NCBI RefSeq assembly: GCF_021129155.1
Contig: NZ_JAJOMC010000003.1
Location: 62,001-126,000, forward strand
DNA: 64,000 nucleotides
Direction: 5' to 3'
Source of the DNA: Arthrobacter sp. AK04
GTDB taxonomy: Bacteria > Actinomycetota > Actinomycetes > Actinomycetales > Micrococcaceae
The notes under the pieces are model-generated. The model saw nothing but the letters and a program-made list of their open reading frames with translations, was not told the DNA's origin and made no database searches. Below, piece after piece: positions 1 through 64,000 of this stretch (position 1 is its first letter; the number at the start of each line of letters is the position of its first letter). The translations under genes were made by a program, and so were the position numbers.

Positions 1-575
1 TTGGCCAGCAGGTCGAAATCGATTCGGGCGTTGGGCGCGTAGCCATGCTGGTTGCCGACCGAGACTGCGAGCATGTCACACCCTACGGAATCGACGAAGT
101 GCTTCACCTGGTCAGGGTTCGTGTAGCTGGCGTGCTCGGGAGCGACATCGTCTTCCTTGCCTCCGATGCTGCCAAGCTCCGCTTCCAGCGCCACACCAGG
201 GGGGCACATTTCGCGGGCACGCGCCGAGACCCTGATGTTCTCTTCGTACGGGTACTCCGAGTAATCGATCATGATCGAGGTGAACTTGGCGGCCAGCGCT
301 CCCTCAACGGATTCCAGGGACTTTCCGTGGTCCAGGTGCAAGGCAACGGGCACATCACAGGTCTCAAGCCGGCGGCTCACCATGTCGTAGATGTACTCGT
401 AGCCGGAGAGCGCCACGTTTGTAGGAGCCACCTGGATGAAAGTCGGGACACCTACCCGTTCGATGGCTGCAACGATACCCATCGTCGTCTCGATGTTGGT
501 GGTGTTGAACGAACCGGCCACCAGCCCCCGGGAGGTGCATTCCTTGATGATGTCCATGCCACTGACCAAAGCCAT
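1..575 (-). CDS. class II fructose/tagatose-bisphosphate aldolase (partial, 3' end beyond window)
   Basis: Zinc-dependent class II aldolase that would cleave a ketose bisphosphate (or ketose phosphate) into DHAP plus an aldehyde in the cytoplasm. The first 191 codons are visible; translation begins MALVSGMDIIKECTSRGLVAGSFN and continues to the left edge. The HLDHG motif at about residues 80-84 supplies zinc ligands, and a later AVSVGNQHG segment also fits the FbaA/GatY family. The start at 575 is the first ATG after the regulatory gap. The gene diverges from the ABC transporter operon, and a TGTACGTACA site (744-753) lies in its upstream region, so it probably belongs to the same GntR-controlled regulon. 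The exact substrate (fructose-, tagatose- or another ketose phosphate) cannot be told from the fragment. Confidence 0.88.
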   Translation of the reverse strand, partial: MALVSGMDIIKECTSRGLVAGSFNTTNIETTMGIVAAIERVGVPTFIQVAPTNVALSGYEYIYDMVSRRLETCDVPVALHLDHGKSLESVEGALAAKFTSIMIDYSEYPYEENIRVSARAREMCPPGVALEAELGSIGGKEDDVAPEHASYTNPDQVKHFVDSVGCDMLAVSVGNQHGYAPNARIDFDLLA

Positions 576-743
576 TGAAAGTCCTTTCGAGGGGGTCGTC
601 ACCGAGACGAGGGCGACGACAGGACACGAGCAACTGCAGTCTTTTGGCGTTCGTGTCCGGTGATGAGTCGGGGGGTCACTGCTTCGCTTCCGCCAAGCTG
701 TTATGCCCACCACAATAAAGCGTCATGTACGCCTTGTCGAGTC

Positions 744-753
744 TGTACGTACA
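744..753. promoter_or_regulatory. putative GntR operator TGTACGTACA (site 1)
   Basis: Perfect 10-bp palindrome, also present at 878-887, 4366-4375 and 7882-7891, always in an intergenic promoter region of the polyol locus. The local GntR/HutC gene at 6942-7724 is the likely binder. Binding is inferred, not shown. Confidence 0.6.
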
Positions 754-824
754 ATTAAGCCTAGCTGGGTGGTGCTAGCCCTGTGGCTGGCATTAAAGGG
801 TCCTGTGACGAAAAACCCAGCGTA

Positions 825-853
825 TTGACCGCTTTACAGCTCGGCCTTATGCT
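825..853 (+). promoter_or_regulatory. promoter of ABC transporter operon
   Basis: TTGACC at 825-830, a 17-bp spacer and TATGCT at 848-853 (TANNNT type). The operator at 878-887 lies just downstream of the expected start point, consistent with repression by roadblock. Confidence 0.55.
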
Positions 854-877
854 ATAGACAGTCCAGCCGATACGGAT

Positions 878-887
878 TGTACGTACA
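878..887. promoter_or_regulatory. putative GntR operator TGTACGTACA (site 2)
   Basis: Second perfect copy of the palindrome, about 25 bp downstream of the -10 box of the ABC operon promoter and 38 bp before the start codon at 926. Confidence 0.6.
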
Positions 888-925
888 GCTCGATAACCAG
901 TGTTGTTTATCCCGAAAGGTTTAAG

Positions 926-2317
926 ATGCGAATCGGACCCAATCGCCGCAAGGCGGCTGCCAAGGTCTTGGCCGTTACAGCGGCAGGGGCAGTACTTGCA
1001 GGCTCCTTCACAGCCTGCTCAACCGACGGAAGTGGCGGAGGAACCAGCGGAGGCGGTGACGTCACGATCAACGTGGCTCTCGCTGCAAACCCGCAGATGA
1101 AGACCGCTGAATCCCTCATCAGTGATTTTGAACAGAAGAACCCGGGCATCAAGGTCAAGTTCACGACCCTGCCCGAGAACGACCTCCGCCCGACCGTCAC
1201 GAAGGACGTGGCCTCCAAGGCCGGCCAGTTCGACGTCACGATGATGGGCAGCTACGAAGTGCCGATCTGGGCGAAGAACAACTGGATCATCCCGCTGGAG
1301 GACTACGCCTCGAAGGACTCGGCGTGGAAGAAGGATGACATTCAGAAGCCCATCGCGGATATTCTCTCCGCCGATGACAAGATGTATGCTGCCCCGTTCT
1401 ACGGCTCTTCCTCGTTCCTGTTCTACCGCAAGGACCTCGCGCAGAAGGCCGGCGTCACCATCTCCGAAACCCCGACCTGGGAGCAGATTGCGGACGCGGC
1501 GGCGAAGATGGACGACAAGGCCAACGGCGTCTCCGGGATCTGCCTGCGCGGTCTTCCGGGCTGGGGCCAGAATCTGGCCTCGCTGACCACCGTGATCAAC
1601 ACCTTCGGTGGGCGCTGGTTCGATGAGAACTGGAACCCGCAGCTGACCTCCCCTGAAACGACGAAGGCTGTCCAGTTCTACGTCGACCTGCTGCGCAACC
1701 ACGGCCAGGCCGACGCGGCAAAGGACGGCTGGGAAGGCTGCCTGCAGAAGATGAGCCAGGGCACCACGGCGATGTGGTACGACGACACCGTCTTCGCCGG
1801 TTCGGTCCTTGGCCAGGCCACTCCTGAGGTGAAGGACAACATCGGCTTCGCCATGGCCCCCACCGGCCCGGCCAACATCGAGTCCGGCTGGCTCTGGTCC
1901 TGGGGCCTGGGCATCACCTCCAGCAGCAAGCACCCGGAAGAGGCCTGGAAGTTCATCTCCTGGGTTACCAGCCCCGAGTACATCAAGCTCGCCGGTGAAA
2001 AGGCCGGCTGGGACTCCATCCCTCCCGGCTCGCGTAAGTCCACCTACGAGCTGGCTGAATACAAGCAGGCGGCCTCCCAGTATGCGGATCTGACCCAGAA
2101 GTCGATTGCGGCAGCTAACCCCAAGCAGCCGACCGCTGAAAAGGTCCCCTACACGGGTGTCCAGTACGTTCAGATCCCTGAATTCGTCGAAATCGGCGAC
2201 TTCGTCTCCCAGCAGGTCGCCGGTGCCATCAGCGGCACCCAGACCGTGGAAGAAGCCCTCAAGAAGAGCCAGGACTACACCACCAACGTGGTCAAGACCG
2301 CCGGCTACCTCAAGTAG
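926..2317 (+). CDS. polyol/sugar ABC transporter substrate-binding lipoprotein (SmoE-like)
   Basis: 463-residue extracellular solute-binding protein (family 1) that would deliver a polyol or sugar to the two permeases encoded next. The N-terminus has basic residues, a hydrophobic stretch and a lipobox-like SFTAC, with the predicted lipid-modified Cys near residue 31, followed by a Ser/Gly-rich linker. The body shows family features such as a GAMWYDDT-like segment and a C-terminal PEEAWKFISW motif. GAAAGG 7 bp before ATG 926 serves as ribosome site. It is the first gene of a rightward operon behind the 825-853 promoter. No ATPase gene is nearby, so a shared MsiK/UgpC-type ATPase elsewhere is expected. 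Similarity is strongest to sorbitol/mannitol binding proteins, but the ligand is not proven. Confidence 0.9.
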   Translation: MRIGPNRRKAAAKVLAVTAAGAVLAGSFTACSTDGSGGGTSGGGDVTINVALAANPQMKTAESLISDFEQKNPGIKVKFTTLPENDLRPTVTKDVASKAGQFDVTMMGSYEVPIWAKNNWIIPLEDYASKDSAWKKDDIQKPIADILSADDKMYAAPFYGSSSFLFYRKDLAQKAGVTISETPTWEQIADAAAKMDDKANGVSGICLRGLPGWGQNLASLTTVINTFGGRWFDENWNPQLTSPETTKAVQFYVDLLRNHGQADAAKDGWEGCLQKMSQGTTAMWYDDTVFAGSVLGQATPEVKDNIGFAMAPTGPANIESGWLWSWGLGITSSSKHPEEAWKFISWVTSPEYIKLAGEKAGWDSIPPGSRKSTYELAEYKQAASQYADLTQKSIAAANPKQPTAEKVPYTGVQYVQIPEFVEIGDFVSQQVAGAISGTQTVEEALKKSQDYTTNVVKTAGYLK

Positions 2318-2329
2318 ACCCATCGCATC

Positions 2330-2363
2330 GTCCGCGGGAACTCCGCCCGGGGTTCCCGCGGAC
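2330..2363 (+). promoter_or_regulatory. 12-bp-stem hairpin between binding-protein and permease genes
   Basis: Arms 2330-2341 and 2352-2363 are perfectly complementary with a 10-nt loop. The hairpin lies 12 bp after the binding-protein stop codon and ends one base before the permease ATG, with no U-tract. Such structures can stabilise the upstream message or limit permease translation, giving excess binding protein over permease. Confidence 0.6.
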
Positions 2364-2364
2364 C

Positions 2365-3321
2365 ATGCTAGCTACGATCGGACCATCTCAATTGGCTAAG
2401 ACAATCGCAGCCCTCCGCCCTAAACCGCTCGTTGCCGAGCTGAGCCTGGCGGAACGCTGGAAAGTTCGCGGACCGCTTCTGCCGGCCCTCATCTTCACCA
2501 TCCTGCTGACGCAGCTCCCCTTCCTGCTCACGCTTATCTACAGCTTCCAGAACTGGAACCTCCTCAGCGCCAAGCCTGCAGTCTTCAACGGAGGCGCGAA
2601 CTTCCTGGCGACCTTCAGCGATGAGGTATTCTGGCGCTCCATCACCAACACCGGCCTCATGACCGGCGTATCCACGGTGGCATGCCTCGTGGTGGGCCTG
2701 GGCCTGGCCCTGCTGCTCAACCACTCCTTCCCGGGCAGGGGCATCGCCCGAACCCTGGCCATCACGCCCTTCTTCCTCATGCCGGTAGCCGTAACCCTCT
2801 TCTGGCGCTCCGCGATGTTCGACCCCGGCTTCGGTCTCTTTGGCTGGTTCTCGCGGCTGCTGGGGCTGCCGGCCATCAACTGGCTGAGCGAGTACCCCCT
2901 CGCCGCGCTGATTATCCTGCTCACCTGGCGGTTCGCACCGTTTGCACTGCTGATCCTGATCGCAGGGCTGCAGTCCGCACCACAGGAACAGCTCGAGGCC
3001 GCCAAGGTCGACGGCGCCGGACCGCTCCGGCAGTTCGGGTCAATCCTCATCCCGCACCTGCGCCCCTACATCGAGCTCGCTGCGCTGCTCCTGGCCATGA
3101 ACCTCATTCAGACCTTCGGCGAAATCGCCCTCCTCACTGCAGGCGGCCCGGCCTTCGGCACCACGAACATCACCTATTACATCTACCTGAAGGGGTTCAA
3201 CTCCTTTGATCTTGGTACCGCCTCGGCCTTCGGCGTCGTCGCACTCGTGATCACCATCGCACTCGTGCTGCCGGCCCTGCGCCTGCTGTCCGGTATCTTC
3301 CAGAAAGAAGGCCGTCGATGA
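2365..3321 (+). CDS. ABC transporter permease, polyol/sugar type (SmoF-like)
   Basis: 318-residue inner-membrane permease of the carbohydrate MalF/SmoF class with about six membrane helices, the first near residues 37-60. The cytoplasmic EAA loop is visible as EAAKVDGAGPLRQFGSILIP at about residues 211-230 and contacts the ATPase. It is translated after the binding protein and overlaps the next permease by 4 bp (ATGA). ATG 2365 follows directly on a strong hairpin and has no visible ribosome site, so the true start could lie slightly downstream or be exposed only when the hairpin is open. Confidence 0.9.
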   Translation: MLATIGPSQLAKTIAALRPKPLVAELSLAERWKVRGPLLPALIFTILLTQLPFLLTLIYSFQNWNLLSAKPAVFNGGANFLATFSDEVFWRSITNTGLMTGVSTVACLVVGLGLALLLNHSFPGRGIARTLAITPFFLMPVAVTLFWRSAMFDPGFGLFGWFSRLLGLPAINWLSEYPLAALIILLTWRFAPFALLILIAGLQSAPQEQLEAAKVDGAGPLRQFGSILIPHLRPYIELAALLLAMNLIQTFGEIALLTAGGPAFGTTNITYYIYLKGFNSFDLGTASAFGVVALVITIALVLPALRLLSGIFQKEGRR

Positions 3322-4202
3322 CCGCCACAGCCAGCCGCCAAACGGCCACACCCGCCTCCCGCAGCAACCTGCAGATCCGCCGCCCGCGCGCGACAAAACA
3401 GGTTAAGAATGTCCTGATGGGAGTCGGCGGCTGGGCGGGAAGCCTACTGCTGTTCCTCCCGATCGCCTACATGCTCCTGAAGAGCTTCCAGACGGAGCCG
3501 GACGCAGCGGCAGCCACCCCCAAGCTGATCTTCACGCCCACGATGGAGAACTACAGCGAGGTATTCGAGGCAGGATTCTGGCCGTACGCGATCAACTCGC
3601 TGCTGGTTGTGATCGTCTCCACCGCCGTCGTGATTATCCTGGCCGTACCGGCGGCCTACGCCCTTTCGGTGCGGCCGGTCGCCAAAGCCCAGGACGTTCT
3701 GTTCTTCTTCATCTCCACCAAGATGATGCCCATCGCAGCGGCCATCATCCCGATCTACGTCATCGCAAACGCCCTGGGCGTGCTGAACACCGTGGGCATC
3801 CTGATCGTGATGCACATCGGCATGAACCTGCCCCTGGGCATCTGGATGATCCGGTCCTTCATGCAGGAAATACCGCTCGAAATCATGGAAGCCTCGGCCG
3901 TCGACGGCGCGAGCCGCTGGCGGGCAGCCCGGTCGATCATCCTCCCCTTGATCCGTCCGGGCCTGGCCTCCACAGCGCTCCTGTGCGCAGTGTTCTCCTG
4001 GAACGAGTACTTCTTCGCTCTGAACCTAACCAACTCCACCTCCACGCTGCCGCTGTTCCTGCAGAAGTTCCTCAGCTTCGGCGAGCTCTACACCGCGCAG
4101 GTCGCCGCTGCAGCAACCCTCGTCAGCATCCCCGTCATCATCGCCGGCTGGGTAGCCCAAAAGTCCCTCGTCCGCGGGCTCCTCTTCGGCGCCGTGAAAT
4201 AG
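3318..4202 (+). CDS. ABC transporter permease, polyol/sugar type (SmoG-like)
   Basis: 294-residue second permease (MalG/SmoG class). Its EAA motif reads EASAVDGASRWRAARSIILP near residues 193-212. About six hydrophobic segments are seen, the first at residues 34-55. The start overlaps the upstream permease stop (ATGA), and AGAAGG precedes it, so the two are translationally coupled. A strong terminator (4266-4297) closes the operon. It would form a heterodimeric channel with the preceding protein. Confidence 0.9.
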   Translation: MTATASRQTATPASRSNLQIRRPRATKQVKNVLMGVGGWAGSLLLFLPIAYMLLKSFQTEPDAAAATPKLIFTPTMENYSEVFEAGFWPYAINSLLVVIVSTAVVIILAVPAAYALSVRPVAKAQDVLFFFISTKMMPIAAAIIPIYVIANALGVLNTVGILIVMHIGMNLPLGIWMIRSFMQEIPLEIMEASAVDGASRWRAARSIILPLIRPGLASTALLCAVFSWNEYFFALNLTNSTSTLPLFLQKFLSFGELYTAQVAAAATLVSIPVIIAGWVAQKSLVRGLLFGAVK

Positions 4203-4265
4203 ACAACCATCCGCAATAGACCCTGACCTGCCCCTAATACGGGCGGCACGGCAGAAGCATGGTCA

Positions 4266-4297
4266 GCGAAGGCCCCCGCACCCGCGGGGGCCTTCGC
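4266..4297 (+). terminator. rho-independent terminator of ABC operon
   Basis: Perfect 14-bp GC-rich stem (4266-4279 with 4284-4297) and a 4-nt loop, followed by a short T run. Confidence 0.85.
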
Positions 4298-4365
4298 GCT
4301 TTAACCTTCCCTGAGGGTCTGTAAGGCATTGCATTTACCTGGGAACCCGCGACCAAGAAAGCCCG

Positions 4366-4375
4366 TGTACGTACA
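4366..4375. promoter_or_regulatory. putative GntR operator TGTACGTACA (site 3)
   Basis: Third perfect copy, 142 bp upstream of the dehydrogenase start. It suggests that the dehydrogenase/MFS pair has its own promoter under the same repressor. Confidence 0.6.
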
Positions 4376-4517
4376 GTACGCTTCGTCTAGACATTTTGGT
4401 CCTTCCTGCCGTATTCTTGTGACCCAGTAGACATCCCGCTCCCTATGCCCGGAGCCGGACTAACTCTCACGGTCGAGGATCGCCCTCTGCCGTAGTGAAA
4501 CGGAGAGGAGCGCATAG

Positions 4518-5513
4518 ATGCGCGCAGTAATCCTTGATGGAAAAGGCTCGATCGAGGTCGCAGAAATTGACGATCCGGTTGCCGGGGCAGGCGAAGTTGT
4601 CATCGCCCCGGAAGCAGTAGGCATTTGCGGCACCGACATTCATCTGGCCTCGGGCGACTACCCCACCGGCACCTTCCCGGTTGTTCCCGGGCATGAGTTT
4701 GCCGGGACTATCGTCGAGGTCGGATCCGGTGTCAACGGCTTTACAGTGGGAGACCGCGTATGCGTAGATCCCAACGTCGCCTGCGGGCGGTGTGACCAGT
4801 GCCAGGCAGGTGCAGTAAACCTGTGCCGGAACCTCGTACCGATCGGAGTCACCAGCAATGGTGCCGTTGCCGAACTGGTCAAGGTTCCCACGTCCGTCGT
4901 CTTCGCCCTACCCGACGGCATTGACTGGACCACCGCCGCACTCATTGAGCCCCTGGCCTGCGTCCTTCACGCCCTCGGCCGGGTCGATCCGGTCGCCGGC
5001 AAACGCGTCCTGATCTACGGTGCAGGTTCCATCGGCCTGCTGGCAGCAGCCCTGGTTAAGGCACGGGGAGCTGCTTCCATCGACATCGTCGAACCGAGCC
5101 CCGTGCGCCGGGAAGCGGCCCTCGAATTCGGTGCCAACAACGCCTACGCACCAGGTGAACGCACCACAGAGCGCGACGTCGACCTCGTCATCGAAGCCAG
5201 CGGACACCCCTCCGCAGTCAAGGACGCCATTGCCAAACTCGCAGAACGCGGCACACTGCTGCAGATGGGCGTCGTCAGCCCCACCGCCAGCATCGACCTT
5301 TTCCCGTACGACCTCTTCGACCGCGAACTGTCGTTCGTCGGTTCGCAGTCACTGGCCACGTCCTACCCCGCTGCAGTCGAGGCCATCAAGGAACTCCCCG
5401 AACTCGCGTCTCGCATGGTCACTCACACCTTCGGGCTGGCCGACTATGCAGCAGCACTTGAAGCGGCACACTCCGAATCGGCCAGGAAAGTTCACATCCT
5501 GCCGCAGCGGTAA
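4518..5513 (+). CDS. zinc-dependent polyol (sorbitol/xylitol-type) dehydrogenase
   Basis: 331-residue medium-chain dehydrogenase that would oxidise a sugar alcohol to a ketose with NAD+. Catalytic zinc ligands are C37 (GICGTD) and H59/E60 (GHE); structural zinc cysteines are C89, C92, C95 and C103. The Rossmann glycine motif is GAGSIG near residue 175. GGAGAGG precedes ATG 4518. The gene is followed 35 bp later by an MFS polyol permease, and its upstream region holds an operator, placing it in the polyol regulon. Size and motifs fit sorbitol/threonine dehydrogenase relatives; the substrate is inferred only from context. Confidence 0.88.
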   Translation: MRAVILDGKGSIEVAEIDDPVAGAGEVVIAPEAVGICGTDIHLASGDYPTGTFPVVPGHEFAGTIVEVGSGVNGFTVGDRVCVDPNVACGRCDQCQAGAVNLCRNLVPIGVTSNGAVAELVKVPTSVVFALPDGIDWTTAALIEPLACVLHALGRVDPVAGKRVLIYGAGSIGLLAAALVKARGAASIDIVEPSPVRREAALEFGANNAYAPGERTTERDVDLVIEASGHPSAVKDAIAKLAERGTLLQMGVVSPTASIDLFPYDLFDRELSFVGSQSLATSYPAAVEAIKELPELASRMVTHTFGLADYAAALEAAHSESARKVHILPQR

Positions 5514-5548
5514 AAGCGCACCCCATTTTTTCGAGAAAGTACTTATCA

Positions 5549-6856
5549 ATGTCTGCACAACCTGCTGCGAACAGTTCCACCCGCCCCGCCCTGCTGGACC
5601 GGCTGGGGCTGCCCCGGCCGCTGGTCTGGGGATTCGTCGGGCTCCTGCTGTTTATGGTCGGCGACGGGGTCGAATCCGGCTACATCGCCCCCTTCCTAGC
5701 CTCCAACGGGGCCGGTAACGAAACCCATGCGGCAATCATCATCACCGCCTACGGCCTCATCGTCACCCTTGGCTCCTGGCTTGCCGGCGCTCTCTCCGAC
5801 ATCTGGGGTCCCAGGCGGGTCATGCTCCTCGGCCTGGCCATCTGGGTAGTATTCGAAGTGCTCTTCCTGGCCATTGCCGTTCCATCCCAGAACTACACCC
5901 TGATCCTGATCACCTACGCCATCCGCGGCTTTGGCTACCCCCTGTTCGCTTACGGGTTCCTAGTCTGGATCCTGGCAGGAAGCCCCGCCAACCGGCTCGG
6001 ATCCGCTGTCGGCTGGTTCTACTTCGCCTTCACCGGCGGCCTGCCCACCCTGGGTTCCCTGATGGCCAGCGGCACCGAACCCATCATCGGCGAATACATG
6101 ACCCTGTGGGTCTCACTGCTCATGGTCATCCCCGGAGGCGTGGTCTGCCTCGTCGGCATCCGCAAAGCCAAGGGCGGCGACCGGCTCGCCGCGCCCGGCG
6201 TGACAGCCCGCCAAAGCATCATCAGCAGCGTCTCCATCGCCGTGAAGGTCCCCCGCGTCGGGCTGGGCGCCCTCATCCGCGTGGTCAACACCGCACCCCA
6301 ATTCGGATTCCTGGTCTTCCTCCCCACGGTCTTCGCCACGGACCTCGGGTTCGGCACCGCCGGATGGCTGCAACTGATCTTCACTCTTGGCTTTGCCAAC
6401 ATCTTCGCAAACCTGTTCTTCGGAGTCCTCAGCGACAGGCTCGGATGGCACCGCACGCTGCGCTGGTTTGGCTGCATCGGCTCGGCCGTCAGCTGCCTGT
6501 GCTTCTACTTCGTTCCTCAGATGGCCGGCTCCCAGTATTGGGTCGCCGTTGCCTGCGCTGCCTTCTACGGCGTAACCCTGGCGGGCTTCACGCCCATCTC
6601 GGTGCTGATGTCCCTGATGGCCCCGGGCCAGAAAGGCAACGCCGTCGCCCTGCTAAACCTCGGCGCGGGCGCCGCCACCTTCGTTGGCCCCCTGATTGTC
6701 GCCCTCTTCCTCGGGCTGATCGGCCCGGGCGGAGTCACGATGATCTTTGCCGCACTCTATGTAGCCGCCGGCGTGGCAGTCCGCTGGCTCCGGGTTCCCG
6801 AGGGTGCCGAGGCCGACAAAAGTGCAGCCCCTGCCTCGCAGCTGATCCAGGCCTAG
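5549..6856 (+). CDS. MFS polyol permease (RbtT/DalT-like)
   Basis: 435-residue, about 12-helix major facilitator protein. The N-terminal segment LPRPLVWGFVGLLLFMVGDG resembles the ribitol/D-arabinitol permease family, and a GALSDIWGPRR loop 2-3 signature is present. It lies 35 bp after the dehydrogenase gene and is closed by a hairpin terminator. It gives the locus a second, proton-driven uptake route beside the ABC importer. The transported polyol is not identifiable from sequence. Confidence 0.87.
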   Translation: MSAQPAANSSTRPALLDRLGLPRPLVWGFVGLLLFMVGDGVESGYIAPFLASNGAGNETHAAIIITAYGLIVTLGSWLAGALSDIWGPRRVMLLGLAIWVVFEVLFLAIAVPSQNYTLILITYAIRGFGYPLFAYGFLVWILAGSPANRLGSAVGWFYFAFTGGLPTLGSLMASGTEPIIGEYMTLWVSLLMVIPGGVVCLVGIRKAKGGDRLAAPGVTARQSIISSVSIAVKVPRVGLGALIRVVNTAPQFGFLVFLPTVFATDLGFGTAGWLQLIFTLGFANIFANLFFGVLSDRLGWHRTLRWFGCIGSAVSCLCFYFVPQMAGSQYWVAVACAAFYGVTLAGFTPISVLMSLMAPGQKGNAVALLNLGAGAATFVGPLIVALFLGLIGPGGVTMIFAALYVAAGVAVRWLRVPEGAEADKSAAPASQLIQA

Positions 6857-6896
6857 CTGCACCAACCGTCCTGCAGAGGACACCACAACAGAAAGA

Positions 6897-6924
6897 GCCT
6901 CCGTTTCACGAATGAAACGGAGGC
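6897..6924. terminator. bidirectional terminator between MFS and GntR genes
   Basis: Perfect 12-bp stem (6897-6908 with 6913-6924), loop CGAA. The minus-strand side is followed by a T-rich run (TCTTTCTGTT), so it works best for the GntR transcript and plausibly for both. Confidence 0.75.
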
Positions 6925-6941
6925 CCTTCTGCCCTGAGGCC

Positions 6942-7724
6942 CTAGCGGCCGGCGGTAAGGTCAACAGTGCTGACATTCACCTCGAGGGGAACAATCTCGC
7001 TGCGCACCCACGTCTCGTAGACGTCAAACCGTTCACCGCGGGCCGTCCAGGAAGTGGACTGGATCCGCAGCAGCGGCGAGGAATCCGTAACGTTCAACGC
7101 CTTGGCTATTTCCGGTGCCGGGTTGACCGCGCGGATTGTGCGGTTTGCACCACCAAGACCGTAGCCCGCGCCCGCCAAAAGCTCAGACAGCGAAGCCTGC
7201 CCCGACAAAACCTCCTGTGCCCCGGCGACGACAGGGGCAACGGCCGGCGGGCTGTAGTTGATGCTGTAGACCGCAGGAGTGCCGTCGAGGGAGCGAAGGC
7301 GCACCAGTTCGAAACCCCTGGTTCCCTCGGGAAGCTCCAACGAACGGCACGCGCTGTCGGGCAGGATGACCGGACCGGAACGCAGCACTTGAGTGGTGAC
7401 GTGCCTGTTCTGGTGAGTGATGGCGTTCTCCAGAAAACCCTGCTGGCCCTGGATGACCCAGCCCTTGTCGGCCGTGGGTTCGCTCGCGAAAACGCCCCGG
7501 CCAGGGATGCGGTGGGCCAAGCCCCTCGATTCAAGCAGCTTCAGTGCCTGGCGCACCGTCGCCCGTGAGAGGCCAAACTCGGTGCACAGCTCATTCTCGC
7601 TAGGCAGCCGTTCCCCTGCCGCGATGTCTTTGGCAGCAATCCTCCGTTCAAGGACGTCAAACAGCTGCTGGTAATAAGGCGTGGGGGACTGGCGGTCGAT
7701 CGGCTCGGCAGCTGCTACTGACAC
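6942..7724 (-). CDS. GntR-family (HutC/UTRA) transcriptional regulator
   Basis: 260-residue repressor with an N-terminal winged helix (PSENELCTEFGLSRATVRQAL, about residues 40-60) and a C-terminal UTRA effector domain that would sense a sugar phosphate or polyol intermediate. I prefer the GTG at 7724: AAGGAGG lies 5 bp in front of it, while the ATG codons at 7748 and 7739 lack a ribosome site. A 17-bp palindrome at 7782-7798 sits upstream, and TGTACGTACA sites flank its neighbours. It is transcribed convergently to the permease and divergently from the class I aldolase, the usual place for a local regulator. Operator specificity is inferred from co-location. Confidence 0.88.
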   Translation of the reverse strand: MSVAAAEPIDRQSPTPYYQQLFDVLERRIAAKDIAAGERLPSENELCTEFGLSRATVRQALKLLESRGLAHRIPGRGVFASEPTADKGWVIQGQQGFLENAITHQNRHVTTQVLRSGPVILPDSACRSLELPEGTRGFELVRLRSLDGTPAVYSINYSPPAVAPVVAGAQEVLSGQASLSELLAGAGYGLGGANRTIRAVNPAPEIAKALNVTDSSPLLRIQSTSWTARGERFDVYETWVRSEIVPLEVNVSTVDLTAGR

Positions 7725-7781
7725 GAGGCCCTCCTTCATGAGGTGCACGCACGGAATACATTGTCTGCTCCATTGTAGACC

Positions 7782-7798
7782 GACCGTACTGTACGGTC
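7782..7798. promoter_or_regulatory. 17-bp palindrome upstream of the GntR gene
   Basis: GACCGTACTGTACGGTC is a perfect inverted repeat around a central T. Its core (GTAC-N-GTAC) resembles the TGTACGTACA sites, so it may be a variant autoregulatory operator. Confidence 0.5.
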
Positions 7799-7836
7799 AG
7801 CGCAATCGCGGAAGAAATTCTGAAGACGATACGCCC

Positions 7837-7866
7837 TTGACGGCTCAGAAGCCCAGATAATAAGGT
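7837..7866 (+). promoter_or_regulatory. candidate promoter of class I aldolase/kinase operon
   Basis: TTGACG at 7837-7842, 18-bp spacer, TAAGGT at 7861-7866, followed after 15 bp by the operator at 7882-7891. The layout parallels the promoter at 825-853. Confidence 0.45.
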
Positions 7867-7881
7867 AGGCCCAGTCCAGAC

Positions 7882-7891
7882 TGTACGTACA
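7882..7891. promoter_or_regulatory. putative GntR operator TGTACGTACA (site 4)
   Basis: Fourth copy; here the palindrome extends to 12 bp (CTGTACGTACAG, 7881-7892). It lies 95 bp before the class I aldolase start. Confidence 0.6.
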
Positions 7892-7986
7892 GGATGCGCT
7901 TTGTGATTTTGCCCTGTACTGGACCCCGGACCATCTAACAACGGCTGTCGACAGCAACGTAGCTCGTCTATAGAAAGCAGGCTTCA

Positions 7987-8769
7987 ATGTCCATGGAATA
8001 CCGTATGCGCCGCACGCTGCCCAGCCACCGCGCTGCTATCATCATGCCCGTCGACCATGGCCTGATCTTTGACCGCATCGAGGGACTTGAGACCCCCTCG
8101 GCTCCATTCGCCGCGTGGGCTAACCACGGCGTTACCGGCTTCATGATGACCCCTGGCCAGGTGAAACAAACGGAGGTCTTCTTTGCTCAGAACCCGCACT
8201 TGAGCCGTGTTCTCGCGATCGATACCTACTATGACTACCGCGAAATGGACGGCAACGGTTCCCACGGTCTCATTACGACGGTGGAAGAAGCCGTCCGAAT
8301 GGGCGTTGATGCGGTCAAGATGCTGTTCCCCTGGAACATGTCCAATGCTGAAAGGGTGGCCATGTGCACCCGCGTCGGGCAAGTAATCTCCGCATGCGAC
8401 CAGTGGGACATCCCGCTTGTCCTCGAGCCTGTCCTCATTGGCGCACCGAGGACCGAAGAAGTCATCATCGAAGAAGAAAAGGTAGCCCGGATCGCTTATG
8501 ACCTCGGCGCCCACATCATCAAAATTGCCTTCCCCGGTGAAGAGCGCACCCGGCGCCTCGCCAACGAACTTGGAGTCCCCCTCGTCATCGCCGGAGGCCC
8601 CCTCTCAGGCGAGCCCGCCGATACCATCGACGCAGTTGCGGGAACCATTCGCGCCGGGGCGCGAGGTGTTATTGTCGGCCGAAACATCTGGCAGCGCGAA
8701 CGCATTGTCGCTGAAAAGACTTTGGCCGAAATCGCTTCCCTGACCAAGAGCGTGTCCTTTAGCGATTAA
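7987..8769 (+). CDS. class I (Schiff-base) aldolase of the DhnA/LsrF type
   Basis: 260-residue TIM-barrel aldolase. The IIMPVDHGLIFD start, the GVDAVKMLFPW segment (about residues 113-123) and HIIKIAFPG (about residues 177-185, the likely Schiff-base lysine) match the archaeal FBP aldolase / LsrF group. It would cleave a phosphorylated ketose. Adjacent to the FGGY kinase (15-42 bp), it probably acts on that kinase's product. The locus thus has two unrelated aldolases, this one and the class II enzyme at 1-575. A tagatose- or other ketose-phosphate aldolase role is possible; the exact substrate is not visible. Confidence 0.82.
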   Translation: MSMEYRMRRTLPSHRAAIIMPVDHGLIFDRIEGLETPSAPFAAWANHGVTGFMMTPGQVKQTEVFFAQNPHLSRVLAIDTYYDYREMDGNGSHGLITTVEEAVRMGVDAVKMLFPWNMSNAERVAMCTRVGQVISACDQWDIPLVLEPVLIGAPRTEEVIIEEEKVARIAYDLGAHIIKIAFPGEERTRRLANELGVPLVIAGGPLSGEPADTIDAVAGTIRAGARGVIVGRNIWQRERIVAEKTLAEIASLTKSVSFSD

Positions 8770-8811
8770 ACCTGAACTTCATATATGGGCGTCAATCAAA
8801 GGATGCAAGAC

Positions 8812-10152
8812 ATGGGCGGATCAAGCGGACGTACTGAGGTTGTCTGCGGCATCGACATCGGCAGCACTAACTGCAAAGCCGTCGCAATTGACCGCAGCGG
8901 CCGTGTCGTCGGCCGTGCACGGCAGGCGACGCCCCGCAACCGCACCGACCTCTCCATCGACGCCCAAGGCATTCTGAACGTTATCGAGGACATGATCCTT
9001 GAAGTGTGTGGCACCCAATACCTGGTTGCCGGCGTAGCCTGCGCCGGAGTCGGAGAAGACGGCATACTCATAGATGCGGATGGCCACCCGCTTGGCCGCG
9101 CCCTGGCCTGGTTTGACCCGCGCCGGACCCGCCTCTTCGAGGGGCTCGAACCGCGCCTTTCCTCCTCCGACTGGATCGGCGTCCACGCCAACCCCTCCCA
9201 CACCCTCACCGGCTGGCTCTGGTCCCAGCAACAGGATGGGAGCAACAACGCTGCGTCCTGGGCCGCCATCACCGACTACGCCGCGATCCGCTGGACCAGA
9301 AGGTCCTTCATCAGCGACACCTTGGCGTCACGAACAGCGGCCTGGGACAGGCGGACCCGGACCTGGCTGACCAACCGGGTCGAGCTGACCTTGGGCTCAA
9401 CAGACCTGTTGCCGGAAGTGATCCGCACCGGAGAACCGGTAGGGCCCCTGCAGTCCTCCCGCCTCAGCGACGCCGGGGTCCTCGCCCCTGACGCCACCGT
9501 CGTCGCCGGCGGCCACGACCACCCCATCGGCGGATGGGGGGTGGACCAGCTCCACCCCAGCGCAATCCTCGATTCCATGGGCACAGCGGAAGTAGTCGTA
9601 GCCCAGTCCCCCACTCCCAATGTCCCCAGATTCGGCAACTGCGACGTCGGGCCCGGCATCCTAAGCAGCGGAAGCACCCTGCTGACAGTCACTGAACTGG
9701 CCCGCAACGTGGACTGGACATCACAGGACCCTGCCGTGGCCACCGCACTCCAGGCAATCATCGCGGGAAGCCAAAAACCGGACGAGTACCTCCACTCGGA
9801 ATGCTTCATTCCCGGCGGGCAAGGGGGCATCAGGCCCAAGTACTCCCCCGATGCCCCGGCTGCCCCCTTATCGCGCGCCTCCGCAGTTGCCGGTGCCCTG
9901 GCACGAGCGGGCGACGCCGCCATCGAAGCCGTTGCTTCCCGGATGCCCCCTGGCGCCCCGGTATATGTAGCCGGAGGCTGGGCAAGATCCCAAGGCTGGA
10001 TCGACATCAAACGAACCTTCATCGACACCGACGTACACGTCATCCCCGAGCCGGAGGTCACCGCCGTCGGCGCAGCATTGCTGTCCGCGCAGGCCATCAA
10101 CTGGAACGTACCCGCGCGGGCAGCGCTCTCCCTCAAAGCCTCCAACCTCTAG
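8812..10152 (+). CDS. FGGY-family carbohydrate kinase
   Basis: 446-residue sugar kinase with two actin-like halves. The N-terminal phosphate loop GIDIGSTNCKAV and a C-terminal VYVAGGWARSQGW segment are typical. It would phosphorylate a ketose made by the dehydrogenase, using ATP. I chose ATG 8812 (AAAGGA 8 bp upstream) over ATG 8785, which lacks a ribosome site. It closes the polyol operon; beyond it lies the degraded region and mobile block. Length is a little below the family's usual 480-520 residues. Substrate unknown. Confidence 0.85.
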   Translation: MGGSSGRTEVVCGIDIGSTNCKAVAIDRSGRVVGRARQATPRNRTDLSIDAQGILNVIEDMILEVCGTQYLVAGVACAGVGEDGILIDADGHPLGRALAWFDPRRTRLFEGLEPRLSSSDWIGVHANPSHTLTGWLWSQQQDGSNNAASWAAITDYAAIRWTRRSFISDTLASRTAAWDRRTRTWLTNRVELTLGSTDLLPEVIRTGEPVGPLQSSRLSDAGVLAPDATVVAGGHDHPIGGWGVDQLHPSAILDSMGTAEVVVAQSPTPNVPRFGNCDVGPGILSSGSTLLTVTELARNVDWTSQDPAVATALQAIIAGSQKPDEYLHSECFIPGGQGGIRPKYSPDAPAAPLSRASAVAGALARAGDAAIEAVASRMPPGAPVYVAGGWARSQGWIDIKRTFIDTDVHVIPEPEVTAVGAALLSAQAINWNVPARAALSLKASNL

Positions 10153-10218
10153 TCACCGCCGCTCCCCCAATCAGAGCGCCCGCCGTCCGGCGAGCCGCAG
10201 GATGCGCAAAGGAAAGCC

Positions 10219-10526
10219 ATGACTGAAAATATCGACGCCCCCACATCCTTGAGGTCACCGCTGACAAAGCACCTCAGATCTGTGAAGACCTCAACGGCGC
10301 CGTGGACCGCGCCGTCCACCACGCCATGAAGGTCGGTCGGCACGGGGTTCTGGTAACCCAGCACACCAACACCTTCTACACCGTCACGCTCAGCAAGGAC
10401 GTCCCCTACGGACAAATCTACGAACGGCGGCTGACCGAGCCCCTGACGCAGCCCTTAACTAAGTCTCCTGGCTGTGACTGCCAAACGCCTCCCAGACAAG
10501 GCGTCCGCTCAGATGTCATGGGATGA
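10219..10526 (+). pseudogene. small conserved hypothetical gene with a 1-nt frameshift
   Basis: Translation from ATG 10219 gives MTENIDAP and then leaves frame. Adding one C to the CCCCC tract at about 10239-10243 restores a continuous frame reading on through ILEVTADKAPQICEDLNGAV and further to VPYGQIYERR. The downstream frame stays open to a TGA at 10526. I do not recognise the family. Either the gene was recently inactivated or the base was lost in sequencing. It stands at the left border of the mobile block and overlaps the start of the next gene. Confidence 0.55.
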
Positions 10527-10743
10527 TCTCGAGATCCTGCTGCTACTCTCCCCCGGTGACAAGATCGAAGCCCAGCACAAGCGAACTGGCCACCGGTGGA
10601 ATGGAACAGTGGACATCATCGCTCCCGAGCAGGGGAAGCTCTGGATGTACGCAGCACTGGGCGAACGAAAACTTGTCGACACCGAAACGCACACAATCAG
10701 CAAACCGGTTCACCTACCCGGGACGACCGAATACAGCACCTAA
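10474..10743 (+). CDS. small hypothetical protein, paralogue of the 41.3-41.6 kb protein
   Basis: 89 residues from GTG 10474 (an alternative ATG at 10513 would leave 76). The C-terminal half GTVDIIAPEQGKLWMYAALG..ERKLVDTETHTI aligns with GTLEEIAPELGVAWVRTDAG..ERRLLDVQEHSI of the minus-strand protein at 41323-41595, so the two share a small beta-rich domain. Function unknown. It ends 33 bp before the TniQ gene stop (convergent), so the mobile element may border here. Confidence 0.55.
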   Translation: MTAKRLPDKASAQMSWDDLEILLLLSPGDKIEAQHKRTGHRWNGTVDIIAPEQGKLWMYAALGERKLVDTETHTISKPVHLPGTTEYST

Positions 10744-10776
10744 AAGCCCCTGGTACGTCGAAGCTTCCCTGCCACT

Positions 10777-12804
10777 TCAAAAACGGATGCGCTTATCCCA
10801 ACCTTGACGCCCCCGGGTGTTCTTTCTTTCTCCTGCCTCCACCCGTTCTTCTGGCGGACATTTTGTACAGCCTCCCGCCCTCCGCCGGTTCACCACGCTA
10901 CGGTCTTGAGAGTGGCCGTATTTGCAAGTCCACGTCCAACGTCCGGTACCAGGCACCACAGTTTCTGGACCGAATCCATTTCCTTCATAGTCCCAATCTT
11001 TGACGAGGTCAGGCTCCTTGGTGGCAAGGTCGTTCACACCGGGAAGCAGCAGCCTTCCCGTCGTGACGGGACAAGTAGCTTTCTTCTGTCCACACCTGTA
11101 GGCCGGGGTCTCATCAAAGGAATGTCCTTCAGGACACATCCACCATACTTTTGTCTCCGATCCGGGCTTTACTTGATCGGGAGTGAGGGGGCCGTTTTTA
11201 GTCGGATGCCACCAGACGGCCACATCCGGGCGAGCACTAGCGAGATCGTTTGTACCCGGGATCAGAATCTTTCCGTGGCACGTCTGGCACCGTCCTCCGG
11301 CTTCGACAAGCTTGGCTGGAGTTCGGCTAAACGAATGTCCATTCGGGCACCGGAGGTGAATTATGGTGTCAGCATTGCCTGCAGAAACTGCTCTCGGTGT
11401 AAGTTCGCCATTGGCTGGGTAGTCCCACATGGCCGCCAACTCGGGGTGAGTCGTCGCTAAATCATTGAATCCGGCCAAGACAGCTTTGGATGCGCAGAAG
11501 CGGCAGCCGGTGCCTTGGATGGTTCGATTTGTCACATAGGCGTCGTAATGGTGACCGAGTTTGTCTTTCCATGCCACTTTGCCGTTGTAACCGGGTCCGA
11601 TGATGTACGGGGTCAAGTCTCCGTTGGCTTCCTGGTCCCATTCGAGGGCAAGGTGAGGCATCACGTCGCCGAGGGAGTTGTATCCCGGAATGATCCGTTG
11701 GCCTGTGCAGATGGAGCAATGAAATTCTTCATCGGTTGAGCGGCGTGCCCTCGCCCTGCGTCTGCTTTGCACATGCCCGTATGTGCACATAAGCAGTTTT
11801 TCTGCCGTCGGATCGGCAAGTGGTACGGCGAAGCGGTCAGTCCACCACCGGTCGTCACTTCGATTGGTGGTTCTCAGGCAGTCCAGGTATCGCCGCATAG
11901 GCTCCAACGGATAGGTGGCCGTCTTAGCCTCAATCCTCGTTGCAAGAAGCGGATCGAAGCTTCCGGTTCTCTTGTCTCCGAGCTGAGTAGTTCGATACCA
12001 AACGAAGGTTGGACGTAACAAAAGCCATGCCTGGTCAATGACTGCCCAGCTGACTCGGGGAGCTTTGTCAGCAATGACCTGTGCGAGTATCTGGTATCCC
12101 TGTCGGAAGGTGATCCCAGTATCTAGCAACTGTTGGTGGAGGCCGTCGTGAGTCAGGGCTTCTACCAGCGTCGCCGCCAAGGGAACGTCACCTGGTGCTG
12201 GTGCACCGCGGTAGTGGCGTCGCCTCGCGGACGCGATGCGGGAGAAGACCTCGTTGGTGAGACGCCAGTTGGCCCGGCCGGAAGCGATGAGTCCTTCGAG
12301 CCGGACAGCTGCGCCTAGCACTTCATCATGGACACGTTGGGAATGGTAGGCGGCCGGCAAAGCGGGGCGGCCAGGCCGCTGTCTTTTGACTGCGACGCTG
12401 GGCCCTATCCAGCACCGATGCACCCGGCAAACAAGTGGTCGATCCTCAGGTTCGAGTTCCACAACGTTTCCCGCACTGCATTTCTGGCAGGCATGCCATG
12501 CAACGGGAGCCGGCACACCGCGACCGCGCGGGCGGCGCACTTGTCTGGCGCGCTTCACGGTGAGCTCTTGGGGGCCAAGCGTGGCCATTCGCTGGCAGAG
12601 ACGGTGGAGTTCTTGGGCGGTCTCTTCAAACGTGGCTTTGCCTGCATTCGTACGCCGGACCCCGGCGGCGGCCACACCCCAAAAGTACTGCGGCTCCATT
12701 CCAAGGCGGTTTCCTGTTCTTGCTGCGTAGCTAATGAGGGTCTCCCCCGTGAAGTATCGGGGTGCCACTCCTGGTGCTAAGGGCCCTCTGGTTATGGTCA
12801 ACAT
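10777..12804 (-). CDS. tniQ: TniQ/TnsD-type target-selection protein with tandem zinc-ribbon repeats
   Basis: 675 residues. The N-terminal TniQ part (about 10-200) has a zinc finger with C106xxC109 and C126xxH129. In Tn7-like elements TniQ/TnsD binds the target site and recruits the TnsC ATPase. The C-terminal half has four tandem repeats of about 70 residues (roughly 371-440, 441-511, 512-583, 584-652). Their pattern is PGxNDLAT, then WDYxxNGxLTP, then CPxGHSF, then CxxC, with a half repeat before them (C340..GH..C363xxC366). They resemble the probable-zinc-ribbon DUF4379 family. Repeat 1 lacks the first Cys and repeat 3 has only one Cys in its second pair. The gene abuts tnsC, 1 bp after its stop. 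The repeats may replace the usual TnsD DNA-binding region. Confidence 0.85.
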   Translation of the reverse strand: MLTITRGPLAPGVAPRYFTGETLISYAARTGNRLGMEPQYFWGVAAAGVRRTNAGKATFEETAQELHRLCQRMATLGPQELTVKRARQVRRPRGRGVPAPVAWHACQKCSAGNVVELEPEDRPLVCRVHRCWIGPSVAVKRQRPGRPALPAAYHSQRVHDEVLGAAVRLEGLIASGRANWRLTNEVFSRIASARRRHYRGAPAPGDVPLAATLVEALTHDGLHQQLLDTGITFRQGYQILAQVIADKAPRVSWAVIDQAWLLLRPTFVWYRTTQLGDKRTGSFDPLLATRIEAKTATYPLEPMRRYLDCLRTTNRSDDRWWTDRFAVPLADPTAEKLLMCTYGHVQSRRRARARRSTDEEFHCSICTGQRIIPGYNSLGDVMPHLALEWDQEANGDLTPYIIGPGYNGKVAWKDKLGHHYDAYVTNRTIQGTGCRFCASKAVLAGFNDLATTHPELAAMWDYPANGELTPRAVSAGNADTIIHLRCPNGHSFSRTPAKLVEAGGRCQTCHGKILIPGTNDLASARPDVAVWWHPTKNGPLTPDQVKPGSETKVWWMCPEGHSFDETPAYRCGQKKATCPVTTGRLLLPGVNDLATKEPDLVKDWDYEGNGFGPETVVPGTGRWTWTCKYGHSQDRSVVNRRRAGGCTKCPPEERVEAGERKNTRGRQGWDKRIRF

Positions 12805-13908
12805 TCAGGCCCGACTTTTTGGTTTTGTGGACCTTCGTGTTGGCATGTTGTCTGCCTTCTCCGTGGTGCGGCCCAGCTCCGCCCTCATGTGGCCTTCGGT
12901 TGCCAAGTTCACTCGGGCCGCCTGCAGGCGCTCGAGTGTGATGGTCTCACAGTGGGGATCATTCAGGAGGATCAGCTCCCGTGCTGCTTGGGTCAGCATG
13001 AGGTTGAGCGCCTGGACGCTTCCTCCAGTCATACCGTGCAAAGGTCCAGCCAAGGCTTTCAATGTTTCGGGCCTCGTAGCGTAAAGCGGCAGGGCGTCTG
13101 CCATCGTAGCGACAAGTCCTGCCCACCTGGACATCCAATCCACGGATTCCTTGGTGTACTCGGCCACGTCCGCTCGTATGAACCGGTTTTCGATTTGCAT
13201 ACCCCTCGTGCCACGCGTGAGGTTCGTGACTTCCAGGTTGATACCCGCCAAAAGAAACGTGGCTGTCGTGTCGTCGGCCAGCCGTCGGATGGCGTCAGCG
13301 GCGCGCCTGGAAAAGGACCCACCGTTATCCAGGTTCTGAACTTCGTCAATGGCGAAGACCTCGATCCCGGATCTGGCGATGCCGGCGAGCACTAGGGTCC
13401 GCATGATCGGGTCACTGTCGCGTGGTTTGTAGGCCACCCCCAGGTAGTCGGCGATTTCCATATAAATGCTTTTGGGGGTCCCGCTGTCCGGAACGCAGAT
13501 GTAGGCCACGGGACAGCTGCGGACGTCATAGATGGAATCCGGATTCACGTCGCGGTAGGCAGCGAGAACCTCACCTAGTACGAAGTGAACGGCGGTCGTC
13601 TTCCCGCGGCCGGAGGGGGCCGAGACGAAGACGCCGTAACCGCCCTTGGGCTTTCCGTGGTTTAGGTGCATAACGGTGGCGAGCGTCTTGCTGATGTTGA
13701 CCACTGTTTCGTTTTCAACCGTCACTTTGTCCGACAGGAAGTCCAACCGGTCGAGGTCGTATGCTGTCCTTTCCGATTGGGTCATGCTCAGCAGTTCCGG
13801 GACGGGGACGAGGCGGAAGTTCTCCCCACGCTGAAGCAGAAACTCGAGATAGCCGGACCAGTGGGTGATGTCCAGCCCTTGGTTGCCGCGAAAATCAAAC
13901 CTTTCCAT
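12805..13908 (-). CDS. tnsC: TnsC/TniB-type AAA+ ATPase of transposon
   Basis: 367-residue regulator that links target recognition to the transposase by ATP-dependent filament formation. Walker A is APSGRGKTT (residues 97-105), Walker B is EVFAIDEVQ (183-191), and a sensor-1 segment TFLLAGIN follows (217-224). Its start overlaps the end of the transposase gene by 14 bp, and its stop touches the TniQ start, so expression is coupled. Length is close to TniB/TnsC proteins. The Lys/Arg-rich C-terminus could serve DNA or transposase contacts. Confidence 0.88.
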   Translation of the reverse strand: MERFDFRGNQGLDITHWSGYLEFLLQRGENFRLVPVPELLSMTQSERTAYDLDRLDFLSDKVTVENETVVNISKTLATVMHLNHGKPKGGYGVFVSAPSGRGKTTAVHFVLGEVLAAYRDVNPDSIYDVRSCPVAYICVPDSGTPKSIYMEIADYLGVAYKPRDSDPIMRTLVLAGIARSGIEVFAIDEVQNLDNGGSFSRRAADAIRRLADDTTATFLLAGINLEVTNLTRGTRGMQIENRFIRADVAEYTKESVDWMSRWAGLVATMADALPLYATRPETLKALAGPLHGMTGGSVQALNLMLTQAARELILLNDPHCETITLERLQAARVNLATEGHMRAELGRTTEKADNMPTRRSTKPKSRA

Positions 13909-15952
13909 TGTCGTCGCTTTCCGGTGAGGGGCGATCCAAGCCGTGTGCTGTCATGGGATAGTCTGGGACGTTGTCCCAGTCGTCGCCGGCAGGTGACCCT
14001 TCGGACAGGGTTGTGCGGGTTGCGGGGCCGCCCATGCCCTGTATTTCCGCCAAGTGTTCCGCCAACTCCGCTGCCTTTTTTTGCTTTTCTGCACGCCTGA
14101 TCTTGGCGACTTCCCTCTTGATGAAGGAAGCTGATGCCTCGTCGGCCTCCGCGCTTGGGATGACATAACCGTTGTCGAGAAATTCGTGGGCAATGCGCCA
14201 AACCCCTGACAAGTGTGGATTATCGAACCGGCCCTCTTTCATGTGGCACTGGATGTATCGGTCTTCGTGCGGAACGTAAACCCATATCGTGCGGGGATCC
14301 GTGGGCCGGTAGTGGATTTCCCATTCACCGCCGTCCTTCCCAAGCTTCGAGTCCCCCGACGTGTGCATCCTCAAAAGACGGAGCTCGTCGGAGTCGTACT
14401 GGCGGCAATGGAATTCGATGCCGTCTCGTTGCAGGGTGCGGTGGTCGACCGGCATGAGGGAGATATAGTCGGCCTCGGCCAAAGCGAGCGGTACATATCC
14501 AACGAAGGGGAACATGCTGGCGTACATAACGTTGGGGCTGACCGGTTTCGCGGACGGTGCGAGGGGGTCACGGAGGGCGTCAAGTGGCTGATTCTGCCAG
14601 TACTGTACGATCCACCTGTCGAGCAGGATGATCAGGTCTTCGATGTCCAGCAACTCCTCGTTGTCCGGGTCTTTGCCACGCCGGTTGACGTCACCGCCCG
14701 TGTTACCGGGCAGGTACGCGATGAACTGGTCTAGGAGTGTGTCGAAGAACCGCTCGATCATTGCCTTGTCGGTCGGTGATCGCGTTGAGCAGCGGGTAAT
14801 GACAATGCCGAGTTGCCGGCAGGCGGAATCGAAGACTTTGCTCGTGAAATCCCTACCGTTGTCGGTGACGATACGAAAGATGCGTATGACCGGTCTGCGG
14901 GTTTCCCACTTGGCTACTTCCTCAGGGTCCAGTAGCGACGCCCACGGAAGGTGCCTGCCCTTCAGCACCCAGGGGTTGAACAGTTCGTCGCTGCCTGGCC
15001 GTGCTTCGGCTGGTGACAGGGCCTGGGCAAGAAGATAAGCGTGCGCCGCGCCTTTCCCGGATTCCTGGACGCTCAGGGCCAGGACCGTGTGCGTGCATTT
15101 ATCCATCATGACGGTGAGGGTGAATGAGCCGGGTGTCCCGTCCGGCTTGCGGGCGCGAACATCGTACCTCGAATTGTCAATCTGCGTTTCACTGCCGGGC
15201 ATGATTGCGGACATCCCGTGGTAGGTCCAGTCAGGTGCGTTACGCGCCGTCCTGCGGCGTTTTGCGGGGCCTTTAGGTTCCTCACCCTTCGTTTTTTCTT
15301 TGATGGCGGCGATCAGCCTGTCACGCCCGGGGATTAGGAAATCCCGGTCAGGGAATTGTTCCTTGACCATGAGGATGACGTTCGTTGCCTGGACTTTCCA
15401 GGGGATGCTCGCCTTGTACAGCCGGTCCGCGATCATGGCATCGATGCAACCGAGCACTGCAGAGTGGACGCCGTCGAGCGGATGGTGCTTTCGGGTGGTC
15501 CGCATGTCGAGGAGGCCGGCCGGGCCCGAGTCCTTGTACGCTGCCACGTACCGCTCGAGAGTACGTTTTCCTACACTGATGCCTGCATCGTTGAGTTGCC
15601 TCACCATAAGGTCAACCCGCTGACCCTGGGTGGTCAGCTCCGGGTTATAACCAGGCCGGTAATCCTCGGCCGACTCTGGTTTTCCCTCGATTATTTCCTC
15701 GACCCGGGGGATCCATTCCTCCAGCCTTTCCCGTTCGGATTTGCTGGCTATCTCGAGCTTTCCAGTCTCCGAAATACGTCGATCAAATATGGGAGGAACA
15801 TCCAGTTCGCGGCAAACCTCGGAGTACGACATGTTGTGCACGTCATCGGTCTTAACGTCCCTCATGGAAAAGATGTTGTTATGGAATTCGACAATTTCCC
15901 ACCGCGTCCCAGCAATGGTGATGACGCTACGCGGCCCGATGGCACGTTGCAT
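13895..15952 (-). CDS. tnsB: TnsB/TniA-type DDE transposase
   Basis: 685-residue Mu/TnsB-class integrase that binds element ends and joins them to target DNA. The RNase-H-fold catalytic triad is visible: D in ETQIDNSRYD (about residue 259), D in RIVTDNGRDF (about 364) and E in KAMIERFF (about 400), a D(35)E spacing. An N-terminal HTH region is followed by a Mu-type beta barrel after the core. I prefer ATG 15952 (GGAAGG 6 bp upstream) over the TTG at 15982. The gene overlaps the TnsA-like gene end by 26 bp and the TnsC gene by 14 bp. All catalytic residues are intact, so it may be active. Confidence 0.88.
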   Translation of the reverse strand: MQRAIGPRSVITIAGTRWEIVEFHNNIFSMRDVKTDDVHNMSYSEVCRELDVPPIFDRRISETGKLEIASKSERERLEEWIPRVEEIIEGKPESAEDYRPGYNPELTTQGQRVDLMVRQLNDAGISVGKRTLERYVAAYKDSGPAGLLDMRTTRKHHPLDGVHSAVLGCIDAMIADRLYKASIPWKVQATNVILMVKEQFPDRDFLIPGRDRLIAAIKEKTKGEEPKGPAKRRRTARNAPDWTYHGMSAIMPGSETQIDNSRYDVRARKPDGTPGSFTLTVMMDKCTHTVLALSVQESGKGAAHAYLLAQALSPAEARPGSDELFNPWVLKGRHLPWASLLDPEEVAKWETRRPVIRIFRIVTDNGRDFTSKVFDSACRQLGIVITRCSTRSPTDKAMIERFFDTLLDQFIAYLPGNTGGDVNRRGKDPDNEELLDIEDLIILLDRWIVQYWQNQPLDALRDPLAPSAKPVSPNVMYASMFPFVGYVPLALAEADYISLMPVDHRTLQRDGIEFHCRQYDSDELRLLRMHTSGDSKLGKDGGEWEIHYRPTDPRTIWVYVPHEDRYIQCHMKEGRFDNPHLSGVWRIAHEFLDNGYVIPSAEADEASASFIKREVAKIRRAEKQKKAAELAEHLAEIQGMGGPATRTTLSEGSPAGDDWDNVPDYPMTAHGLDRPSPESDDNGKV

Positions 15953-16733
15953 GGTTGCCTTCCGTCCAAATAGTTGTGTCAAGACTTAGGGGTGCAGAGT
16001 GGTCGTAGCTCAAGGCCTGGCGAAACATCATGTGGTAGATGGCGGGCATGGCAAACGCCGGCCGCTTAGCGTCCAAGCGCCTGGCGGTCTCCGCCAGGGT
16101 GTGCGGGGTCCACAAATATTCGAGAAGGAACTTTTCACTGATCTGAGTGGGGTGCATGTCCTCGGCCCGGAAACAAGCAAGCCATTCAAGGTTGGTCCAG
16201 TGCCACCCAGCGATTGCGTGGAGGACAGTGTGCCGCCAACCCTGCCGCTCACACTCATCACTTGTCTTCGCGAATGCGTGCCCAGTGTCAGTGTCTACGG
16301 CGTCAATCGGCTTGACGTCATAAACGGTCCTGCGACCGTCAGCCCCGAGAGCGAAAAAATCCGGATAATGCCGCGTATTGTCCCTGAACGACAAACAGAA
16401 AGGTTGAGAAGTGATGAAAAGCAGTTCCTCTGTGTGCTCCAGCAAAACAAGACATTTCAACTCCTCCAGCGACTCGTACCAAACGAAATCCCCACTGGAG
16501 ATAAACGGGTAGAACCCTTCATAGCTGCGCCGGTGCGGGTAGTTATATCCCCTCCGACTCAGCGCGAAGCTCGAAGGATCAAAGTCGCGGATTTTCCGAT
16601 CGAGCACAACGCCACGACCGCGCTTCGAATTCTCCCGCCACAGCAGAACGTTATGTCCGGTCTTATTGTTGAACTCTCTAAACGGATCGCTCTGATTACG
16701 GCCCAAAAGGACACGAAACTCACCCGCGAGCAT
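15927..16733 (-). CDS. tnsA: TnsA-like transposon endonuclease
   Basis: 268 residues. The restriction-endonuclease-fold core shows ESLEELKCLVLLEH (about 87-100, catalytic Glu), HYPDFFA (D125) and VYDVKP (K141), the E-D-K set of TnsA nucleases that cut the 5' ends and allow cut-and-paste transposition. The C-terminal third (HPTQISEKFLLEYL onward) resembles the winged-helix TnsC-contacting part. It is the first gene of the operon. Its promoter should lie in 16734-16900, where a 7-bp inverted repeat and GTTGA repeats are seen. The presence of TnsA argues for Tn7-type rather than Tn5053-type replicative movement. Confidence 0.82.
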   Translation of the reverse strand: MLAGEFRVLLGRNQSDPFREFNNKTGHNVLLWRENSKRGRGVVLDRKIRDFDPSSFALSRRGYNYPHRRSYEGFYPFISSGDFVWYESLEELKCLVLLEHTEELLFITSQPFCLSFRDNTRHYPDFFALGADGRRTVYDVKPIDAVDTDTGHAFAKTSDECERQGWRHTVLHAIAGWHWTNLEWLACFRAEDMHPTQISEKFLLEYLWTPHTLAETARRLDAKRPAFAMPAIYHMMFRQALSYDHSAPLSLDTTIWTEGNHATCHRAA

Positions 16734-17136
16734 GACCGCCTTCTAAGAGGGCCAGCGGTGCCAAACGAAATCACCAGATCAATGCATGAATCTACAGCTC
16801 AACATGAAGTTGAGCGAATGCCGCTGGGGTTGAACCGAGGCGAAGTCGAGAGTTGAAGTCCAACCGCCAGGGGCAACACGGAGATGCCCGATAAGGGGTG
16901 TCAGAATCCATGTTCGTCCTACTTTTCAAACTTTAGCCCTAGGCCGCCACTTGTCAAGGCTATTAGACACGCTGAGTCTTTTGCCAATCCGGCCAAGGGG
17001 AGCTTTTAGACATATCGTCCAACAAGGAACATGGGTGAGGATTGACCATACGAGCGTCTAAGGCTACGCGCGCCAGAAACTGAAGCTGCTGGCCACTTGT
17101 CGCAGGAGCTCGGCGCAGTCAGCATAAACTTCCCAA
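16734..17136. other. gap upstream of tnsA; possible transposon right-end region
   Basis: 403 bp without a credible gene. It holds an inverted repeat GCTCAAC/GTTGAGC (16797-16815), GTTGA repeats at 16809, 16829 and 16852 (20-23 bp apart), and two direct copies of GCCACTTGTC (about 16941-16950 and 17091-17100). Two TTAGAC boxes and one inverted GTCTAA lie between the latter. These could be transposase-binding sites, but no matching inverted set was found on the far side of tniQ. Confidence 0.35.
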
Positions 17137-18015
17137 ATGGAGATCATTCGGGAGTCGGCCCATCGGATGCTTGCCTACGTCGAGGCTGTCCGTCGGCAAG
17201 GGTACGCGTTGAGCGTCGCTGAGTTCAACGCCTATGCCGAGCAGTGGGATCAGAAGGTCACGAATGTGGGGACACCCAGCGAATTAGCGAGGACTCTCTC
17301 TGAGATGGCGTCCGGAATCACATCTTTCTACGGCAGCGGACGCACGCAGGTGGAGTCTATGCTCAATTATCTAGTTCGCGTGCGCTGGCTCACCAGGTTG
17401 GACAACCGGGTCGACATCACGCCGCTGGGCAAGGCGGTGCTCCGCGAAGCAAATGCACCCTTGCCGGACTCTGACGTGAGCTCCACAGTAGAAGTGATTA
17501 TCGACCCCAACAATCCCTTTGCCTACGCTCAACTGATGGGTCGTATAGGCGGCTTTGACCGATGCATGATCGTTGACCCTTATCTGGACCAGGATCAGCT
17601 GCTGACGCTTGCGACATTCCCTACGGTAACTCGAATTTTAACCAGCAATAGGAACGCGAAAAGCCGAAAGCCCGTGTTTGCTATCGTTCTCGGCTCAGCT
17701 CCGCACTTGGAAGTAAGGATGGCGGCTGAGAAGGAGCTACACGACCGGATTGTCATTCCTGCAGAAGGCGGAGCACTCATGCTCGGGTCAAGCCTCAACT
17801 CCATCACACGCCGCTTCGGCGTCGCGACGACGCTGGAAGAATCATCCTCTCGACTTATCCGTGCTCATTACGACAGCCTTTGGGACCAAGCCAGCACAGT
17901 GGAACGGGAGCATGGCCGTCCCGAGAGCGGCCTAACGAGCGTGGTGTCACCTGGCATGTCAAACGCCGACAGCGAGAGTGCTCCAATCACGGCCGCCAGT
18001 GCCGATGGCAAGTAG
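17137..18015 (+). CDS. hypothetical protein with PLD-like C-terminal domain
   Basis: 292 residues. The first half is alpha-helical with a winged-helix-like segment (VRVRWLTRLDNRVDITPLGK, about 88-107). The second half reads MIVDPYLDQDQLL (about 147-159) and then LHDRIVIPAEGGALMLGSSL (about 202-221). That order, DPYLD then HDR..GSSL, matches the PLD-like fold seen in accessory and defence genes, although the classical HxKx4D is changed to HDR. The tail (about 255-292) looks disordered. It stands alone to the right of the Tn7-like operon and may be cargo or resident island DNA. A nuclease or effector role is only a guess. Confidence 0.6.
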   Translation: MEIIRESAHRMLAYVEAVRRQGYALSVAEFNAYAEQWDQKVTNVGTPSELARTLSEMASGITSFYGSGRTQVESMLNYLVRVRWLTRLDNRVDITPLGKAVLREANAPLPDSDVSSTVEVIIDPNNPFAYAQLMGRIGGFDRCMIVDPYLDQDQLLTLATFPTVTRILTSNRNAKSRKPVFAIVLGSAPHLEVRMAAEKELHDRIVIPAEGGALMLGSSLNSITRRFGVATTLEESSSRLIRAHYDSLWDQASTVEREHGRPESGLTSVVSPGMSNADSESAPITAASADGK

Positions 18016-18170
18016 TTCGTCGCTTACTCTCGTGCGAGCAGCCGCAGTGAGGATCAGCTAAGCGTGTCTACAGACCAGTGTGCTGGACAGATGCGGCTCG
18101 GTGGCGGACACTCCAAGAAAAGGCACGGAAGTTAGTTCTGAGTTGACACCTAGCAACCTAGTGTGTATCC

Positions 18171-18755
18171 ATGAGCGACCCTCGATTTAGGCCACGCGAC
18201 CTGGTGCGGCCTGCCCAGCGCCGTGACTTCGGCAAAGTCTTAGCCCTCAATTGGATTGACAGCCAAACTGACCTCCAAGCCTCACGCATCGCAGCCGCTC
18301 AGCTTCAGCATGCCTTGGCCGTGAGGATCACGTGTCAGCTCAAAGAAAAGGGGCTAAGCATCCGCGACTACGCTGCGCTGGCGCACATTGGCTACGACCG
18401 GATGGCTAAAGTACTCCGCGGCGAAGCTGTCATGCGGCTGGAGGACGTAGCTGACGCTCAGAGGCTACTGGGCGAAATCGCGGATCCACTACTGGAAGAA
18501 GTAGAACTGTCAGAACGAAGGGCACGCTCACCTAGATGTGAGCGGACGACCGAGGCCGACCCGATTCAACCGCACCAGGATCTGAAAACAGAGTTGGGAC
18601 AATCCGGCCATCCGCACATCCCACAACTCGACCTGCTCCTAGAGGGCGTCGAGGGGAATGCACGCATAACCGTCCGCTGGTCCCAGCCCTCGGGAGGCAC
18701 TAAGACATACTCAATATCGGGAGAAGACCTGGCTGAGGCCCAGCTCCAAAAGTAG
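18171..18755 (+). CDS. HTH (XRE-like) hypothetical protein
   Basis: 194 residues. Residues about 45-85 (ALAVRITCQLKEKGLSIRDYAALAHIGYDRMAKVLRGE) read like a Cro/CI-type helix-turn-helix. The remainder is charged and then beta-rich (ARITVRWSQPSGGTKTYSIS). It starts at ATG 18171 with no clear ribosome site and may be leaderless. It follows the PLD-like gene by 155 bp and could regulate it. Function unknown. Confidence 0.55.
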   Translation: MSDPRFRPRDLVRPAQRRDFGKVLALNWIDSQTDLQASRIAAAQLQHALAVRITCQLKEKGLSIRDYAALAHIGYDRMAKVLRGEAVMRLEDVADAQRLLGEIADPLLEEVELSERRARSPRCERTTEADPIQPHQDLKTELGQSGHPHIPQLDLLLEGVEGNARITVRWSQPSGGTKTYSISGEDLAEAQLQK

Positions 18756-18840
18756 CTCGCAATAGGTCGACACAGGGGCTCAAATCCGTGACGCGGGTTG
18801 AAGTGCGTCGCGTCCTCGTTAAAAGACAGAGCCTCGCGTG

Positions 18841-19086
18841 TCAGTTGTCGAGGACGATGTCTCTTCTTTTCGCAATTTCCGTTTCGCCGCGGCCAATCGT
18901 TATGCCGACGGCGATGCCTGGACCTATGAGGAGCCTAACTCTTCCCTCTTCATCATTCAGCGAGTCGAAAGTCAGCCATGCGAACGTACCGTTCGCATAG
19001 TTGTCAAGGATTGTGGACTCCAGCTCATCGAGGTCCACAGTACTCGGCAGAGCGATAGAGCGCCCGGCATACAGGATCTGCGCCAT
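18841..19086 (-). CDS. small hypothetical protein
   Basis: 81 residues starting MAQILYAGRSIALP, acidic in the middle and with a C-terminal segment GPGIAVGITIGRGETEIA. The composition is protein-like and the opposite-strand frames are not. I do not recognise the family. It lies opposite to its neighbours between the HTH gene and the metallophosphoesterase. Confidence 0.4.
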   Translation of the reverse strand: MAQILYAGRSIALPSTVDLDELESTILDNYANGTFAWLTFDSLNDEEGRVRLLIGPGIAVGITIGRGETEIAKRRDIVLDN

Positions 19087-19481
19087 ACCAGTGATTCTAG
19101 GCAGTCTGGACGCCGGAGTTCAGGCCCCTTGGAAAAAATGGCGCCTGCTGCAAACGGGTCAGGAAAGGATGGACTCCAGACCCAGCAGAGGCCAAGTTGA
19201 TGGGCTGATGGTCAAAGTTGCACTTTATCGAGCCAATCAGACCCCGGCGCCAAACCCACTCCAGTTGCCGCCCATATTGGCGCAACTATGGCTTGCTGGC
19301 GCACCTAGAGAACCGAACTCAAGCGGGACTGTGGAAAGTGTTTGTGAGGTGATCAACTGAACGGCAAAGCTGTTAGCTGAGATACCATCCTGGAATTTGT
19401 TGTATCTCGGCGCGCGATGCCTCGTGATAACGGCAAGTTCAGAAACGCCCACGAGTTTGTCCCGTTTCGTATGCTACCTGT
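19087..19481. other. intergenic region before the metallophosphoesterase
   Basis: 395 bp in which I see no convincing gene. A TATGCT -10-like box at 19470-19475 stands 6 bp before ATG 19482, so the next gene may be read from a leaderless transcript. Confidence 0.35.
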
Positions 19482-20255
19482 ATGTCCAATAGTTCCCCGA
19501 TAGCCGTCTTTGGTGATTGGCACGGGGATGCTGGGTGGGCCCTAACGGCCATCAGATCAGCAGCACGCGAAGGCGTCCGCACGGCCATACACGTCGGGGA
19601 CTTCGGGCTTGACTGGCCAGGCGCCAAACGGGGCCGCTACGAGACAAAGCTCAACAAGTACCTCACCGAGCTAGGTACCACGCTCATCATCTCCGGCGGT
19701 AACCATGACAATTGGGACACTTTGGGAAAGCTCATCGTCGAAAAAGACGGCCTGGCTAACGTTCTATCGAATATCCGGGTATTGCCGCGGGGTGGCAGAA
19801 CCATGATCGAGGGGCTTGCCGTCGGCGGCTTGGGCGGGGCGTTCAGCGTCGACTACGAATACCGGACCGAGGGAAAGGACTGGTGGCGAAATGAAGAACC
19901 CACTCGCCGGGAAGCCGAAGCCCTCATCGCCGGCGGCCCCTTGGACATCCTGGTAACCCACGATGCCCCTGAAGGCGTTCCGCTAATTGGTGACTTTCAA
20001 CTCACCACAGAACTAACTCTGAAGGCCAACAAAACCCGGGACCTTCCGAGAGAGGTAGTCGATGTGCTGGCCGTGCCGCACCTGTTCTGCGGTCACTGGC
20101 ATCAGCGGCGCATCCACGAACTACGCCAACCGAGTGGCATGGTCACGAGAGTTGATGTGCTCGATATGGAAAACTCCCGTCACGGGAACGGTGTCCTCGT
20201 ATGGCCCGGCAAAGCTCCGCTCCGGATTGACCCGCTTGAGATCAGGAACCCATAG
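19482..20255 (+). CDS. calcineurin-like metallophosphoesterase
   Basis: 257 residues with the full metal-binding motif series: GDWHGD (about 11-16), GDFGLDW (about 40-46), GGNHDN (about 75-80), VTHDAPEG (about 158-165) and CGHWHQ (about 203-208). It would be a two-metal cytoplasmic phosphodiesterase or phosphatase; the substrate cannot be told. There is no Shine-Dalgarno sequence, and a -10-like box 6 bp upstream suggests a leaderless start. It precedes two overlapping small unknown genes and may form a unit with them. Confidence 0.72.
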   Translation: MSNSSPIAVFGDWHGDAGWALTAIRSAAREGVRTAIHVGDFGLDWPGAKRGRYETKLNKYLTELGTTLIISGGNHDNWDTLGKLIVEKDGLANVLSNIRVLPRGGRTMIEGLAVGGLGGAFSVDYEYRTEGKDWWRNEEPTRREAEALIAGGPLDILVTHDAPEGVPLIGDFQLTTELTLKANKTRDLPREVVDVLAVPHLFCGHWHQRRIHELRQPSGMVTRVDVLDMENSRHGNGVLVWPGKAPLRIDPLEIRNP

Positions 20256-20295
20256 CTAGCTGCTACCTGGTGGTGACGGACCTAGAGTAGGAAGC

Positions 20296-20706
20296 ATGGA
20301 CGCGGCCGAGTGGGCGCACGAGCTGGCCTACTCCCTTAGCGTTGGGCCAGGAACACCGTCCTTACTGACGATCGCTACTTGTTCCGGACCCGCTGCAAGT
20401 AGGCAGGTTATTGAAATGGCCAAACGAGTACTCGTCGAAGCGGGATGGCCCGTCTATGAGCTGTTCGCTCGCGAGGTGGCCCCTGACCCGTCCCTTTTGC
20501 GTGAGAGCGGCTTCCTGATTCTTCGGGACGTTCGCCAACCATTAGCCCCGGCTGTGCCAGTTCTCATTGGCGCTCACCAACTGAATATCAGACGGGGCCT
20601 CCCTGTCGGTCTCCTCATCGTAGGGTCTCCTGCCGGAATCAGAGCCCTGCGTAGACATCCCGGCCTGGGCTTTCTAAGCCGCGCGGAGTGGGTCGTGCAG
20701 AACTAG
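20296..20706 (+). CDS. hypothetical protein
   Basis: 136 residues starting MDAAEWAHELAYSL. The second half (PAVPVLIGAHQL, then GLLIVGSPAGIRALRRHPGLGFLSRAEW) resembles the sensor region of P-loop ATPases, but no Walker A or B motif is seen. It may be a truncated ATPase or a different fold. It starts 40 bp after the metallophosphoesterase and ends 1 bp before the next start. Confidence 0.5.
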   Translation: MDAAEWAHELAYSLSVGPGTPSLLTIATCSGPAASRQVIEMAKRVLVEAGWPVYELFAREVAPDPSLLRESGFLILRDVRQPLAPAVPVLIGAHQLNIRRGLPVGLLIVGSPAGIRALRRHPGLGFLSRAEWVVQN

Positions 20707-20707
20707 T

Positions 20708-21148
20708 GTGAACTCGCCTCCGGTACTCCGCCCCTTGGTCCTCGGCATTACGGAACGTCGGGCATCAAGCAAACCGTTTCGCACCGCCGCGCTCGGGAGC
20801 TTTGTCATAGGCCGCAGCTACAATCCCACTATGGTGCAGGAGCTGCGCAATGACGACTCGGGCCGTTACCTCGTGACCACTGCTACGGGTAGCCACTACG
20901 TGCTGGACTTAACAGCCAGGACCGTGAAACGAGCAAAGGCAGCCACCGCTCCGCTCAGGGAGTATATGGACGTTGGGTTTTCACAGCTGCGTCGTGACGG
21001 GGAAGGACTTGAGCTGCTCATGCTTGAGTTGTGTGCAGTTGGAGTACCCGCCCGCTACTGGATCCAAGTCCGGGACGATCACATCGTTACGCTCAGAACA
21101 ACCTCGCCCGTGGTACGGATCGTTGCTCTGAACCCTTCGGAAGAATAG
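20708..21148 (+). CDS. hypothetical protein
   Basis: 146 residues from GTG 20708, one base after the preceding stop, which suggests translational coupling. An internal ATG at 20830 could be an alternative start giving about 106 residues; the later part (GRYLVTTATGSHYVLDLTA, then RYWIQVRDDHIVTLRTTSPV) looks like a small beta-rich domain. Family not recognised. Confidence 0.5.
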   Translation: MNSPPVLRPLVLGITERRASSKPFRTAALGSFVIGRSYNPTMVQELRNDDSGRYLVTTATGSHYVLDLTARTVKRAKAATAPLREYMDVGFSQLRRDGEGLELLMLELCAVGVPARYWIQVRDDHIVTLRTTSPVVRIVALNPSEE

Positions 21149-21634
21149 ATCTGAGGCCCTCCCGCCACGCAAGAGTTCTAGATTCCGATCTTCACCCAAG
21201 CATGGAGTTACCCCAATGAGCTGACCAAGTCGCTGGAGGATGGCGCCAGCTGCAGGCTACAACGGAACCTTTACAGGCTAATCCAGCGTTGCGCATTCGT
21301 GGCGCCAGCGCTATGAATACGCAATGCCGCCACCTTCCGCTGCCTGTCTCTTCGCCCCTTAGGACGGTTCCGTCACTGCGGCAGGCCGTGGCCTTCCTGC
21401 TTCCCGGCGCCGCCTCCCCAATCTCCGGCTCGAAAGGGTCGGTCCTCGCCGGGGATGAACGCTGCGGCCATGAGCAGGCCGAACAGGGGGGGGTAAACGT
21501 CTCCTGTAATCTCGACGGCATCTCAGCAGAGGGCCGAGCGTCAAATTAGCGAGAACCTGATCCGGCGACGGGTGAGGACTTCAGTAGATAGAGAACGGAC
21601 GACTAGACTGGGCCGCCGTCGCCGGGACGCGCGA
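21149..21634. other. non-coding stretch with gene debris
   Basis: 486 bp without an intact gene. On the minus strand around 21371-21500 a frame reads VYPPLFGLLMAAAFIPGEDR and continues to a stop, like the tail of a lost membrane-protein gene. It is interrupted near a run of eight G at 21486-21493. This may mark the right border of the accessory block. Confidence 0.35.
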
Positions 21635-22621
21635 CTATCCGGCTACGGCAACCACAAGCTTCCCCGTGACCGAACCATCTTCCATGTCTTGATGAGCCTG
21701 CACAATGTCATCGAGCCCATAGATTTTTCCGATTGGGACACGGACCTCTCCTGTTTCCACGGAATCGAGGAATTCCTGGAGGACTGCCGAGGGCAGGTCG
21801 GTAGCGCCGCCGGAATAGGCGGTGAGCCGAACTCCGTTGGGGATGTAGTCAATGGGGTAAAAATCTTGCACGGTCCACTCGTCTGACAGCATTCCAGTGA
21901 AACAAACAGTTCCGTGGACAGCAGTGGCGCGAAGAGTGTCGTGCAAGGTGGGTGTACCCACGAGTTCAACAGCACCGCCGACGCCATCAGGACAAATTGC
22001 GCGCACTTCTGCTGCAACCCTTCCGGTGTCGATAATCACGTGGTCGACTCCGGCGTCCAGAAGCGCCTGCGTCTTGCGAGGGTTCCTGGTTGTGGCAAGT
22101 ACCGTCATGCCTCGGCGCTTCGCTAGGACTGCTAGTGCCAGCCCGATGGACGACGTGCCGCCCCGGATCAGCAGGCTGCCGCCGGAATCAGCGTTGACGC
22201 CGACCGTTAGTGTGCCGTAAGCCGTTTGCAGCATTTCGGGAACTGCGCCCAGGGTGGCCCAATCGAGACTACTGCTGAACGGAATGACGTTCGCGGCCGG
22301 CACCTTCACGTACTCGGCATAGCCGCCGTCGAACGTCCTTCCCATACCGCCCATCAACGCGGCGACTTGGGTCCCTGCGGCAAACTCTCCCCCGGGCGCC
22401 TCGGCGACCACGCCGGTGGCCTCGATGCCAGGTATGCGGGGAAAGGAACCAAATGAGCCCAGTCCTTGACGAAAATGCAGTTCCGAACGGTTGAGGCCGA
22501 AAGCATGTACCTTTACAAGAACCCACCCTGGCTGGGGAACAGGCAGCGGCACATTCCTAATCTCGAGGGTCTCCGGGGCGCCGGGGCCTGCCAAGACTAC
22601 GGCGCGCATCAGGTTAGGCAC
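21635..22621 (-). CDS. quinone-oxidoreductase-type (zinc-free) medium-chain dehydrogenase
   Basis: 328-residue NADPH-binding MDR enzyme. It lacks the GHE zinc ligand (PGIEATG instead) and the four structural cysteines; the nucleotide-binding motif is GGTSSIGLA near residue 150. It would reduce quinones or alpha,beta-unsaturated ketones. Translation starts at GTG 22621, 8 bp inside the end of the MFS gene, so the two form an operon. Located at the edge of the catabolic region under probable PadR control. Confidence 0.82.
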   Translation of the reverse strand: MPNLMRAVVLAGPGAPETLEIRNVPLPVPQPGWVLVKVHAFGLNRSELHFRQGLGSFGSFPRIPGIEATGVVAEAPGGEFAAGTQVAALMGGMGRTFDGGYAEYVKVPAANVIPFSSSLDWATLGAVPEMLQTAYGTLTVGVNADSGGSLLIRGGTSSIGLALAVLAKRRGMTVLATTRNPRKTQALLDAGVDHVIIDTGRVAAEVRAICPDGVGGAVELVGTPTLHDTLRATAVHGTVCFTGMLSDEWTVQDFYPIDYIPNGVRLTAYSGGATDLPSAVLQEFLDSVETGEVRVPIGKIYGLDDIVQAHQDMEDGSVTGKLVVAVAG

Positions 22622-23969
22622 GGTCTTTCACTCCTTGCTTATCTGTGTCGAGCACAGCGTCAGATTCAACTAAAACCTTCGTGAGTTTCTCTCCACGTCG
22701 CGCTGAGGTTTCCGGTCCGCGCCGGATGGCAGGAATCGCGGCGAGGGCAACGGCCGTGATCACGACTCCGGGCATCAGCGCCCACCCAGTTGATTCTGTA
22801 AGCGACTGCACTGTGTAGGGTGCGATACCGCCGAAAACGGTAGTAGCTACAGTCCCGCCGATCGCCAACGCCGTCAATCGTCCCCTGACATCGAACTGCT
22901 CGGGAATAGCAGACGCCCCGACCGCACTGAGGCTGCCAGCGAGGCATGCGAGGACTACTACCGCTGATACTGCGACGCCTACATTCGCTTGACCAGCTGC
23001 GGCGAACATCGGGATCGGAAGGATAACCGCGCCAACGGCCAGCGTCAACAGTGTGGGACGGCGCCCGTAACGGTCGGAAAGCCAACCTGCAAGGGGAGAC
23101 GCAAGGACAACGACGGCGGCCGCCAGGGTCGCCAGTCCAAGCGCGGAGGATTCACTCCATTTCTGCACGGAGATGAGGTACGTAGGTAGATAGATAATCC
23201 CCACATAGTAGGCCGCCGAGCACAGTCCCGAAATGATAAACGTGCGGACTACAGCCCGCCACTGCCGGCGCAGCACGCGGGCAAGAGGCTCGCGATTAAC
23301 GTCCTGCTTGCTCTCTAAAAACTGCGGCGTTTCTGGCAGAGCCGACCTGAGTGCCAAAATCGCCGCTGCCAGGATTCCACCCACGATGAATGGGATGCGC
23401 CACCCCCATTCCTCAACCTGTGACGCGGAAAGGGTCACAACCGTCAGGGCCGAAACGCCGGCGGCCAGCAGGGCACCGATTTCGCTGGCGGCGGCAGCCA
23501 GCGACGTGATCAGGCCGCGGTTGTTGGGTTTGCTGCTTTCAAGCAAGTAGGTCATGATTCCCGTGTATTCTCCGCCGACTGAGAACGCCATCAGGCAACG
23601 AAGGGCCAGAAGCCAGACCGCAGCTGATTCACCCACCTGGGCAAAGGTTGGAAGCGCGGCAGTCGCGGCAGTCGCCAAAAACATCAATGCCATTGACCCC
23701 AACAGCACCGGACGCCTCCCCCAACGGTCGCCTATGTATCCGAACACAAGCCCGCCGATGGGCCGCAGCAAGTAAGAGACAGCGAACGTAGCCAGAGTCA
23801 TCAGGACTCCTGTGGGGCTGTCCCCGAAAAATACGCGCGACAGCACCGAACTCAGATACAGAAAAAGCGTGAAGTCATACCACTCCACCACGGTCGAGAC
23901 TACGGCTATAGCAAGACGGCCTCGGGAAATACTGGGTTGAGCCGTAGCGGGTATAGGCGATGGCGGCAT
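22614..23969 (-). CDS. MFS transporter, metabolite:H+ symporter (MHS) type
   Basis: 451-residue, about 12-helix transporter. The first helix reads VEWYDFTLFLYLS, a hallmark of the MHS (ProP/KgtP/ShiA) family, followed by GYIGDRWGRRPVLL in loop 2-3. It probably imports an organic acid or zwitterion. ATG 23969 is preferred (AAGGA 8 bp upstream) over 24002. It is divergent from a PadR gene across a 104-bp region carrying two ATACCTCG boxes. Confidence 0.85.
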   Translation of the reverse strand: MPPSPIPATAQPSISRGRLAIAVVSTVVEWYDFTLFLYLSSVLSRVFFGDSPTGVLMTLATFAVSYLLRPIGGLVFGYIGDRWGRRPVLLGSMALMFLATAATAALPTFAQVGESAAVWLLALRCLMAFSVGGEYTGIMTYLLESSKPNNRGLITSLAAAASEIGALLAAGVSALTVVTLSASQVEEWGWRIPFIVGGILAAAILALRSALPETPQFLESKQDVNREPLARVLRRQWRAVVRTFIISGLCSAAYYVGIIYLPTYLISVQKWSESSALGLATLAAAVVVLASPLAGWLSDRYGRRPTLLTLAVGAVILPIPMFAAAGQANVGVAVSAVVVLACLAGSLSAVGASAIPEQFDVRGRLTALAIGGTVATTVFGGIAPYTVQSLTESTGWALMPGVVITAVALAAIPAIRRGPETSARRGEKLTKVLVESDAVLDTDKQGVKDRA

Positions 23970-24000
23970 GAAGGGTCCTTCGACGGAGACAAGGGATCGC

Positions 24001-24040
24001 ATACCTCGAACCGAGGCACTTTCCCAAGAACGATACCTCG
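24001..24040. promoter_or_regulatory. pair of ATACCTCG boxes, putative PadR operator
   Basis: ATACCTCG at 24001-24008 (followed by AAC and CGAGG, a local inverted repeat) and at 24033-24040, between the MFS and PadR genes. The same octamer occurs twice more upstream of the gene at 38708 (38605-38612 and 38643-38650). Confidence 0.45.
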
Positions 24041-24073
24041 TTTCGATATATTCCTTCCTGTAGCATTACGTTC

Positions 24074-24595
24074 GTGCTCGAACTCATGATTTTGGGTTTC
24101 CTCGCAGAAGGCTCCCTCCACGGCTACGAACTACGCCGGAAGATGAACGAACTGTACGGCTATGCCCGTGAAATTAGCGACGGGAGCCTTTACCCAGCCA
24201 TCCAGAGGCTCATCAAGTCAGGCGCCGTCGTGCAACGTGTCGAAAACGGCCGCGCCGCCAAGCGTCACACGCTTGAACTCACACCCGAAGGGAGGACGGA
24301 CCTCCATCAACGGCTTCGGACAGCGTCAGGTGGCAACGTCACCGACCTTGGACGTTTTATGGTCATCCTCGCCTTCCTGTCCCAACTTCCGGACGTAGAA
24401 GAACAGCACGAAGTACTCCGAAGGCGTCTGAAGTTTCTGGAGGCCCCTGCGAGCTTCTTTTACGAAGGTGGCCGCCCCCTGCGAAAGGCGGAAATCCAAG
24501 ACGTCTACCGTCAAGGAATGCTTACGATCGGCAAGGCCGCCAGTCGTGCTGAAATTGCCTGGATCCGACAATCCTTAGGCATTGCTGCACCGTAG
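24074..24595 (+). CDS. PadR-family transcriptional regulator
   Basis: 173 residues. The N-terminal winged helix (MILGFLAEGSLHGYELRRKM) and the SDGSLYPAIQRLIKSGAV segment are typical of PadR/Vir repressors, and a C-terminal helical dimerisation domain follows (PadR subfamily 2 length). Start GTG 24074; a TATATT-like -10 box at about 24046 suggests a short leader. It is divergent from the MFS/oxidoreductase operon, which it probably represses until a phenolic or related acid is bound. Confidence 0.85.
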   Translation: MLELMILGFLAEGSLHGYELRRKMNELYGYAREISDGSLYPAIQRLIKSGAVVQRVENGRAAKRHTLELTPEGRTDLHQRLRTASGGNVTDLGRFMVILAFLSQLPDVEEQHEVLRRRLKFLEAPASFFYEGGRPLRKAEIQDVYRQGMLTIGKAASRAEIAWIRQSLGIAAP

Positions 24596-24967
24596 CCAAT
24601 CCCCGCTTCGCGTCCGGGCATATGACTCCACTCGACGAGGTTCTTTCCCGACTACGGCTCTTCGTTTAGCGGGTGTCCTCGATCCGTTGGCCTAACCCTC
24701 AGTTATCGCTGTACGGGACATTGTTGCCACAGAGGTCTCAATCGGATCGATATTGGTATTTCTCTTCGAGTAAACGGGGCAATACGTTAGGGAACACCAG
24801 GGGCGACTCGACACAGAGTTACCGTCACTTACGCAGCATGACGACGGAGCACTGCGCAAACGAACGGCCCCGAAGGCTACCAACACCGCCGCCGAAGCCG
24901 GCGCGGATGCTGACGAAGGCTTACACCATTCGTGGAGCAGCAGCACACTGACAAAGGAGTTTAGAAG
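24596..24967. other. intergenic region before the SDR gene
   Basis: 372 bp with no gene I can support. It presumably contains the promoter of the SDR gene; AAAGGAG at about 24952 is its ribosome site. Confidence 0.4.
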
Positions 24968-25756
24968 ATGGCCGGACGTGTTAACGACAAACGAGTTCTG
25001 ATTACGGGCGCGGGAAGCGGGATGGGCCGGTCAGTTGCCCGACGCCTAGCGGCGGAAGGCGCGAAGCTGACAATCTTTGACCTCAACGCTGATGCGGCCG
25101 CTGAGGCAAGAGACGAGATAATTGCTGACGGCGGTACAGCAATTGCAGTTTCCGGAAACGTGGTCAGCCGTGATGACGTCGCTGCCGCGGTCGCCGCAGG
25201 AGTGGAGGCCTACGGCGGTCTCGACGTCATGTTCGCGATTGCCGGCATCATCAAACCCATGCATTTCCTGGACGTGACGGAGGAAAGCTGGCGGGCCACC
25301 CTTGACGTCAACGGTCTCGGATCATTGATTTGCCAGCAGGAGGCGGCGAAACAGATGATTTCGCAGGGAACCGGCGGCAAGTTGATCCTGACATCATCGA
25401 TCGCTGGCCGTCAGGGTTACCCGAACTTCGCAGCGTATTGCGCGAGCAAGTTTGCGGTGAACGCACTGGTGCAGGCGGCAGCCCGGGGACTTGCCGAGCA
25501 CGGCATTACCTGCAACGGCTTCGCCCCCGGAGTGGTGGACACTCCACTATGGCGCAAGCTTGACCTCGACATCATGGAACTCGGGGACACCTCAGCGCCG
25601 GGGCAGGCATTCGCTGAGTTCTCTGGATCCATTCTCGCCGGGCGGCCCGGTACACCTGAAGATGTCACTGGGACGGCGCTCTACTTGGCTTCGGACGATT
25701 CCGACTACATGACCGGCCAAGTTGTCATGATCGACGGCGGCATGGTTCTCGTGTAG
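24968..25756 (+). CDS. short-chain dehydrogenase/reductase (SDR)
   Basis: 262-residue classical SDR. The NAD(P)-binding motif is GAGSGMG (about 14-20), the active-site Ser lies in LTSSIAG, and YCASK supplies the catalytic Tyr and Lys near residues 157-161. A DGGMVLV C-terminus is typical. It would oxidise or reduce a hydroxy/keto group. It is preceded by AAAGGAG and followed by a strong terminator, so it is a single-gene unit in front of the beta-oxidation operon. Confidence 0.85.
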   Translation: MAGRVNDKRVLITGAGSGMGRSVARRLAAEGAKLTIFDLNADAAAEARDEIIADGGTAIAVSGNVVSRDDVAAAVAAGVEAYGGLDVMFAIAGIIKPMHFLDVTEESWRATLDVNGLGSLICQQEAAKQMISQGTGGKLILTSSIAGRQGYPNFAAYCASKFAVNALVQAAARGLAEHGITCNGFAPGVVDTPLWRKLDLDIMELGDTSAPGQAFAEFSGSILAGRPGTPEDVTGTALYLASDDSDYMTGQVVMIDGGMVLV

Positions 25757-25786
25757 TGGAGCGATGACCACAAAGGCGGTTCAAGA

Positions 25787-25818
25787 GGAAGCACCCCCGA
25801 TCACCTTGGGGTGCTTCC
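25787..25818 (+). terminator. rho-independent terminator after SDR gene
   Basis: 11-bp perfect stem (25787-25797 with 25808-25818), 10-nt loop, followed by TTCTTC. Confidence 0.8.
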
Positions 25819-25883
25819 TTCTTCAATTGGCGCAAGCTCCCGCAACACGGCGCAATTATTGCGAATGTCGCATCAATAAGCGC

Positions 25884-25899
25884 TCCAATAAGTATTGGA
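25884..25899. promoter_or_regulatory. 16-bp palindrome upstream of CoA-transferase operon
   Basis: TCCAATA-AG-TATTGGA is a perfect inverted repeat 58 bp before the CaiB-type gene. It could be an operator for the LysR at 31514 or another local regulator. A CCAATA-AA-TATTGG copy occurs at 39908-39921. Confidence 0.4.
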
Positions 25900-25957
25900 C
25901 CGATTGTAATGGCAATGGGATGGTTGATGTAACACGCCGAGCATGCAAAGGAGAGCC

Positions 25958-27235
25958 GTGACGATCCAAACTAGCCCCAAAATTGAATGGCCCGAGCTGA
26001 ACGAGCCTTGCGCCACCCAGAACGCGGCCTCGCCGACCGACATGTTCGGCCGCGAGGGAAGCGGCCCTTTGTCGGGATTGCTGGTTGCCGATTTCGGTCG
26101 TGTCCTAGCCGGCCCATACTGCACCATGCTCTTGGCGGACATGGGAGCAACTGTTGTCAAGATTGAAAGTCCGGATGGCGACGAAACCCGGGCCTGGATG
26201 CCTCCCGTTCGAAACGGTGAGTCGACCTACTACCTTTCAATCAACCGAAATAAGGGATCGATCGCCTTGGATCTCCGGGATGAGGCCGATTGCGAGATCG
26301 CTAAAGACATCGCCAAGCGGGCGGACGTCGTCGTCGAAAACTTCAAACCCACCGGTCTGGACCGATTCGGGCTCGACTACGGTTCGGTTGCCATTACCAA
26401 TCCTGGGGTAATCTACGCATCAATCACAGGTTTCGGAACGGCTGGGGGCGCCTCCCTTCCCGGATACGACCTGCTGGTCCAGGCACTGTCCGGCCTCATG
26501 AGTCTGACCGGCGCACCGGACCAGCCGGGATACCGCTCCGGAGTGGCCGTATTCGACGTGATTACCGGCCTCCACGCTGCCATAGGCATACTTGCCGCCG
26601 TTCATGAACGCGAGAAGACAGGCCGTGGACAGCGAATCGAGGTGAATCTGATGTCATCAGCGCTGTCCGGGATGGTCAATCAAACCGCCGGCTATCTTCT
26701 GAGCGGCACCGTCCCCTCCAGGCTGGGAAACGAGCATCCCAGTATCTACCCCTACGAGCCGTTACCGACGAAAGAAGGCGACATAGTGATCGCCATCGGC
26801 AACGATCCGCAGTTCCGTAAGTTGTGCCAAGCCCTCGCCATTCCGCAGTTGAGCCTCGACCCGCGGTTCGCAACGGCTCCAGCCCGCAGTCTGAGCCGCG
26901 AAGAACTTCGGCCTGAACTGCAAACTGCTCTCGCCCGACGGTCTTCCGCTGAGTGGTTTGATGTTCTCACCGCGGCAGGAATTCCCTGCGCTCCCATCAA
27001 CGACGTTCGCCAAGGCCTCGATTTCGCTGAACGTATTGGGTTGGAACCTATCGTCACTGTTGGTCAAGGTCTCCAGGCCACCCCCACTGTCCGTAATCCC
27101 ATCACATTCTCGGAGACACCTGTCAGCTACGACCTGATTCCTCCGGGGCACGATGCGAACCGCGAACAGATTCTCGACTGGCTTGCATCAGGGCAACAGA
27201 CATCAGCACACAGCCGGCGTGCATCCGCATCATAA
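25958..27235 (+). CDS. CaiB/BaiF-family (class III) CoA-transferase
   Basis: 425 residues. Class III CoA-transferases move CoA from a donor thioester to a carboxylic acid through an aspartyl intermediate. The N-terminal segment VADFGRVLAGPYCTMLLADMGATVVKIE is diagnostic, and ENFKPTGLDRFGLDY follows. GTG 25958 is preferred: AAAGGAG stands 4 bp in front, within the longer ATG 25943 frame. It begins an operon with acyl-CoA dehydrogenase, thiolase, enoyl-CoA hydratase and 3-hydroxyacyl-CoA dehydrogenase, so it probably activates the acid that the beta-oxidation enzymes then degrade. Confidence 0.88.
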   Translation: MTIQTSPKIEWPELNEPCATQNAASPTDMFGREGSGPLSGLLVADFGRVLAGPYCTMLLADMGATVVKIESPDGDETRAWMPPVRNGESTYYLSINRNKGSIALDLRDEADCEIAKDIAKRADVVVENFKPTGLDRFGLDYGSVAITNPGVIYASITGFGTAGGASLPGYDLLVQALSGLMSLTGAPDQPGYRSGVAVFDVITGLHAAIGILAAVHEREKTGRGQRIEVNLMSSALSGMVNQTAGYLLSGTVPSRLGNEHPSIYPYEPLPTKEGDIVIAIGNDPQFRKLCQALAIPQLSLDPRFATAPARSLSREELRPELQTALARRSSAEWFDVLTAAGIPCAPINDVRQGLDFAERIGLEPIVTVGQGLQATPTVRNPITFSETPVSYDLIPPGHDANREQILDWLASGQQTSAHSRRASAS

Positions 27236-27249
27236 CGAAAGGTTCAACG

Positions 27250-28452
27250 ATGACCACCACAGCCGACCGCCAGACGGCAACCTCTGACTACTTCCGCCTG
27301 GACGACGATCTAACTACGGACGAGATCGCCATCCGCGACAAAGTCCGTGCCTTCGCCGAGGAGCGCGTACTGCCCGTCATCAATTCCTACTGGGAGAAGG
27401 CCGAGTTCCCGGAGGAGTTGCTCGCGCCATTAGCCCAGCTGAATGTCATCGGAACAACGATCAGAGGCTACGGTTGCCCTGGCATGAGCCGCAAAGCAGC
27501 AGGAATGGTGGCGCGGGAAATGGCTCGGGCTGACGGGAGCCTGAACACCTTTCTTGGAATCCACTCCAATCTTTGTATGGGAGCCCTCAACCTGCTGGGC
27601 ACCGCAGAGCAGCGGGAACGCTGGCTCCCAGCCCTGGCCCGGATTGATAAGACGGGAGCTTTCGCCCTGACCGAACCTGACCATGGCTCCGACTCCGTGG
27701 CCTTGGAAACGCAGGCGAGGCAGGAGGGAGACGCATGGGTGCTCTCAGGCCGCAAGCGTTGGATCGGGAACGGCCATTGTGCCGATGTCATAGTCCTGTT
27801 TGCACGAAACACGGCCGATGGCAACGTCAACGCCTTCGTCATTGAGAAGGATGCCGAGGGCCGATACCCGGCCGGGTACTCCCCCACTGTCATTTCAGGG
27901 AAGGTCGGCAAGCGAGCAATCCTGCAGGCCGACATCGAGATAACCGAGATGCGGATTCCCCACGCCAACAGGCTGGAACTGTGCCATTCCTTCCGGGATG
28001 TCTCCCGGGTGCTGCAGGCGACACGGGGCGGGGCCGCCTGGGAAGCAGTGGGCCACGCCATGGCAGCCTTTGAAATCGCCGCCGACTACGCTCTAAGCCG
28101 GCACCAATTCGGGAAACCGATCGGCTCCTACCAGCTTGTTCAGTCCAGGCTTGCGAACATGCTCAGCGAACTCACCACAATGCAGCTGCTATGCACCCGA
28201 ATGGCCGAACTCGCTGATAGGGATCAGCTCACCAACGCGCAAGCATCGATGGTCAAGATGGCCACGGCGCAAAAGGGCAAATGGATCTGCAACGAAGCGC
28301 GGGACCTACTGGGCGGCAATGGCCTGCTGTTGGAAAACCACGTGATCCGACACATGACCGACATGGAGGTTGTCTCCACCTACGAAGGCACAGATTCCAT
28401 GCAAGCACTCATTGTAGGCCGCGACATCACCGGTATCTCCGCTTTCAACTGA
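27250..28452 (+). CDS. acyl-CoA dehydrogenase (glutaryl-CoA-dehydrogenase-like)
   Basis: 400-residue FAD enzyme that introduces the 2,3 double bond into an acyl-CoA. It shows FALTEPDHGSDS (FAD/substrate region), ADYALSRHQFGKPIGSYQLVQ and the C-terminal STYEGTDSMQALIVGRDITG, in which the Glu of YEGT is the catalytic base. The closest pattern is glutaryl-/adipyl-CoA dehydrogenase, which suits a dicarboxylate. It lies 14 bp after the CoA-transferase with GAAAGG as ribosome site. Confidence 0.87.
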   Translation: MTTTADRQTATSDYFRLDDDLTTDEIAIRDKVRAFAEERVLPVINSYWEKAEFPEELLAPLAQLNVIGTTIRGYGCPGMSRKAAGMVAREMARADGSLNTFLGIHSNLCMGALNLLGTAEQRERWLPALARIDKTGAFALTEPDHGSDSVALETQARQEGDAWVLSGRKRWIGNGHCADVIVLFARNTADGNVNAFVIEKDAEGRYPAGYSPTVISGKVGKRAILQADIEITEMRIPHANRLELCHSFRDVSRVLQATRGGAAWEAVGHAMAAFEIAADYALSRHQFGKPIGSYQLVQSRLANMLSELTTMQLLCTRMAELADRDQLTNAQASMVKMATAQKGKWICNEARDLLGGNGLLLENHVIRHMTDMEVVSTYEGTDSMQALIVGRDITGISAFN

Positions 28453-28498
28453 CCCTCGCCTGCACACAAAAACACGACAGACACATGATTGGAACACC

Positions 28499-29722
28499 AT
28501 GCCTGAGGCCTTCCTGATCGGCGGAGCCCGTACCCCAGTGGGCCGCTACGGCGGCTCCCTCTCCTCCGTCCGCCCTGACGATCTCGCGGCAATCGCCGTG
28601 CGTGCCGCCGTCGAACGCGCCGGTATTGACCCTGCAACTGTGGATGAGGTAATCCTCGGCAACGCCAACGGCGCAGGAGAAGAGAACCGCAACGTCGCGC
28701 GCATGGCATGGCTCCTTGCCGGCTTCCCGGACTCGGTCCCGGGAATCACCGTCAACCGGCTCTGCGCCTCGGGCCTGAGCGCCATCATCATGGCGTCCCA
28801 CATGGTGAAAGCCGGTGCTGCCGACATCGTGGTGGCCGGCGGGGTTGAATCCATGTCCCGCGCCCCCTGGGTCATGGAAAAGCCGGACAAACCCTTCGCC
28901 AAGCCCGGCGCCATTGTGGACACCTCCATCGGCTGGCGCTTCCCCAACCCCGCCTTCCTCTCCGGAGAACTCTCCCGCGACGGCAAAGCCACCTACTCCA
29001 TGCCGGAAACCGCCGAGGAAGTAGCCCGCGCCTACAACATCTCCCGTGACGACTGCGACGCGTTCGCCGTCCGGTCCCATGAGCGCGCCCTCGCAGCCAT
29101 CGAGGCCGGACACTTTGCCGACGAGATCGTCCCCGTCACGGTCAAAGGCCGCAAGGGTGCCGAAACCATCGTGGACACAGATGAAGGGCCGCGCCCCGGA
29201 ACGTCGCTGGACGTCCTCGCCGGCCTGCGGCCGGTAGTCAAGGGCGGCAGCGTCGTCACCGCCGGCAACGCATCCACCCTCAACGACGGCGCGTCCGCCA
29301 TCATCGTCGCATCCGAGGCTGCAGTGGAGAAATACGGCCTGGCTCCCCGGGCACGTATCCTCGAGGGCACCTCCGCCGGCGTCGCGCAGGAAGTCATGGG
29401 CATCGGCCCGGTCCCGGCCACCCGCAAGGTCCTGGACCGAGCCGGCCTTGCCGTGGGCGACCTGGCCGCCGTCGAACTTAACGAAGCCTTCGCCTCCCAG
29501 GCTCTGGCCTGCATGCGCGAGCTGAAGCTCGAACCGGACACCGTCAACAACGACGGCGGTGCGATCTCCCTGGGCCATCCGCTTGGCTCCTCCGGATCCC
29601 GGCTCGTCATCACGCTGCTCGGCCGGCTCGAACGCGAGGTGAACCAAGGCCGGAAGCTCGGCCTCGCCACCATGTGCGTTGGGGTCGGGCAGGGCACTGC
29701 CCTGCTGCTGGAAGGCATCTGA
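28499..29722 (+). CDS. thiolase (acetyl-CoA C-acyltransferase, 3-oxoadipyl-CoA type)
   Basis: 407 residues. It has the nucleophile C89 in VNRLCASGLSA, the GGAISLGHPLGSSG histidine motif near residue 360 and the second cysteine in MCVGVGQG near residue 395. It would split a 3-oxoacyl-CoA into acetyl-CoA and a shortened acyl-CoA. The similar NANGAGEENRN.ARM segment is shared with the frameshifted thiolase at 41606-42816. It overlaps the enoyl-CoA hydratase start by one base (TGATG). Confidence 0.9.
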   Translation: MPEAFLIGGARTPVGRYGGSLSSVRPDDLAAIAVRAAVERAGIDPATVDEVILGNANGAGEENRNVARMAWLLAGFPDSVPGITVNRLCASGLSAIIMASHMVKAGAADIVVAGGVESMSRAPWVMEKPDKPFAKPGAIVDTSIGWRFPNPAFLSGELSRDGKATYSMPETAEEVARAYNISRDDCDAFAVRSHERALAAIEAGHFADEIVPVTVKGRKGAETIVDTDEGPRPGTSLDVLAGLRPVVKGGSVVTAGNASTLNDGASAIIVASEAAVEKYGLAPRARILEGTSAGVAQEVMGIGPVPATRKVLDRAGLAVGDLAAVELNEAFASQALACMRELKLEPDTVNNDGGAISLGHPLGSSGSRLVITLLGRLEREVNQGRKLGLATMCVGVGQGTALLLEGI

Positions 29723-30528
29723 TGACCGCAGTCACGGACGACGCCGGGACCCGTTTAGATACCTCAGCTTTTGAAACACTGCTGGTTCGGGAGCATGAAG
29801 ACCGCCTAACGGTCCGCCTTCACCGGCCCGAAGTGCGGAACGCGATCGGCCAGGCAACAGTGGATGAGCTGCACGCGGTGTGCACGTATCTGGAGCGCGC
29901 ACCGAAAGTCCTCATCCTTTCTGGAACACCCGGCGATGAGGCAACGGGGGCCAAGGCTGTCTTTGCGTCCGGCGCCGACATCGCGCAGTTGCGGGAGCGG
30001 CACCGTGACGATGCCCTCGCGGGCATCAACTCCCGCATATTTGACCGGATCGCAAAATTGCCAATGCCTGTGATCGCCGCCTTGGACGGTTACGCGCTAG
30101 GCGGTGGAGCGGAACTCGCCTACGCGGCAGACTTCCGCATCGGCACCCCGTCTCTACGAATGGGGAACCCGGAAACGAACCTGGGCATCCTGGCCGCAGC
30201 CGGCGCCACTTGGCGGCTAAAGGAGCTCGTGGGCGAACCCGTTGCCAAGCAGATCTTGCTTGCGGGCAGAGTCCTCACTGGTGAAGAGTGCCTGAACGTC
30301 GGCCTGGTTACGGAGCTTGTGGAGCCGGGAAAGCTGCTGGACGCTGCGAACGCTCTCGCCGATGCCATCGCCGCGCAGGACCCGTTAGCAATCCGGATTA
30401 CCAAAGCAGTGTTCCACGCGCCACGGGATGCCCACCCAATGATCGATTCCTTGGCCCAAGGCATTTTGTTTGAATCGGAAGCCAAGTTTGACCGCATGCA
30501 GACATTCCTCGACCGGAAGAAGAAGTAG
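29722..30528 (+). CDS. enoyl-CoA hydratase/isomerase family protein
   Basis: 268-residue crotonase-fold enzyme that would hydrate the 2-enoyl-CoA. It shows VFASGADIAQL (oxyanion-hole region), ALDGYALGGGAELAYAADFRI and the NPETNLGILAAAG segment, where the first catalytic Glu is present. ATG 29722 overlaps the thiolase stop, indicating coupling; the upstream in-frame start at 29674 lies inside the thiolase gene. It is followed directly by the hydroxyacyl-CoA dehydrogenase. Confidence 0.88.
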   Translation: MTAVTDDAGTRLDTSAFETLLVREHEDRLTVRLHRPEVRNAIGQATVDELHAVCTYLERAPKVLILSGTPGDEATGAKAVFASGADIAQLRERHRDDALAGINSRIFDRIAKLPMPVIAALDGYALGGGAELAYAADFRIGTPSLRMGNPETNLGILAAAGATWRLKELVGEPVAKQILLAGRVLTGEECLNVGLVTELVEPGKLLDAANALADAIAAQDPLAIRITKAVFHAPRDAHPMIDSLAQGILFESEAKFDRMQTFLDRKKK

Positions 30529-31422
30529 ATGAACATCACCGTACAGCCCGAAGCGAACGCCGCCGTCCTGCCGGCGGACTTCCCGGCACGAGTCGGCGTC
30601 CTCGGAGGCGGAAGAATGGGGGCCGGCATTGCGCACGGCTTCCTCGTTAGCGGGGCCAGTGTCGTGGTGGTTGAGCGCGATGCCGCTGCCGTTCAGTCGG
30701 CCCGGAAGCGAGTGGAAGCCTCGGCCGTGAAAACCATCGAGCGTGACCCCCAGGCGGGCAACCTCGATGAGATGCTTTCCCGGCTCAAAGTCTCCATGGA
30801 CTACCGGGAATTCGGGGACCGACAGCTGGTAGTGGAGGCCGTTCCTGAGGATTGGGACTTGAAAGTAGCAGCGCTGCGCAAAGTTGAGGAACATGCCGCA
30901 CCGGGCACCGTAATTGCCTCGAACACGTCTTCCCTGTCCGTATCGGGACTCGCCGAAGAGCTGGCACGGCCGCAGGATTTCTTGGGACTACACTTCTTCA
31001 ATCCCGTGCCGGCCTCTGCCCTCATCGAGGTGGTCATCGGTAAACAGACCCTTCCTGGACTCGTCGAACAGGCCCGGAACTGGGTGCTGGGCCTGGGAAA
31101 AACGGCCGTGGTTGTTAATGACGCTCCCGGTTTTGCGTCTTCCCGCCTAGGAGTAGCAATAGCACTGGAAGCGATGCGGATGGTCGAGGAAGGCGTCGCC
31201 AGCGCGGAAGACATCGACAACGCAATGGTCCTTGGGTACAAGCACCCCACCGGTCCGTTACGCACCACGGACATCGTAGGCCTAGACGTTCGCTTGGGCA
31301 TCTCCGAGTACCTTCACAAAACCCTTGGTGCGCGGTTTGCACCGCCGCAAATTTTGCGGGAAAAAGTAGCTCGCGGCGAGCTGGGTCGCAAGACTGGCAA
31401 GGGCTTCTTTGACTGGACATAG
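30529..31422 (+). CDS. 3-hydroxyacyl-CoA dehydrogenase
   Basis: 297 residues, the short single-domain form. NAD-binding motif LGGGRMGAGIAHGFLVSGA (about 24-42), catalytic His in GLHFFNPVP (about 153-161), and the C-terminal domain with VNDAPGFASSRLG. It starts immediately after the hydratase stop. It would oxidise the 3-hydroxyacyl-CoA to the 3-oxoacyl-CoA used by the thiolase of this operon. Confidence 0.9.
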   Translation: MNITVQPEANAAVLPADFPARVGVLGGGRMGAGIAHGFLVSGASVVVVERDAAAVQSARKRVEASAVKTIERDPQAGNLDEMLSRLKVSMDYREFGDRQLVVEAVPEDWDLKVAALRKVEEHAAPGTVIASNTSSLSVSGLAEELARPQDFLGLHFFNPVPASALIEVVIGKQTLPGLVEQARNWVLGLGKTAVVVNDAPGFASSRLGVAIALEAMRMVEEGVASAEDIDNAMVLGYKHPTGPLRTTDIVGLDVRLGISEYLHKTLGARFAPPQILREKVARGELGRKTGKGFFDWT

Positions 31423-31513
31423 AGTCGCTGCGGGGCATGTTGTATTATTACTGCCAGCGGTTTCTGGTCCTCCTGAGTGATACTCTTGCCTCAATAATGA
31501 GCGGAGGGACACC

Positions 31514-32419
31514 GTGGAAGTTAGCCAGTTAGTTGCCTTTCTTGCTGTGGCTGATGAGCTTCACTTCGGACGTGCGGCCGAAAGGCTTCATGTTGCTCAG
31601 CCGCCGCTTAGCAGGACGATAAAGCAACTTGAAAATGAACTGGGTTCGCGGTTACTTGACCGGACGACGCGATCGGTCAAGTTGACATCCAGCGGTAGAG
31701 CATTGGTTGGACCGGCGATGGAAGTTCTTGATGCGCTTCGTCGCGCGGAGGATGCAGTCCGTTCTGCTGATGACGGGGAATCGGGCCTCGTCCGGATAGC
31801 CTTTGCCGGTGTCTCGACACACCAACTTGTTGCCAAGCTGGCCCGCCTGGTTAGGTCCCAACGGCCAGGCATACAACTGGACCTTTCCAGCCAGAACTTC
31901 GCCCAACCGGCGATGACTAAGCTCGTTCAAGGCGAGACGGATGTCGCCTTTGGACGATGGGATGTAATTCCTGCGGAAGTCTCCTCCGAGGTTGTCATGC
32001 GGGACTCGCTGGTAATCGCGCTCCCTGATACGCATGAAATGGCCGGAGCACGTCGTTTAGCAATCGCGCGGCTGGCTGGGGAGGGATTCATTTCTCTGCC
32101 CTCCTATGAAGGGGCGGTGCTTCCTGACCGGCTTCGGCGGCTCGCGCGGGATAACGGGTTTGTTCCCAACATCGTTCAGGTGGCACCGGACACGCAGACC
32201 GCTTTGGCATTAGTCAGCGCGGAAGTCGGATGCCATCTGACCTTGGCCTCAGTCGCAGAGCATGGAACTGATCCGCATGTGGTGTTTGTGCCACTGGAGG
32301 ACACCACTACCGACGTAGACCTCAGGGCCGCCTGGCGCACGGATGACACCAATCCAGCCGTTCGAGCCGTTCTGCGCGAGGTCATGAACCTCGTCGAAGG
32401 ATCCCGGTCCGGCCTCTGA
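31514..32419 (+). CDS. LysR-family transcriptional regulator
   Basis: 301 residues from GTG 31514 (GGAGGG upstream). The HTH reads LAVADELHFGRAAERLHVAQPPLSRTIKQLE (about 9-39), and a periplasmic-binding-like effector domain follows (KLVQGETDVAFGRWD and TALALVSAEVGCHLT segments). It is co-directional with the beta-oxidation operon and ends 7 bp from the convergent AcoR-like gene. It is probably an activator of one of the neighbouring operons; the ligand is unknown. Confidence 0.88.
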   Translation: MEVSQLVAFLAVADELHFGRAAERLHVAQPPLSRTIKQLENELGSRLLDRTTRSVKLTSSGRALVGPAMEVLDALRRAEDAVRSADDGESGLVRIAFAGVSTHQLVAKLARLVRSQRPGIQLDLSSQNFAQPAMTKLVQGETDVAFGRWDVIPAEVSSEVVMRDSLVIALPDTHEMAGARRLAIARLAGEGFISLPSYEGAVLPDRLRRLARDNGFVPNIVQVAPDTQTALALVSAEVGCHLTLASVAEHGTDPHVVFVPLEDTTTDVDLRAAWRTDDTNPAVRAVLREVMNLVEGSRSGL

Positions 32420-32426
32420 ACATCAC

Positions 32427-34166
32427 TTAGATAGTCGCCTCGCCAGATTCGAGTCCAAGCTGCCGGAGGCGGCGATAAAGTGTGGTCCTGCCCATCCCCA
32501 ATAGTTCAGCCGCCTCGGACTTGTTCCCACCGGCGGCGTCCAAGGCCCTGATAATTGCCTCCCGCTCCGCGGACTTTATTAGCGACAGGGGGCGCCTCGG
32601 AGGCGCCTGTTGAAGATGCTTTGGCAAGTGCCGCCGCTCAATCACTGATGCGTTCACCGTACGAACGAGTTCGGCGAGAGTATCTGCCAATTCGGCCACA
32701 TTGCCCGGCCAATTCCATTGAACCAGGGACTGCAGAGCAGCCGGCGACATCGTGTGCCGGGCATTGGCGTCCACTTCATTTAGGATGCGGGTTACGAGAC
32801 CGGGAATTCGTTCAGGCGTCTGAGCCAGGGGCGCCGTATGGGCATGCGCACCTAGAGAGCCTACGAGCGCTTGTACTTCCGGAGAAGCCTGCTCTTGGCA
32901 CACAGTTACCAGCAGGCTTCCGGAGCGGTGACCGGCCTCCCACCTCTTCTGTGTGGCACCCACTGCCCTTGAGAACAGTCCAAAATCGTCACCACCGATC
33001 TTCTCGACGCGGCGGACGAGGACGTCTTCGCCTCGCTGCAACAGATCCTCGACCCTGCCCCAGGGCGTTGGCGACCCCGCTGAAATTGTGAACACCTCCG
33101 CCACCGGCTTGCCCCAGGTTGCTAGGAGTTCCGAAGCGGCTGTCGACCTTCCGGAACCCGGTGGTCCCTCAATAACAGCAATGGGTTGCCCCAAGGCCAG
33201 CAGGCTCAACTTTTCCCCTGCTGGTTCGCCGCCTTGTTTTCGCAACCCCGCCTCACTGGCTCCTGGGCGCCAGGACGGCTCCGACTCGGAGAAGTGAACG
33301 ACAAAATGGACGCGTGGGCCGTCACTGACTCTTCGAGCCGTGATTTCAATCGGCGTTCCATCGAGTTCACGACGAAGCGTCGCGGACGTAGACCAATCGT
33401 GGGCATTGAGGACTTCCCACAACATCACATGTGAAGCAACATTTACGTATGGCAGCCCAGGAGTATTCGCGAGGATCGATTCGTGATCCAGGACTACTGT
33501 AGGGCGCTGGGAACTAGTAAACCGCATGAACGACATTGCCAAGGCTAGGTCTTGGGGCCTCGAGGACGTTCGAAGTCTTTCCTCGATCTGTTGGCTTATT
33601 TCCCTAGCGAGCGAGAGCATGATGGGGCTTGCCGCTTGAATTGGCCCGCCTAGCGCGATGGAACCGACCACAAGACCTGCCGGCGTATAGATGGGCGCCG
33701 CCGCACAGGCATTTGCAGCCAAGGCATCGTTATAGTGTTGGCTGCCCTTGACGAATACCGGACGCTTTTCGACCATGGACGTACCAAGTGCGTTAGTGCC
33801 GATAGCGTCCTCGGAGTAGTCGAAGCCTTCAGCCGCGTGCATGTTATCCAAACGACGGCGCTCACTACTGTCACTGGTCCGCCTGTCGACGATGCTGCCG
33901 CCGCGATCGCTTAGAAACAGGGTGGTGCCCGTGTCGGTCAACTGATGCTGCCAGCGGTCGAGTACGGGAACAGCCGCCCTGCCCAACAACGAGTCCGTGT
34001 CCACGTCGCGGTAGCGCTGTACAGGTGCCGAGGCTTCAACTGCGCTGCCGATGGATCTGCGCCAGCTCCGCACAATCAGATCTGGCACTGCGTCGTCCGC
34101 TTGGTAAGCAGCCGTAAGTCCTACGCGAATCAGCTTTTCGCGCGCCTCCCGCACTGGATCGCCCAT
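32427..34166 (-). CDS. AcoR/MimR-like GAF + degenerate AAA+ + Fis regulator
   Basis: 579 residues. A GAF sensor (about 60-200) contains GTNALGT, a central AAA+-like domain spans about 320-510, and a Fis-type HTH closes the protein (NKSEAAELLGMGRTTLYRRL, about 546-565). The Walker A is GPPGSGRS, with Arg instead of the usual Lys, and no GAFTGA sigma-54-contact loop is visible. This is the actinobacterial form of the AcoR family, working without sigma-54. It is divergent from the monooxygenase operon, and a 19-bp near-palindrome at 34261-34279 lies between them. Relatives (MimR, AcoR) control ketone, alcohol or acetoin catabolism, which fits its neighbours. Confidence 0.85.
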   Translation of the reverse strand: MGDPVREAREKLIRVGLTAAYQADDAVPDLIVRSWRRSIGSAVEASAPVQRYRDVDTDSLLGRAAVPVLDRWQHQLTDTGTTLFLSDRGGSIVDRRTSDSSERRRLDNMHAAEGFDYSEDAIGTNALGTSMVEKRPVFVKGSQHYNDALAANACAAAPIYTPAGLVVGSIALGGPIQAASPIMLSLAREISQQIEERLRTSSRPQDLALAMSFMRFTSSQRPTVVLDHESILANTPGLPYVNVASHVMLWEVLNAHDWSTSATLRRELDGTPIEITARRVSDGPRVHFVVHFSESEPSWRPGASEAGLRKQGGEPAGEKLSLLALGQPIAVIEGPPGSGRSTAASELLATWGKPVAEVFTISAGSPTPWGRVEDLLQRGEDVLVRRVEKIGGDDFGLFSRAVGATQKRWEAGHRSGSLLVTVCQEQASPEVQALVGSLGAHAHTAPLAQTPERIPGLVTRILNEVDANARHTMSPAALQSLVQWNWPGNVAELADTLAELVRTVNASVIERRHLPKHLQQAPPRRPLSLIKSAEREAIIRALDAAGGNKSEAAELLGMGRTTLYRRLRQLGLESGEATI

Positions 34167-34260
34167 TTTGCACCTTTGCAGTGTTGTTCGCTCGATGAAA
34201 GCGAGCAGTCGCGATTATTACTCCAGGGGTATCAAACCCGCAAATCCGAGCCCCGGAAGA

Positions 34261-34279
34261 GTGTTCCAAGTTGAAACAC
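34261..34279. promoter_or_regulatory. 19-bp near-palindrome, putative AcoR/MimR-type operator
   Basis: GTGTTCCAA-G-TTGAAACAC: 8 of 9 positions pair around a central G. It lies 100 bp before the monooxygenase start, between it and its likely regulator. Confidence 0.5.
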
Positions 34280-34361
34280 CTATGGGCTCCTTTGCAGCCA
34301 CACACTGGTGACTACGAGGTGAATTATCTCACACCGTCCTATTAGTCAGAGGAGCACCACC

Positions 34362-35993
34362 ATGGACAAAGTCGTCCCCAACGAAATCCAGAAGCTTGAC
34401 GCACTTGTCGTGGGAGCAGGTTTCGGTGGAATTTACATGCTTCACAAACTTCGCAACGAGCTCGGGCTGGAAGCCGTAGCCATTGACCGGGCTGGAGGCG
34501 TTGGCGGCACCTGGTACTGGAACAAATACCCAGGCGCCCTTTCGGATTCCGAAAGCTTTGTCTACCAGTATTCCTTCGATCGCGAGCTTTACCAGGAGAC
34601 TCCGTGGGATACGAAGTACGTGCCCCAGGCCGAGATCCTCGCGTACTTGAACGGCGTCGTCGACAGGTACAGCTTGCGCGATCATATCCAGCTTGAAACC
34701 GGGATGACTGATGCCGAGTTCGACGAGGCCGCAGGCACCTGGACCGTGCGGACTGACCGCGGGGTCACATTCGAGACGCGTTTCCTTGTGACTGGCCTTG
34801 GCCTGCTCTCTGCCACAAACCTCCCGAAGTTCCCCGGAATGGAAACCTTCAAAGGCCGGCTAGTGCACACGGGTGCGTGGCCGGAGGACCTGGACCTCGC
34901 GGGCAAGCGGGTTGGCGTCATCGGCAACGGCTCCACGGGGAATCAGGTAATCACCGCCACAGCTCCCGTCGCAGCTCACTTGACTTCCTTCCAACGCACA
35001 CCCCAGTACAGCGTCCCTGCCGGCAACCGCAAGCTCACAGAGCAGGAGCAACGGGCCCACCGGGACAACTTCGAGGCAAATTGGGATCAAGTCCGCAACT
35101 CATCCGTGGCCATGGGCTTCGAAGAAAGCGCCACGCCTACCTTCAGCGTATCCCCCGAGGAACGGGAACGGATCTACCAGCGGACCTGGGAGGAAGGCGG
35201 AGGATTCCGCTTCATGTTCGAAACCTTCTCAGACATCGCCACAGACCCCGACGCCAACGAAGAGGCGGCGAAGTTCATCCGTCGCAAAATCGCCGAAATA
35301 GTCAAGGATCCAGAAACCCGCAGGAAGCTGACACCAACCGACCTGTACGCCCGCAGGCCATTGTGCGACTCCGGCTACTACGAAACGTTCAACCGGCCGA
35401 ACGTCTCCCTTGTGAACGTCAAGGAAAACCCGATCGAGCGCGTGACAGAACAAGGCATCGTCACAGCTGACGGCACCCTCCACGAACTCGACGTACTCAT
35501 CTGCGCGACTGGCTTCGACGCCGTGGACGGCAATTATGTTCGGGTCAACATCCGCGGACGTGCGGGCGAAACACTCAAGGAGCACTGGGCCGACGGACCA
35601 ACCAGCTACCTCGGAATGGCAACCAGCGGCTTTCCTAACATGTTCATGATCTTGGGACCGAACGGCCCGTTCACCAACCTTCCGCCGTCAATTGAGGCGC
35701 AGGTCGAGTGGATCAGCGACACCATCAACCACGTCGCCACGTCGGGAACGGGATGGATCGAGGCCAAAGCCGAAACGGAGTCGGACTGGACTGAAACCTG
35801 CTCAGACATCGCCCATCAGACGCTCTTCCCCCAGGCAGCCTCCTGGATCTTCGGTGCCAACATCCCAGGCAAGAAGCGCACCGTCATGTTCTACCTCGGC
35901 GGCATCAAACAGTACCGCTCCATCCTCGCCGACGAGGCTTCGAACAAGTACCCGAACTTCGCAACCGACGCGGACGTCTTGACCCCCGCCTAA
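34362..35993 (+). CDS. Baeyer-Villiger flavin monooxygenase (cyclohexanone-monooxygenase type)
   Basis: 543 residues. It has two Rossmann motifs (GAGFGG at 18-23 and GNGSTG at 188-193), GGVGGTWYWNKYPGALSD at 45-62, and the type I Baeyer-Villiger fingerprint FKGRLVHTGAWP at 163-174. It would convert a ketone to an ester or lactone with NADPH, O2 and FAD. AGAGGAGC precedes ATG 34362. It leads an operon with an aldehyde dehydrogenase and a zinc alcohol dehydrogenase. Substrate range (cyclic ketone, acetone-type ketone or other) cannot be fixed from sequence. Confidence 0.9.
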   Translation: MDKVVPNEIQKLDALVVGAGFGGIYMLHKLRNELGLEAVAIDRAGGVGGTWYWNKYPGALSDSESFVYQYSFDRELYQETPWDTKYVPQAEILAYLNGVVDRYSLRDHIQLETGMTDAEFDEAAGTWTVRTDRGVTFETRFLVTGLGLLSATNLPKFPGMETFKGRLVHTGAWPEDLDLAGKRVGVIGNGSTGNQVITATAPVAAHLTSFQRTPQYSVPAGNRKLTEQEQRAHRDNFEANWDQVRNSSVAMGFEESATPTFSVSPEERERIYQRTWEEGGGFRFMFETFSDIATDPDANEEAAKFIRRKIAEIVKDPETRRKLTPTDLYARRPLCDSGYYETFNRPNVSLVNVKENPIERVTEQGIVTADGTLHELDVLICATGFDAVDGNYVRVNIRGRAGETLKEHWADGPTSYLGMATSGFPNMFMILGPNGPFTNLPPSIEAQVEWISDTINHVATSGTGWIEAKAETESDWTETCSDIAHQTLFPQAASWIFGANIPGKKRTVMFYLGGIKQYRSILADEASNKYPNFATDADVLTPA

Positions 35994-36074
35994 TCAGCAC
36001 CGCCGCCGCCAGCCCGGGAAGGACATGGATAGCAGTCCTTCCCGGGCTGCCCACAGCACAATGAAAGTCTTTCA

Positions 36075-37445
36075 ATGAAGAAATACGCAACTGTCGATCC
36101 CACGAGCGGCAACGTAGTCCAGGAATTTGACAGCATGACCGACACAGAGGTTACCGCCTCCCTGAAGCGCTCCCACACCGCCTACAGGTCTTGGCACACC
36201 AAGGACCTCGCCGAACGCTGCGCCCTCCTGCAGCAGATAGCAGACCTCCACCGGCAACATTCCGTTGACCTTGCCAAGCTCATGACACTTGAGATGGGCA
36301 AACCAATCGTCCAGGCAAGGGCCGAAGTCGAACTGTCCGCAGCCATCTACGAGTACTACGCCACCTCAGGTGAAAAGTTGCTTGCTGATGAAGAACTCGA
36401 AATCGCGGGGGCCGGCCGGGCTCTAGTCCGGACAGCTCCCATAGGACCTCTCCTGGGCGTCATGCCGTGGAACTTTCCTTATTACCAGATGGCTCGGTTC
36501 GTGGCCCCTAACCTGCTTTTGGGAAACACGATACTGCTCAAGCACGCGAGCAACTGCCCGCAACAAGCACTACGCATTGAGGAAATCATTCGGGCCGCCG
36601 GTGCCCCGGAGGGCGTCTACCAAAACCTCTTCGCCACGTCAGGACAGGTAGCAGACCTCATCGCCAGCCCCGAGCTGCAGGGTGTGTCCCTTACTGGGTC
36701 GGAGCGCGCAGGCAGCGCCATTGGCGCGCAGGCTGGGCGGCACCTGAAAAAATGTGTCTTGGAGCTTGGCGGCTCAGATCCGTTCCTCGTACTTCCGGCA
36801 GCGGACGTTAAGAAAGCTGCCAGCGCTGCAGCGGCAGGTCGTTTCGGAAATGCCGGCCAGGCCTGCACGTCGTCGAAAAGGCTCATCATCGACAGCTCCA
36901 ACTGGGACTCTTTCCTTGAAGCTTTCCTGGCAGAGGCCAGCAAGTGGGAGTCCGGAGACCCTATGAGCGAAGACACCCGTCTCGGCCCTATGTCTTCAGT
37001 CCAGGCGCGGGCGGAACTCGCTGAACAAGTTGACGACGCAATCGCCAAGGGAGCGACCGTCCATATGGGCGGGACAATCCCGGAGGGCCGAGGAGCGTAC
37101 TACCCGGCTACTGTCCTTTCCAACGTCACGCCGGAAATGCGCGCCTACCGTGAAGAACTTTTCGGGCCCGTAGCAGTGCTCCACAAGGTCGAGTCCGTGG
37201 ATGAGGCTATCAGCCTGGCCAACGATACGCCCTTCGGCCTCGGCAGCGCGGTGTTCACGAATGACGAAGCGCAGGCCGCCTACGTCACCGACCGCCTCGA
37301 AGTAGGCATGGTGGGAATCAACACCACCATCAAGAGTGCCCCGGACCTGCCCTTCGGTGGAGTCAAGAGCTCCGGAATCGGCCGCGAACTGGGCAAGTAC
37401 GGCCTTAGCGAGTTTGCCAACAAAAAGCTTGTCCGCACTGTCTAA
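36075..37445 (+). CDS. NAD(P)-dependent aldehyde dehydrogenase (succinate-semialdehyde type)
   Basis: 456 residues. Catalytic Cys in GNAGQACTSSKR (about residue 267), general-base Glu in CVLELGGSDP (about residue 233), and MPWNFPYYQMAR for cofactor/substrate. Length and sequence fit the GabD/YneI group that oxidises omega-semialdehydes. It lies 81 bp after the monooxygenase gene with GAAAG as ribosome site. It could oxidise the semialdehyde formed after ester or lactone opening and alcohol oxidation. Confidence 0.87.
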   Translation: MKKYATVDPTSGNVVQEFDSMTDTEVTASLKRSHTAYRSWHTKDLAERCALLQQIADLHRQHSVDLAKLMTLEMGKPIVQARAEVELSAAIYEYYATSGEKLLADEELEIAGAGRALVRTAPIGPLLGVMPWNFPYYQMARFVAPNLLLGNTILLKHASNCPQQALRIEEIIRAAGAPEGVYQNLFATSGQVADLIASPELQGVSLTGSERAGSAIGAQAGRHLKKCVLELGGSDPFLVLPAADVKKAASAAAAGRFGNAGQACTSSKRLIIDSSNWDSFLEAFLAEASKWESGDPMSEDTRLGPMSSVQARAELAEQVDDAIAKGATVHMGGTIPEGRGAYYPATVLSNVTPEMRAYREELFGPVAVLHKVESVDEAISLANDTPFGLGSAVFTNDEAQAAYVTDRLEVGMVGINTTIKSAPDLPFGGVKSSGIGRELGKYGLSEFANKKLVRTV

Positions 37446-37473
37446 AATTGAACACCAAATCCTAGGAGGCGCA

Positions 37474-38523
37474 ATGCGCGCAGCGGTCTACTACGGCAAA
37501 AACAAAGTCGAAATCGAAGACGTTCCAGAACCCACTCCAGGCGAGGGCCAAGTAAAGATCAAAGTCAGCCGCAACGGCATATGTGGCACCGACCTTCACG
37601 AATACTACGACGGGCCAATCTTCATCCCGCCGAGCGAGCCGCACCCGCTCACAGGGAAGTGCCTGCCCTTGACGTTGGGCCATGAATTCTCTGGCGTCGT
37701 CACCGAGGTGGGGCGGAACGTCACGGATATTCGCCAGGGTGACCGCGTCGTCGTCGAGCCAATCTACCGGTGCGGCGAGTGTCGCCCTTGTAGAACGGGC
37801 CATTACAACCTGTGCAACGTGATCGGTTTCCATGGGTTGATGGCCGACGGCGGAATGGCAGAGTACACCGTGGTTCCCAGCAACCAGGTCCATAAACTCC
37901 CCGATAATGTCTCACTCGAGATGGGCGCACTCGTCGAGCCGATGTCCGTCGCCTACCATGCGGCGACCCTTGGAGAAGTCAACGATCAAAGCAGGGCGCT
38001 GATCTACGGAGCAGGCCCCATTGGCATCGGTCTCTGGTTTGCCCTGCGCGGGATGGGACTCACAGAAATTGACGTGATTGAGCCCTCCGAGACCCGCCGT
38101 AGGTCCATCGAGGCCCTCGGTGCACGTACATTAGACCCGACCAAGGAGGACGTGACTGCCCTTGTTGCTGAGCGGACCAAGGGAGATGGCGTGGACGCCG
38201 CTTTCGACGCTGCGGGAGTTGCTCCTGCCGTTCAGTCTGCCCTCGAATGCCTCGGCGAACGTCGTCCGCTCATTAGCGTAGCCATTTACGAAAAGCCTCT
38301 GCCGACCCCTCTGATCAACCTCGTTCTCAGAGAGCGTCGCATCCAAGGCACTATCTGCTACACCGGGGCGGACTACTCTGCAGTCATCGATCTCATGGAG
38401 AAGGACCATTACAACACCACCGGGTGGGTTGAAGACGTTCCCCTTACCGGAGTCATCGAGCAGGGTTTCGAGCAACTCCGCGCGGGCCAGAAGATGAAGC
38501 TGCTGGTCGACCCCGCCAACTGA
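37474..38523 (+). CDS. zinc-dependent alcohol dehydrogenase (2,3-butanediol-dehydrogenase-like)
   Basis: 349 residues. Zinc ligands C37 and H70/E71, structural cysteines C100, C103, C106 and C114, and the nucleotide motif GAGPIG near residue 178. ATG 37474 is chosen because AGGAGG stands 6 bp upstream; the longer in-frame start at 37336 lies inside the aldehyde dehydrogenase gene. It ends the monooxygenase operon just before a strong terminator. It could make the ketone for the monooxygenase or oxidise the hydroxy acid from its product. Confidence 0.87.
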   Translation: MRAAVYYGKNKVEIEDVPEPTPGEGQVKIKVSRNGICGTDLHEYYDGPIFIPPSEPHPLTGKCLPLTLGHEFSGVVTEVGRNVTDIRQGDRVVVEPIYRCGECRPCRTGHYNLCNVIGFHGLMADGGMAEYTVVPSNQVHKLPDNVSLEMGALVEPMSVAYHAATLGEVNDQSRALIYGAGPIGIGLWFALRGMGLTEIDVIEPSETRRRSIEALGARTLDPTKEDVTALVAERTKGDGVDAAFDAAGVAPAVQSALECLGERRPLISVAIYEKPLPTPLINLVLRERRIQGTICYTGADYSAVIDLMEKDHYNTTGWVEDVPLTGVIEQGFEQLRAGQKMKLLVDPAN

Positions 38524-38561
38524 TCCCTGAACAGTCACGTAGGTATCGACTGCCAAAACTG

Positions 38562-38590
38562 AGGCTGGACCCGTCTATCGGGTCCAGCCT
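38562..38590 (+). terminator. rho-independent terminator of the monooxygenase operon
   Basis: 11-bp perfect stem (38562-38572 with 38580-38590), 7-nt loop, followed by TCCGTTTT. Confidence 0.85.
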
Positions 38591-38602
38591 TCCGTTTTGC
38601 GG

Positions 38603-38650
38603 GAATACCTCGGCTGCCACCCGGGGAAGCTTCAGGAATAGAATACCTCG
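38603..38650. promoter_or_regulatory. direct repeat GAATACCTCG x2, putative operator
   Basis: GAATACCTCG at 38603-38612 and 38641-38650, upstream of the isochorismatase-like gene. The ATACCTCG core is identical to the two boxes at the PadR gene (24001-24008, 24033-24040). Confidence 0.45.
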
Positions 38651-38707
38651 AATCGTTAGTTGTAGATTAAAGCAACCCCCAAGCAATAACTTCACTAGGA
38701 GATACCC

Positions 38708-39316
38708 ATGGACACCGCTCCCCTCGACGCCAACAAGACTGCACTGCTACTGATAGACCTTCAGAACGACAACGTGCATCCAGATGGGGCGTTCGCCTCC
38801 TTTGGAGCCGCTGACCATGCACGCGAGCAGAACCTGGTGCCAAACGTCAGGCAGTTACTCCATTGGGCACGTAATCAATCCATGCCGGTAATCCACAACC
38901 GCATCGTCTTTTACCCGGGTGGCGACTTTGGCGGAACCAACGCCCCCATCTTTCGCATGATCGGACCCGAGTCGCTCAAGCTGGGATCCTGGGGTGCTGA
39001 CGCGCTTGAAGGGGTAGAGGCGCAGGCGGGTGAGCCTGTCCTCCTCCGCAACCGGATGAGCAGTTTTAACGGCACCGGGCTGGATGTACTCTTGCGGAAT
39101 TCCGGAGTTACTACCGTGGTAGTGGCAGGCGTATGGACGAACATGGCAGTGGAACATACCGTTCGTGACGCAGCGGACCACGGCTACCGCGCCATTCTCG
39201 TGACAGATGCAACCTCGAGCATTAACGCTGACTGGCACGAGGCCGCATTGAATTACGCGCTGACCAACATTGCCGAATTTCAGTCAACAGCGCAGGTAGC
39301 CGGGACCGCGGCGTGA
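38708..39316 (+). CDS. isochorismatase-fold hydrolase-like protein lacking the catalytic Cys
   Basis: 202 residues of the cysteine-hydrolase (isochorismatase) fold. The catalytic Asp is in LLIDLQND (about residue 17), and the characteristic loop reads VAGVWTNMAVEHTVRDAADHGY. In amidohydrolase members the position of Ala in TNMAVEHT is the nucleophilic Cys. Its replacement recalls true isochorismatases (PhzD type), which need no Cys, so hydrolysis of an enol-ether or another non-thioester mechanism is possible. AGGAG precedes ATG 38708. Downstream lies a decayed esterase gene. Substrate unknown. Confidence 0.72.
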   Translation: MDTAPLDANKTALLLIDLQNDNVHPDGAFASFGAADHAREQNLVPNVRQLLHWARNQSMPVIHNRIVFYPGGDFGGTNAPIFRMIGPESLKLGSWGADALEGVEAQAGEPVLLRNRMSSFNGTGLDVLLRNSGVTTVVVAGVWTNMAVEHTVRDAADHGYRAILVTDATSSINADWHEAALNYALTNIAEFQSTAQVAGTAA

Positions 39317-39320
39317 GCAT

Positions 39321-39951
39321 ATGTTCCGGAGCGACCGCCACGTGGCAGTCCCGGATGATCCCCACAAGCCCCTGGTGGTTTTGCTGCACGGGAGGGGGTA
39401 GCGCGAAACGGGCATCATAACGCTGGCAGACCGTCTCCCTGCCGGTCCAAGCTACGGTGGCCGTGCGTGCACCCCTTGCAGAGGGCAGTGGATTTGCCTG
39501 GTTCGCTAACCGTGGCGTCGGCCGCCCAGTGACCGAGTCCCTAAAGGAGACCATGAGATGGTTCAGGGACTGGATGAAAGACGTCGCCCCTGCCACGCGG
39601 CCAGTCATCCTTGTCGGCTTTAGCGGTGGTGCCGCCTTTGCCGGCGGACTTTTGCTGGATGATCCCGAACGGTACGCAGGCGGGGCAATTCTCTACGGAA
39701 CGCTGCCTTTCGGGGCTGGCGTGCCCACATCTCCGCACCGGCTCGGTGGACTTGGTGCAGCGACGACAGCCGCCCGCTCGGCTGGAGGACACGGCATTGT
39801 TCGTGCTGATGTCACCGCGTTATCGACCTGGATTAGTGCCCTGCTGTACGGGAGCCAGACATCCGATCAACAAGCCCCATTTATAAAGAAAATGCATGAA
39901 TGGTTGCCCAATAAATATTGGACGTCACATGCAGTCGAAGCAGATACTTGA
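39321..39951 (+). pseudogene. decayed carboxylesterase/phospholipase-type alpha/beta hydrolase
   Basis: From ATG 39321 the frame reads MFRSDRHVAVPDDPHKPLVV and LLHGRG, then meets an in-frame TAG at about 39399. Homologous sense continues (ETGIITLADRLPAG), a +1 shift occurs near 39456, and the frame from 39457 gives RAPLAEGSGFAWF, the nucleophile motif GFSGG and LLLDDPERYAGGAILYG. After RLGGL, homology is lost again. The family normally works as one uninterrupted gene of about 200 codons. It sits where an esterase or lactonase for the monooxygenase product would be expected, so that step may be supplied elsewhere or lost. Confidence 0.65.
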
Positions 39952-39972
39952 GTAACGACGAAAGGAATTTCC

Positions 39973-40431
39973 ATGGCATATCTTCGCCTCCACCACGTGA
40001 ACGTCACCTCGGATGACATGCATTCCCTCAGCGATTTTTACCGTGATGCACTCGGATTGCCGTTGCTGCCTTCGCCGAAAATGATCGCAACCACCCATGC
40101 GGCTGACGCCGGCGTCACGGACGGCGACGCCGAGTGGGAAGAAGGCGCGCGCTTTTTCGAAGCCGGCGATCCCGAAGAACTTCAGGTCCACGCCACCCGG
40201 CGGCAGGCTTACCTCGCCCTGCAGGAGGGCCACTCTGTAAACCCCCTCGTCGGGGGACACTTCGCTTTCCGAACCGATGACATCGAAGCTATCAAAGCTC
40301 GGCTGACGGAGCACAACATCCCCTTCGATGATTGGGGCATTTGGTCCGTTGAAGGATGGCACCAGATCTTCCTGACTGATCCTGCCGGCAACATGATCGA
40401 GATTCACCAGGTAAAAGAAGTGGAAAAGTAG
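39973..40431 (+). CDS. VOC-family (glyoxalase/dioxygenase-fold) protein
   Basis: 152 residues. It has the N-terminal LRLHHVNVTSDDMHSLSDFYRDALGL (metal His near residue 7) and the C-terminal WHQIFLTDPAGNMIEIHQ with a second His and the ligand Glu. This is the bleomycin-resistance/glyoxalase I/extradiol fold. A lyase, isomerase or binding role is possible. GAAAGGAA precedes ATG 39973. It stands after the decayed esterase at the end of the plus-strand block. Confidence 0.75.
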   Translation: MAYLRLHHVNVTSDDMHSLSDFYRDALGLPLLPSPKMIATTHAADAGVTDGDAEWEEGARFFEAGDPEELQVHATRRQAYLALQEGHSVNPLVGGHFAFRTDDIEAIKARLTEHNIPFDDWGIWSVEGWHQIFLTDPAGNMIEIHQVKEVEK

Positions 40432-40879
40432 GCCGAGTAGGTCCGCCCACCAACTGAACCGGCGGGCATTGCGACTTTCCCCCTAAGTCGCAACGACCGC
40501 CTTCCTTTAACAGCCGCTGCCGCAATGGCCGTCTGAACGGCCGCGCCCGCGTAAGGATGACGATTCGTGCGCTTAGACTCCTGAACGCGCCGGTCTTGGG
40601 GTCAGGGCCAGCTAGAGGTCGAGAACGAGTTTCGACGTTTTTGCACGCGATACACAGATCATCATGACTTCATTGGCCCTGAAGACAAACAGCGACATCT
40701 CGTGGCATGTGGCAATGCAAGGGAGAAGCCGGCCCTGGTTATGCTGCATCGGTAATGAGAGCAAGAGTGCTTCCTGTCAATCGTGCTCTGAGGACGCCCA
40801 AAAAGCCCCTGCCCGCACTAGAGAGACTGAGCTCTGCCGCATGAGAGGCATCTGTGGAACTCCCCTAAACGCTCAAGGG
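40432..40879. other. convergent intergenic region
   Basis: 448 bp between the convergent VOC and thioesterase genes. It contains a 9-bp hairpin (40469-40477 with 40485-40493, no U-tract), perhaps a terminator. I see no coding region; a long plus-strand open frame starting at 40664 runs antisense through the next genes and is not credible. Confidence 0.45.
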
Positions 40880-41326
40880 TTATACGCTCACCGTCGGTCC
40901 GGAAGAGTCCATCAGGTGCTGAGTCGGGATCCTGTCCCGGTCATATGTGATGTCATGATACCCGTGGGGCTCAGGGCGTCCTGCGGCGTCAAGGTTGACG
41001 AACACTATCTCCTCGATGGTCAGAATGCTCTGCCTGGTAATCATGTTTCGGACTTCGGCCCTCATGGCCAAGGAGGTACGACCGAAGCGAGTTGCAGTCA
41101 GACCCATTTCGATCAGGTCCCCTTGCACCGCGGAGCTGACGAAATTGATCTCGGAGATGTACTTCGTAACGGCGCGACCGTTGCCCAACTGGATTATGGC
41201 GTAGATGGCCGCTTCTTCATCAATCCACTTGAGCAGGCTCCCGCCAAACAGGGTGCCGTTTGCATTCAGGTCCTCCGGCCGCACCCATTTCCGGGTGCGG
41301 AAACTAATATCAGCAGCTCGCGTCAT
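40880..41326 (-). CDS. acyl-CoA thioesterase (hotdog fold, YciA/BACH-like)
   Basis: 148 residues. The hotdog signature NANGTLFGGSLLKWIDEEAA (about 19-38) is typical of acyl-CoA thioesterases that release CoA from acyl groups. ATG 41326 overlaps the upstream gene's stop (ATGA), so it is coupled to the small protein at 41323-41595; the longer frame from 41449 lies within that gene. It is the last gene of the minus-strand operon and may recycle CoA from dead-end intermediates. Confidence 0.83.
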   Translation of the reverse strand: MTRAADISFRTRKWVRPEDLNANGTLFGGSLLKWIDEEAAIYAIIQLGNGRAVTKYISEINFVSSAVQGDLIEMGLTATRFGRTSLAMRAEVRNMITRQSILTIEEIVFVNLDAAGRPEPHGYHDITYDRDRIPTQHLMDSSGPTVSV

Positions 41327-41595
41327 TGGAGGTACGGCAACCTTCGGATCGAATGCTCTTGGACGTCCAGTAACCTTCGTTCCCCCGCATCCGTGCGGAC
41401 CCAAGCGACCCCAAGCTCCGGAGCTATTTCCTCCAACGTTCCACCCCATTCGACCACGCTACGATCATCGAAGACCTCCACTGGGTCACCAACGGCGAGT
41501 GAAAGCATGAATGCAAACTCGCTTTCGGCAAGTTCGGCCTTCGTCATTCGTCCGGATTTGTTTGGTAGTGAATACCCGTACGCATCCTGGTCCAT
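41323..41595 (-). CDS. small hypothetical protein, paralogue of the 10.5 kb protein
   Basis: 90 residues starting MDQDAYGYSLPNKSGRMTKA. The C-terminal half aligns with the protein at 10474-10743 (shared pattern G-T-hydrophobic-xx-IAPE-x-G-xx-W and GER[KR]L[VL]D). Probably a small beta-barrel domain with an unknown role. It starts 10 bp after the thiolase stop and overlaps the thioesterase start by 4 bp, so it belongs to the operon. Confidence 0.6.
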   Translation of the reverse strand: MDQDAYGYSLPNKSGRMTKAELAESEFAFMLSLAVGDPVEVFDDRSVVEWGGTLEEIAPELGVAWVRTDAGERRLLDVQEHSIRRLPYLQ

Positions 41596-41605
41596 CTTGC
41601 GTGCC

Positions 41606-42816
<1,211 letters not shown>

Positions 42817-42864
42817 GATGGTCCTTAGTTCTTTTCTGTTGTCCGCGGCTGGCCGTTGGAGGGC

Positions 42865-43608
42865 TTAGATGTTGCGACCACCGGCGATCTCCAGCACGGT
42901 GCCCGTCATGTAGCTTGAGAGGTCGCTGGCGAGGAACAGAATTACCGACGCGACCTCGTCTGGTTCGCCGAAGCGCCCGAGCGGCACCTCAGACAGCCTG
43001 GCCTCGAGAACTTCGGGCTTCATGGATTCGATCAAGGCCGTACGAATGATGCCCGGCTGGACAGCGTTGACACGGACATTGGCGAAGCCAACTTCCTTTG
43101 CGGCGGCTTTTGTAAGGCCCACAATGCCTGCCTTTGCCGAGCTGTAGTTGGTCTGCCCTGGGTTCCCGACCTTGCCGGAAATTGAGGACACGTTGATGAT
43201 GGATCCACCTTGTGGCTGCTCCCGCATGATGCCGGCAGCAGCGCGCGTGCCGAGCCAGGCTCCCTTGAGATGGACTGAGATCACGGCGTCGAAATCGTCT
43301 TCGGACATCTTCCGCATGGTGGCATCGCGCGTAAAACCTGCGTTGTTGACCCAGACGTCGAGGCCGCCGAAGTTATCGCGTGCTGCCAGCGCAAGAGCCT
43401 CGACGTCATCGGCCGACGTCACGTTGCATCCGATCCCAACTGCTCGGTTGCCGATACCCAGTCCGGCCGCCGCTTTGGCCGCTTGTTCGGCGTCAAGGTC
43501 ACCGATGACCACGTTGGCGCCTTCCCGCGCGAATGACACCGCGGTGGCCAGTCCGAGGCCGTTCGCGCCGCCTGTTATTACGGCTGTTCGATTCTTCAGC
43601 AGTTCCAT
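42865..43608 (-). CDS. 3-oxoacyl-[ACP]/hydroxyacyl-CoA reductase-type SDR (FabG-like)
   Basis: 247 residues. GGANGLG cofactor motif (about 12-18), NNAG, catalytic Ser in NVSSISG, and YSSAKAG with Tyr/Lys near residue 153. It ends with a typical [14 protein letters not shown] segment. ATG 43608 is preferred (GGAG 7 bp upstream) over 43722, which overlaps the cyclase gene. It would interconvert a hydroxyl and keto group on a pathway intermediate within the minus-strand operon. Confidence 0.86.
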
Positions 43609-43642
43609 ATGCTTCTCCATCTCAGTTGTGTCTCTCGGGCCG

Positions 43643-44662
43643 TCAGCGGATTGCGACGGCGTTGGACGGCGAACCGACGCCGCCGGGCAGCCTGAGGGGC
43701 GCAGCAACAACCATGCAGTCATAGCGCCCGTCGGCGTGGCAGACCTCAGCTAACTCGTCCAGCTGCCAAAGTTCGCCGATGGCGAGACCAAGCAACGGTA
43801 TGAGGATGCGATGCAGCATGCCGGTGTGGGAGGACGGCGGCAGTTGTCCAAGAGTGTCCGCGTGGACACTCAGCTGCGAGCCCGCCGCCGGCCAGACTTC
43901 CAGGGCGACGTTGTCGGCTGCTGCCAGCGCCACACGGTGGTTCCAAAGCCACGCAGCAGTGTCATGACTTTGTTCCAAACCGACGGACACCAGGGGCATG
44001 TCCGAAAACGAGTCAGCGCCCGTCTCGACGTCCTGCCTTATGTCGCGTAGTCGGTCCCCCAGCCACCCAAAACGCAGCAGCAGAACATCGCCGGGTTCAA
44101 CTTCCACCCCTTGGTGGCGCGCTGTCTCGTCCAGCACGCCGGCCGGGACGGACCGCGGCTGGGAGTAGTCGATGGGGTCGCCGATGTGCGCCAAATATCG
44201 ACCCACGTCGAGCAGGACTCCCCTGCCAGCCACGCCGTGTTCGGCATAGCGCTGGATGCCCAGGGTCGGGTTTCCGGCAACCAGCTTCGCTGGTTCGGCG
44301 CCGTTGTAGAAGCCGTAGTCGGGGTGCCCGAAATGACGGAGGCCGTCTATTTGGCTCGTTGCCTGTGGGAAGAGGTTGTCAATCCTGTCGTCCCGGTGGA
44401 ATTCGTTCAGTCCGAAGACGGTATGTTGCAGGGACCCACGGTGGGAGATCAGCGGCTGTGGGAAGGCATCCAAGGGAAGGTCGAGGGAGTAGGTTGCACC
44501 GCCACGGACCAGGCCAGCGGCACGGATCCGCCGCTCCGGAGTTAGGAAGTTGAGGGTGCCGAGATCGTCCTCCGGGCCGAAGAGCCCCCAACTGCTGCCT
44601 GCTGGCGCGTCCGTGCGGGCCAGCAGGTCGTCGTAGTTGGGCAGGCCGTCCTGATGGTTCAT
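43643..44662 (-). CDS. cyclase-family (kynurenine-formamidase-like) metal-dependent hydrolase
   Basis: 339 residues, PF04199-type. The segment [11 protein letters not shown] (about 103-113) occupies the place of the family HxGTHxDxxxH metal motif and [13 protein letters not shown] (about 190-202) is typical. This long subgroup includes hydrolases of amide, lactone or cyclic diketone bonds. Its ATG overlaps the stop of the upstream dehydrogenase gene by 4 bp (ATGA). In this operon it could open a ring or lactone made by the cycloisomerase-like enzyme. Substrate unknown. Confidence 0.78.
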
Positions 44663-45786
44663 GCATCGTCCTTCGATGTCGCTTCGCTCATATCGGGGAG
44701 GTCCGGGATGAGCAGGACCTTGCAGGATTCTTCAGACAGGAGCTTGATGGCTTCGTCGAAAGCAGACAGTGGAAGGCGGTGGGTAATGAACCTGGACAGG
44801 TCCAGCTTGCCGCTGGCCACCAGCTCTGCAATGTTCTCCCACGTGCCCCATAGGGCCCGGCCGAAGCTGCCGGTAAAAGTCAAGCCCTTCTTTATCAGGT
44901 AAGCGGCGACATCCACTTCAATAGCACGGCCCGGAATTCCGACGGCGACGATTGTCGCCTCCCTGCGCAGAGCCTCAAGGAGGGACGGCAATGCCGCAGG
45001 GACCCCCGAGGCTTCGAACGCGACGTCGAAACCGAACTTTTCGCCAGAGAGCCGGCGGCAGGTGCCAACAACGTCGTCGGTAGGGGCAAGCGGCGTTGCC
45101 CCCAGTTCTGCGATAAGCCCCCGACGGTAGGCATTGGGTTCAACAACCACCACGTTGCCTGCACCGAGCGCACGCGCGATCGCAGCTATGAACAGGCCCA
45201 CAGGCCCTCCACCGCTGATCACCACGTCTGCTCCGGTAAGGTCAATCTTTGACCGCTGGATAGCGTGCATTGCTACCCCTGCCGGTTCCAGGAGGGCTGC
45301 TTGTTCAAGGGGAAAATTCTCGGGCAACTTGAAGCAGGCAGTGGCCGGGACGACCAGCCGTTCAGCGAAGCCGCCATCTAAATGCAGGCCTAGCAATTTC
45401 ATGTTGAGGCAGTTGTGGGCATTCCCATTGCGGCACGGATAGCAGTCCCAGCAAGCGACGTGGGATTCAAGGGCCACTGTGTCCCCAATGGCCAGGGAGC
45501 CAACCGCAGATCCGACCTCGATGACTGTGCCGGCGCACTCGTGCCCCAGCACTACCGGGATGTTGAGGTTGAACGCCTGCGCCATGGGTGAATATTCGTA
45601 GAGCTCGCGATCGGTTCCGCAGACAGAGGCTGCGGCGATCCGGATTCTTACTTCATCCGGAGAAATCCGTCGCTCCGGGTAGTTGTCGGCAAAACCGGCA
45701 CCGCGTTCCGGTCTTGCTTTGACCACGGCGCGCATTGTGCCGAATGACTGTAACGATGCGTTCTCAGGAGCGCTTAGGGACGTCAT
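44659..45786 (-). CDS. zinc-dependent medium-chain alcohol dehydrogenase
   Basis: 375 residues. Zinc motif SVCGTDRELYE and GHECAGTVIEVG; structural cysteines in CWDCYPCRNGNAHNC. Nucleotide motif GGGPVG. I chose ATG 45786 because earlier in-frame starts lie inside the upstream gene; the later ATG 45735 is an alternative. Coupled by ATGA to the cyclase gene. It probably oxidises a secondary alcohol intermediate of the operon's unknown substrate. Confidence 0.85.
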   Translation of the reverse strand: MTSLSAPENASLQSFGTMRAVVKARPERGAGFADNYPERRISPDEVRIRIAAASVCGTDRELYEYSPMAQAFNLNIPVVLGHECAGTVIEVGSAVGSLAIGDTVALESHVACWDCYPCRNGNAHNCLNMKLLGLHLDGGFAERLVVPATACFKLPENFPLEQAALLEPAGVAMHAIQRSKIDLTGADVVISGGGPVGLFIAAIARALGAGNVVVVEPNAYRRGLIAELGATPLAPTDDVVGTCRRLSGEKFGFDVAFEASGVPAALPSLLEALRREATIVAVGIPGRAIEVDVAAYLIKKGLTFTGSFGRALWGTWENIAELVASGKLDLSRFITHRLPLSAFDEAIKLLSEESCKVLLIPDLPDMSEATSKDDA

Positions 45787-45817
45787 GTGTTTGAACCAAT
45801 CTTCCAGGACCTGCCGT

Positions 45818-46942
45818 TTAGGGTTTCGTGGCACCGTCGACGCGGTAGAAGGCAAGCTTTTCCTCGTCGATCCTCGCACCGACGCCAACACCCTCCGGTA
45901 CGTTTATTCGGCCTTCCCGGATGACGAGCGGCTCCGCAAGGAGATCGTCCGCCATGTCGAGGAAGTTCGAAAGCTCGCCCGCACGGCGGCTTGTGGCCTC
46001 GTGAGCCGCGCCGAACACAATCGTGGCGATAGTGCCTATCTGCGTGTCTATTTGGTTACCCATGTAGGTGTCGACGCCCAGTCCTGTGCTCAACCCTAGA
46101 ATTTCCTGGGCTTCTGTGAATCCGCTCCGGGCGGTCTTGATGCAGATGGCGTTGCATCCACCTGAAAGCAGTTCACGAGAGGCGTCGCCCGCCGTGGGGA
46201 CGCTTTCGTCGCCGACGATGGGAATCGCGGACTGCTCTACAAGCCGCCGCCGCCCCATCGCTTCCTTCGCGTCGCAGGGCTCTTCGAGGAAGCTGAGGCC
46301 AAGGTCCTCAGTGCGCCGAAGCACCTCGAGTGCCTCATTTGCCGTCCAGCCGCGGTTGGCGTCGAGATAGAGGTCTACGTTGTCCCCCAGCCCTTGGCGA
46401 AGAACACGGCAGGCTTCAATGTCCAGGGCGATGGGCCGCCGACCCACCTTGAGCTTGAATGTAGTTACCCCGTATTCGCTGCCAAACCGCTGTGCTTCCT
46501 CAAGGAGCACCTCGGGTTCTTTGAATCCGAGCATGTGGCTCACACGCATGGAAGGTGCAAAGCCACCGAGGAGACTCCAGACCGAGTTGCCAGTGGCTTG
46601 GCCGATGATGTCCCAGAGAGCGATGTCAATGCCGCCCTTTGCCGTGTTGTTATGCACGGTGCGGCGGAGCACCTGCTGGACCACTTGGCGGCGGAAAGGA
46701 TCCAGGCCAACCAGGGCAGGTGCGAAGATGCTGTTGATTACGGCAACGATGGAAGCCTGCGTCTCGCCGTACGTGTAGGGACGGGGCGGGATGTCTGCCT
46801 GACCTACAATGCCGGTATCCGTATGGATCCTCAGTAACACGTGGTCTGCAGTGGTGACTTCGCCGCTGGCAAACTTCAGCGGTTTGACGTAGGGAATTTC
46901 GTACGGGATTGCTTCAATGCGTTCAATCTTCATGTCCGTCAT
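45818..46942 (-). CDS. enolase-superfamily enzyme (muconate cycloisomerase / mandelate racemase group)
   Basis: 374 residues. The complete active site of the MLE subgroup is visible: K163/K165 (TFKLKVG), metal ligands D194 (YLDANRG), E220 (LEEP) and D245 (GDES), and base K269 (IKTARSG). Such enzymes abstract a proton alpha to a carboxylate for cycloisomerisation, racemisation or dehydration. ATG 46942 is chosen (AAGAGA upstream); 46996 lies in the CoA-transferase gene. No catechol dioxygenase or muconolactone isomerase is nearby, so classical cis,cis-muconate lactonisation is not favoured. Confidence 0.86.
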   Translation of the reverse strand: MTDMKIERIEAIPYEIPYVKPLKFASGEVTTADHVLLRIHTDTGIVGQADIPPRPYTYGETQASIVAVINSIFAPALVGLDPFRRQVVQQVLRRTVHNNTAKGGIDIALWDIIGQATGNSVWSLLGGFAPSMRVSHMLGFKEPEVLLEEAQRFGSEYGVTTFKLKVGRRPIALDIEACRVLRQGLGDNVDLYLDANRGWTANEALEVLRRTEDLGLSFLEEPCDAKEAMGRRRLVEQSAIPIVGDESVPTAGDASRELLSGGCNAICIKTARSGFTEAQEILGLSTGLGVDTYMGNQIDTQIGTIATIVFGAAHEATSRRAGELSNFLDMADDLLAEPLVIREGRINVPEGVGVGARIDEEKLAFYRVDGATKP

Positions 46943-46961
46943 GCTCTCTTTGTACCGGTCG

Positions 46962-47741
46962 TCAGCGCAGGTAAACCCTGCGCGGATCAATCTCATTGCG
47001 CAGCAGGCGCAGTTCCTCGTCTGTCGGTTGAGGTGTGGTCCGCAGGTCGTCTGAAACCTTTAGATCCCATCCGGTGTTCTCGCGGACCTGATCAACCGAA
47101 ACTCCTTCGTGCACGGCGGAGAGCTTCAGCTCGTCATGAATACCCGAACGCGTAAGAATGCCAAATTCCGTGATTACCTTTGTTACGCCCGCTCCCCTGA
47201 CTCGACCGCCATCTGCAAGTGCCCGGTCGGGCCCCGGCGAGGTGCAGAAGTCCAGCTGATCCACGAAGGTGCGTGCATCGTGACGGCGCATTACCACGAA
47301 CACTTCTTTCGAGTTGGCGGCTACTTCCACGGCTCCGCCCGAGCCGGGCAGCCTCACTTTGGGCTTTTCCCAAGGGCCGATGACGGAGGAGTTCAGGTTG
47401 CCCCACTTGTCTATCTGCGCCGCACCTAGGAACCCCACGTCTATATGGCCCCCTTGGAGGACGTAGCCGAACAGGACGGGCATCGACAGAACAGCCTCAG
47501 CTCCTGTGATGAGGACAGCGTCTGCAATTGTTTCAGGAAGGTGGGATGGGTGGGCTCCACAAACCCCTGATTCGTACACGATTTCGAGATCGGGGGCGGA
47601 GGTCATGCTTGCCAGCGATACGGCGAGAGTCGGGAGCCCAATGCCGGCAAACACAGTGTTTCGACCTGCCAGCTCCCGTGAAGCGACGACGGTGAGTAAT
47701 TCGGTGGCGCTTATCCCTATTTCCGGAGCCAATGAAGTCAT
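46962..47741 (-). CDS. CoA-transferase subunit B (glutaconate-CoA-transferase / IpdB-like)
   Basis: 259 residues. The beta-subunit catalytic Glu lies in IVYESGVCG (about residue 57), and a VLQGGHIDVGFLGAAQIDKWGN segment follows, typical of the GctB/IpdB branch of class I CoA-transferases. It overlaps the A-subunit end by 4 bp (ATGA). As a heteromer it would attach CoA to, or in IpdAB-like members hydrolyse a ring of, the operon's substrate. Confidence 0.85.
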   Translation of the reverse strand: MTSLAPEIGISATELLTVVASRELAGRNTVFAGIGLPTLAVSLASMTSAPDLEIVYESGVCGAHPSHLPETIADAVLITGAEAVLSMPVLFGYVLQGGHIDVGFLGAAQIDKWGNLNSSVIGPWEKPKVRLPGSGGAVEVAANSKEVFVVMRRHDARTFVDQLDFCTSPGPDRALADGGRVRGAGVTKVITEFGILTRSGIHDELKLSAVHEGVSVDQVRENTGWDLKVSDDLRTTPQPTDEELRLLRNEIDPRRVYLR

Positions 47742-48757
47742 TGCTGGTCCTTAGTGTTATCGGTGGTGCTGTGGGCTGACTCTAGCCGTGTTCCGTAATT
47801 CACCTGACCGCTCAAGGCCTCTCCGACGCGAAGCCGGGCCAAAGTTGCCTCACCGAGCTTGGTCAAGTACTCCGCGTGATTTGCTGTCCCGTAAATCCAT
47901 TCATCCATCCATTGCGACAGTTTTCCCGGGTCTGCGCTAATGGCTGACCATGAGCGGTAAAAGTCGTTGTCGCGGTCAGAGTAGCCCTGCGAAAAGGACG
48001 GATGGGTAGCGCCAGGACATTCCACGACAGCGTCCACAGCAAGGGCAGGTATAACGGTCCGGTTGGGATCGGCCCGGATTACGTCGTCAGCGACAATTTC
48101 CTCGACGACGACAATAGCCCGTTTGGCCGCGAAGACAGCCTCCGCTTGGATTCCTGTCAGTCCCCACATCTGTGTGTTGCCGGAGCGGTCTGCCCGCTGC
48201 GCATGGACAATGGTGACATCTGGATTGATTGGCGGCACGACATAAATTTCTTCGTGCCGTCCATCATCGTCGGGAAAAGGCGAACTGACCTTGCGCATCC
48301 CCTTTTGAATGCCAGGCAGGTCCGATCCGAAATAGGAGCGCAGAGGGTAGAAGGGCAAGCGCTGCGCTCCCGCCAAGTACCGGCAAATCATCCCGTAATG
48401 GCTATATTCCTGGTAATCCAAGGGTTCTGGTTCGGCTCGTTCAACCCGTCGCCGCAACTCCCCCAAGGATCCAGCGGATGAGTTGCCAACGAAGGACGAT
48501 ACCAAACTGCTGATGCAGCCGCCGGCGAGCATCTGATCCACCACAATGTCGGCTGTCATGCGAACAAGAGTGAGGTTCCTACGGCGTTGGCGAATGATCT
48601 CGTGACCCGCGGCGGTAGGAATCGCATGTGTGAAGCCCTCAATGGCCACTACGTCGCCGTCGTGGACGAACCGGGCAATCGCTTCCTGCATGGAGAGCGC
48701 TTTGTTCTTGGTCCTGCCAGGGGAAGGCCCCACCGGCAGCGTGCTCGTCGCTGGCAT
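47738..48757 (-). CDS. CoA-transferase subunit A (glutaconate-CoA-transferase / IpdA-like)
   Basis: 339 residues. DGDVVAIEGFTHAIPTAAGH near the N-terminus and the VSSFVGNSSAGSLGE region are typical alpha-subunit features. ATG 48757 is preferred to 48850 because AAAGGAG lies 13 bp before it, although the spacing is long. It is the first gene of the minus-strand operon, divergent from the LysR gene across a region with shared LysR-type boxes (48837-48880). Confidence 0.83.
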   Translation of the reverse strand: MPATSTLPVGPSPGRTKNKALSMQEAIARFVHDGDVVAIEGFTHAIPTAAGHEIIRQRRRNLTLVRMTADIVVDQMLAGGCISSLVSSFVGNSSAGSLGELRRRVERAEPEPLDYQEYSHYGMICRYLAGAQRLPFYPLRSYFGSDLPGIQKGMRKVSSPFPDDDGRHEEIYVVPPINPDVTIVHAQRADRSGNTQMWGLTGIQAEAVFAAKRAIVVVEEIVADDVIRADPNRTVIPALAVDAVVECPGATHPSFSQGYSDRDNDFYRSWSAISADPGKLSQWMDEWIYGTANHAEYLTKLGEATLARLRVGEALSGQVNYGTRLESAHSTTDNTKDQQ

Positions 48758-48836
48758 GGTCAACTCGAAACTCCTTTGATACGCAGGGAACGATGCGTCC
48801 TGTTGCTTTACCTTCCCAAACCAACTTATTGCCCGT

Positions 48837-48880
48837 CCAATACCAATCAAGGGCAGAGTTATCTATGATCTAGATAGATA
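48837..48880. promoter_or_regulatory. putative LysR-controlled divergent promoter region
   Basis: Contains CCAATACCAAT (48837-48847, reverse complement ATTGGTATTGG) and TTATCTA..TAGATAGATA (48859-48880). Both motifs recur before the transporter gene (ATTGGTATT at 49906-49914; TTATCTAA at 49876-49883 and TTAGATA at 49919-49925). Confidence 0.5.
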
Positions 48881-48952
48881 GTCCGCGCCGTCACTCTTAC
48901 CCCTAACTCACGGAGCATCAGGATGGCGGCAAACCACAACCAGGGATAGCCA

Positions 48953-49849
48953 GTGGAATTCAAGGAACTTGAGGCGTTCGTCGCCGTGGCCGAAGAACTG
49001 CATTTCAGCCGGGCGGCTGAACGACTTCAAATCGCACAGCCTCCGCTCAGCTACCGGATCCAGCAACTGGAAAAGCAGCTCAAACTCAAACTGTTTAACA
49101 GGAACACCCGGTCCGTGACGCTCACAGACGCCGGCGAGCGACTCCTTGGGCCGGCCCGTCGGGTCCTTGCCGACGTTGAGCAGGCGAAGGCAGCAGCCCA
49201 GTCACTGACTGCCGGAGAATCAGGCCGAGTTCGCTTGGGCTTTGCTGGTGCTTCGAGCAGCAAGATCCTTCCGCCGCTTGCCCAGGAGGTACGACGGCGC
49301 TATCCCGGCATCGATTTCGTCCTGCAGGGCCAGGTTTACGCCTACGCAGCCTTGGAACAAGTGGTTAGCGGGCGCCTGGACATGGGCTTCGTTCGACTCC
49401 CCATCAACCACCCTGAGGTGAGTTACCGGATTGTCGAACACGAGCGGCTCATTTGCGCGCTGCCATCGTCCCACCCACTTGCAGGCGAGGCGGAGGTTTC
49501 CCTCGAGCAGCTCGCCGATGACCCGTTCATCAGCTTCCCGGCAGAAGGCGGGTCTTCTTTGCGGGCCGCCCTCCTGGAGTCCTGCGCACGAGTAGGGATC
49601 ACGCCAAGGATTGTGCAAGAGGCTCCTGACTCGTACACGATCCTTGCTCTTGTTGCAGCCGGCGCTGGCGCGACACTGACTCTTACCTCCGTACAGCATG
49701 TCCAGCCGACGGGTGTGACGTATCTGCCTATCGCCGGGGAGCCGATCTGGCTCCACGCCGCCATTGCATGGCGCACTGACAGTGCATCACCTGCCCTGGC
49801 GAGGGTACTTGAGGTTCTTGATGAAGTACTTCCCGCGCCAGAAACATAA
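48953..49849 (+). CDS. LysR-family transcriptional regulator
   Basis: 298 residues from GTG 48953. The HTH reads AVAEELHFSRAAERLQIAQPPLSYRIQQLE (about 10-39), and an effector-binding domain follows. It is divergent from the CoA-transferase operon and upstream of the Nramp-like gene; identical short motifs in both flanking gaps suggest that it controls both. Confidence 0.88.
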   Translation: MEFKELEAFVAVAEELHFSRAAERLQIAQPPLSYRIQQLEKQLKLKLFNRNTRSVTLTDAGERLLGPARRVLADVEQAKAAAQSLTAGESGRVRLGFAGASSSKILPPLAQEVRRRYPGIDFVLQGQVYAYAALEQVVSGRLDMGFVRLPINHPEVSYRIVEHERLICALPSSHPLAGEAEVSLEQLADDPFISFPAEGGSSLRAALLESCARVGITPRIVQEAPDSYTILALVAAGAGATLTLTSVQHVQPTGVTYLPIAGEPIWLHAAIAWRTDSASPALARVLEVLDEVLPAPET

Positions 49850-49875
49850 ACGGCGAGGCCCCCGGAGACGCGCAC

Positions 49876-49925
49876 TTATCTAAAAAACCAATTGAACAAT
49901 AGCTCATTGGTATTTGTGTTAGATA
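49876..49925. promoter_or_regulatory. putative LysR site upstream of Nramp-like gene
   Basis: TTATCTAA (49876-49883) and TTAGATA (49919-49925) form a widely spaced inverted repeat enclosing CAAT-AGCTC-ATTG (49897-49909) and ATTGGTATT. The same elements occur in the gap on the other side of the LysR gene. Confidence 0.45.
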
Positions 49926-50092
49926 GCTGAGGCTCCGTAGCATTCTCGTAGGAGCTGTTACACATGTCACACTCGGCGATGATTGCCGAAGTGAGTCACT
50001 TAGCAGGGTTCCATTCGCTACAGCACCGCTGCTGCCAACGCTGGCAGCAGCGGAAGCGCCACCGGACACCTCAACGAGAATGAGCCAAGGCC

Positions 50093-51571
50093 ATGACATT
50101 GCATGATCCACACACCGCCAAAGGGCTGGGGGACAACGAAGCCTCCGGTTCCGGCGGATCTCAGAAAATAGGCCGGCTTCCGGCCCTACGTTGGGCCGAG
50201 CTGCCCAAACCCGTCGCCCTCCGCAAGATGCTTGGCCCGGGCATCATCCTCGTGGCCGTCGGAATTGGCTCGGGCGAATACATCTCCCATCCCTATATCA
50301 CTAGCCAAGTTGGCCTGACCTTCCTTTGGGCAGCGGCGGTCGGGCTGGGGCTTCAGTACTTCATTAACACAGAGGTTGCACGCTACACCCTGGCAACCGG
50401 AGAGACAGCCGTCACCGGCTTTACCCGACTCTGGCGCGGGTGGGCTCCCCTGTTCGTGATTATGACCGTGATTCCCTTCGCCTGGCCCGGCTGGATGAGC
50501 AGCGCCGCCACCATGGTCACCTTTACCACCGGCGGCCAAGGCAATGTCCAATGGATTGCCGTGGCGGGACTTGTGATCATCGGCCTTGTGCTGACTCTTT
50601 CACCGATCGTCTATCAGACCGTTGAGAAGATTGAGTTCCTGAAGGTCATCGCGATCCTGATCTTCGCCGTCGTCATCATCCTCTTCGTAATTGGCTGGGA
50701 GCCATGGGCGGCACTGCCCGCAGCAACCGTTCAAGGTGCCGGACGTATGCCTGAAGGCATTCCCGCGGCGTTCCTGGTAACGGCGATGGTTTTCGCCGGG
50801 GGCGGCGGGGCGCTGAACCTCACGGTCAGCAACTACATTCGTGACAAGGGGTGGGGCATGGGCGCCCATGCGCCCCGCATCGTATCTCCCATCACGGGCA
50901 ACGAAGAGGCCGGATCCGCAACCGGAACGCAGTTCGCCGTCACCCCTGAAAGCGAGGGGCACTGGAAGATCTGGTGGAAGAACGCCAAAACCGAGCAGTT
51001 CTGGTCCTTCTTTGTGATCGGGCTCTTCACGATCGTTATCTTCTCCCTCCTTGCTTACCGCCTGATTCCAGTCGGCTCCTACGAGGGAAAGGGCGACCTC
51101 TCCTTCATCCAAGTGCAAGCCAATATCATCGGCGAACAGTTCGGAGGTCCGCTCCAAACGTTCTACCTGCTCATCGGAACTGTTGCTCTGATGTTCGCGA
51201 ATCTCGCCGTGGTGGACATCGTGGCCCGGGTGGTCGCCGACGTCGTCACTGTGAGCTACCTCCGGGATCACAAGTTCTGGACCGAAGCAAAAATCTACAG
51301 TGCATGCGTATGGACGATGGTAGTTCTCGGCGTCATCATCCTCAGCCTGGGCATCACCCAGCCCATTACACTGCTGGCCATGGCTGCCATCCTTAACTGC
51401 GGCGTCATGGTGGTCTACTGCGCCCTGCTGATCAAGCTGAACCGGCGCCTCCACAAGGTAATTCGGATCAGCCGCCCCCGCATTGTGGCACTGGGCCTTG
51501 CGGTCCTCTTCTATGCCGCTGTTGCAATCTTCACAACGATCACACAAGTTCAAACCGTTATCGGAGCGTAG
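50093..51571 (+). CDS. Nramp-fold transporter lacking the DPGN metal motif
   Basis: 492 residues, about 11-12 membrane helices. The helix-1 region reads MLGPGIILVAVGIGSGEYIS, where metal-transporting Nramp proteins have DPGN; here GSGE stands in its place. The helix-6 metal motif (MPH) is also not evident. This branch is annotated as Nramp-family by fold but is unlikely to carry Mn2+ or Fe2+. Lying between a LysR gene and a dehydrogenase in a catabolic cluster, it may import the organic substrate of the minus-strand operon. It starts at ATG 50093 with AAGG upstream. Confidence 0.8.
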   Translation: MTLHDPHTAKGLGDNEASGSGGSQKIGRLPALRWAELPKPVALRKMLGPGIILVAVGIGSGEYISHPYITSQVGLTFLWAAAVGLGLQYFINTEVARYTLATGETAVTGFTRLWRGWAPLFVIMTVIPFAWPGWMSSAATMVTFTTGGQGNVQWIAVAGLVIIGLVLTLSPIVYQTVEKIEFLKVIAILIFAVVIILFVIGWEPWAALPAATVQGAGRMPEGIPAAFLVTAMVFAGGGGALNLTVSNYIRDKGWGMGAHAPRIVSPITGNEEAGSATGTQFAVTPESEGHWKIWWKNAKTEQFWSFFVIGLFTIVIFSLLAYRLIPVGSYEGKGDLSFIQVQANIIGEQFGGPLQTFYLLIGTVALMFANLAVVDIVARVVADVVTVSYLRDHKFWTEAKIYSACVWTMVVLGVIILSLGITQPITLLAMAAILNCGVMVVYCALLIKLNRRLHKVIRISRPRIVALGLAVLFYAAVAIFTTITQVQTVIGA

Positions 51572-51643
51572 GGCAGGAAGCGTGGCCGGACATAGGCGTC
51601 CGGTCACGCTTCTGTTCGTATCCCCCAACGAAAGGATGCTTAG

Positions 51644-52510
51644 ATGAGCACCCCCCAGATCACCTTCATCGGAGCCGGCGCGATAGGCCTTCCGATGGCT
51701 GTCCGGGCCGCTGCGGCCGGCACGGTTACAGCCGTGGATACATCAACCGAAAGACTCGCGGAAGCGAGTTCTCTAGGACTGCAAACCGCACAATCCTTTG
51801 ACCCGGCGTCAGCGCCGGACGTCGTGCTGGTGATGGTTGCTACCGCCGAACAAGCTGCAGCGGTCCTAAATGGGCCTGAGGGCGTATATGCAAAGGCTGG
51901 CCCCGATTCTACTGTTGTCGTCCTCTCGACGATTGGTCCGGAAGCCATGCAGAAGCTTGCAGCCGAACGGCCGGCGGGGGCCCCGGTCCTGCTGGATGTT
52001 CCGGTCACCGGAGGAATCCCAGGGGCGTTGGCGGGAACATTGACGCTCTTCGCTTCTGGCGATGCAGACGCCATCGAAAAGGTCCGCCCCGTGCTCGAGA
52101 CCATGGGGAAGGTCGTCTTTTCAGGGCCCAACCTCGGTGACGGGCAGTCATACAAGATCGTCAACCAACTCCTTGCCACCAGCCAGTTGGTGGTTGCAGC
52201 AGAAGCCCTTGCCTTTGCCGAACGACTGGGGCTTGACACAGCTTCGGTGTTCGAAGCGGTAAGGGATGGTGCCGGCGGATCTTGGATGCTGGACAAGTAC
52301 GGTCCGCGCATGCTGAACGGCACCGCTGACATCGCCGCACGCGTGGACATTTTCCTTAAAGACGCGGCGCTAGTGGGCGAGACCGCTCAAAGGGTCGGCT
52401 TCGATGGCCAGATGATCACAACGACTGTGTCGGTACTGGAACGTGCAGTAGCCCTCGGCCTTGCTCCGCGCGATGCTTCCAGCGTCATCGACGTCTACCG
52501 CCAAGCCTGA
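51644..52510 (+). CDS. 3-hydroxyisobutyrate-dehydrogenase-family NAD(P) oxidoreductase
   Basis: 288 residues. N-terminal cofactor motif FIGAGAIGLPMAVR (about 6-19), substrate segment DVPVTGGIPGALAGTL (about 109-124), and the catalytic Lys in GDGQSYKIVNQLL (about residue 170). It belongs to the beta-hydroxyacid dehydrogenases (HIBDH/tartronate semialdehyde reductase). GAAAGGA precedes the ATG. It follows the Nramp-like gene by 72 bp and is probably co-transcribed with it. Confidence 0.87.
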   Translation: MSTPQITFIGAGAIGLPMAVRAAAAGTVTAVDTSTERLAEASSLGLQTAQSFDPASAPDVVLVMVATAEQAAAVLNGPEGVYAKAGPDSTVVVLSTIGPEAMQKLAAERPAGAPVLLDVPVTGGIPGALAGTLTLFASGDADAIEKVRPVLETMGKVVFSGPNLGDGQSYKIVNQLLATSQLVVAAEALAFAERLGLDTASVFEAVRDGAGGSWMLDKYGPRMLNGTADIAARVDIFLKDAALVGETAQRVGFDGQMITTTVSVLERAVALGLAPRDASSVIDVYRQA

Positions 52511-52783
52511 CCGCCAGCAGCACACCTGCCCCCTGCGCCCTCGCAAGCCCTGCTGGACGTAGGGGGCACACCCCTGTGGGCAACGCATTCTCTTGCCCTA
52601 TCAGGCTTGCCGGGCCCCGGCGGCCGCAAGCCTTGAAGAACACCAGCACTGACCCTTTGAACTCGCGTTACAGAGTGATTTGTGGCGCAGCACACTCGCA
52701 GTAATAATGAATGGTCACTATTAGCTATTAGCTAACTCGACCTTCCCTACTTCGCCTCTTGGCACCGAACCTCGGAGACATAG

Positions 52784-54094
52784 ATGTCCATCGGAAACCA
52801 CAACGTTCTTGCCCCGCGGATGCGCGGGCAACGCCCCACAGGTCTCGCATGCGGCGAAAGGCCTACGGAACCCAAAGGTCCGCTGTTTGTCACGGCACTC
52901 GCCTTTGCCCAGCTGACTCTGTTCATTGCCCTTTTGGGACCGGTGATGGTCTCAATGGCTTTGAAGGTCTCAACTCTTACTGAAGATCCAACAGCACGAA
53001 CGAGCATTGTCGGTTCAGTCCTGGGTATTGGGGCCTTGGCCGCTGTTATCGGTAACGCGGTCTTCGGACGTCTCTCGGACCGCACAACGTCCCGATTTGG
53101 ACGTCGCCGGCCGTGGCTCATCGGTGGCACCTTGGTGATGGCCGCAGCACTGCTGGTAATCAGCCAGGCAACAACACCTGAAATGCTGATGATCGGCTGG
53201 TTCGTCGCACAGCTCGGGGCAAATGCGGCCATTAGCCCATTTGTTGCAACCCTGGCAGATCAATTGCCCGAAAAGCAGTACGCCAGTGTTTCTGCCACCA
53301 TCGGCGTCATGCAAAACGTCGGCATCCTCGCAGCAACCTGGTTTGCATCACTGTTCGCAACTGACATGCTGCTGCTGTTCATGGCACCAGCGGCCGTAGG
53401 CGTGGTTGGCATGGTGATCTACGTGATGGTCCTGCCGGACCCCGTTCTGACGGTACGCCCGGCAAAACTCACCGCAAAAGAGCTGATCCAGTCGTTCTGG
53501 GTCAATCCAGTTAAGCACTCGGACTATGGCTTCGCATGGTGGTCGAGGTTCCTGATCTTCCTGTCCAGCTTCATGTTCACCTCATTCCGTCTTCCCTTCA
53601 TAGTGGACCGCCTGCATCTTGAAGCAGCACAAGCAGCCAGCGCTGTGTTCATGGGAGTGCTCGTGTATACCGTGGCTCTGGTGCCTGCAAGCTACATTGC
53701 TGGCTGGTTATCCGACCGCACCGGCCACCGGAAGCTCCCGGTTGCCTTGGCCACCGTCCTTTTCGCGGTCGGCACGTATCTGCTTGTACACGTTGAAACA
53801 GTTGGCCAGTTCTACCTCGTAGAGGCCTTGCTGGGTATCGCCTTCGGTATTTACGCAAGTGTCGACATGGCACTGGTGCTTGAGGTCCTCCCCAATGCCA
53901 ACAGCACCGCAAAGGATCTGGGCGTATTCAACATGGCCAACGCAGCGCCGCAGTCCCTGGCGCCGTTCGCAGGCGCCTGGCTGCTGACGGTCGGGGCAGC
54001 AGCAGCCCCCAATTATGGCCTCCTGCTGGGTGCAGCAGCTGCAGCCGCTCTTGCCGGGGCCCTGGTCATTCTGCCAATCAAGGGCGTCAGGTAG
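52784..54094 (+). CDS. MFS transporter
   Basis: 436 residues, about 12 helices. Loop 2-3 reads GRLSDRTTSRFGRRRPWLIGG, a form common in sugar or drug MFS proteins. The first 30 residues are hydrophilic, so the true start could be later (for example near residue 30), but no better ribosome site was seen. A TetR gene follows 172 bp downstream and may repress it. Substrate unknown. Confidence 0.78.
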   Translation: MSIGNHNVLAPRMRGQRPTGLACGERPTEPKGPLFVTALAFAQLTLFIALLGPVMVSMALKVSTLTEDPTARTSIVGSVLGIGALAAVIGNAVFGRLSDRTTSRFGRRRPWLIGGTLVMAAALLVISQATTPEMLMIGWFVAQLGANAAISPFVATLADQLPEKQYASVSATIGVMQNVGILAATWFASLFATDMLLLFMAPAAVGVVGMVIYVMVLPDPVLTVRPAKLTAKELIQSFWVNPVKHSDYGFAWWSRFLIFLSSFMFTSFRLPFIVDRLHLEAAQAASAVFMGVLVYTVALVPASYIAGWLSDRTGHRKLPVALATVLFAVGTYLLVHVETVGQFYLVEALLGIAFGIYASVDMALVLEVLPNANSTAKDLGVFNMANAAPQSLAPFAGAWLLTVGAAAAPNYGLLLGAAAAAALAGALVILPIKGVR

Positions 54095-54207
54095 GACCCG
54101 CTTGCACCTGAGTGTCCATCCGGCCGTAGGCTGGTAGAGACTGCAACCGCCCCCGTCGGCACGCTTCGGAAGCCTCGGGGCCGCGTGTATTCCCACGTCC
54201 ACAACCA

Positions 54208-54248
54208 GTGACGGTGACGGTTTCTGCGGAAACGACCGTCACCGTCAC
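54208..54248. promoter_or_regulatory. 14-bp inverted repeat with internal 6-bp repeats upstream of TetR gene
   Basis: Arms 54208-54221 (GTGACGGTGACGGT) and 54235-54248 are perfect complements separated by 13 bp, ending 18 bp before ATG 54267. Each arm repeats TGACGG. There is no U-tract, so a TetR operator is more likely than a terminator. Confidence 0.5.
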
Positions 54249-54266
54249 CGAGCACCAGGAGACATC

Positions 54267-54929
54267 ATGCAGGCTGCCACCGCTGCTCCTTCGCCACGCC
54301 GCACAAGCGGACGTCCGAAAGGGGCCGACGGTGCCATCCGACGCGAGGAGATCCTCACGGCTGCAACCCAGTTGTTCTCAGTTGAGGGCTTCAGAGGGCT
54401 TACCATGAGCGCCATCGCCCGTGAATGCGGAATGAGCCTGTCCGGCCTGGTGCACTACTTCCCTACCAAGGATCTCCTCCTGCAGGCAGCGATGGACCGC
54501 CGAGACGAAATTGACCAGGCCCGCATTGCGCTTCCAGGCAAAGCCGCCCCGCGAGGCTGGGCCTATCTGGATTCGCTCGTTGCGCTCGTCCGGCACAACC
54601 AACAGCAAGAAGGGATTGTGCGGCTCTTCACGACTGTCGCCGCAGAGGCCGTCGACCCGCAGCATCCAGCGAATGCCTGGCTGAGGAGCCATCATCAAAG
54701 CTCTGCTTCCCGAATTCAAAAGGCGTTGGCTGAGGCCAGTGAAGACGGCACCCTGGCTGAGGACGCGCCCGTTACTTCAATTGCCCGCGCTCTCATAGCG
54801 GCGATGGATGGGCTGCAGCTACAGTGGCTGTCCGACCCGGGCTACCCTGACATGGCCGAAGATTTTGAAATGCTAGTTTCTACGGTTCGTTACCGTTGGG
54901 GCTTGCCCCAATCTTCCGCCGACGCATAG
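54267..54929 (+). CDS. TetR-family transcriptional regulator
   Basis: 220 residues. HTH: ILTAATQLFSVEGFRGLTMSAIARECGMSLSGLVHYFPTKDLLL (about 29-72). The C-terminal ligand domain is all-helical. It probably represses itself and the upstream MFS gene through the inverted repeat at 54208-54248. Confidence 0.87.
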   Translation: MQAATAAPSPRRTSGRPKGADGAIRREEILTAATQLFSVEGFRGLTMSAIARECGMSLSGLVHYFPTKDLLLQAAMDRRDEIDQARIALPGKAAPRGWAYLDSLVALVRHNQQQEGIVRLFTTVAAEAVDPQHPANAWLRSHHQSSASRIQKALAEASEDGTLAEDAPVTSIARALIAAMDGLQLQWLSDPGYPDMAEDFEMLVSTVRYRWGLPQSSADA

Positions 54930-54993
54930 TACAAGGGCCACCTGTTTGCCGGGACATAGGACGACTGCGGCCCGGCCGCCGTCGTCCTACCTG

Positions 54994-55619
54994 TCACAGC
55001 CCTATCGAAGGTAATTGCAGGCATAATGACCTTGCCACTTCGGAGTCCTCAAAACCTTGGTCGATGCCCGCCAGCTCGTAGTCTCTAACGAACGTCCCAA
55101 AGGGAAAGCGTCCAACGTTCCATAATTGGATAAGCCGCGGGATAAAGACCTGAGGCACGGAGCTGGCCTGAACCACAGTCTTGAAGGTCCAGCCCTTGAC
55201 CAGCGAGGCCCTATTTCGAAGCTGACCTCAGTGCCCGGTTTCGCAGCCCCAACGAGGGCGACCGTTCCGCGGACACCCAATGCGTAGAAGCGCGAAAATG
55301 CCTGTGGTGTCCACAATGTAGTCGACGCCGGTATCTCTGTTATTTCGCGTAGCCGCTCTGCGACATCCTCGGCCTGGAGTTGATCACACGCCGTGGCACC
55401 GAGCCCCCGGGCAAGTTCCAAACGGAAGTCGTTTATGTCGACGGCAACGATCGGGGCGCAGTCTGCCACCCTTGCCGCCATCACTGCCGCGCCGCCCACT
55501 GCGCCTATGCCAACACAACAAGCGAAGAGCCGATCTCCCGGATGGCATGTATCCCCAGGCTGCGAAACGCTATCTGCGTTCAGTGCGGCGCCGCGCTTTG
55601 AAGCGTCTCGCCTGTCCAA
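54994..55619 (-). pseudogene. decayed, 5'-truncated zinc alcohol dehydrogenase
   Basis: Fragments in several frames match the dehydrogenase at 56661-57767: GIGAVGGAAVMAARVADCAP with AVDINDFRLELARGLGAT, then (shifted) TGVDYIVDTTGIF, then (shifted back) GTVALVGAAKPGTEVSFEIG, then (shifted again) SSVPQVFIPRLIQLWNVGRF and GIDQGFEDSE. The N-terminal catalytic/zinc domain is absent. At least three frame changes and the loss of the first half show a dead duplicate of the functional gene 1.5 kb away. Its 5' part overlaps the small membrane protein gene. Confidence 0.75.
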
Positions 55620-55878
55620 GATGTGTCTGAAGCAGCAGCAGGCGGGGCACCGCGATATATACCGCGAGAGGGACCACCACCAAGGTTAGGACAAACGCAC
55701 GCAGCACAGGGTGCCATTGGGGAACCAGCTCACCCAAGGCGTACATTCCCGTTGCAGCCATGGGAAAAATGGCCAGCCAAGTCACGACCGCCCGTACGTG
55801 CACGGATGCTATTCCCGCGGCATGCCGGTGACGTACATCCGTTTCGTCAGCCGCGAGAGCCCTGCCCTCGTGTTCCAT
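55570..55878 (-). CDS. small two-helix membrane protein
   Basis: 102 residues from ATG 55878 (TTTGGAG 5 bp upstream; 55893 is an alternative). Two hydrophobic segments (about 31-50 VRAVVTWLAIFPMAATGMYA and 60-85 VLRAFVLTLVVVPLAVYIAV) surround a short loop, and the C-terminus is Arg-rich. Similar two-helix modules occur fused to or near antibiotic-biosynthesis-monooxygenase domains. Function unknown. It lies between the decayed dehydrogenase and a TetR gene. Confidence 0.55.
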   Translation of the reverse strand: MEHEGRALAADETDVRHRHAAGIASVHVRAVVTWLAIFPMAATGMYALGELVPQWHPVLRAFVLTLVVVPLAVYIAVPRLLLLQTHLGQARRFKARRRTERR

Positions 55879-55962
55879 ACAGTCTCCAAACATTCAGTTG
55901 GAAAGATCCTAGGCGTTAACTTTCGAAAATTACAAACGGTTAGTTGGAGTTAGGATGTGGGT

Positions 55963-56541
55963 ATGGCTTGGGACACGGACGCTACAAAGGCAAGGCTCCT
56001 CGATGCTGCCGTCTCCGAGTTTTCGACCCGCGGCTTTGCCGGTGCACGGGTGGATGAAATATCGAAAAAATCGGGGTGCAACAAAGAGCGTATTTACTTC
56101 TACTTCGGCAACAAGGCAAAGCTCTTTGAAGCAGCGCTTACGCGTGAGCTTGGTTCAGCGCTGGAGGATCTTTCGATCAACGGGTCTGGGCCAACGGCAG
56201 TTGCGGACTTCGCAGGCCGGTACTTCGACTTCGCCCTGAGCCATCCATGCCTGGCACGTCTCACGGCCTGGGAGGGCCTCGAGCGAAGCCACCCGGTCGG
56301 CGCCGAAAACCGCGCCCTTCACGCGACGCGCAAGGTATCGCAGATCCGAAGCGCCCTTCCAGGGATAAGTGAAGCTGAGGCAGAAGACCTCCTGCTCAAC
56401 ATCATCACCCTGTGCCACGCCTGGATGTCGAGCCCGAACGTCCATCTGGTAATAACGGGCACCCCCGATCACGACCGCCGGCGCTCGGCCATCATGCGGA
56501 CCACTGAACTTCTCGCGCGTGACGCATCGGCGTTGAAGTAG
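55963..56541 (+). CDS. TetR-family transcriptional regulator
   Basis: 192 residues. HTH: LLDAAVSEFSTRGFAGARVDEISKKSGCNKERIYFYFGNKAKLFEAAL (about 9-56). ATG 55963 is preferred (AGGA 7 bp upstream) to GTG 55957. The upstream gap contains TTTCGAAA, a possible operator core. It is convergent with the aryl-alcohol dehydrogenase operon and is a candidate regulator of it or of the small membrane gene. Confidence 0.86.
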   Translation: MAWDTDATKARLLDAAVSEFSTRGFAGARVDEISKKSGCNKERIYFYFGNKAKLFEAALTRELGSALEDLSINGSGPTAVADFAGRYFDFALSHPCLARLTAWEGLERSHPVGAENRALHATRKVSQIRSALPGISEAEAEDLLLNIITLCHAWMSSPNVHLVITGTPDHDRRRSAIMRTTELLARDASALK

Positions 56542-56581
56542 GGATTGCGAAGCCTGGCAGTAGGGTCTTTCCCAAATACAA

Positions 56582-56621
56582 AGAGGACGACGGCGGGTGC
56601 GCACCCACCGTCGTCCTCTTC
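56582..56621. terminator. bidirectional terminator between TetR and dehydrogenase genes
   Basis: 13-bp perfect stem (56582-56594 with 56609-56621) with further pairing inside, followed by CTTT on the plus strand and TTTGTATTT on the minus strand. Confidence 0.85.
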
Positions 56622-56660
56622 TTTACGAGGCGACGAACCTCAGACAGTAGATCGGTACCG

Positions 56661-57767
56661 CTAGAACACAATGACAGGCTTGATTACCGATCCCTTGGCG
56701 GAGTCCTCGAAGCCCTGGTTAATCTCATCGAGGGAGTAGTTCCGCATCAGCTTGTCCATGGGGAAGCGGCCTTCCTTCCACAGCTCGATGAGCTTGGGAA
56801 TGAAGACCTGGGGTACGGAGCTGCCTTGAATAATGGTTTTGAACGTCCAGCCCTTGACGAGTGAGAGTCCAATCTCGAACGTGACCTCTGTGCCTGGCTT
56901 GGCCGCACCAACCAGGGCCAGGGTGCCGCGCAGGGCCAGGGCGTCGGCTGCTTGGCGGAGCAGCTCCGGCCGGGCTGTTGTGTCGATTACGTAATCAGCG
57001 CCGCGGCCGTCAGTCAGACGAAGAATTTCGTCCGTGAGGTCAACTTCCTTGGTGTTGATGACGTCTGTCGCGCCAAGTTCCTTTGCCAGATCAAGCCGCG
57101 AGGCATGGATGTCCACAGCGATAATGCGGGCGCACCCCGCTACCGCTCCGGCCATAATTGCACCTGATCCCACCGCGCCTGTTCCGATAACCACAAGAGT
57201 GCTGTTAAGCGAGGGCTTGAGTTCGTTAAGCACCGCACCGGCCCCGGTTTGGATGCCGCAGCCCAATGGGGCAACAATCTCCAACGGGACGTCGGATCCG
57301 ATCCGGACGACGCTTTCCTCAACAACATTGGCGTAGGTAGCGAAGGAAGACTGGCCGAAGAAATGGGAGGAAACGACCTCACCGTCTTTGCTCAAGGCAG
57401 TGGTTCCGTCGGTCCTTCTGCCCCCAAAGTCTGCTGCGAAGAGGTTCTCGCAGTACGCCATCTCCCCGGACCTGCAGCGGTCACATTTTCCGCAGTACGC
57501 CGCAGCGAGCAGGACATGGTCTCCCGGCTGCACAGTTGTGACCGAAGCCCCAACTTTTTCTACAACTCCGGCACCTTCATGTCCAAGAACGGCGGGCAAG
57601 GGCGTCGGATACACCTGGTCCCGGACAATCGCATCCGTGTGGCACACACCGGTAGCCACCATCTTTACGAGTACTTCATTCGGACGAAGTTCGTCCAGCT
57701 GAAGTTGTTCAATCGTGAGCGGCTGCTTAGGCTCGCGTGCCACTGCTGCGGTTACCTGCATGGTCAT
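56661..57767 (-). CDS. zinc-dependent aryl/benzyl-alcohol-type dehydrogenase
   Basis: 368 residues. Catalytic zinc ligands C42 and H63/E64; structural cysteines C92, C95, C98 and C106; the GCGIQTGAGAV segment with the third zinc Cys; nucleotide motif IGTGAVG. This matches the benzyl-alcohol/geraniol dehydrogenase group. It is the third gene of a minus-strand operon (symporter, aldehyde dehydrogenase, alcohol dehydrogenase) and would oxidise an aromatic alcohol to the aldehyde used by the next enzyme. A decayed copy lies at 54994-55619. Confidence 0.87.
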   Translation of the reverse strand: MTMQVTAAVAREPKQPLTIEQLQLDELRPNEVLVKMVATGVCHTDAIVRDQVYPTPLPAVLGHEGAGVVEKVGASVTTVQPGDHVLLAAAYCGKCDRCRSGEMAYCENLFAADFGGRRTDGTTALSKDGEVVSSHFFGQSSFATYANVVEESVVRIGSDVPLEIVAPLGCGIQTGAGAVLNELKPSLNSTLVVIGTGAVGSGAIMAGAVAGCARIIAVDIHASRLDLAKELGATDVINTKEVDLTDEILRLTDGRGADYVIDTTARPELLRQAADALALRGTLALVGAAKPGTEVTFEIGLSLVKGWTFKTIIQGSSVPQVFIPKLIELWKEGRFPMDKLMRNYSLDEINQGFEDSAKGSVIKPVIVF

Positions 57768-57812
57768 GTCTTCCTCGGAGATTCTTCGTGGTGGGTTGCT
57801 GGATGTCTTGAT

Positions 57813-59264
57813 TTAGAACGGGTACTGCTGGTCAGACTGCTCTACCGTGATCCACTTGAGCTCAGTAAATTCGTTGATTACTGCCCGCCCATCGAACCGG
57901 CCGTAGCCGCTGTTCTTCATGCCGCCATAAGGAGCCTGGGCCTCATTTTGGACCGTCGCCCCGTTGACGTGGACGTGGCCGGCCTGGATCCGCATGGCGA
58001 CCTGCAAAGCACGGGTGCTATCGGCGCCAAAAACTGCGGCCGCCAGGCCATACTCGGTGTCGTTGGCCACCTGAACTGCCTCTTCCACGCCGGAGACGCG
58101 GACCACAGTGGTGATCGGCCCGAACGTTTCCTGGTCGTAGATGGACATTTCCGGCCGTACTTTGTCCACTATGGTGGCGGGCATGGAGGCACCGTCTGCA
58201 CGATCACCTGCCACGAGTTCAGCACCCTTGGAGAGTGCATCCTCAATGAGGCCGTTGATCCTGGTACCGGACTCTTCCCGGATCATTGGACCAACGATGC
58301 AAGCTTCGTCCGTCAAGGGGTCCCCGGCGCTCAACTCCGCTGCACGTGCTGCAAACTTTGCTACGAACTCGTCCGCAACCTTCTCGTCGACCACGAAGCG
58401 CTCGGTCGACATGCAGATTTGACCTTGGTAAAGGAACGAGCCAAAGACGGCTGCGTTGACCGCGCCATCGATGTCAGCATCGTCAAGAACCACAAGGGGT
58501 GCCTTGCCACCCAGCTCCAGCAGTACCGGCTTCAAGTGACGGGCTGCCTTCTCCGCGATAATGCGGCCTACCGCTGTAGATCCGGTGAAGTTGATTCGGC
58601 GGACGGCGGGATGGGCGATGATGGCTTCAACCACCTGGTCCGAGTCTTCAGCGGTGCTCGTAATGAAGTTGAGGACGCCTGCGGGCACGCCGGCCTCGTG
58701 CAGGACCTCGGCGATGATGGCGTGTGTCCGTGGACTGGTTTCCGAGGCGCGGAATACCACCGTGTTGCCGCAGACGATTGGGTAGGCAATGGCCCGGGCA
58801 GCGAGGACTCCTGCTCCGTTCCAAGGGGCCATGCTGAGAACTACACCTGCGGGCTGCCGAACGGTCATCGAAAGTGTGCCCGGCTTGTCAGTGGGGAGCG
58901 TCTCGCCCTGGATCTGGGTAGCCAGACCAGCAGCTTCCCGGAACAACTGGGCCGTGAGGAAGACGTTGAAGCCGGCCCAGAGCTGAGCCGCGCCAACTTC
59001 CGACATCATTGTTTCGATGAATTCCGGGCCGCGGCGTTCCATGATTTCGGCGGCCTTGAGCATCACGGCACGTCGTTCGCTGGGCCCTGAGATGGACCAC
59101 GTGGTGAATGCCTTCGCAGCAGACTCAACAGCGTCAAGTGCGTCGTTCACATCGGCTGCTGCGCTTTCGGTCACTAGAGCACCTGTCACCGGGTGACGGC
59201 GTTCGAACGTCTTACCTTCGCGACCGTTCCGGGCCTGGTTGTCAATGATGAGTTGCGTTTGCAA
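57813..59264 (-). CDS. aromatic aldehyde dehydrogenase (salicylaldehyde/vanillin type)
   Basis: 483 residues. Catalytic Cys in YQGQICMSTER (about residue 284), Glu in LLELGGKAPLVVL (about 249), and INFTGSTAVGRIIAEKAARHLKP in the cofactor region. The order DDADIDGAVNAAVFGSFLYQGQICMSTERF is characteristic of salicylaldehyde/vanillin dehydrogenases. A TTG start at 59264 is chosen because AAGGAG stands 5 bp in front; a longer frame starts at 59300. Together with neighbouring genes it suggests formation of salicylate or a similar acid. Confidence 0.86.
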   Translation of the reverse strand: MQTQLIIDNQARNGREGKTFERRHPVTGALVTESAAADVNDALDAVESAAKAFTTWSISGPSERRAVMLKAAEIMERRGPEFIETMMSEVGAAQLWAGFNVFLTAQLFREAAGLATQIQGETLPTDKPGTLSMTVRQPAGVVLSMAPWNGAGVLAARAIAYPIVCGNTVVFRASETSPRTHAIIAEVLHEAGVPAGVLNFITSTAEDSDQVVEAIIAHPAVRRINFTGSTAVGRIIAEKAARHLKPVLLELGGKAPLVVLDDADIDGAVNAAVFGSFLYQGQICMSTERFVVDEKVADEFVAKFAARAAELSAGDPLTDEACIVGPMIREESGTRINGLIEDALSKGAELVAGDRADGASMPATIVDKVRPEMSIYDQETFGPITTVVRVSGVEEAVQVANDTEYGLAAAVFGADSTRALQVAMRIQAGHVHVNGATVQNEAQAPYGGMKNSGYGRFDGRAVINEFTELKWITVEQSDQQYPF

Positions 59265-59321
59265 GGTGACTCCTTCGTGGATGCTCTTACCCGCCCACAC
59301 GGTGCGGTCGGATTGTTGTTT

Positions 59322-60668
59322 CTAGTGGTGGATGGTGTGGCCGGCTGCAGGAGCCCCTGCAGCGCCGCCCTTGGTCTCGGTGTCGCGAGGGCGCGGTACG
59401 GTCAGGACTGCTATCGCACCGACTGCTGCAGCGATGGCCCAGACGGAGAAGTTGATGAAGTTGCCGAGCGCCGCGGCAACAAGGACACCTCCACCAGAAA
59501 TTGCCAGAACGGCCCCAATACGCCCGATGCCCAAGGTGATTCCCAAGGCCGTGGCTCGTGTTGCACCGGAGAAGTAGGTGGCCACAAAACCGTTGACCAG
59601 AATCTGGGCTCCCACTGATCCAAATCCGACCACTGCGACCAGGGCGTACATCGCCACGAGCGGCATCATGCCTGTACCCATCAGCACAAGCGCGATTCCG
59701 GAACTGGCAAAGGAGACGGCTGTGACCCGTCGTGGGCCGAAACGGTCCGCCAGTCGCGAGGACACCAGGACACCCACGACCGCCCCAATGTTGACAGTAA
59801 GGAGGAAAGTCAGGGATGAGGCCAGCGAGTACTTGGCGATGACCATGAGCTGTGGCAACCAGGTGTTCAGACCATACACGAGCGTTTGGCCGCAGATCCC
59901 CGCGAGGCAGAACAAGACCATAGCGCCGAGCAGTCGCCCGGTCAGCAGGGTGCGAAAGCGGCCTTTTTCCGGAGCATCGCCTTGAACCTTGGCTGGCGGC
60001 AGTGATTCCAGTCCGTATTCTGCAACGATTCGTTCCGCTTGGGCGCGGTCACCTTTTGCAACGAGGTATGCCGGAGACTCCGGAAGGTATTTGAAGAGCA
60101 ACGGAACTACGGTCACAAGAGGGATACCCCCCAATGCGAGCATTCCCTGGAATCCAAGTGTTGATAGGAACGCGAGAGCCAGGAGTGCGGCCAGGATGCC
60201 CCCAACGGCGTAGCCGGAAAACATCAGAGCATTGTTGAAGTTCCGCCTATTGGATTTCGAGAACTCGACGGTGAGGGCGATTGCCGTGGGGATGACTCCT
60301 CCGAGCCCAAGCCCGGCGAGAAACCGGAATAGTCCAAACAGTTCTGGAGTCGGCGCCCAGGCCGTCAGCAGCATCAGGAGCGAGAAGGACGCAATGGAGA
60401 CCATCATGACCTTCCTGCGACCCACCACGTCAGTCAGGTACCCAATCAATATGGCACCTATGAACATGCCAGCAAGTGCGTAGCTGCCGATGGCGCCGGT
60501 CTCTACGGGAGTCAAACCCCAAGGTTCATATGCAAGGAGTTTAGGGACGATTGCGCCGTAAACGACAAGGTCGTACCCGTCGAAAACGATCGCTAGAAAA
60601 CAGAGGAAGATGACAATTGCGGGAGATTTGCCGGCCCGCGCGGGCGAAGAAGTTTGGGGGAAAGCCAT
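59322..60668 (-). CDS. aromatic acid:H+ symporter (MFS, AAHS family)
   Basis: 448 residues, about 12 helices. The helix-1 motif FDGYDLVVYG and loop 2-3 GYLTDVVGRRKVMM are signatures of PcaK/BenK-type aromatic acid permeases. It is the first gene of the minus-strand operon and is divergent from the PaaX gene. It would import an aromatic carboxylate such as salicylate or benzoate. Confidence 0.87.
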   Translation of the reverse strand: MAFPQTSSPARAGKSPAIVIFLCFLAIVFDGYDLVVYGAIVPKLLAYEPWGLTPVETGAIGSYALAGMFIGAILIGYLTDVVGRRKVMMVSIASFSLLMLLTAWAPTPELFGLFRFLAGLGLGGVIPTAIALTVEFSKSNRRNFNNALMFSGYAVGGILAALLALAFLSTLGFQGMLALGGIPLVTVVPLLFKYLPESPAYLVAKGDRAQAERIVAEYGLESLPPAKVQGDAPEKGRFRTLLTGRLLGAMVLFCLAGICGQTLVYGLNTWLPQLMVIAKYSLASSLTFLLTVNIGAVVGVLVSSRLADRFGPRRVTAVSFASSGIALVLMGTGMMPLVAMYALVAVVGFGSVGAQILVNGFVATYFSGATRATALGITLGIGRIGAVLAISGGGVLVAAALGNFINFSVWAIAAAVGAIAVLTVPRPRDTETKGGAAGAPAAGHTIHH

Positions 60669-60750
60669 TGGGGACTCCAGGTGGTATACACAACATTGTG
60701 ATGTGCCTGAGATTCAGGATGGATCGTCTGTGATCTGACCCACGTTCGAA

Positions 60751-60769
60751 TGTAACATAAATGTGTTAG
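60751..60769. promoter_or_regulatory. TGTAACA-type box in the symporter/PaaX divergent region
   Basis: TAACAT-AA-ATGTGTTA is an imperfect inverted repeat whose left half TGTAAC is identical to boxes at 61685-61690 and (inverted) 61717-61722. It could be the PaaX-family operator for the divergent symporter/PaaX promoters. Confidence 0.45.
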
Positions 60770-60823
60770 CCGTCAATAGATGTGTTGCACGTTGCGGGCC
60801 GCATCCAAGTTTTAAGGAGTTTC

Positions 60824-61678
60824 ATGCACTGGAAACCACGGGCCCTGATCCTGGACCTGTTCGGAGACTATCTCCGCTACGCGGGCAGCGAGGTCCGGCT
60901 GGCTGACATCACCGAACTCCTCGCCGTCTTTGACATAGAACCCGCTACCGTACGGGTCAACTTGTCCCGATTGCGTAAAGAGGGCTGGTTCACCACACGG
61001 CGAGTGGGCCGGGAAACGGTATATGCCCTCACCCCCCACATGCTGGAGATCCTCAATGAGGGACGCGAACGGATCTTCCACCGCCGCAGCGAGGAGTGGG
61101 AAGGGCGCTGGACAATGGCCATTTATCAGGTGCCCGAGGCTGACCGCGCCGTCCGCGAACAGCTCCGCAAACAACTGGCATGGCATGGATTTGGGCAGTT
61201 GTCACCCTCGACTTGGTTGAGCCCCCATGACCTCATGGCCGAAGTCCGCGAGATTGGCGCCGAATACCCATCTGCGAAAGTAGACGCCCTCTGGTGCGGG
61301 ACAGGCAATCTGCAGGAGGACCGCGACCTTGCAGCGCGCTGCTGGGACCTGGAACAGCTTGGCGGAGATTACCAAGAGTTCATCCGGACGTACGCGACAT
61401 CGGACAACGAAGTGTTGAATGCAGGCAAAGAGGGGCGAACGGCGCTCATCGAGCGAATGCACCTTATCGGCGACTTTCGCCGCTTTTTGTTCCGGGACCC
61501 CTACCTACCGCGGGAGCTGCAGCCGGGCGGCTGGCCGAGCGATGAAGCCTATCTCTTGTTCGGCGCGGTGCACCGACAGCTGGGACCGGCCGCGACGGAG
61601 TTTGTTTCGGGAGTCATCGGAGAACCGGTTGGGCCGGGGCTTGAGGTTACGACTGAGTTGGCACGTAGCCACGCGTGA
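60824..61678 (+). CDS. PaaX-family transcriptional regulator
   Basis: 284 residues. The N-terminal winged helix (ALILDLFGDYLRYAGSEVRLADITELL, then VRVNLSRLRKEGWFTTRR) and the PaaX central/C-terminal domains with the QEFIRTYAT and FLFRDPYLPRELQP segments are clear. ATG 60824 has AAGGAG 6 bp upstream. PaaX proteins repress aromatic-CoA pathways and are released by an aryl-CoA. Its neighbours include an aromatic-CoA hydroxylase and a CoA ligase, so a salicylyl-CoA-like inducer is a reasonable guess. Confidence 0.88.
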   Translation: MHWKPRALILDLFGDYLRYAGSEVRLADITELLAVFDIEPATVRVNLSRLRKEGWFTTRRVGRETVYALTPHMLEILNEGRERIFHRRSEEWEGRWTMAIYQVPEADRAVREQLRKQLAWHGFGQLSPSTWLSPHDLMAEVREIGAEYPSAKVDALWCGTGNLQEDRDLAARCWDLEQLGGDYQEFIRTYATSDNEVLNAGKEGRTALIERMHLIGDFRRFLFRDPYLPRELQPGGWPSDEAYLLFGAVHRQLGPAATEFVSGVIGEPVGPGLEVTTELARSHA

Positions 61679-61684
61679 GGCTCG

Positions 61685-61726
61685 TGTAACAAATTCTTGA
61701 CGGGACACTTGGATTAGTTACATAAT
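61685..61726 (+). promoter_or_regulatory. promoter and flanking TGTAAC/GTTACA boxes of the hydroxylase operon
   Basis: TTGACG (61697-61702), 18-bp spacer and CATAAT (61721-61726) form a good promoter. Inverted TGTAAC (61685-61690) and GTTACA (61717-61722) boxes flank it, the second overlapping the -10, which suits repression by the adjacent PaaX protein. Confidence 0.6.
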
Positions 61727-61774
61727 CGTCGTGAGACTTCTCTCACTGATTTCCCAACTTAGAAGGTGGCATCG

Positions 61775-63349
61775 ATGGCACTTCGCGTAGCCTGCATTGG
61801 CGGCGGTCCTGGCGGACTGTTCTTCTCAACCCTGTTCAAGCAGACCGTCCCAGACGCCGAGGTCGTGCTCTTTGAACGCAACCAGGCCACCGATGCTTTC
61901 GGCTTCGGTGTTGTCTTTTCAGATGCGACACTGAGCCGGATCAATGATGCGGATCCGGTGGTCCGGGACGGCCTCCGCGACCACGGCACGCACTGGGACG
62001 ACATCGAAGTTTGGCTCAAAGGTGAGCAGAAGTCCTTCACCGGCAATGGCATGGCAGCCATCTACCGTAAGACACTCCTTCAGCTGATGCAGGAACGGGC
62101 AGCGGAAGCCGGCGTGGATATGCGGTTTGGGCAGTACATACCTGATCTGTCGCAGCTCAAAGACTTCGATCTGATCGTCGGCGCTGACGGCGCCAACTCA
62201 TCGACCCGCGAACAGCTCGGTGAAAGCCTGGGCCACACAGCGGAGACGGCAAGCGCCAAGTTCATCTGGTTCGGCACGAGCCACATATTCAAGGGCATGA
62301 CATTTATCCACCGTAAGAGCGAGTTCGGAAACTTCGCCGTCCATGGCTACCCGATCAGCGACAATCTGAGCACCTTCATCGTTGAGACTGACGAAGAGAC
62401 CTGGCGCAAGGCCGGACTCGACGAATTCGATGTCAGCCAGCCCCCGGGGCCTTCGGACCTGAAGACCCAGCGATTCCTCGAAAAGCTCTTCGCCGAGGAC
62501 ATCAATGGCGAGCCGCTGGTGGCCAACAGCTCCCGTTGGGCTAACTTCCGCACCCGCCGTACACGCACTTGGCACAAAGGAAACGTCGTGTTGCTCGGGG
62601 ACGCGGTGCACACGGCCCACTTCTCCGTGGGCTCCGGCACCAAGATGGCCATGGAAGATGCCATCACTCTGGTCCGTGAAGTCGCCGCACACCAAGATGA
62701 CCTTGAACAGGCTTTCACAAACTACGAGGCCGAACGCCAGCCACAGGTGGCCAAAATTCAGAACCAGGCACGCGGCGGCCTTAGCTGGTGGGAGCACTTC
62801 GGCAGGTATTACGACGCGTTCGACCCTACACAGTTCACTTTCCATTTCTTCTCCCGCAGCATCGACATCGACAAGATCCGCCTGCGTGACCCGGAGCTGG
62901 TCGCTTCCACGGAACAGGACTGGCTGGACAGGCACGGGAACGCGCCCCTCGAAACGCCGCTAACTGCGGGGACGGCCGAGTTCAGCGGGCGCCTGCTGAC
63001 CATCTCGCCCGAGGGCGCAGGTGCTACCTTGACCGGCCCAGGCGGCAGCCTTGCTTTGGTCACTGATCCGGCTGAGGCCAACATCAGTAACGGGCTCCTA
63101 CTCACAGCACCGGACACGGAACCGGGTCTGGCTGCCGCTTTCGCACAATTGCCTGCCGAGGCTGCCGCTGTTGTGATTCGGGGCGGCAACGCATTCACCC
63201 GGATCCTCCTTTCAGAGGAAGCCCGTCTCGGACGCGGTCTGACAAGTGTCATCGTCGATGATCGGGGACCGGCGTCAAACCTGACTTTGGTTCTTTCCGG
63301 CCGTGCTGACGCCGTCGCTACAGCAAACGTGGAGGGCAGCGATGCATAG
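61775..63349 (+). CDS. FAD-dependent aryl-CoA monooxygenase (salicylyl-CoA 5-hydroxylase-like)
   Basis: 524 residues. FAD-binding GGGPGG (about 7-12), the conserved FGFGVVFSDATL region, DLIVGADGANS (about 128-138) and the ribityl-binding GNVVLLGDAVHTAHFSVGSGTKMAMEDA (about 270-297). This pattern matches salicylyl-CoA 5-hydroxylase and the N-terminal half of anthraniloyl-CoA monooxygenase. Those bifunctional proteins continue with an old-yellow-enzyme domain; here about 120 residues of another kind follow (about 395-524, Gly/Ala-rich, with no FMN barrel). It would hydroxylate the ring of an aryl-CoA. It overlaps the next gene by 8 bp. Confidence 0.82.
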   Translation: MALRVACIGGGPGGLFFSTLFKQTVPDAEVVLFERNQATDAFGFGVVFSDATLSRINDADPVVRDGLRDHGTHWDDIEVWLKGEQKSFTGNGMAAIYRKTLLQLMQERAAEAGVDMRFGQYIPDLSQLKDFDLIVGADGANSSTREQLGESLGHTAETASAKFIWFGTSHIFKGMTFIHRKSEFGNFAVHGYPISDNLSTFIVETDEETWRKAGLDEFDVSQPPGPSDLKTQRFLEKLFAEDINGEPLVANSSRWANFRTRRTRTWHKGNVVLLGDAVHTAHFSVGSGTKMAMEDAITLVREVAAHQDDLEQAFTNYEAERQPQVAKIQNQARGGLSWWEHFGRYYDAFDPTQFTFHFFSRSIDIDKIRLRDPELVASTEQDWLDRHGNAPLETPLTAGTAEFSGRLLTISPEGAGATLTGPGGSLALVTDPAEANISNGLLLTAPDTEPGLAAAFAQLPAEAAAVVIRGGNAFTRILLSEEARLGRGLTSVIVDDRGPASNLTLVLSGRADAVATANVEGSDA

Positions 63350-64000
63350 CTTGTCCCCCCTCTTTGCCCCCCGTGGCATCGTCGTCGTCGGTGCATCCTC
63401 CAGCCCCGAAAAGCTCGGTGCAGTCATGGCACAATCCCTTTCGAGCTATAGCGCACCCGTCGAGCTGGTGAATAACCGGGGCGAGAACGGAATGCACGCC
63501 AGCATCGCAGAGGCTGCTGCCGCAATTCCCGGCGGCCCGGACCTGGCCGTGCTGTGCGTCCCTGCAGCCGTAACGGCCCAGGCATTGCGTGACAGTGCAG
63601 CGCATGGCGCCAGAGCAGCTTTGGTTTGTGCAGGTGGTTTTGCTGAAGCGGGCGGTCCCGGCATCGAGTACTCCGCTCAGGTAAAGGATGCCGTTCGTGA
63701 CACTGGCATCCGCCTGCTTGGCCCGAACACCTCGGGCTTCTTCGTCCCGGGCCGCAACTTGCGGGCCAGTTTCGTTCCCGGTGTCGCTGAGCTGGAGCCG
63801 GGCGCGGTGGCCGTTGTGGCCGCCAGCGGCGGCGTGAACCACGTCCTTGCCTTCCACCTGCAACGTTCCGGTGCAGGCGTCAGTCTCGCTGTGGGTATCG
63901 GAGCAGGCACGGACATCACCGCACCCGACGTCTTGGACTACCTGATTACCGATCAGCAAACCAAGGCTGTAGCCCTCCATCTGGAAACCGTTTCTGATGG
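63342..64000 (+). CDS. NDP-forming acyl-CoA ligase / CoA-binding protein (partial, 3' end beyond window)
   Basis: 219 codons visible. It starts MHSLSPLFAPRGIVVVGASS, the CoA-binding Rossmann domain of ADP/GDP-forming acyl-CoA synthetases. LLGPNTSGFFVPGRNL follows near residue 125, then the succinyl-CoA-ligase-like domain (VVAASGGVNHVLAFHLQRSG). It would make an acyl-CoA from a free acid. Its start overlaps the hydroxylase stop by 8 bp, so the ligase probably supplies that enzyme's aryl-CoA substrate. The catalytic His and ATP-grasp part are outside the window. Confidence 0.8.
   Translation, partial: MHSLSPLFAPRGIVVVGASSSPEKLGAVMAQSLSSYSAPVELVNNRGENGMHASIAEAAAAIPGGPDLAVLCVPAAVTAQALRDSAAHGARAALVCAGGFAEAGGPGIEYSAQVKDAVRDTGIRLLGPNTSGFFVPGRNLRASFVPGVAELEPGAVAVVAASGGVNHVLAFHLQRSGAGVSLAVGIGAGTDITAPDVLDYLITDQQTKAVALHLETVSD

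Follow-up and report, generated by a model that had tools for sequence, protein, structure and literature searches.

A Tn7-like element behind nrdF in Arthrobacter sp. AK04 whose TniQ protein carries a DUF4379 array, the probable reader of its target

The window analyzed here is a stretch of 64,000 nucleotides (1..64000) from Arthrobacter sp. AK04. On its reverse strand lies an intact tnsA-tnsB-tnsC-tniQ operon, comprising tnsA (15927..16733), for an endonuclease subunit of 268 aa; tnsB (13895..15982), for a DDE transposase of 695 aa from a TTG start, with an alternative start possible at codon 11; tnsC (12805..13908), for an AAA+ regulator of 367 aa; and tniQ (10777..12804), for a target selector of 675 aa, after which no operon gene follows. 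ORFs and profile matches confirmed the positions of these four core genes and the intact state of the operon reported in a first-pass annotation made from the sequence alone. That annotation had also proposed translational coupling; tnsA overlaps tnsB, tnsB overlaps tnsC, and tnsC and tniQ abut.

TnsA matched NCBIfam NF033179 (TnsA_like_Actin) at 124 bits (cut-off, 110), TnsC matched PF05621 (TniB) at 49.1 bits (cut-off, 22.4), and TnsB matched PF09299 (Mu-transpos_C) at 30.5 bits (cut-off, 21.7) but scored under the cut-off for PF00665 (rve; 23.9 of 32.6). TnsB also had sequence matches to TnsB and TnsAB chains in the PDB; phmmer searches of the PDB gave only weak matches for TnsC and none for TnsA. 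The expected D-D-E residues of TnsB (D269, D374, and E410) were invariant across seven relatives. For TnsA, the acidic part of a proposed E/D/K set held (E87/E91, D125, and D139 were invariant in the seven relatives), whereas lysine K141 was variable, being an arginine in G190.

The C-terminal half of TniQ matched PF14311 (DUF4379) in four stretches with an E value of 1.6e-38 and 131.1 bits (cut-off, 24.5), and hence the likeness to DUF4379 noted in the first pass was upheld. The four Pfam stretches, alignment motifs, and an AlphaFold2 model delimited a treble-clef array at residues about 337 to 651 (10851..11796, reverse strand). The "four repeats" originally described correspond to four complete units, each about 70 residues long; these are preceded by an additional half unit (C340, GH344, C363, and C366), and two motifs of the window array each lack one cysteine, both as read from the alignment. 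Values of pLDDT in the model were mostly 75 to 95 from residue 361 onwards and were low over most of the N-terminal half, and no TniQ chain was present among the fold matches listed. Of the profiles proposed for checking, those for DUF4379 and TnsA scored above their cut-offs and those for PF06527 (18.1 of 27 bits for TniQ) and rve did not. The PADLOC TniQ profile matched with an E value of 0.0035. Among the aligned relatives, DUF4379 was detected at an E value of 0.1 in 7/7 and PF06527 in only 3/7, and a CCCH motif in the N-terminal half (C106, C109, C126, and H129) was invariant in the seven relatives. A search of the AK04 genome with PF06527 gave no match at an E value of 0.001, a result that is uninformative because this profile was also silent in all 14 control genomes.

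Neither end of the element falls within the window, so the description of the transposition system as complete holds for the operon only. The left end was located at C53:58019, 3,982 bp to the left of the first base of the window, and the right end at C68:28562, on another contig and 7 nt past the nrdF stop codon. An identical 5-bp duplication, GAAAC, was present at both ends (C53:58014 and beside nrdF on C68), and the ends were of the TGT..ACA form with repeated sites that matched between the C53 end and the nrdF end. The left flank was 90.5, 87.6, and 83.6% identical over 1.3 to 1.4 kb to the sequence following nrdF in three relatives that lack the element. The shared duplication and the match of the left flank to empty nrdF sites placed the whole window inside a Tn7-like element that measures 101.7 kb or more and spans two contigs with a gap between them. 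In Tn7 the TnsA side faces the target gene, and the same orientation was found here. Confinement of the element to 10.8 to 21.6 kb, as suggested by synteny on both sides, was rejected, as the nrdF-type end motif was not found there and the ends were located beyond the window. The genes of the window seem ordinary metabolic ones (ABC sugar transport, sugar kinase, aldolase, and acyl-CoA and aldehyde dehydrogenases), so that 64 kb of such genes is contained in one mobile element; the first-pass annotation had not seen this.

A module of three genes on the forward strand (19482..21148) encodes a metallophosphoesterase and proteins of 136 and 146 aa. Matches by tblastn were found in other nrdF elements, to the whole module in G374, G297, G324, and G352 and to the third gene alone in G300; the module was absent from the examined stretches of G190 and G316. 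Its position beside tnsA in several elements made it a candidate attachment site, but it was located inside the elements and was missing from those two stretches. The module may be accessory or cargo.

TniQ-DUF4379 proteins were carried by eight genomes of the family, one of them frameshifted. A Tn7-type end was detected 5 to 43 nt past nrdF in 8/8 carriers and at only 2/43 noncarrier loci (G298 and G164), a difference with a probability of 7e-8 if the loci are independent. The noncarrier loci comprised the 30 top-scoring nrdF loci among 61 genus genomes, all of which (61/61) had nrdF, and those of 13 control genomes; of the remaining genus loci, only those of the carriers entered the comparison. 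The rule for calling ends discards those with fewer than three repeats. Possible degenerate ends behind nrdF were noted by eye at L094, L102, L108, L116, and L147. Insertion was 5 to 12 nt past the stop codon, or 43 nt in G352, and the nrdF reading frame was open in 8/8 carriers. Exact matching duplications were present in five elements (GAAAC in AK04 and those of four others); no left end was found for the G190, G297, and G352 elements. None of 13 related operons matched the array half (in this contrast set, the tniQ position of L047 lacked any ORF of 200 residues, and L040 and L046 were at contig ends). Furthermore, of those on one contig with nrdF, 0/7 were within 50 kb of that gene.

In another family, one whole element (G442) and one remnant (G455) were detected behind a different gene, LPG_synthase_TM. 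The remnant retained only TniQ residues about 283 to 661, behind an unrelated N-terminal part, and no left end was found for the G442 element. The G442 and G455 arrays were 54% identical to each other, and either was 36 to 41% identical to the nrdF arrays; the main LPG_synthase_TM array was built of the same units as the aligned arrays from nrdF elements, so that repeat number did not vary with the target. Insertion of homologues at random sites, which would have spoken against target reading by the repeats, was not seen. The array was more conserved than the TniQ N-terminal half, TnsA, TnsB, and TnsC in 17/17 between-lineage pairs. Within one TnsB lineage (G374 versus the window and G300), TnsABC were 61 to 70% identical and the array 54 to 56%. 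The array was also the better-conserved half across different targets (36 to 41% versus 22 to 27%), and hence its conservation is only partial evidence for target reading.

Overall, we consider it likely that TniQ-DUF4379 is a TnsD-type selector that uses its array to bind nrdF at the 3' end on behalf of a cut-and-paste element of this size. TnsA and TnsB would mediate cut-and-paste insertion just past the nrdF stop codon, with a 5-bp target duplication. The N-terminal half of TniQ, with its CCCH zinc motif, would join TnsC as in TnsD, and the treble-clef array would bind the nrdF coding sequence at its 3' end, so that TnsC and the transposase come to lie a few bases further downstream. From sequence comparison, the array probably reads the nrdF end; its contact with nrdF DNA as the source of specificity, the link between TniQ and TnsC, and present activity of the element are what we infer. 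The first-pass suggestion that the repeat half reads the target, standing in for the site-reading half of TnsD, was partly supported, by the association of arrays with gene ends in two families: eight carriers at the nrdF 3' end and the element and remnant at the other gene.

The site could instead be read by the N-terminal half with its CCCH motif, the array being a general nucleic acid- or protein-binding extension that only stabilizes the complex. In TnsD, the determinants of DNA binding extend across the entire protein and include the CCCH motif (PMC2918618); the invariance of this motif among the TniQ relatives and the mitoribosomal nature of the nearest solved DUF4379 proteins are in line with such a role. 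Between lineages sharing nrdF, however, identity fell to 22 to 33% in the N-terminal half and was 39 to 59% in the array, and the absence of shorter, array-less TniQ proteins from the vicinity of nrdF also argues against this explanation, which we regard as unlikely. Even less probable is that TniQ is merely a hub and that another protein of the element or an RNA reads nrdF, like TnsF or CRISPR effectors elsewhere. TniQ hubs that work with partners have been described (PMC10293859), and the three-gene module recurs in several nrdF elements, but the G190 and G316 stretches are without it, tniQ ends the operon, and a simple script detected no CRISPR-like array across the 101.7 kb of sequence (73,135 plus 28,562 bp, with the contig gap between the two).

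The association with nrdF would say little about target reading if the elements were old residents behind this gene, inherited or exchanged by flank recombination. Cargo modules were common to several elements and foreign right ends were stacked beside nrdF, and recombination at nrdF is thus likely. Nevertheless, the five duplications all differed, the ends of the eight carriers were of five types, distances to the stop codon varied, and element-free nrdF loci were common (most of the 43 noncarrier loci), so that long residence as the whole explanation appears very improbable.

The preferred reading, a TnsD-type selector with a DUF4379 array, has its closest parallel in TnsD of Tn7, which binds the final 36 bp of glmS and depends on its CCCH motif (PMC2918618). 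The two systems share TnsA, TnsB, TnsC, and a CCCH selector (C106, C109, C126, and H129 in TniQ and C124, C127, C152, and H155 in TnsD) and insertion with a 5-bp duplication just behind a conserved gene (PMC2918618). They differ in the target, in the distance past the stop codon (5 to 12 nt, or 43 in G352, versus about 20), and in the C-terminal half of the selector, here a DUF4379 array in a protein with a PF06527 score under the cut-off. A modular selector with a conserved core and variable C terminus was likewise described by Faure et al. in 2023, but the TnsD C termini in that study fold into HTH domains, and neither DUF nor treble clef is mentioned in its main text (PMC10293859). Zinc fingers occur in the selector of Tn6022, at comM; this protein, TnsF, is separate and has a broken tyrosine recombinase fold, whereas the zinc units here are fused to TniQ (PMC10293859).

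Literature searches found no paper naming nrdF, the gene for the ribonucleotide reductase beta subunit, as a Tn7-like site or describing a TniQ-DUF4379 fusion, and searches on mt-SAF33 and on treble clef with Tn7 found nothing. The arrays of the two families form a natural pair with two targets, making DNA reading by the TniQ C terminus testable by domain swap. A more speculative and rather doubtful extension is that the DUF4379 units are a modular, exchangeable reader, each contacting a few base pairs, and that an array swap re-aims loads of at least 100 kb (nrdF or LPG_synthase_TM), with the stacked foreign right ends giving borrowed target immunity against rivals that read the same site. 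If true, this would be a protein-guided, retargetable transposition system.

The closest solved DUF4379 folds were mitoribosome associated. Trypanosome mitoribosome proteins with DUF4379 (mt-SAF33, 6sga) resembled the array in sequence (E value, 1.1e-7) and in fold (VIA Z, up to 10.5), but they are eukaryotic and ribosome associated and have no link to transposition. Outside TniQ, zinc-unit arrays were found in this analysis in phage proteins and in free-standing ones, which have the same repeat unit as TniQ but, unlike the TniQ carriers, match over the array half only. The unit was found at 36 loci on viral contigs and in 67 plasmid records (0/67 contained 80% of the TniQ query), which among the 20 listed were mostly annotated as zinc-ribbon proteins or unannotated. 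The G352 array grouped with phage DUF4379 proteins (0.989) and yet was located at nrdF, at +43, and G344 had a DUF4379 protein with no detected TniQ half.

The tnsA, tnsB, tnsC and tniQ genes described by the first-pass annotation were all present on the minus strand. TnsA and TnsC scored above the cut-offs of curated models, and TnsB did so by PF09299, its match to PF00665 being below cut-off. The four tandem repeats claimed for TniQ corresponded to four stretches of DUF4379 (E 1.6e-38), but its match to the TniQ profile PF06527 fell below cut-off (18.1 bits against 27). Among seven aligned relatives, DUF4379 was detected in all seven and PF06527 in three (at E 0.1), and both the CCCH motif of the N-terminal half and most Cys/His residues of the array were invariant. 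Reading of the alignment indicated that the four full array units are placed after a half unit (C340-C366) and that one cysteine is missing from each of two motifs in the window array.

Relatives of the operon were detected in the Micrococcaceae, and a TniQ fused to a DUF4379 array was found in eight genomes. Seven of these carriers were among the 101 genomes of the genus (G000, the window's own genome; G300; G374; G297; G324; G352; and G316, in which the gene is frameshifted), and the eighth, G190, was from another genus. In the six genomes with both loci on one contig, nrdF, encoding the ribonucleotide reductase beta subunit, lay ~2 to 49 kb from the operon with its 3' end pointing to the TnsA side. 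Inspection of the DNA 3' of nrdF detected TGTGAG-type ends and regularly spaced repeats a few bases past the stop codon. An end was then defined as a TGT-type start no more than 60 nt from the stop codon followed by 120 nt in which an 8-mer occurs three or more times, with one mismatch tolerated. Such ends were present behind nrdF in 8/8 carriers versus 2/43 noncarrier loci (G298 and G164), for a hypergeometric value of 7e-8 that assumes independent loci, which relatives are not. Five elements had exact 5-bp duplications (GAAAC, AAGGG, GTAGT, ACCAG and ACCTG); none was found within the stretches examined for G190, G297 and G352. The outer ends fell into five types that tracked TnsB lineage. 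In a contrast set of 13 related operons without any match to the array half, 7 were on the nrdF contig, the closest being 51 kb away in the opposite orientation, and 6 were on a different contig. Use of nrdF as the insertion site is general among the carriers of this family.

In the genome that contains the window, contig C68 carries nrdF, and a TGTGAG-type end lies 7 nt past the nrdF stop codon. A motif of GAAAC followed by TGTGAG was predicted from this end, sought elsewhere in the genome and found at position 58014 of C53, the contig containing the window, where it was followed by matching repeats. The flank to the left exhibited 90.5, 87.6 and 83.6% identity to the DNA behind nrdF in three element-free loci (L098, L096 and L120), over 1.3 to 1.4 kb starting ~100 bp from the element end. 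Because of the matching ends and this resemblance to element-free nrdF sites, C53:58019-131153 and C68:1-28562 were assigned to one element, which spans at least 101,697 bp over the two contigs. The ends of these contigs are of low complexity. The whole window is inside this element, whose site and boundaries are established by these observations. In G374, the left end was 40.4 kb away and the GTAGT duplication was present at both ends.

Right ends belonging to other lineages, one or several per locus, were observed about 80 to 180 bp inward of the outer right end in G374, G300, G297, G324 and G316 (L089, L127, L126, L125 and L202) and, in degenerate form, in G352 (L087). As the outer ends of G374, G300, G324 and G316 have matching duplications, these foreign ends lie within the mobile unit; they may be scars of past insertions or borrowed target immunity. 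A second TnsB was present as a remnant in G300 (L031:5408-5944).

In Tn7, TnsD is reported to bind the final 36 bp of glmS, with insertion about 20 bp behind that gene, a 5-bp duplication and a requirement for the CCCH motif (PMC2918618); the nrdF element shares parts and geometry with that system. TnsD C termini of the helix-turn-helix type, and TnsF, were described by Faure et al. in 2023, in a main text that mentions neither DUF nor treble clef (PMC10293859). According to Benler et al. (2021), an Actinobacteria-dominated clade was still without an experimentally characterized member (PMC8649781). Our literature search, with supplements and most subscription papers outside its scope, found nothing linking Tn7-like elements to nrdF and, among the papers listed, with DUF4379 included, no description of such a system.

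An order-wide search of 396 genomes (E 1e-40) detected a second site outside the family. In G442, two TniQ-DUF4379 genes accompanied tnsABC; G455 had only a remnant, in which TniQ residues about 283 to 661 are fused behind an unrelated N-terminal part; three further genomes matched the array half only. The G455 remnant is a single-frame open reading frame (L210:22452-24299) whose N-terminal part appears methyltransferase-like on reading of the sequence. The only nrdF-like match in G442 was at 25% identity and 137 kb distant, and nrdF and the remnant were on separate contigs in G455. In both genomes the element was preceded by an LPG_synthase_TM gene (79% identity between the two), with end-like repeats of differing sequence 1 and 3 nt past its stop codon. 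A target duplication was sought in G442 but not found. The second G442 array was 54% identical to that of G455, and these two were 36 to 41% identical to nrdF arrays. The other G442 array, the first, is shorter and shared 31 to 38% identity with the nrdF arrays.

The array was the best-conserved part in 17/17 between-lineage pairs, with 39 to 59% identity compared to 22 to 33% for the N-terminal half, 24 to 34% for TnsC, 31 to 40% for TnsB and 26 to 38% for TnsA. Within the lineage of the window, G300 and G374, however, TnsABC of G374 (61 to 70%) exceeded its array (54 to 56%), and the array remained the better-conserved half where targets differ. This conservation would fit a part held to one target, a role that it supports but does not prove, since the within-lineage pairs and differing targets go otherwise. 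In a FastTree analysis, six nrdF arrays clustered (0.997), as did the LPG_synthase_TM pair (1.0); the position of the G316 array was unsupported (0.074), and that of G352 clustered with phage-type DUF4379 (0.989), perhaps reflecting a separate capture. AlphaFold2 pLDDT was mostly 75 to 95 for the array and low for most of the N-terminal half. The nearest solved structures to the array were trypanosome mitoribosome-associated proteins, a likeness that suits putative nucleic acid binding without showing it. Overall, we infer, as the best-supported reading, that the array reads nrdF DNA.

Several other features of the window were observed. A three-gene module (19482-21148) encodes a 136-amino-acid protein with 87 to 90% identity between elements whose TnsABC proteins are ~35% identical, in a comparison covering G297, G324 and G352; two copies are present within the G324 element, and the module seems to move between elements. 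To the left of tniQ, 143 bp (10287-10430) with 69 to 76% identity to sites in 16/101 genus genomes looks like a gene fragment. A sequence of ~42 bp (21370-21411), with 84 to 95% identity in many genus genomes and recurring on contig C71 of the same genome, may be a dispersed repeat or a terminator. The protein encoded at 17137-18015 is possibly defense cargo: it matched the NCBIfam VPA1262 N-terminal domain partially and below cut-off, and its PADLOC candidate matches were weak.
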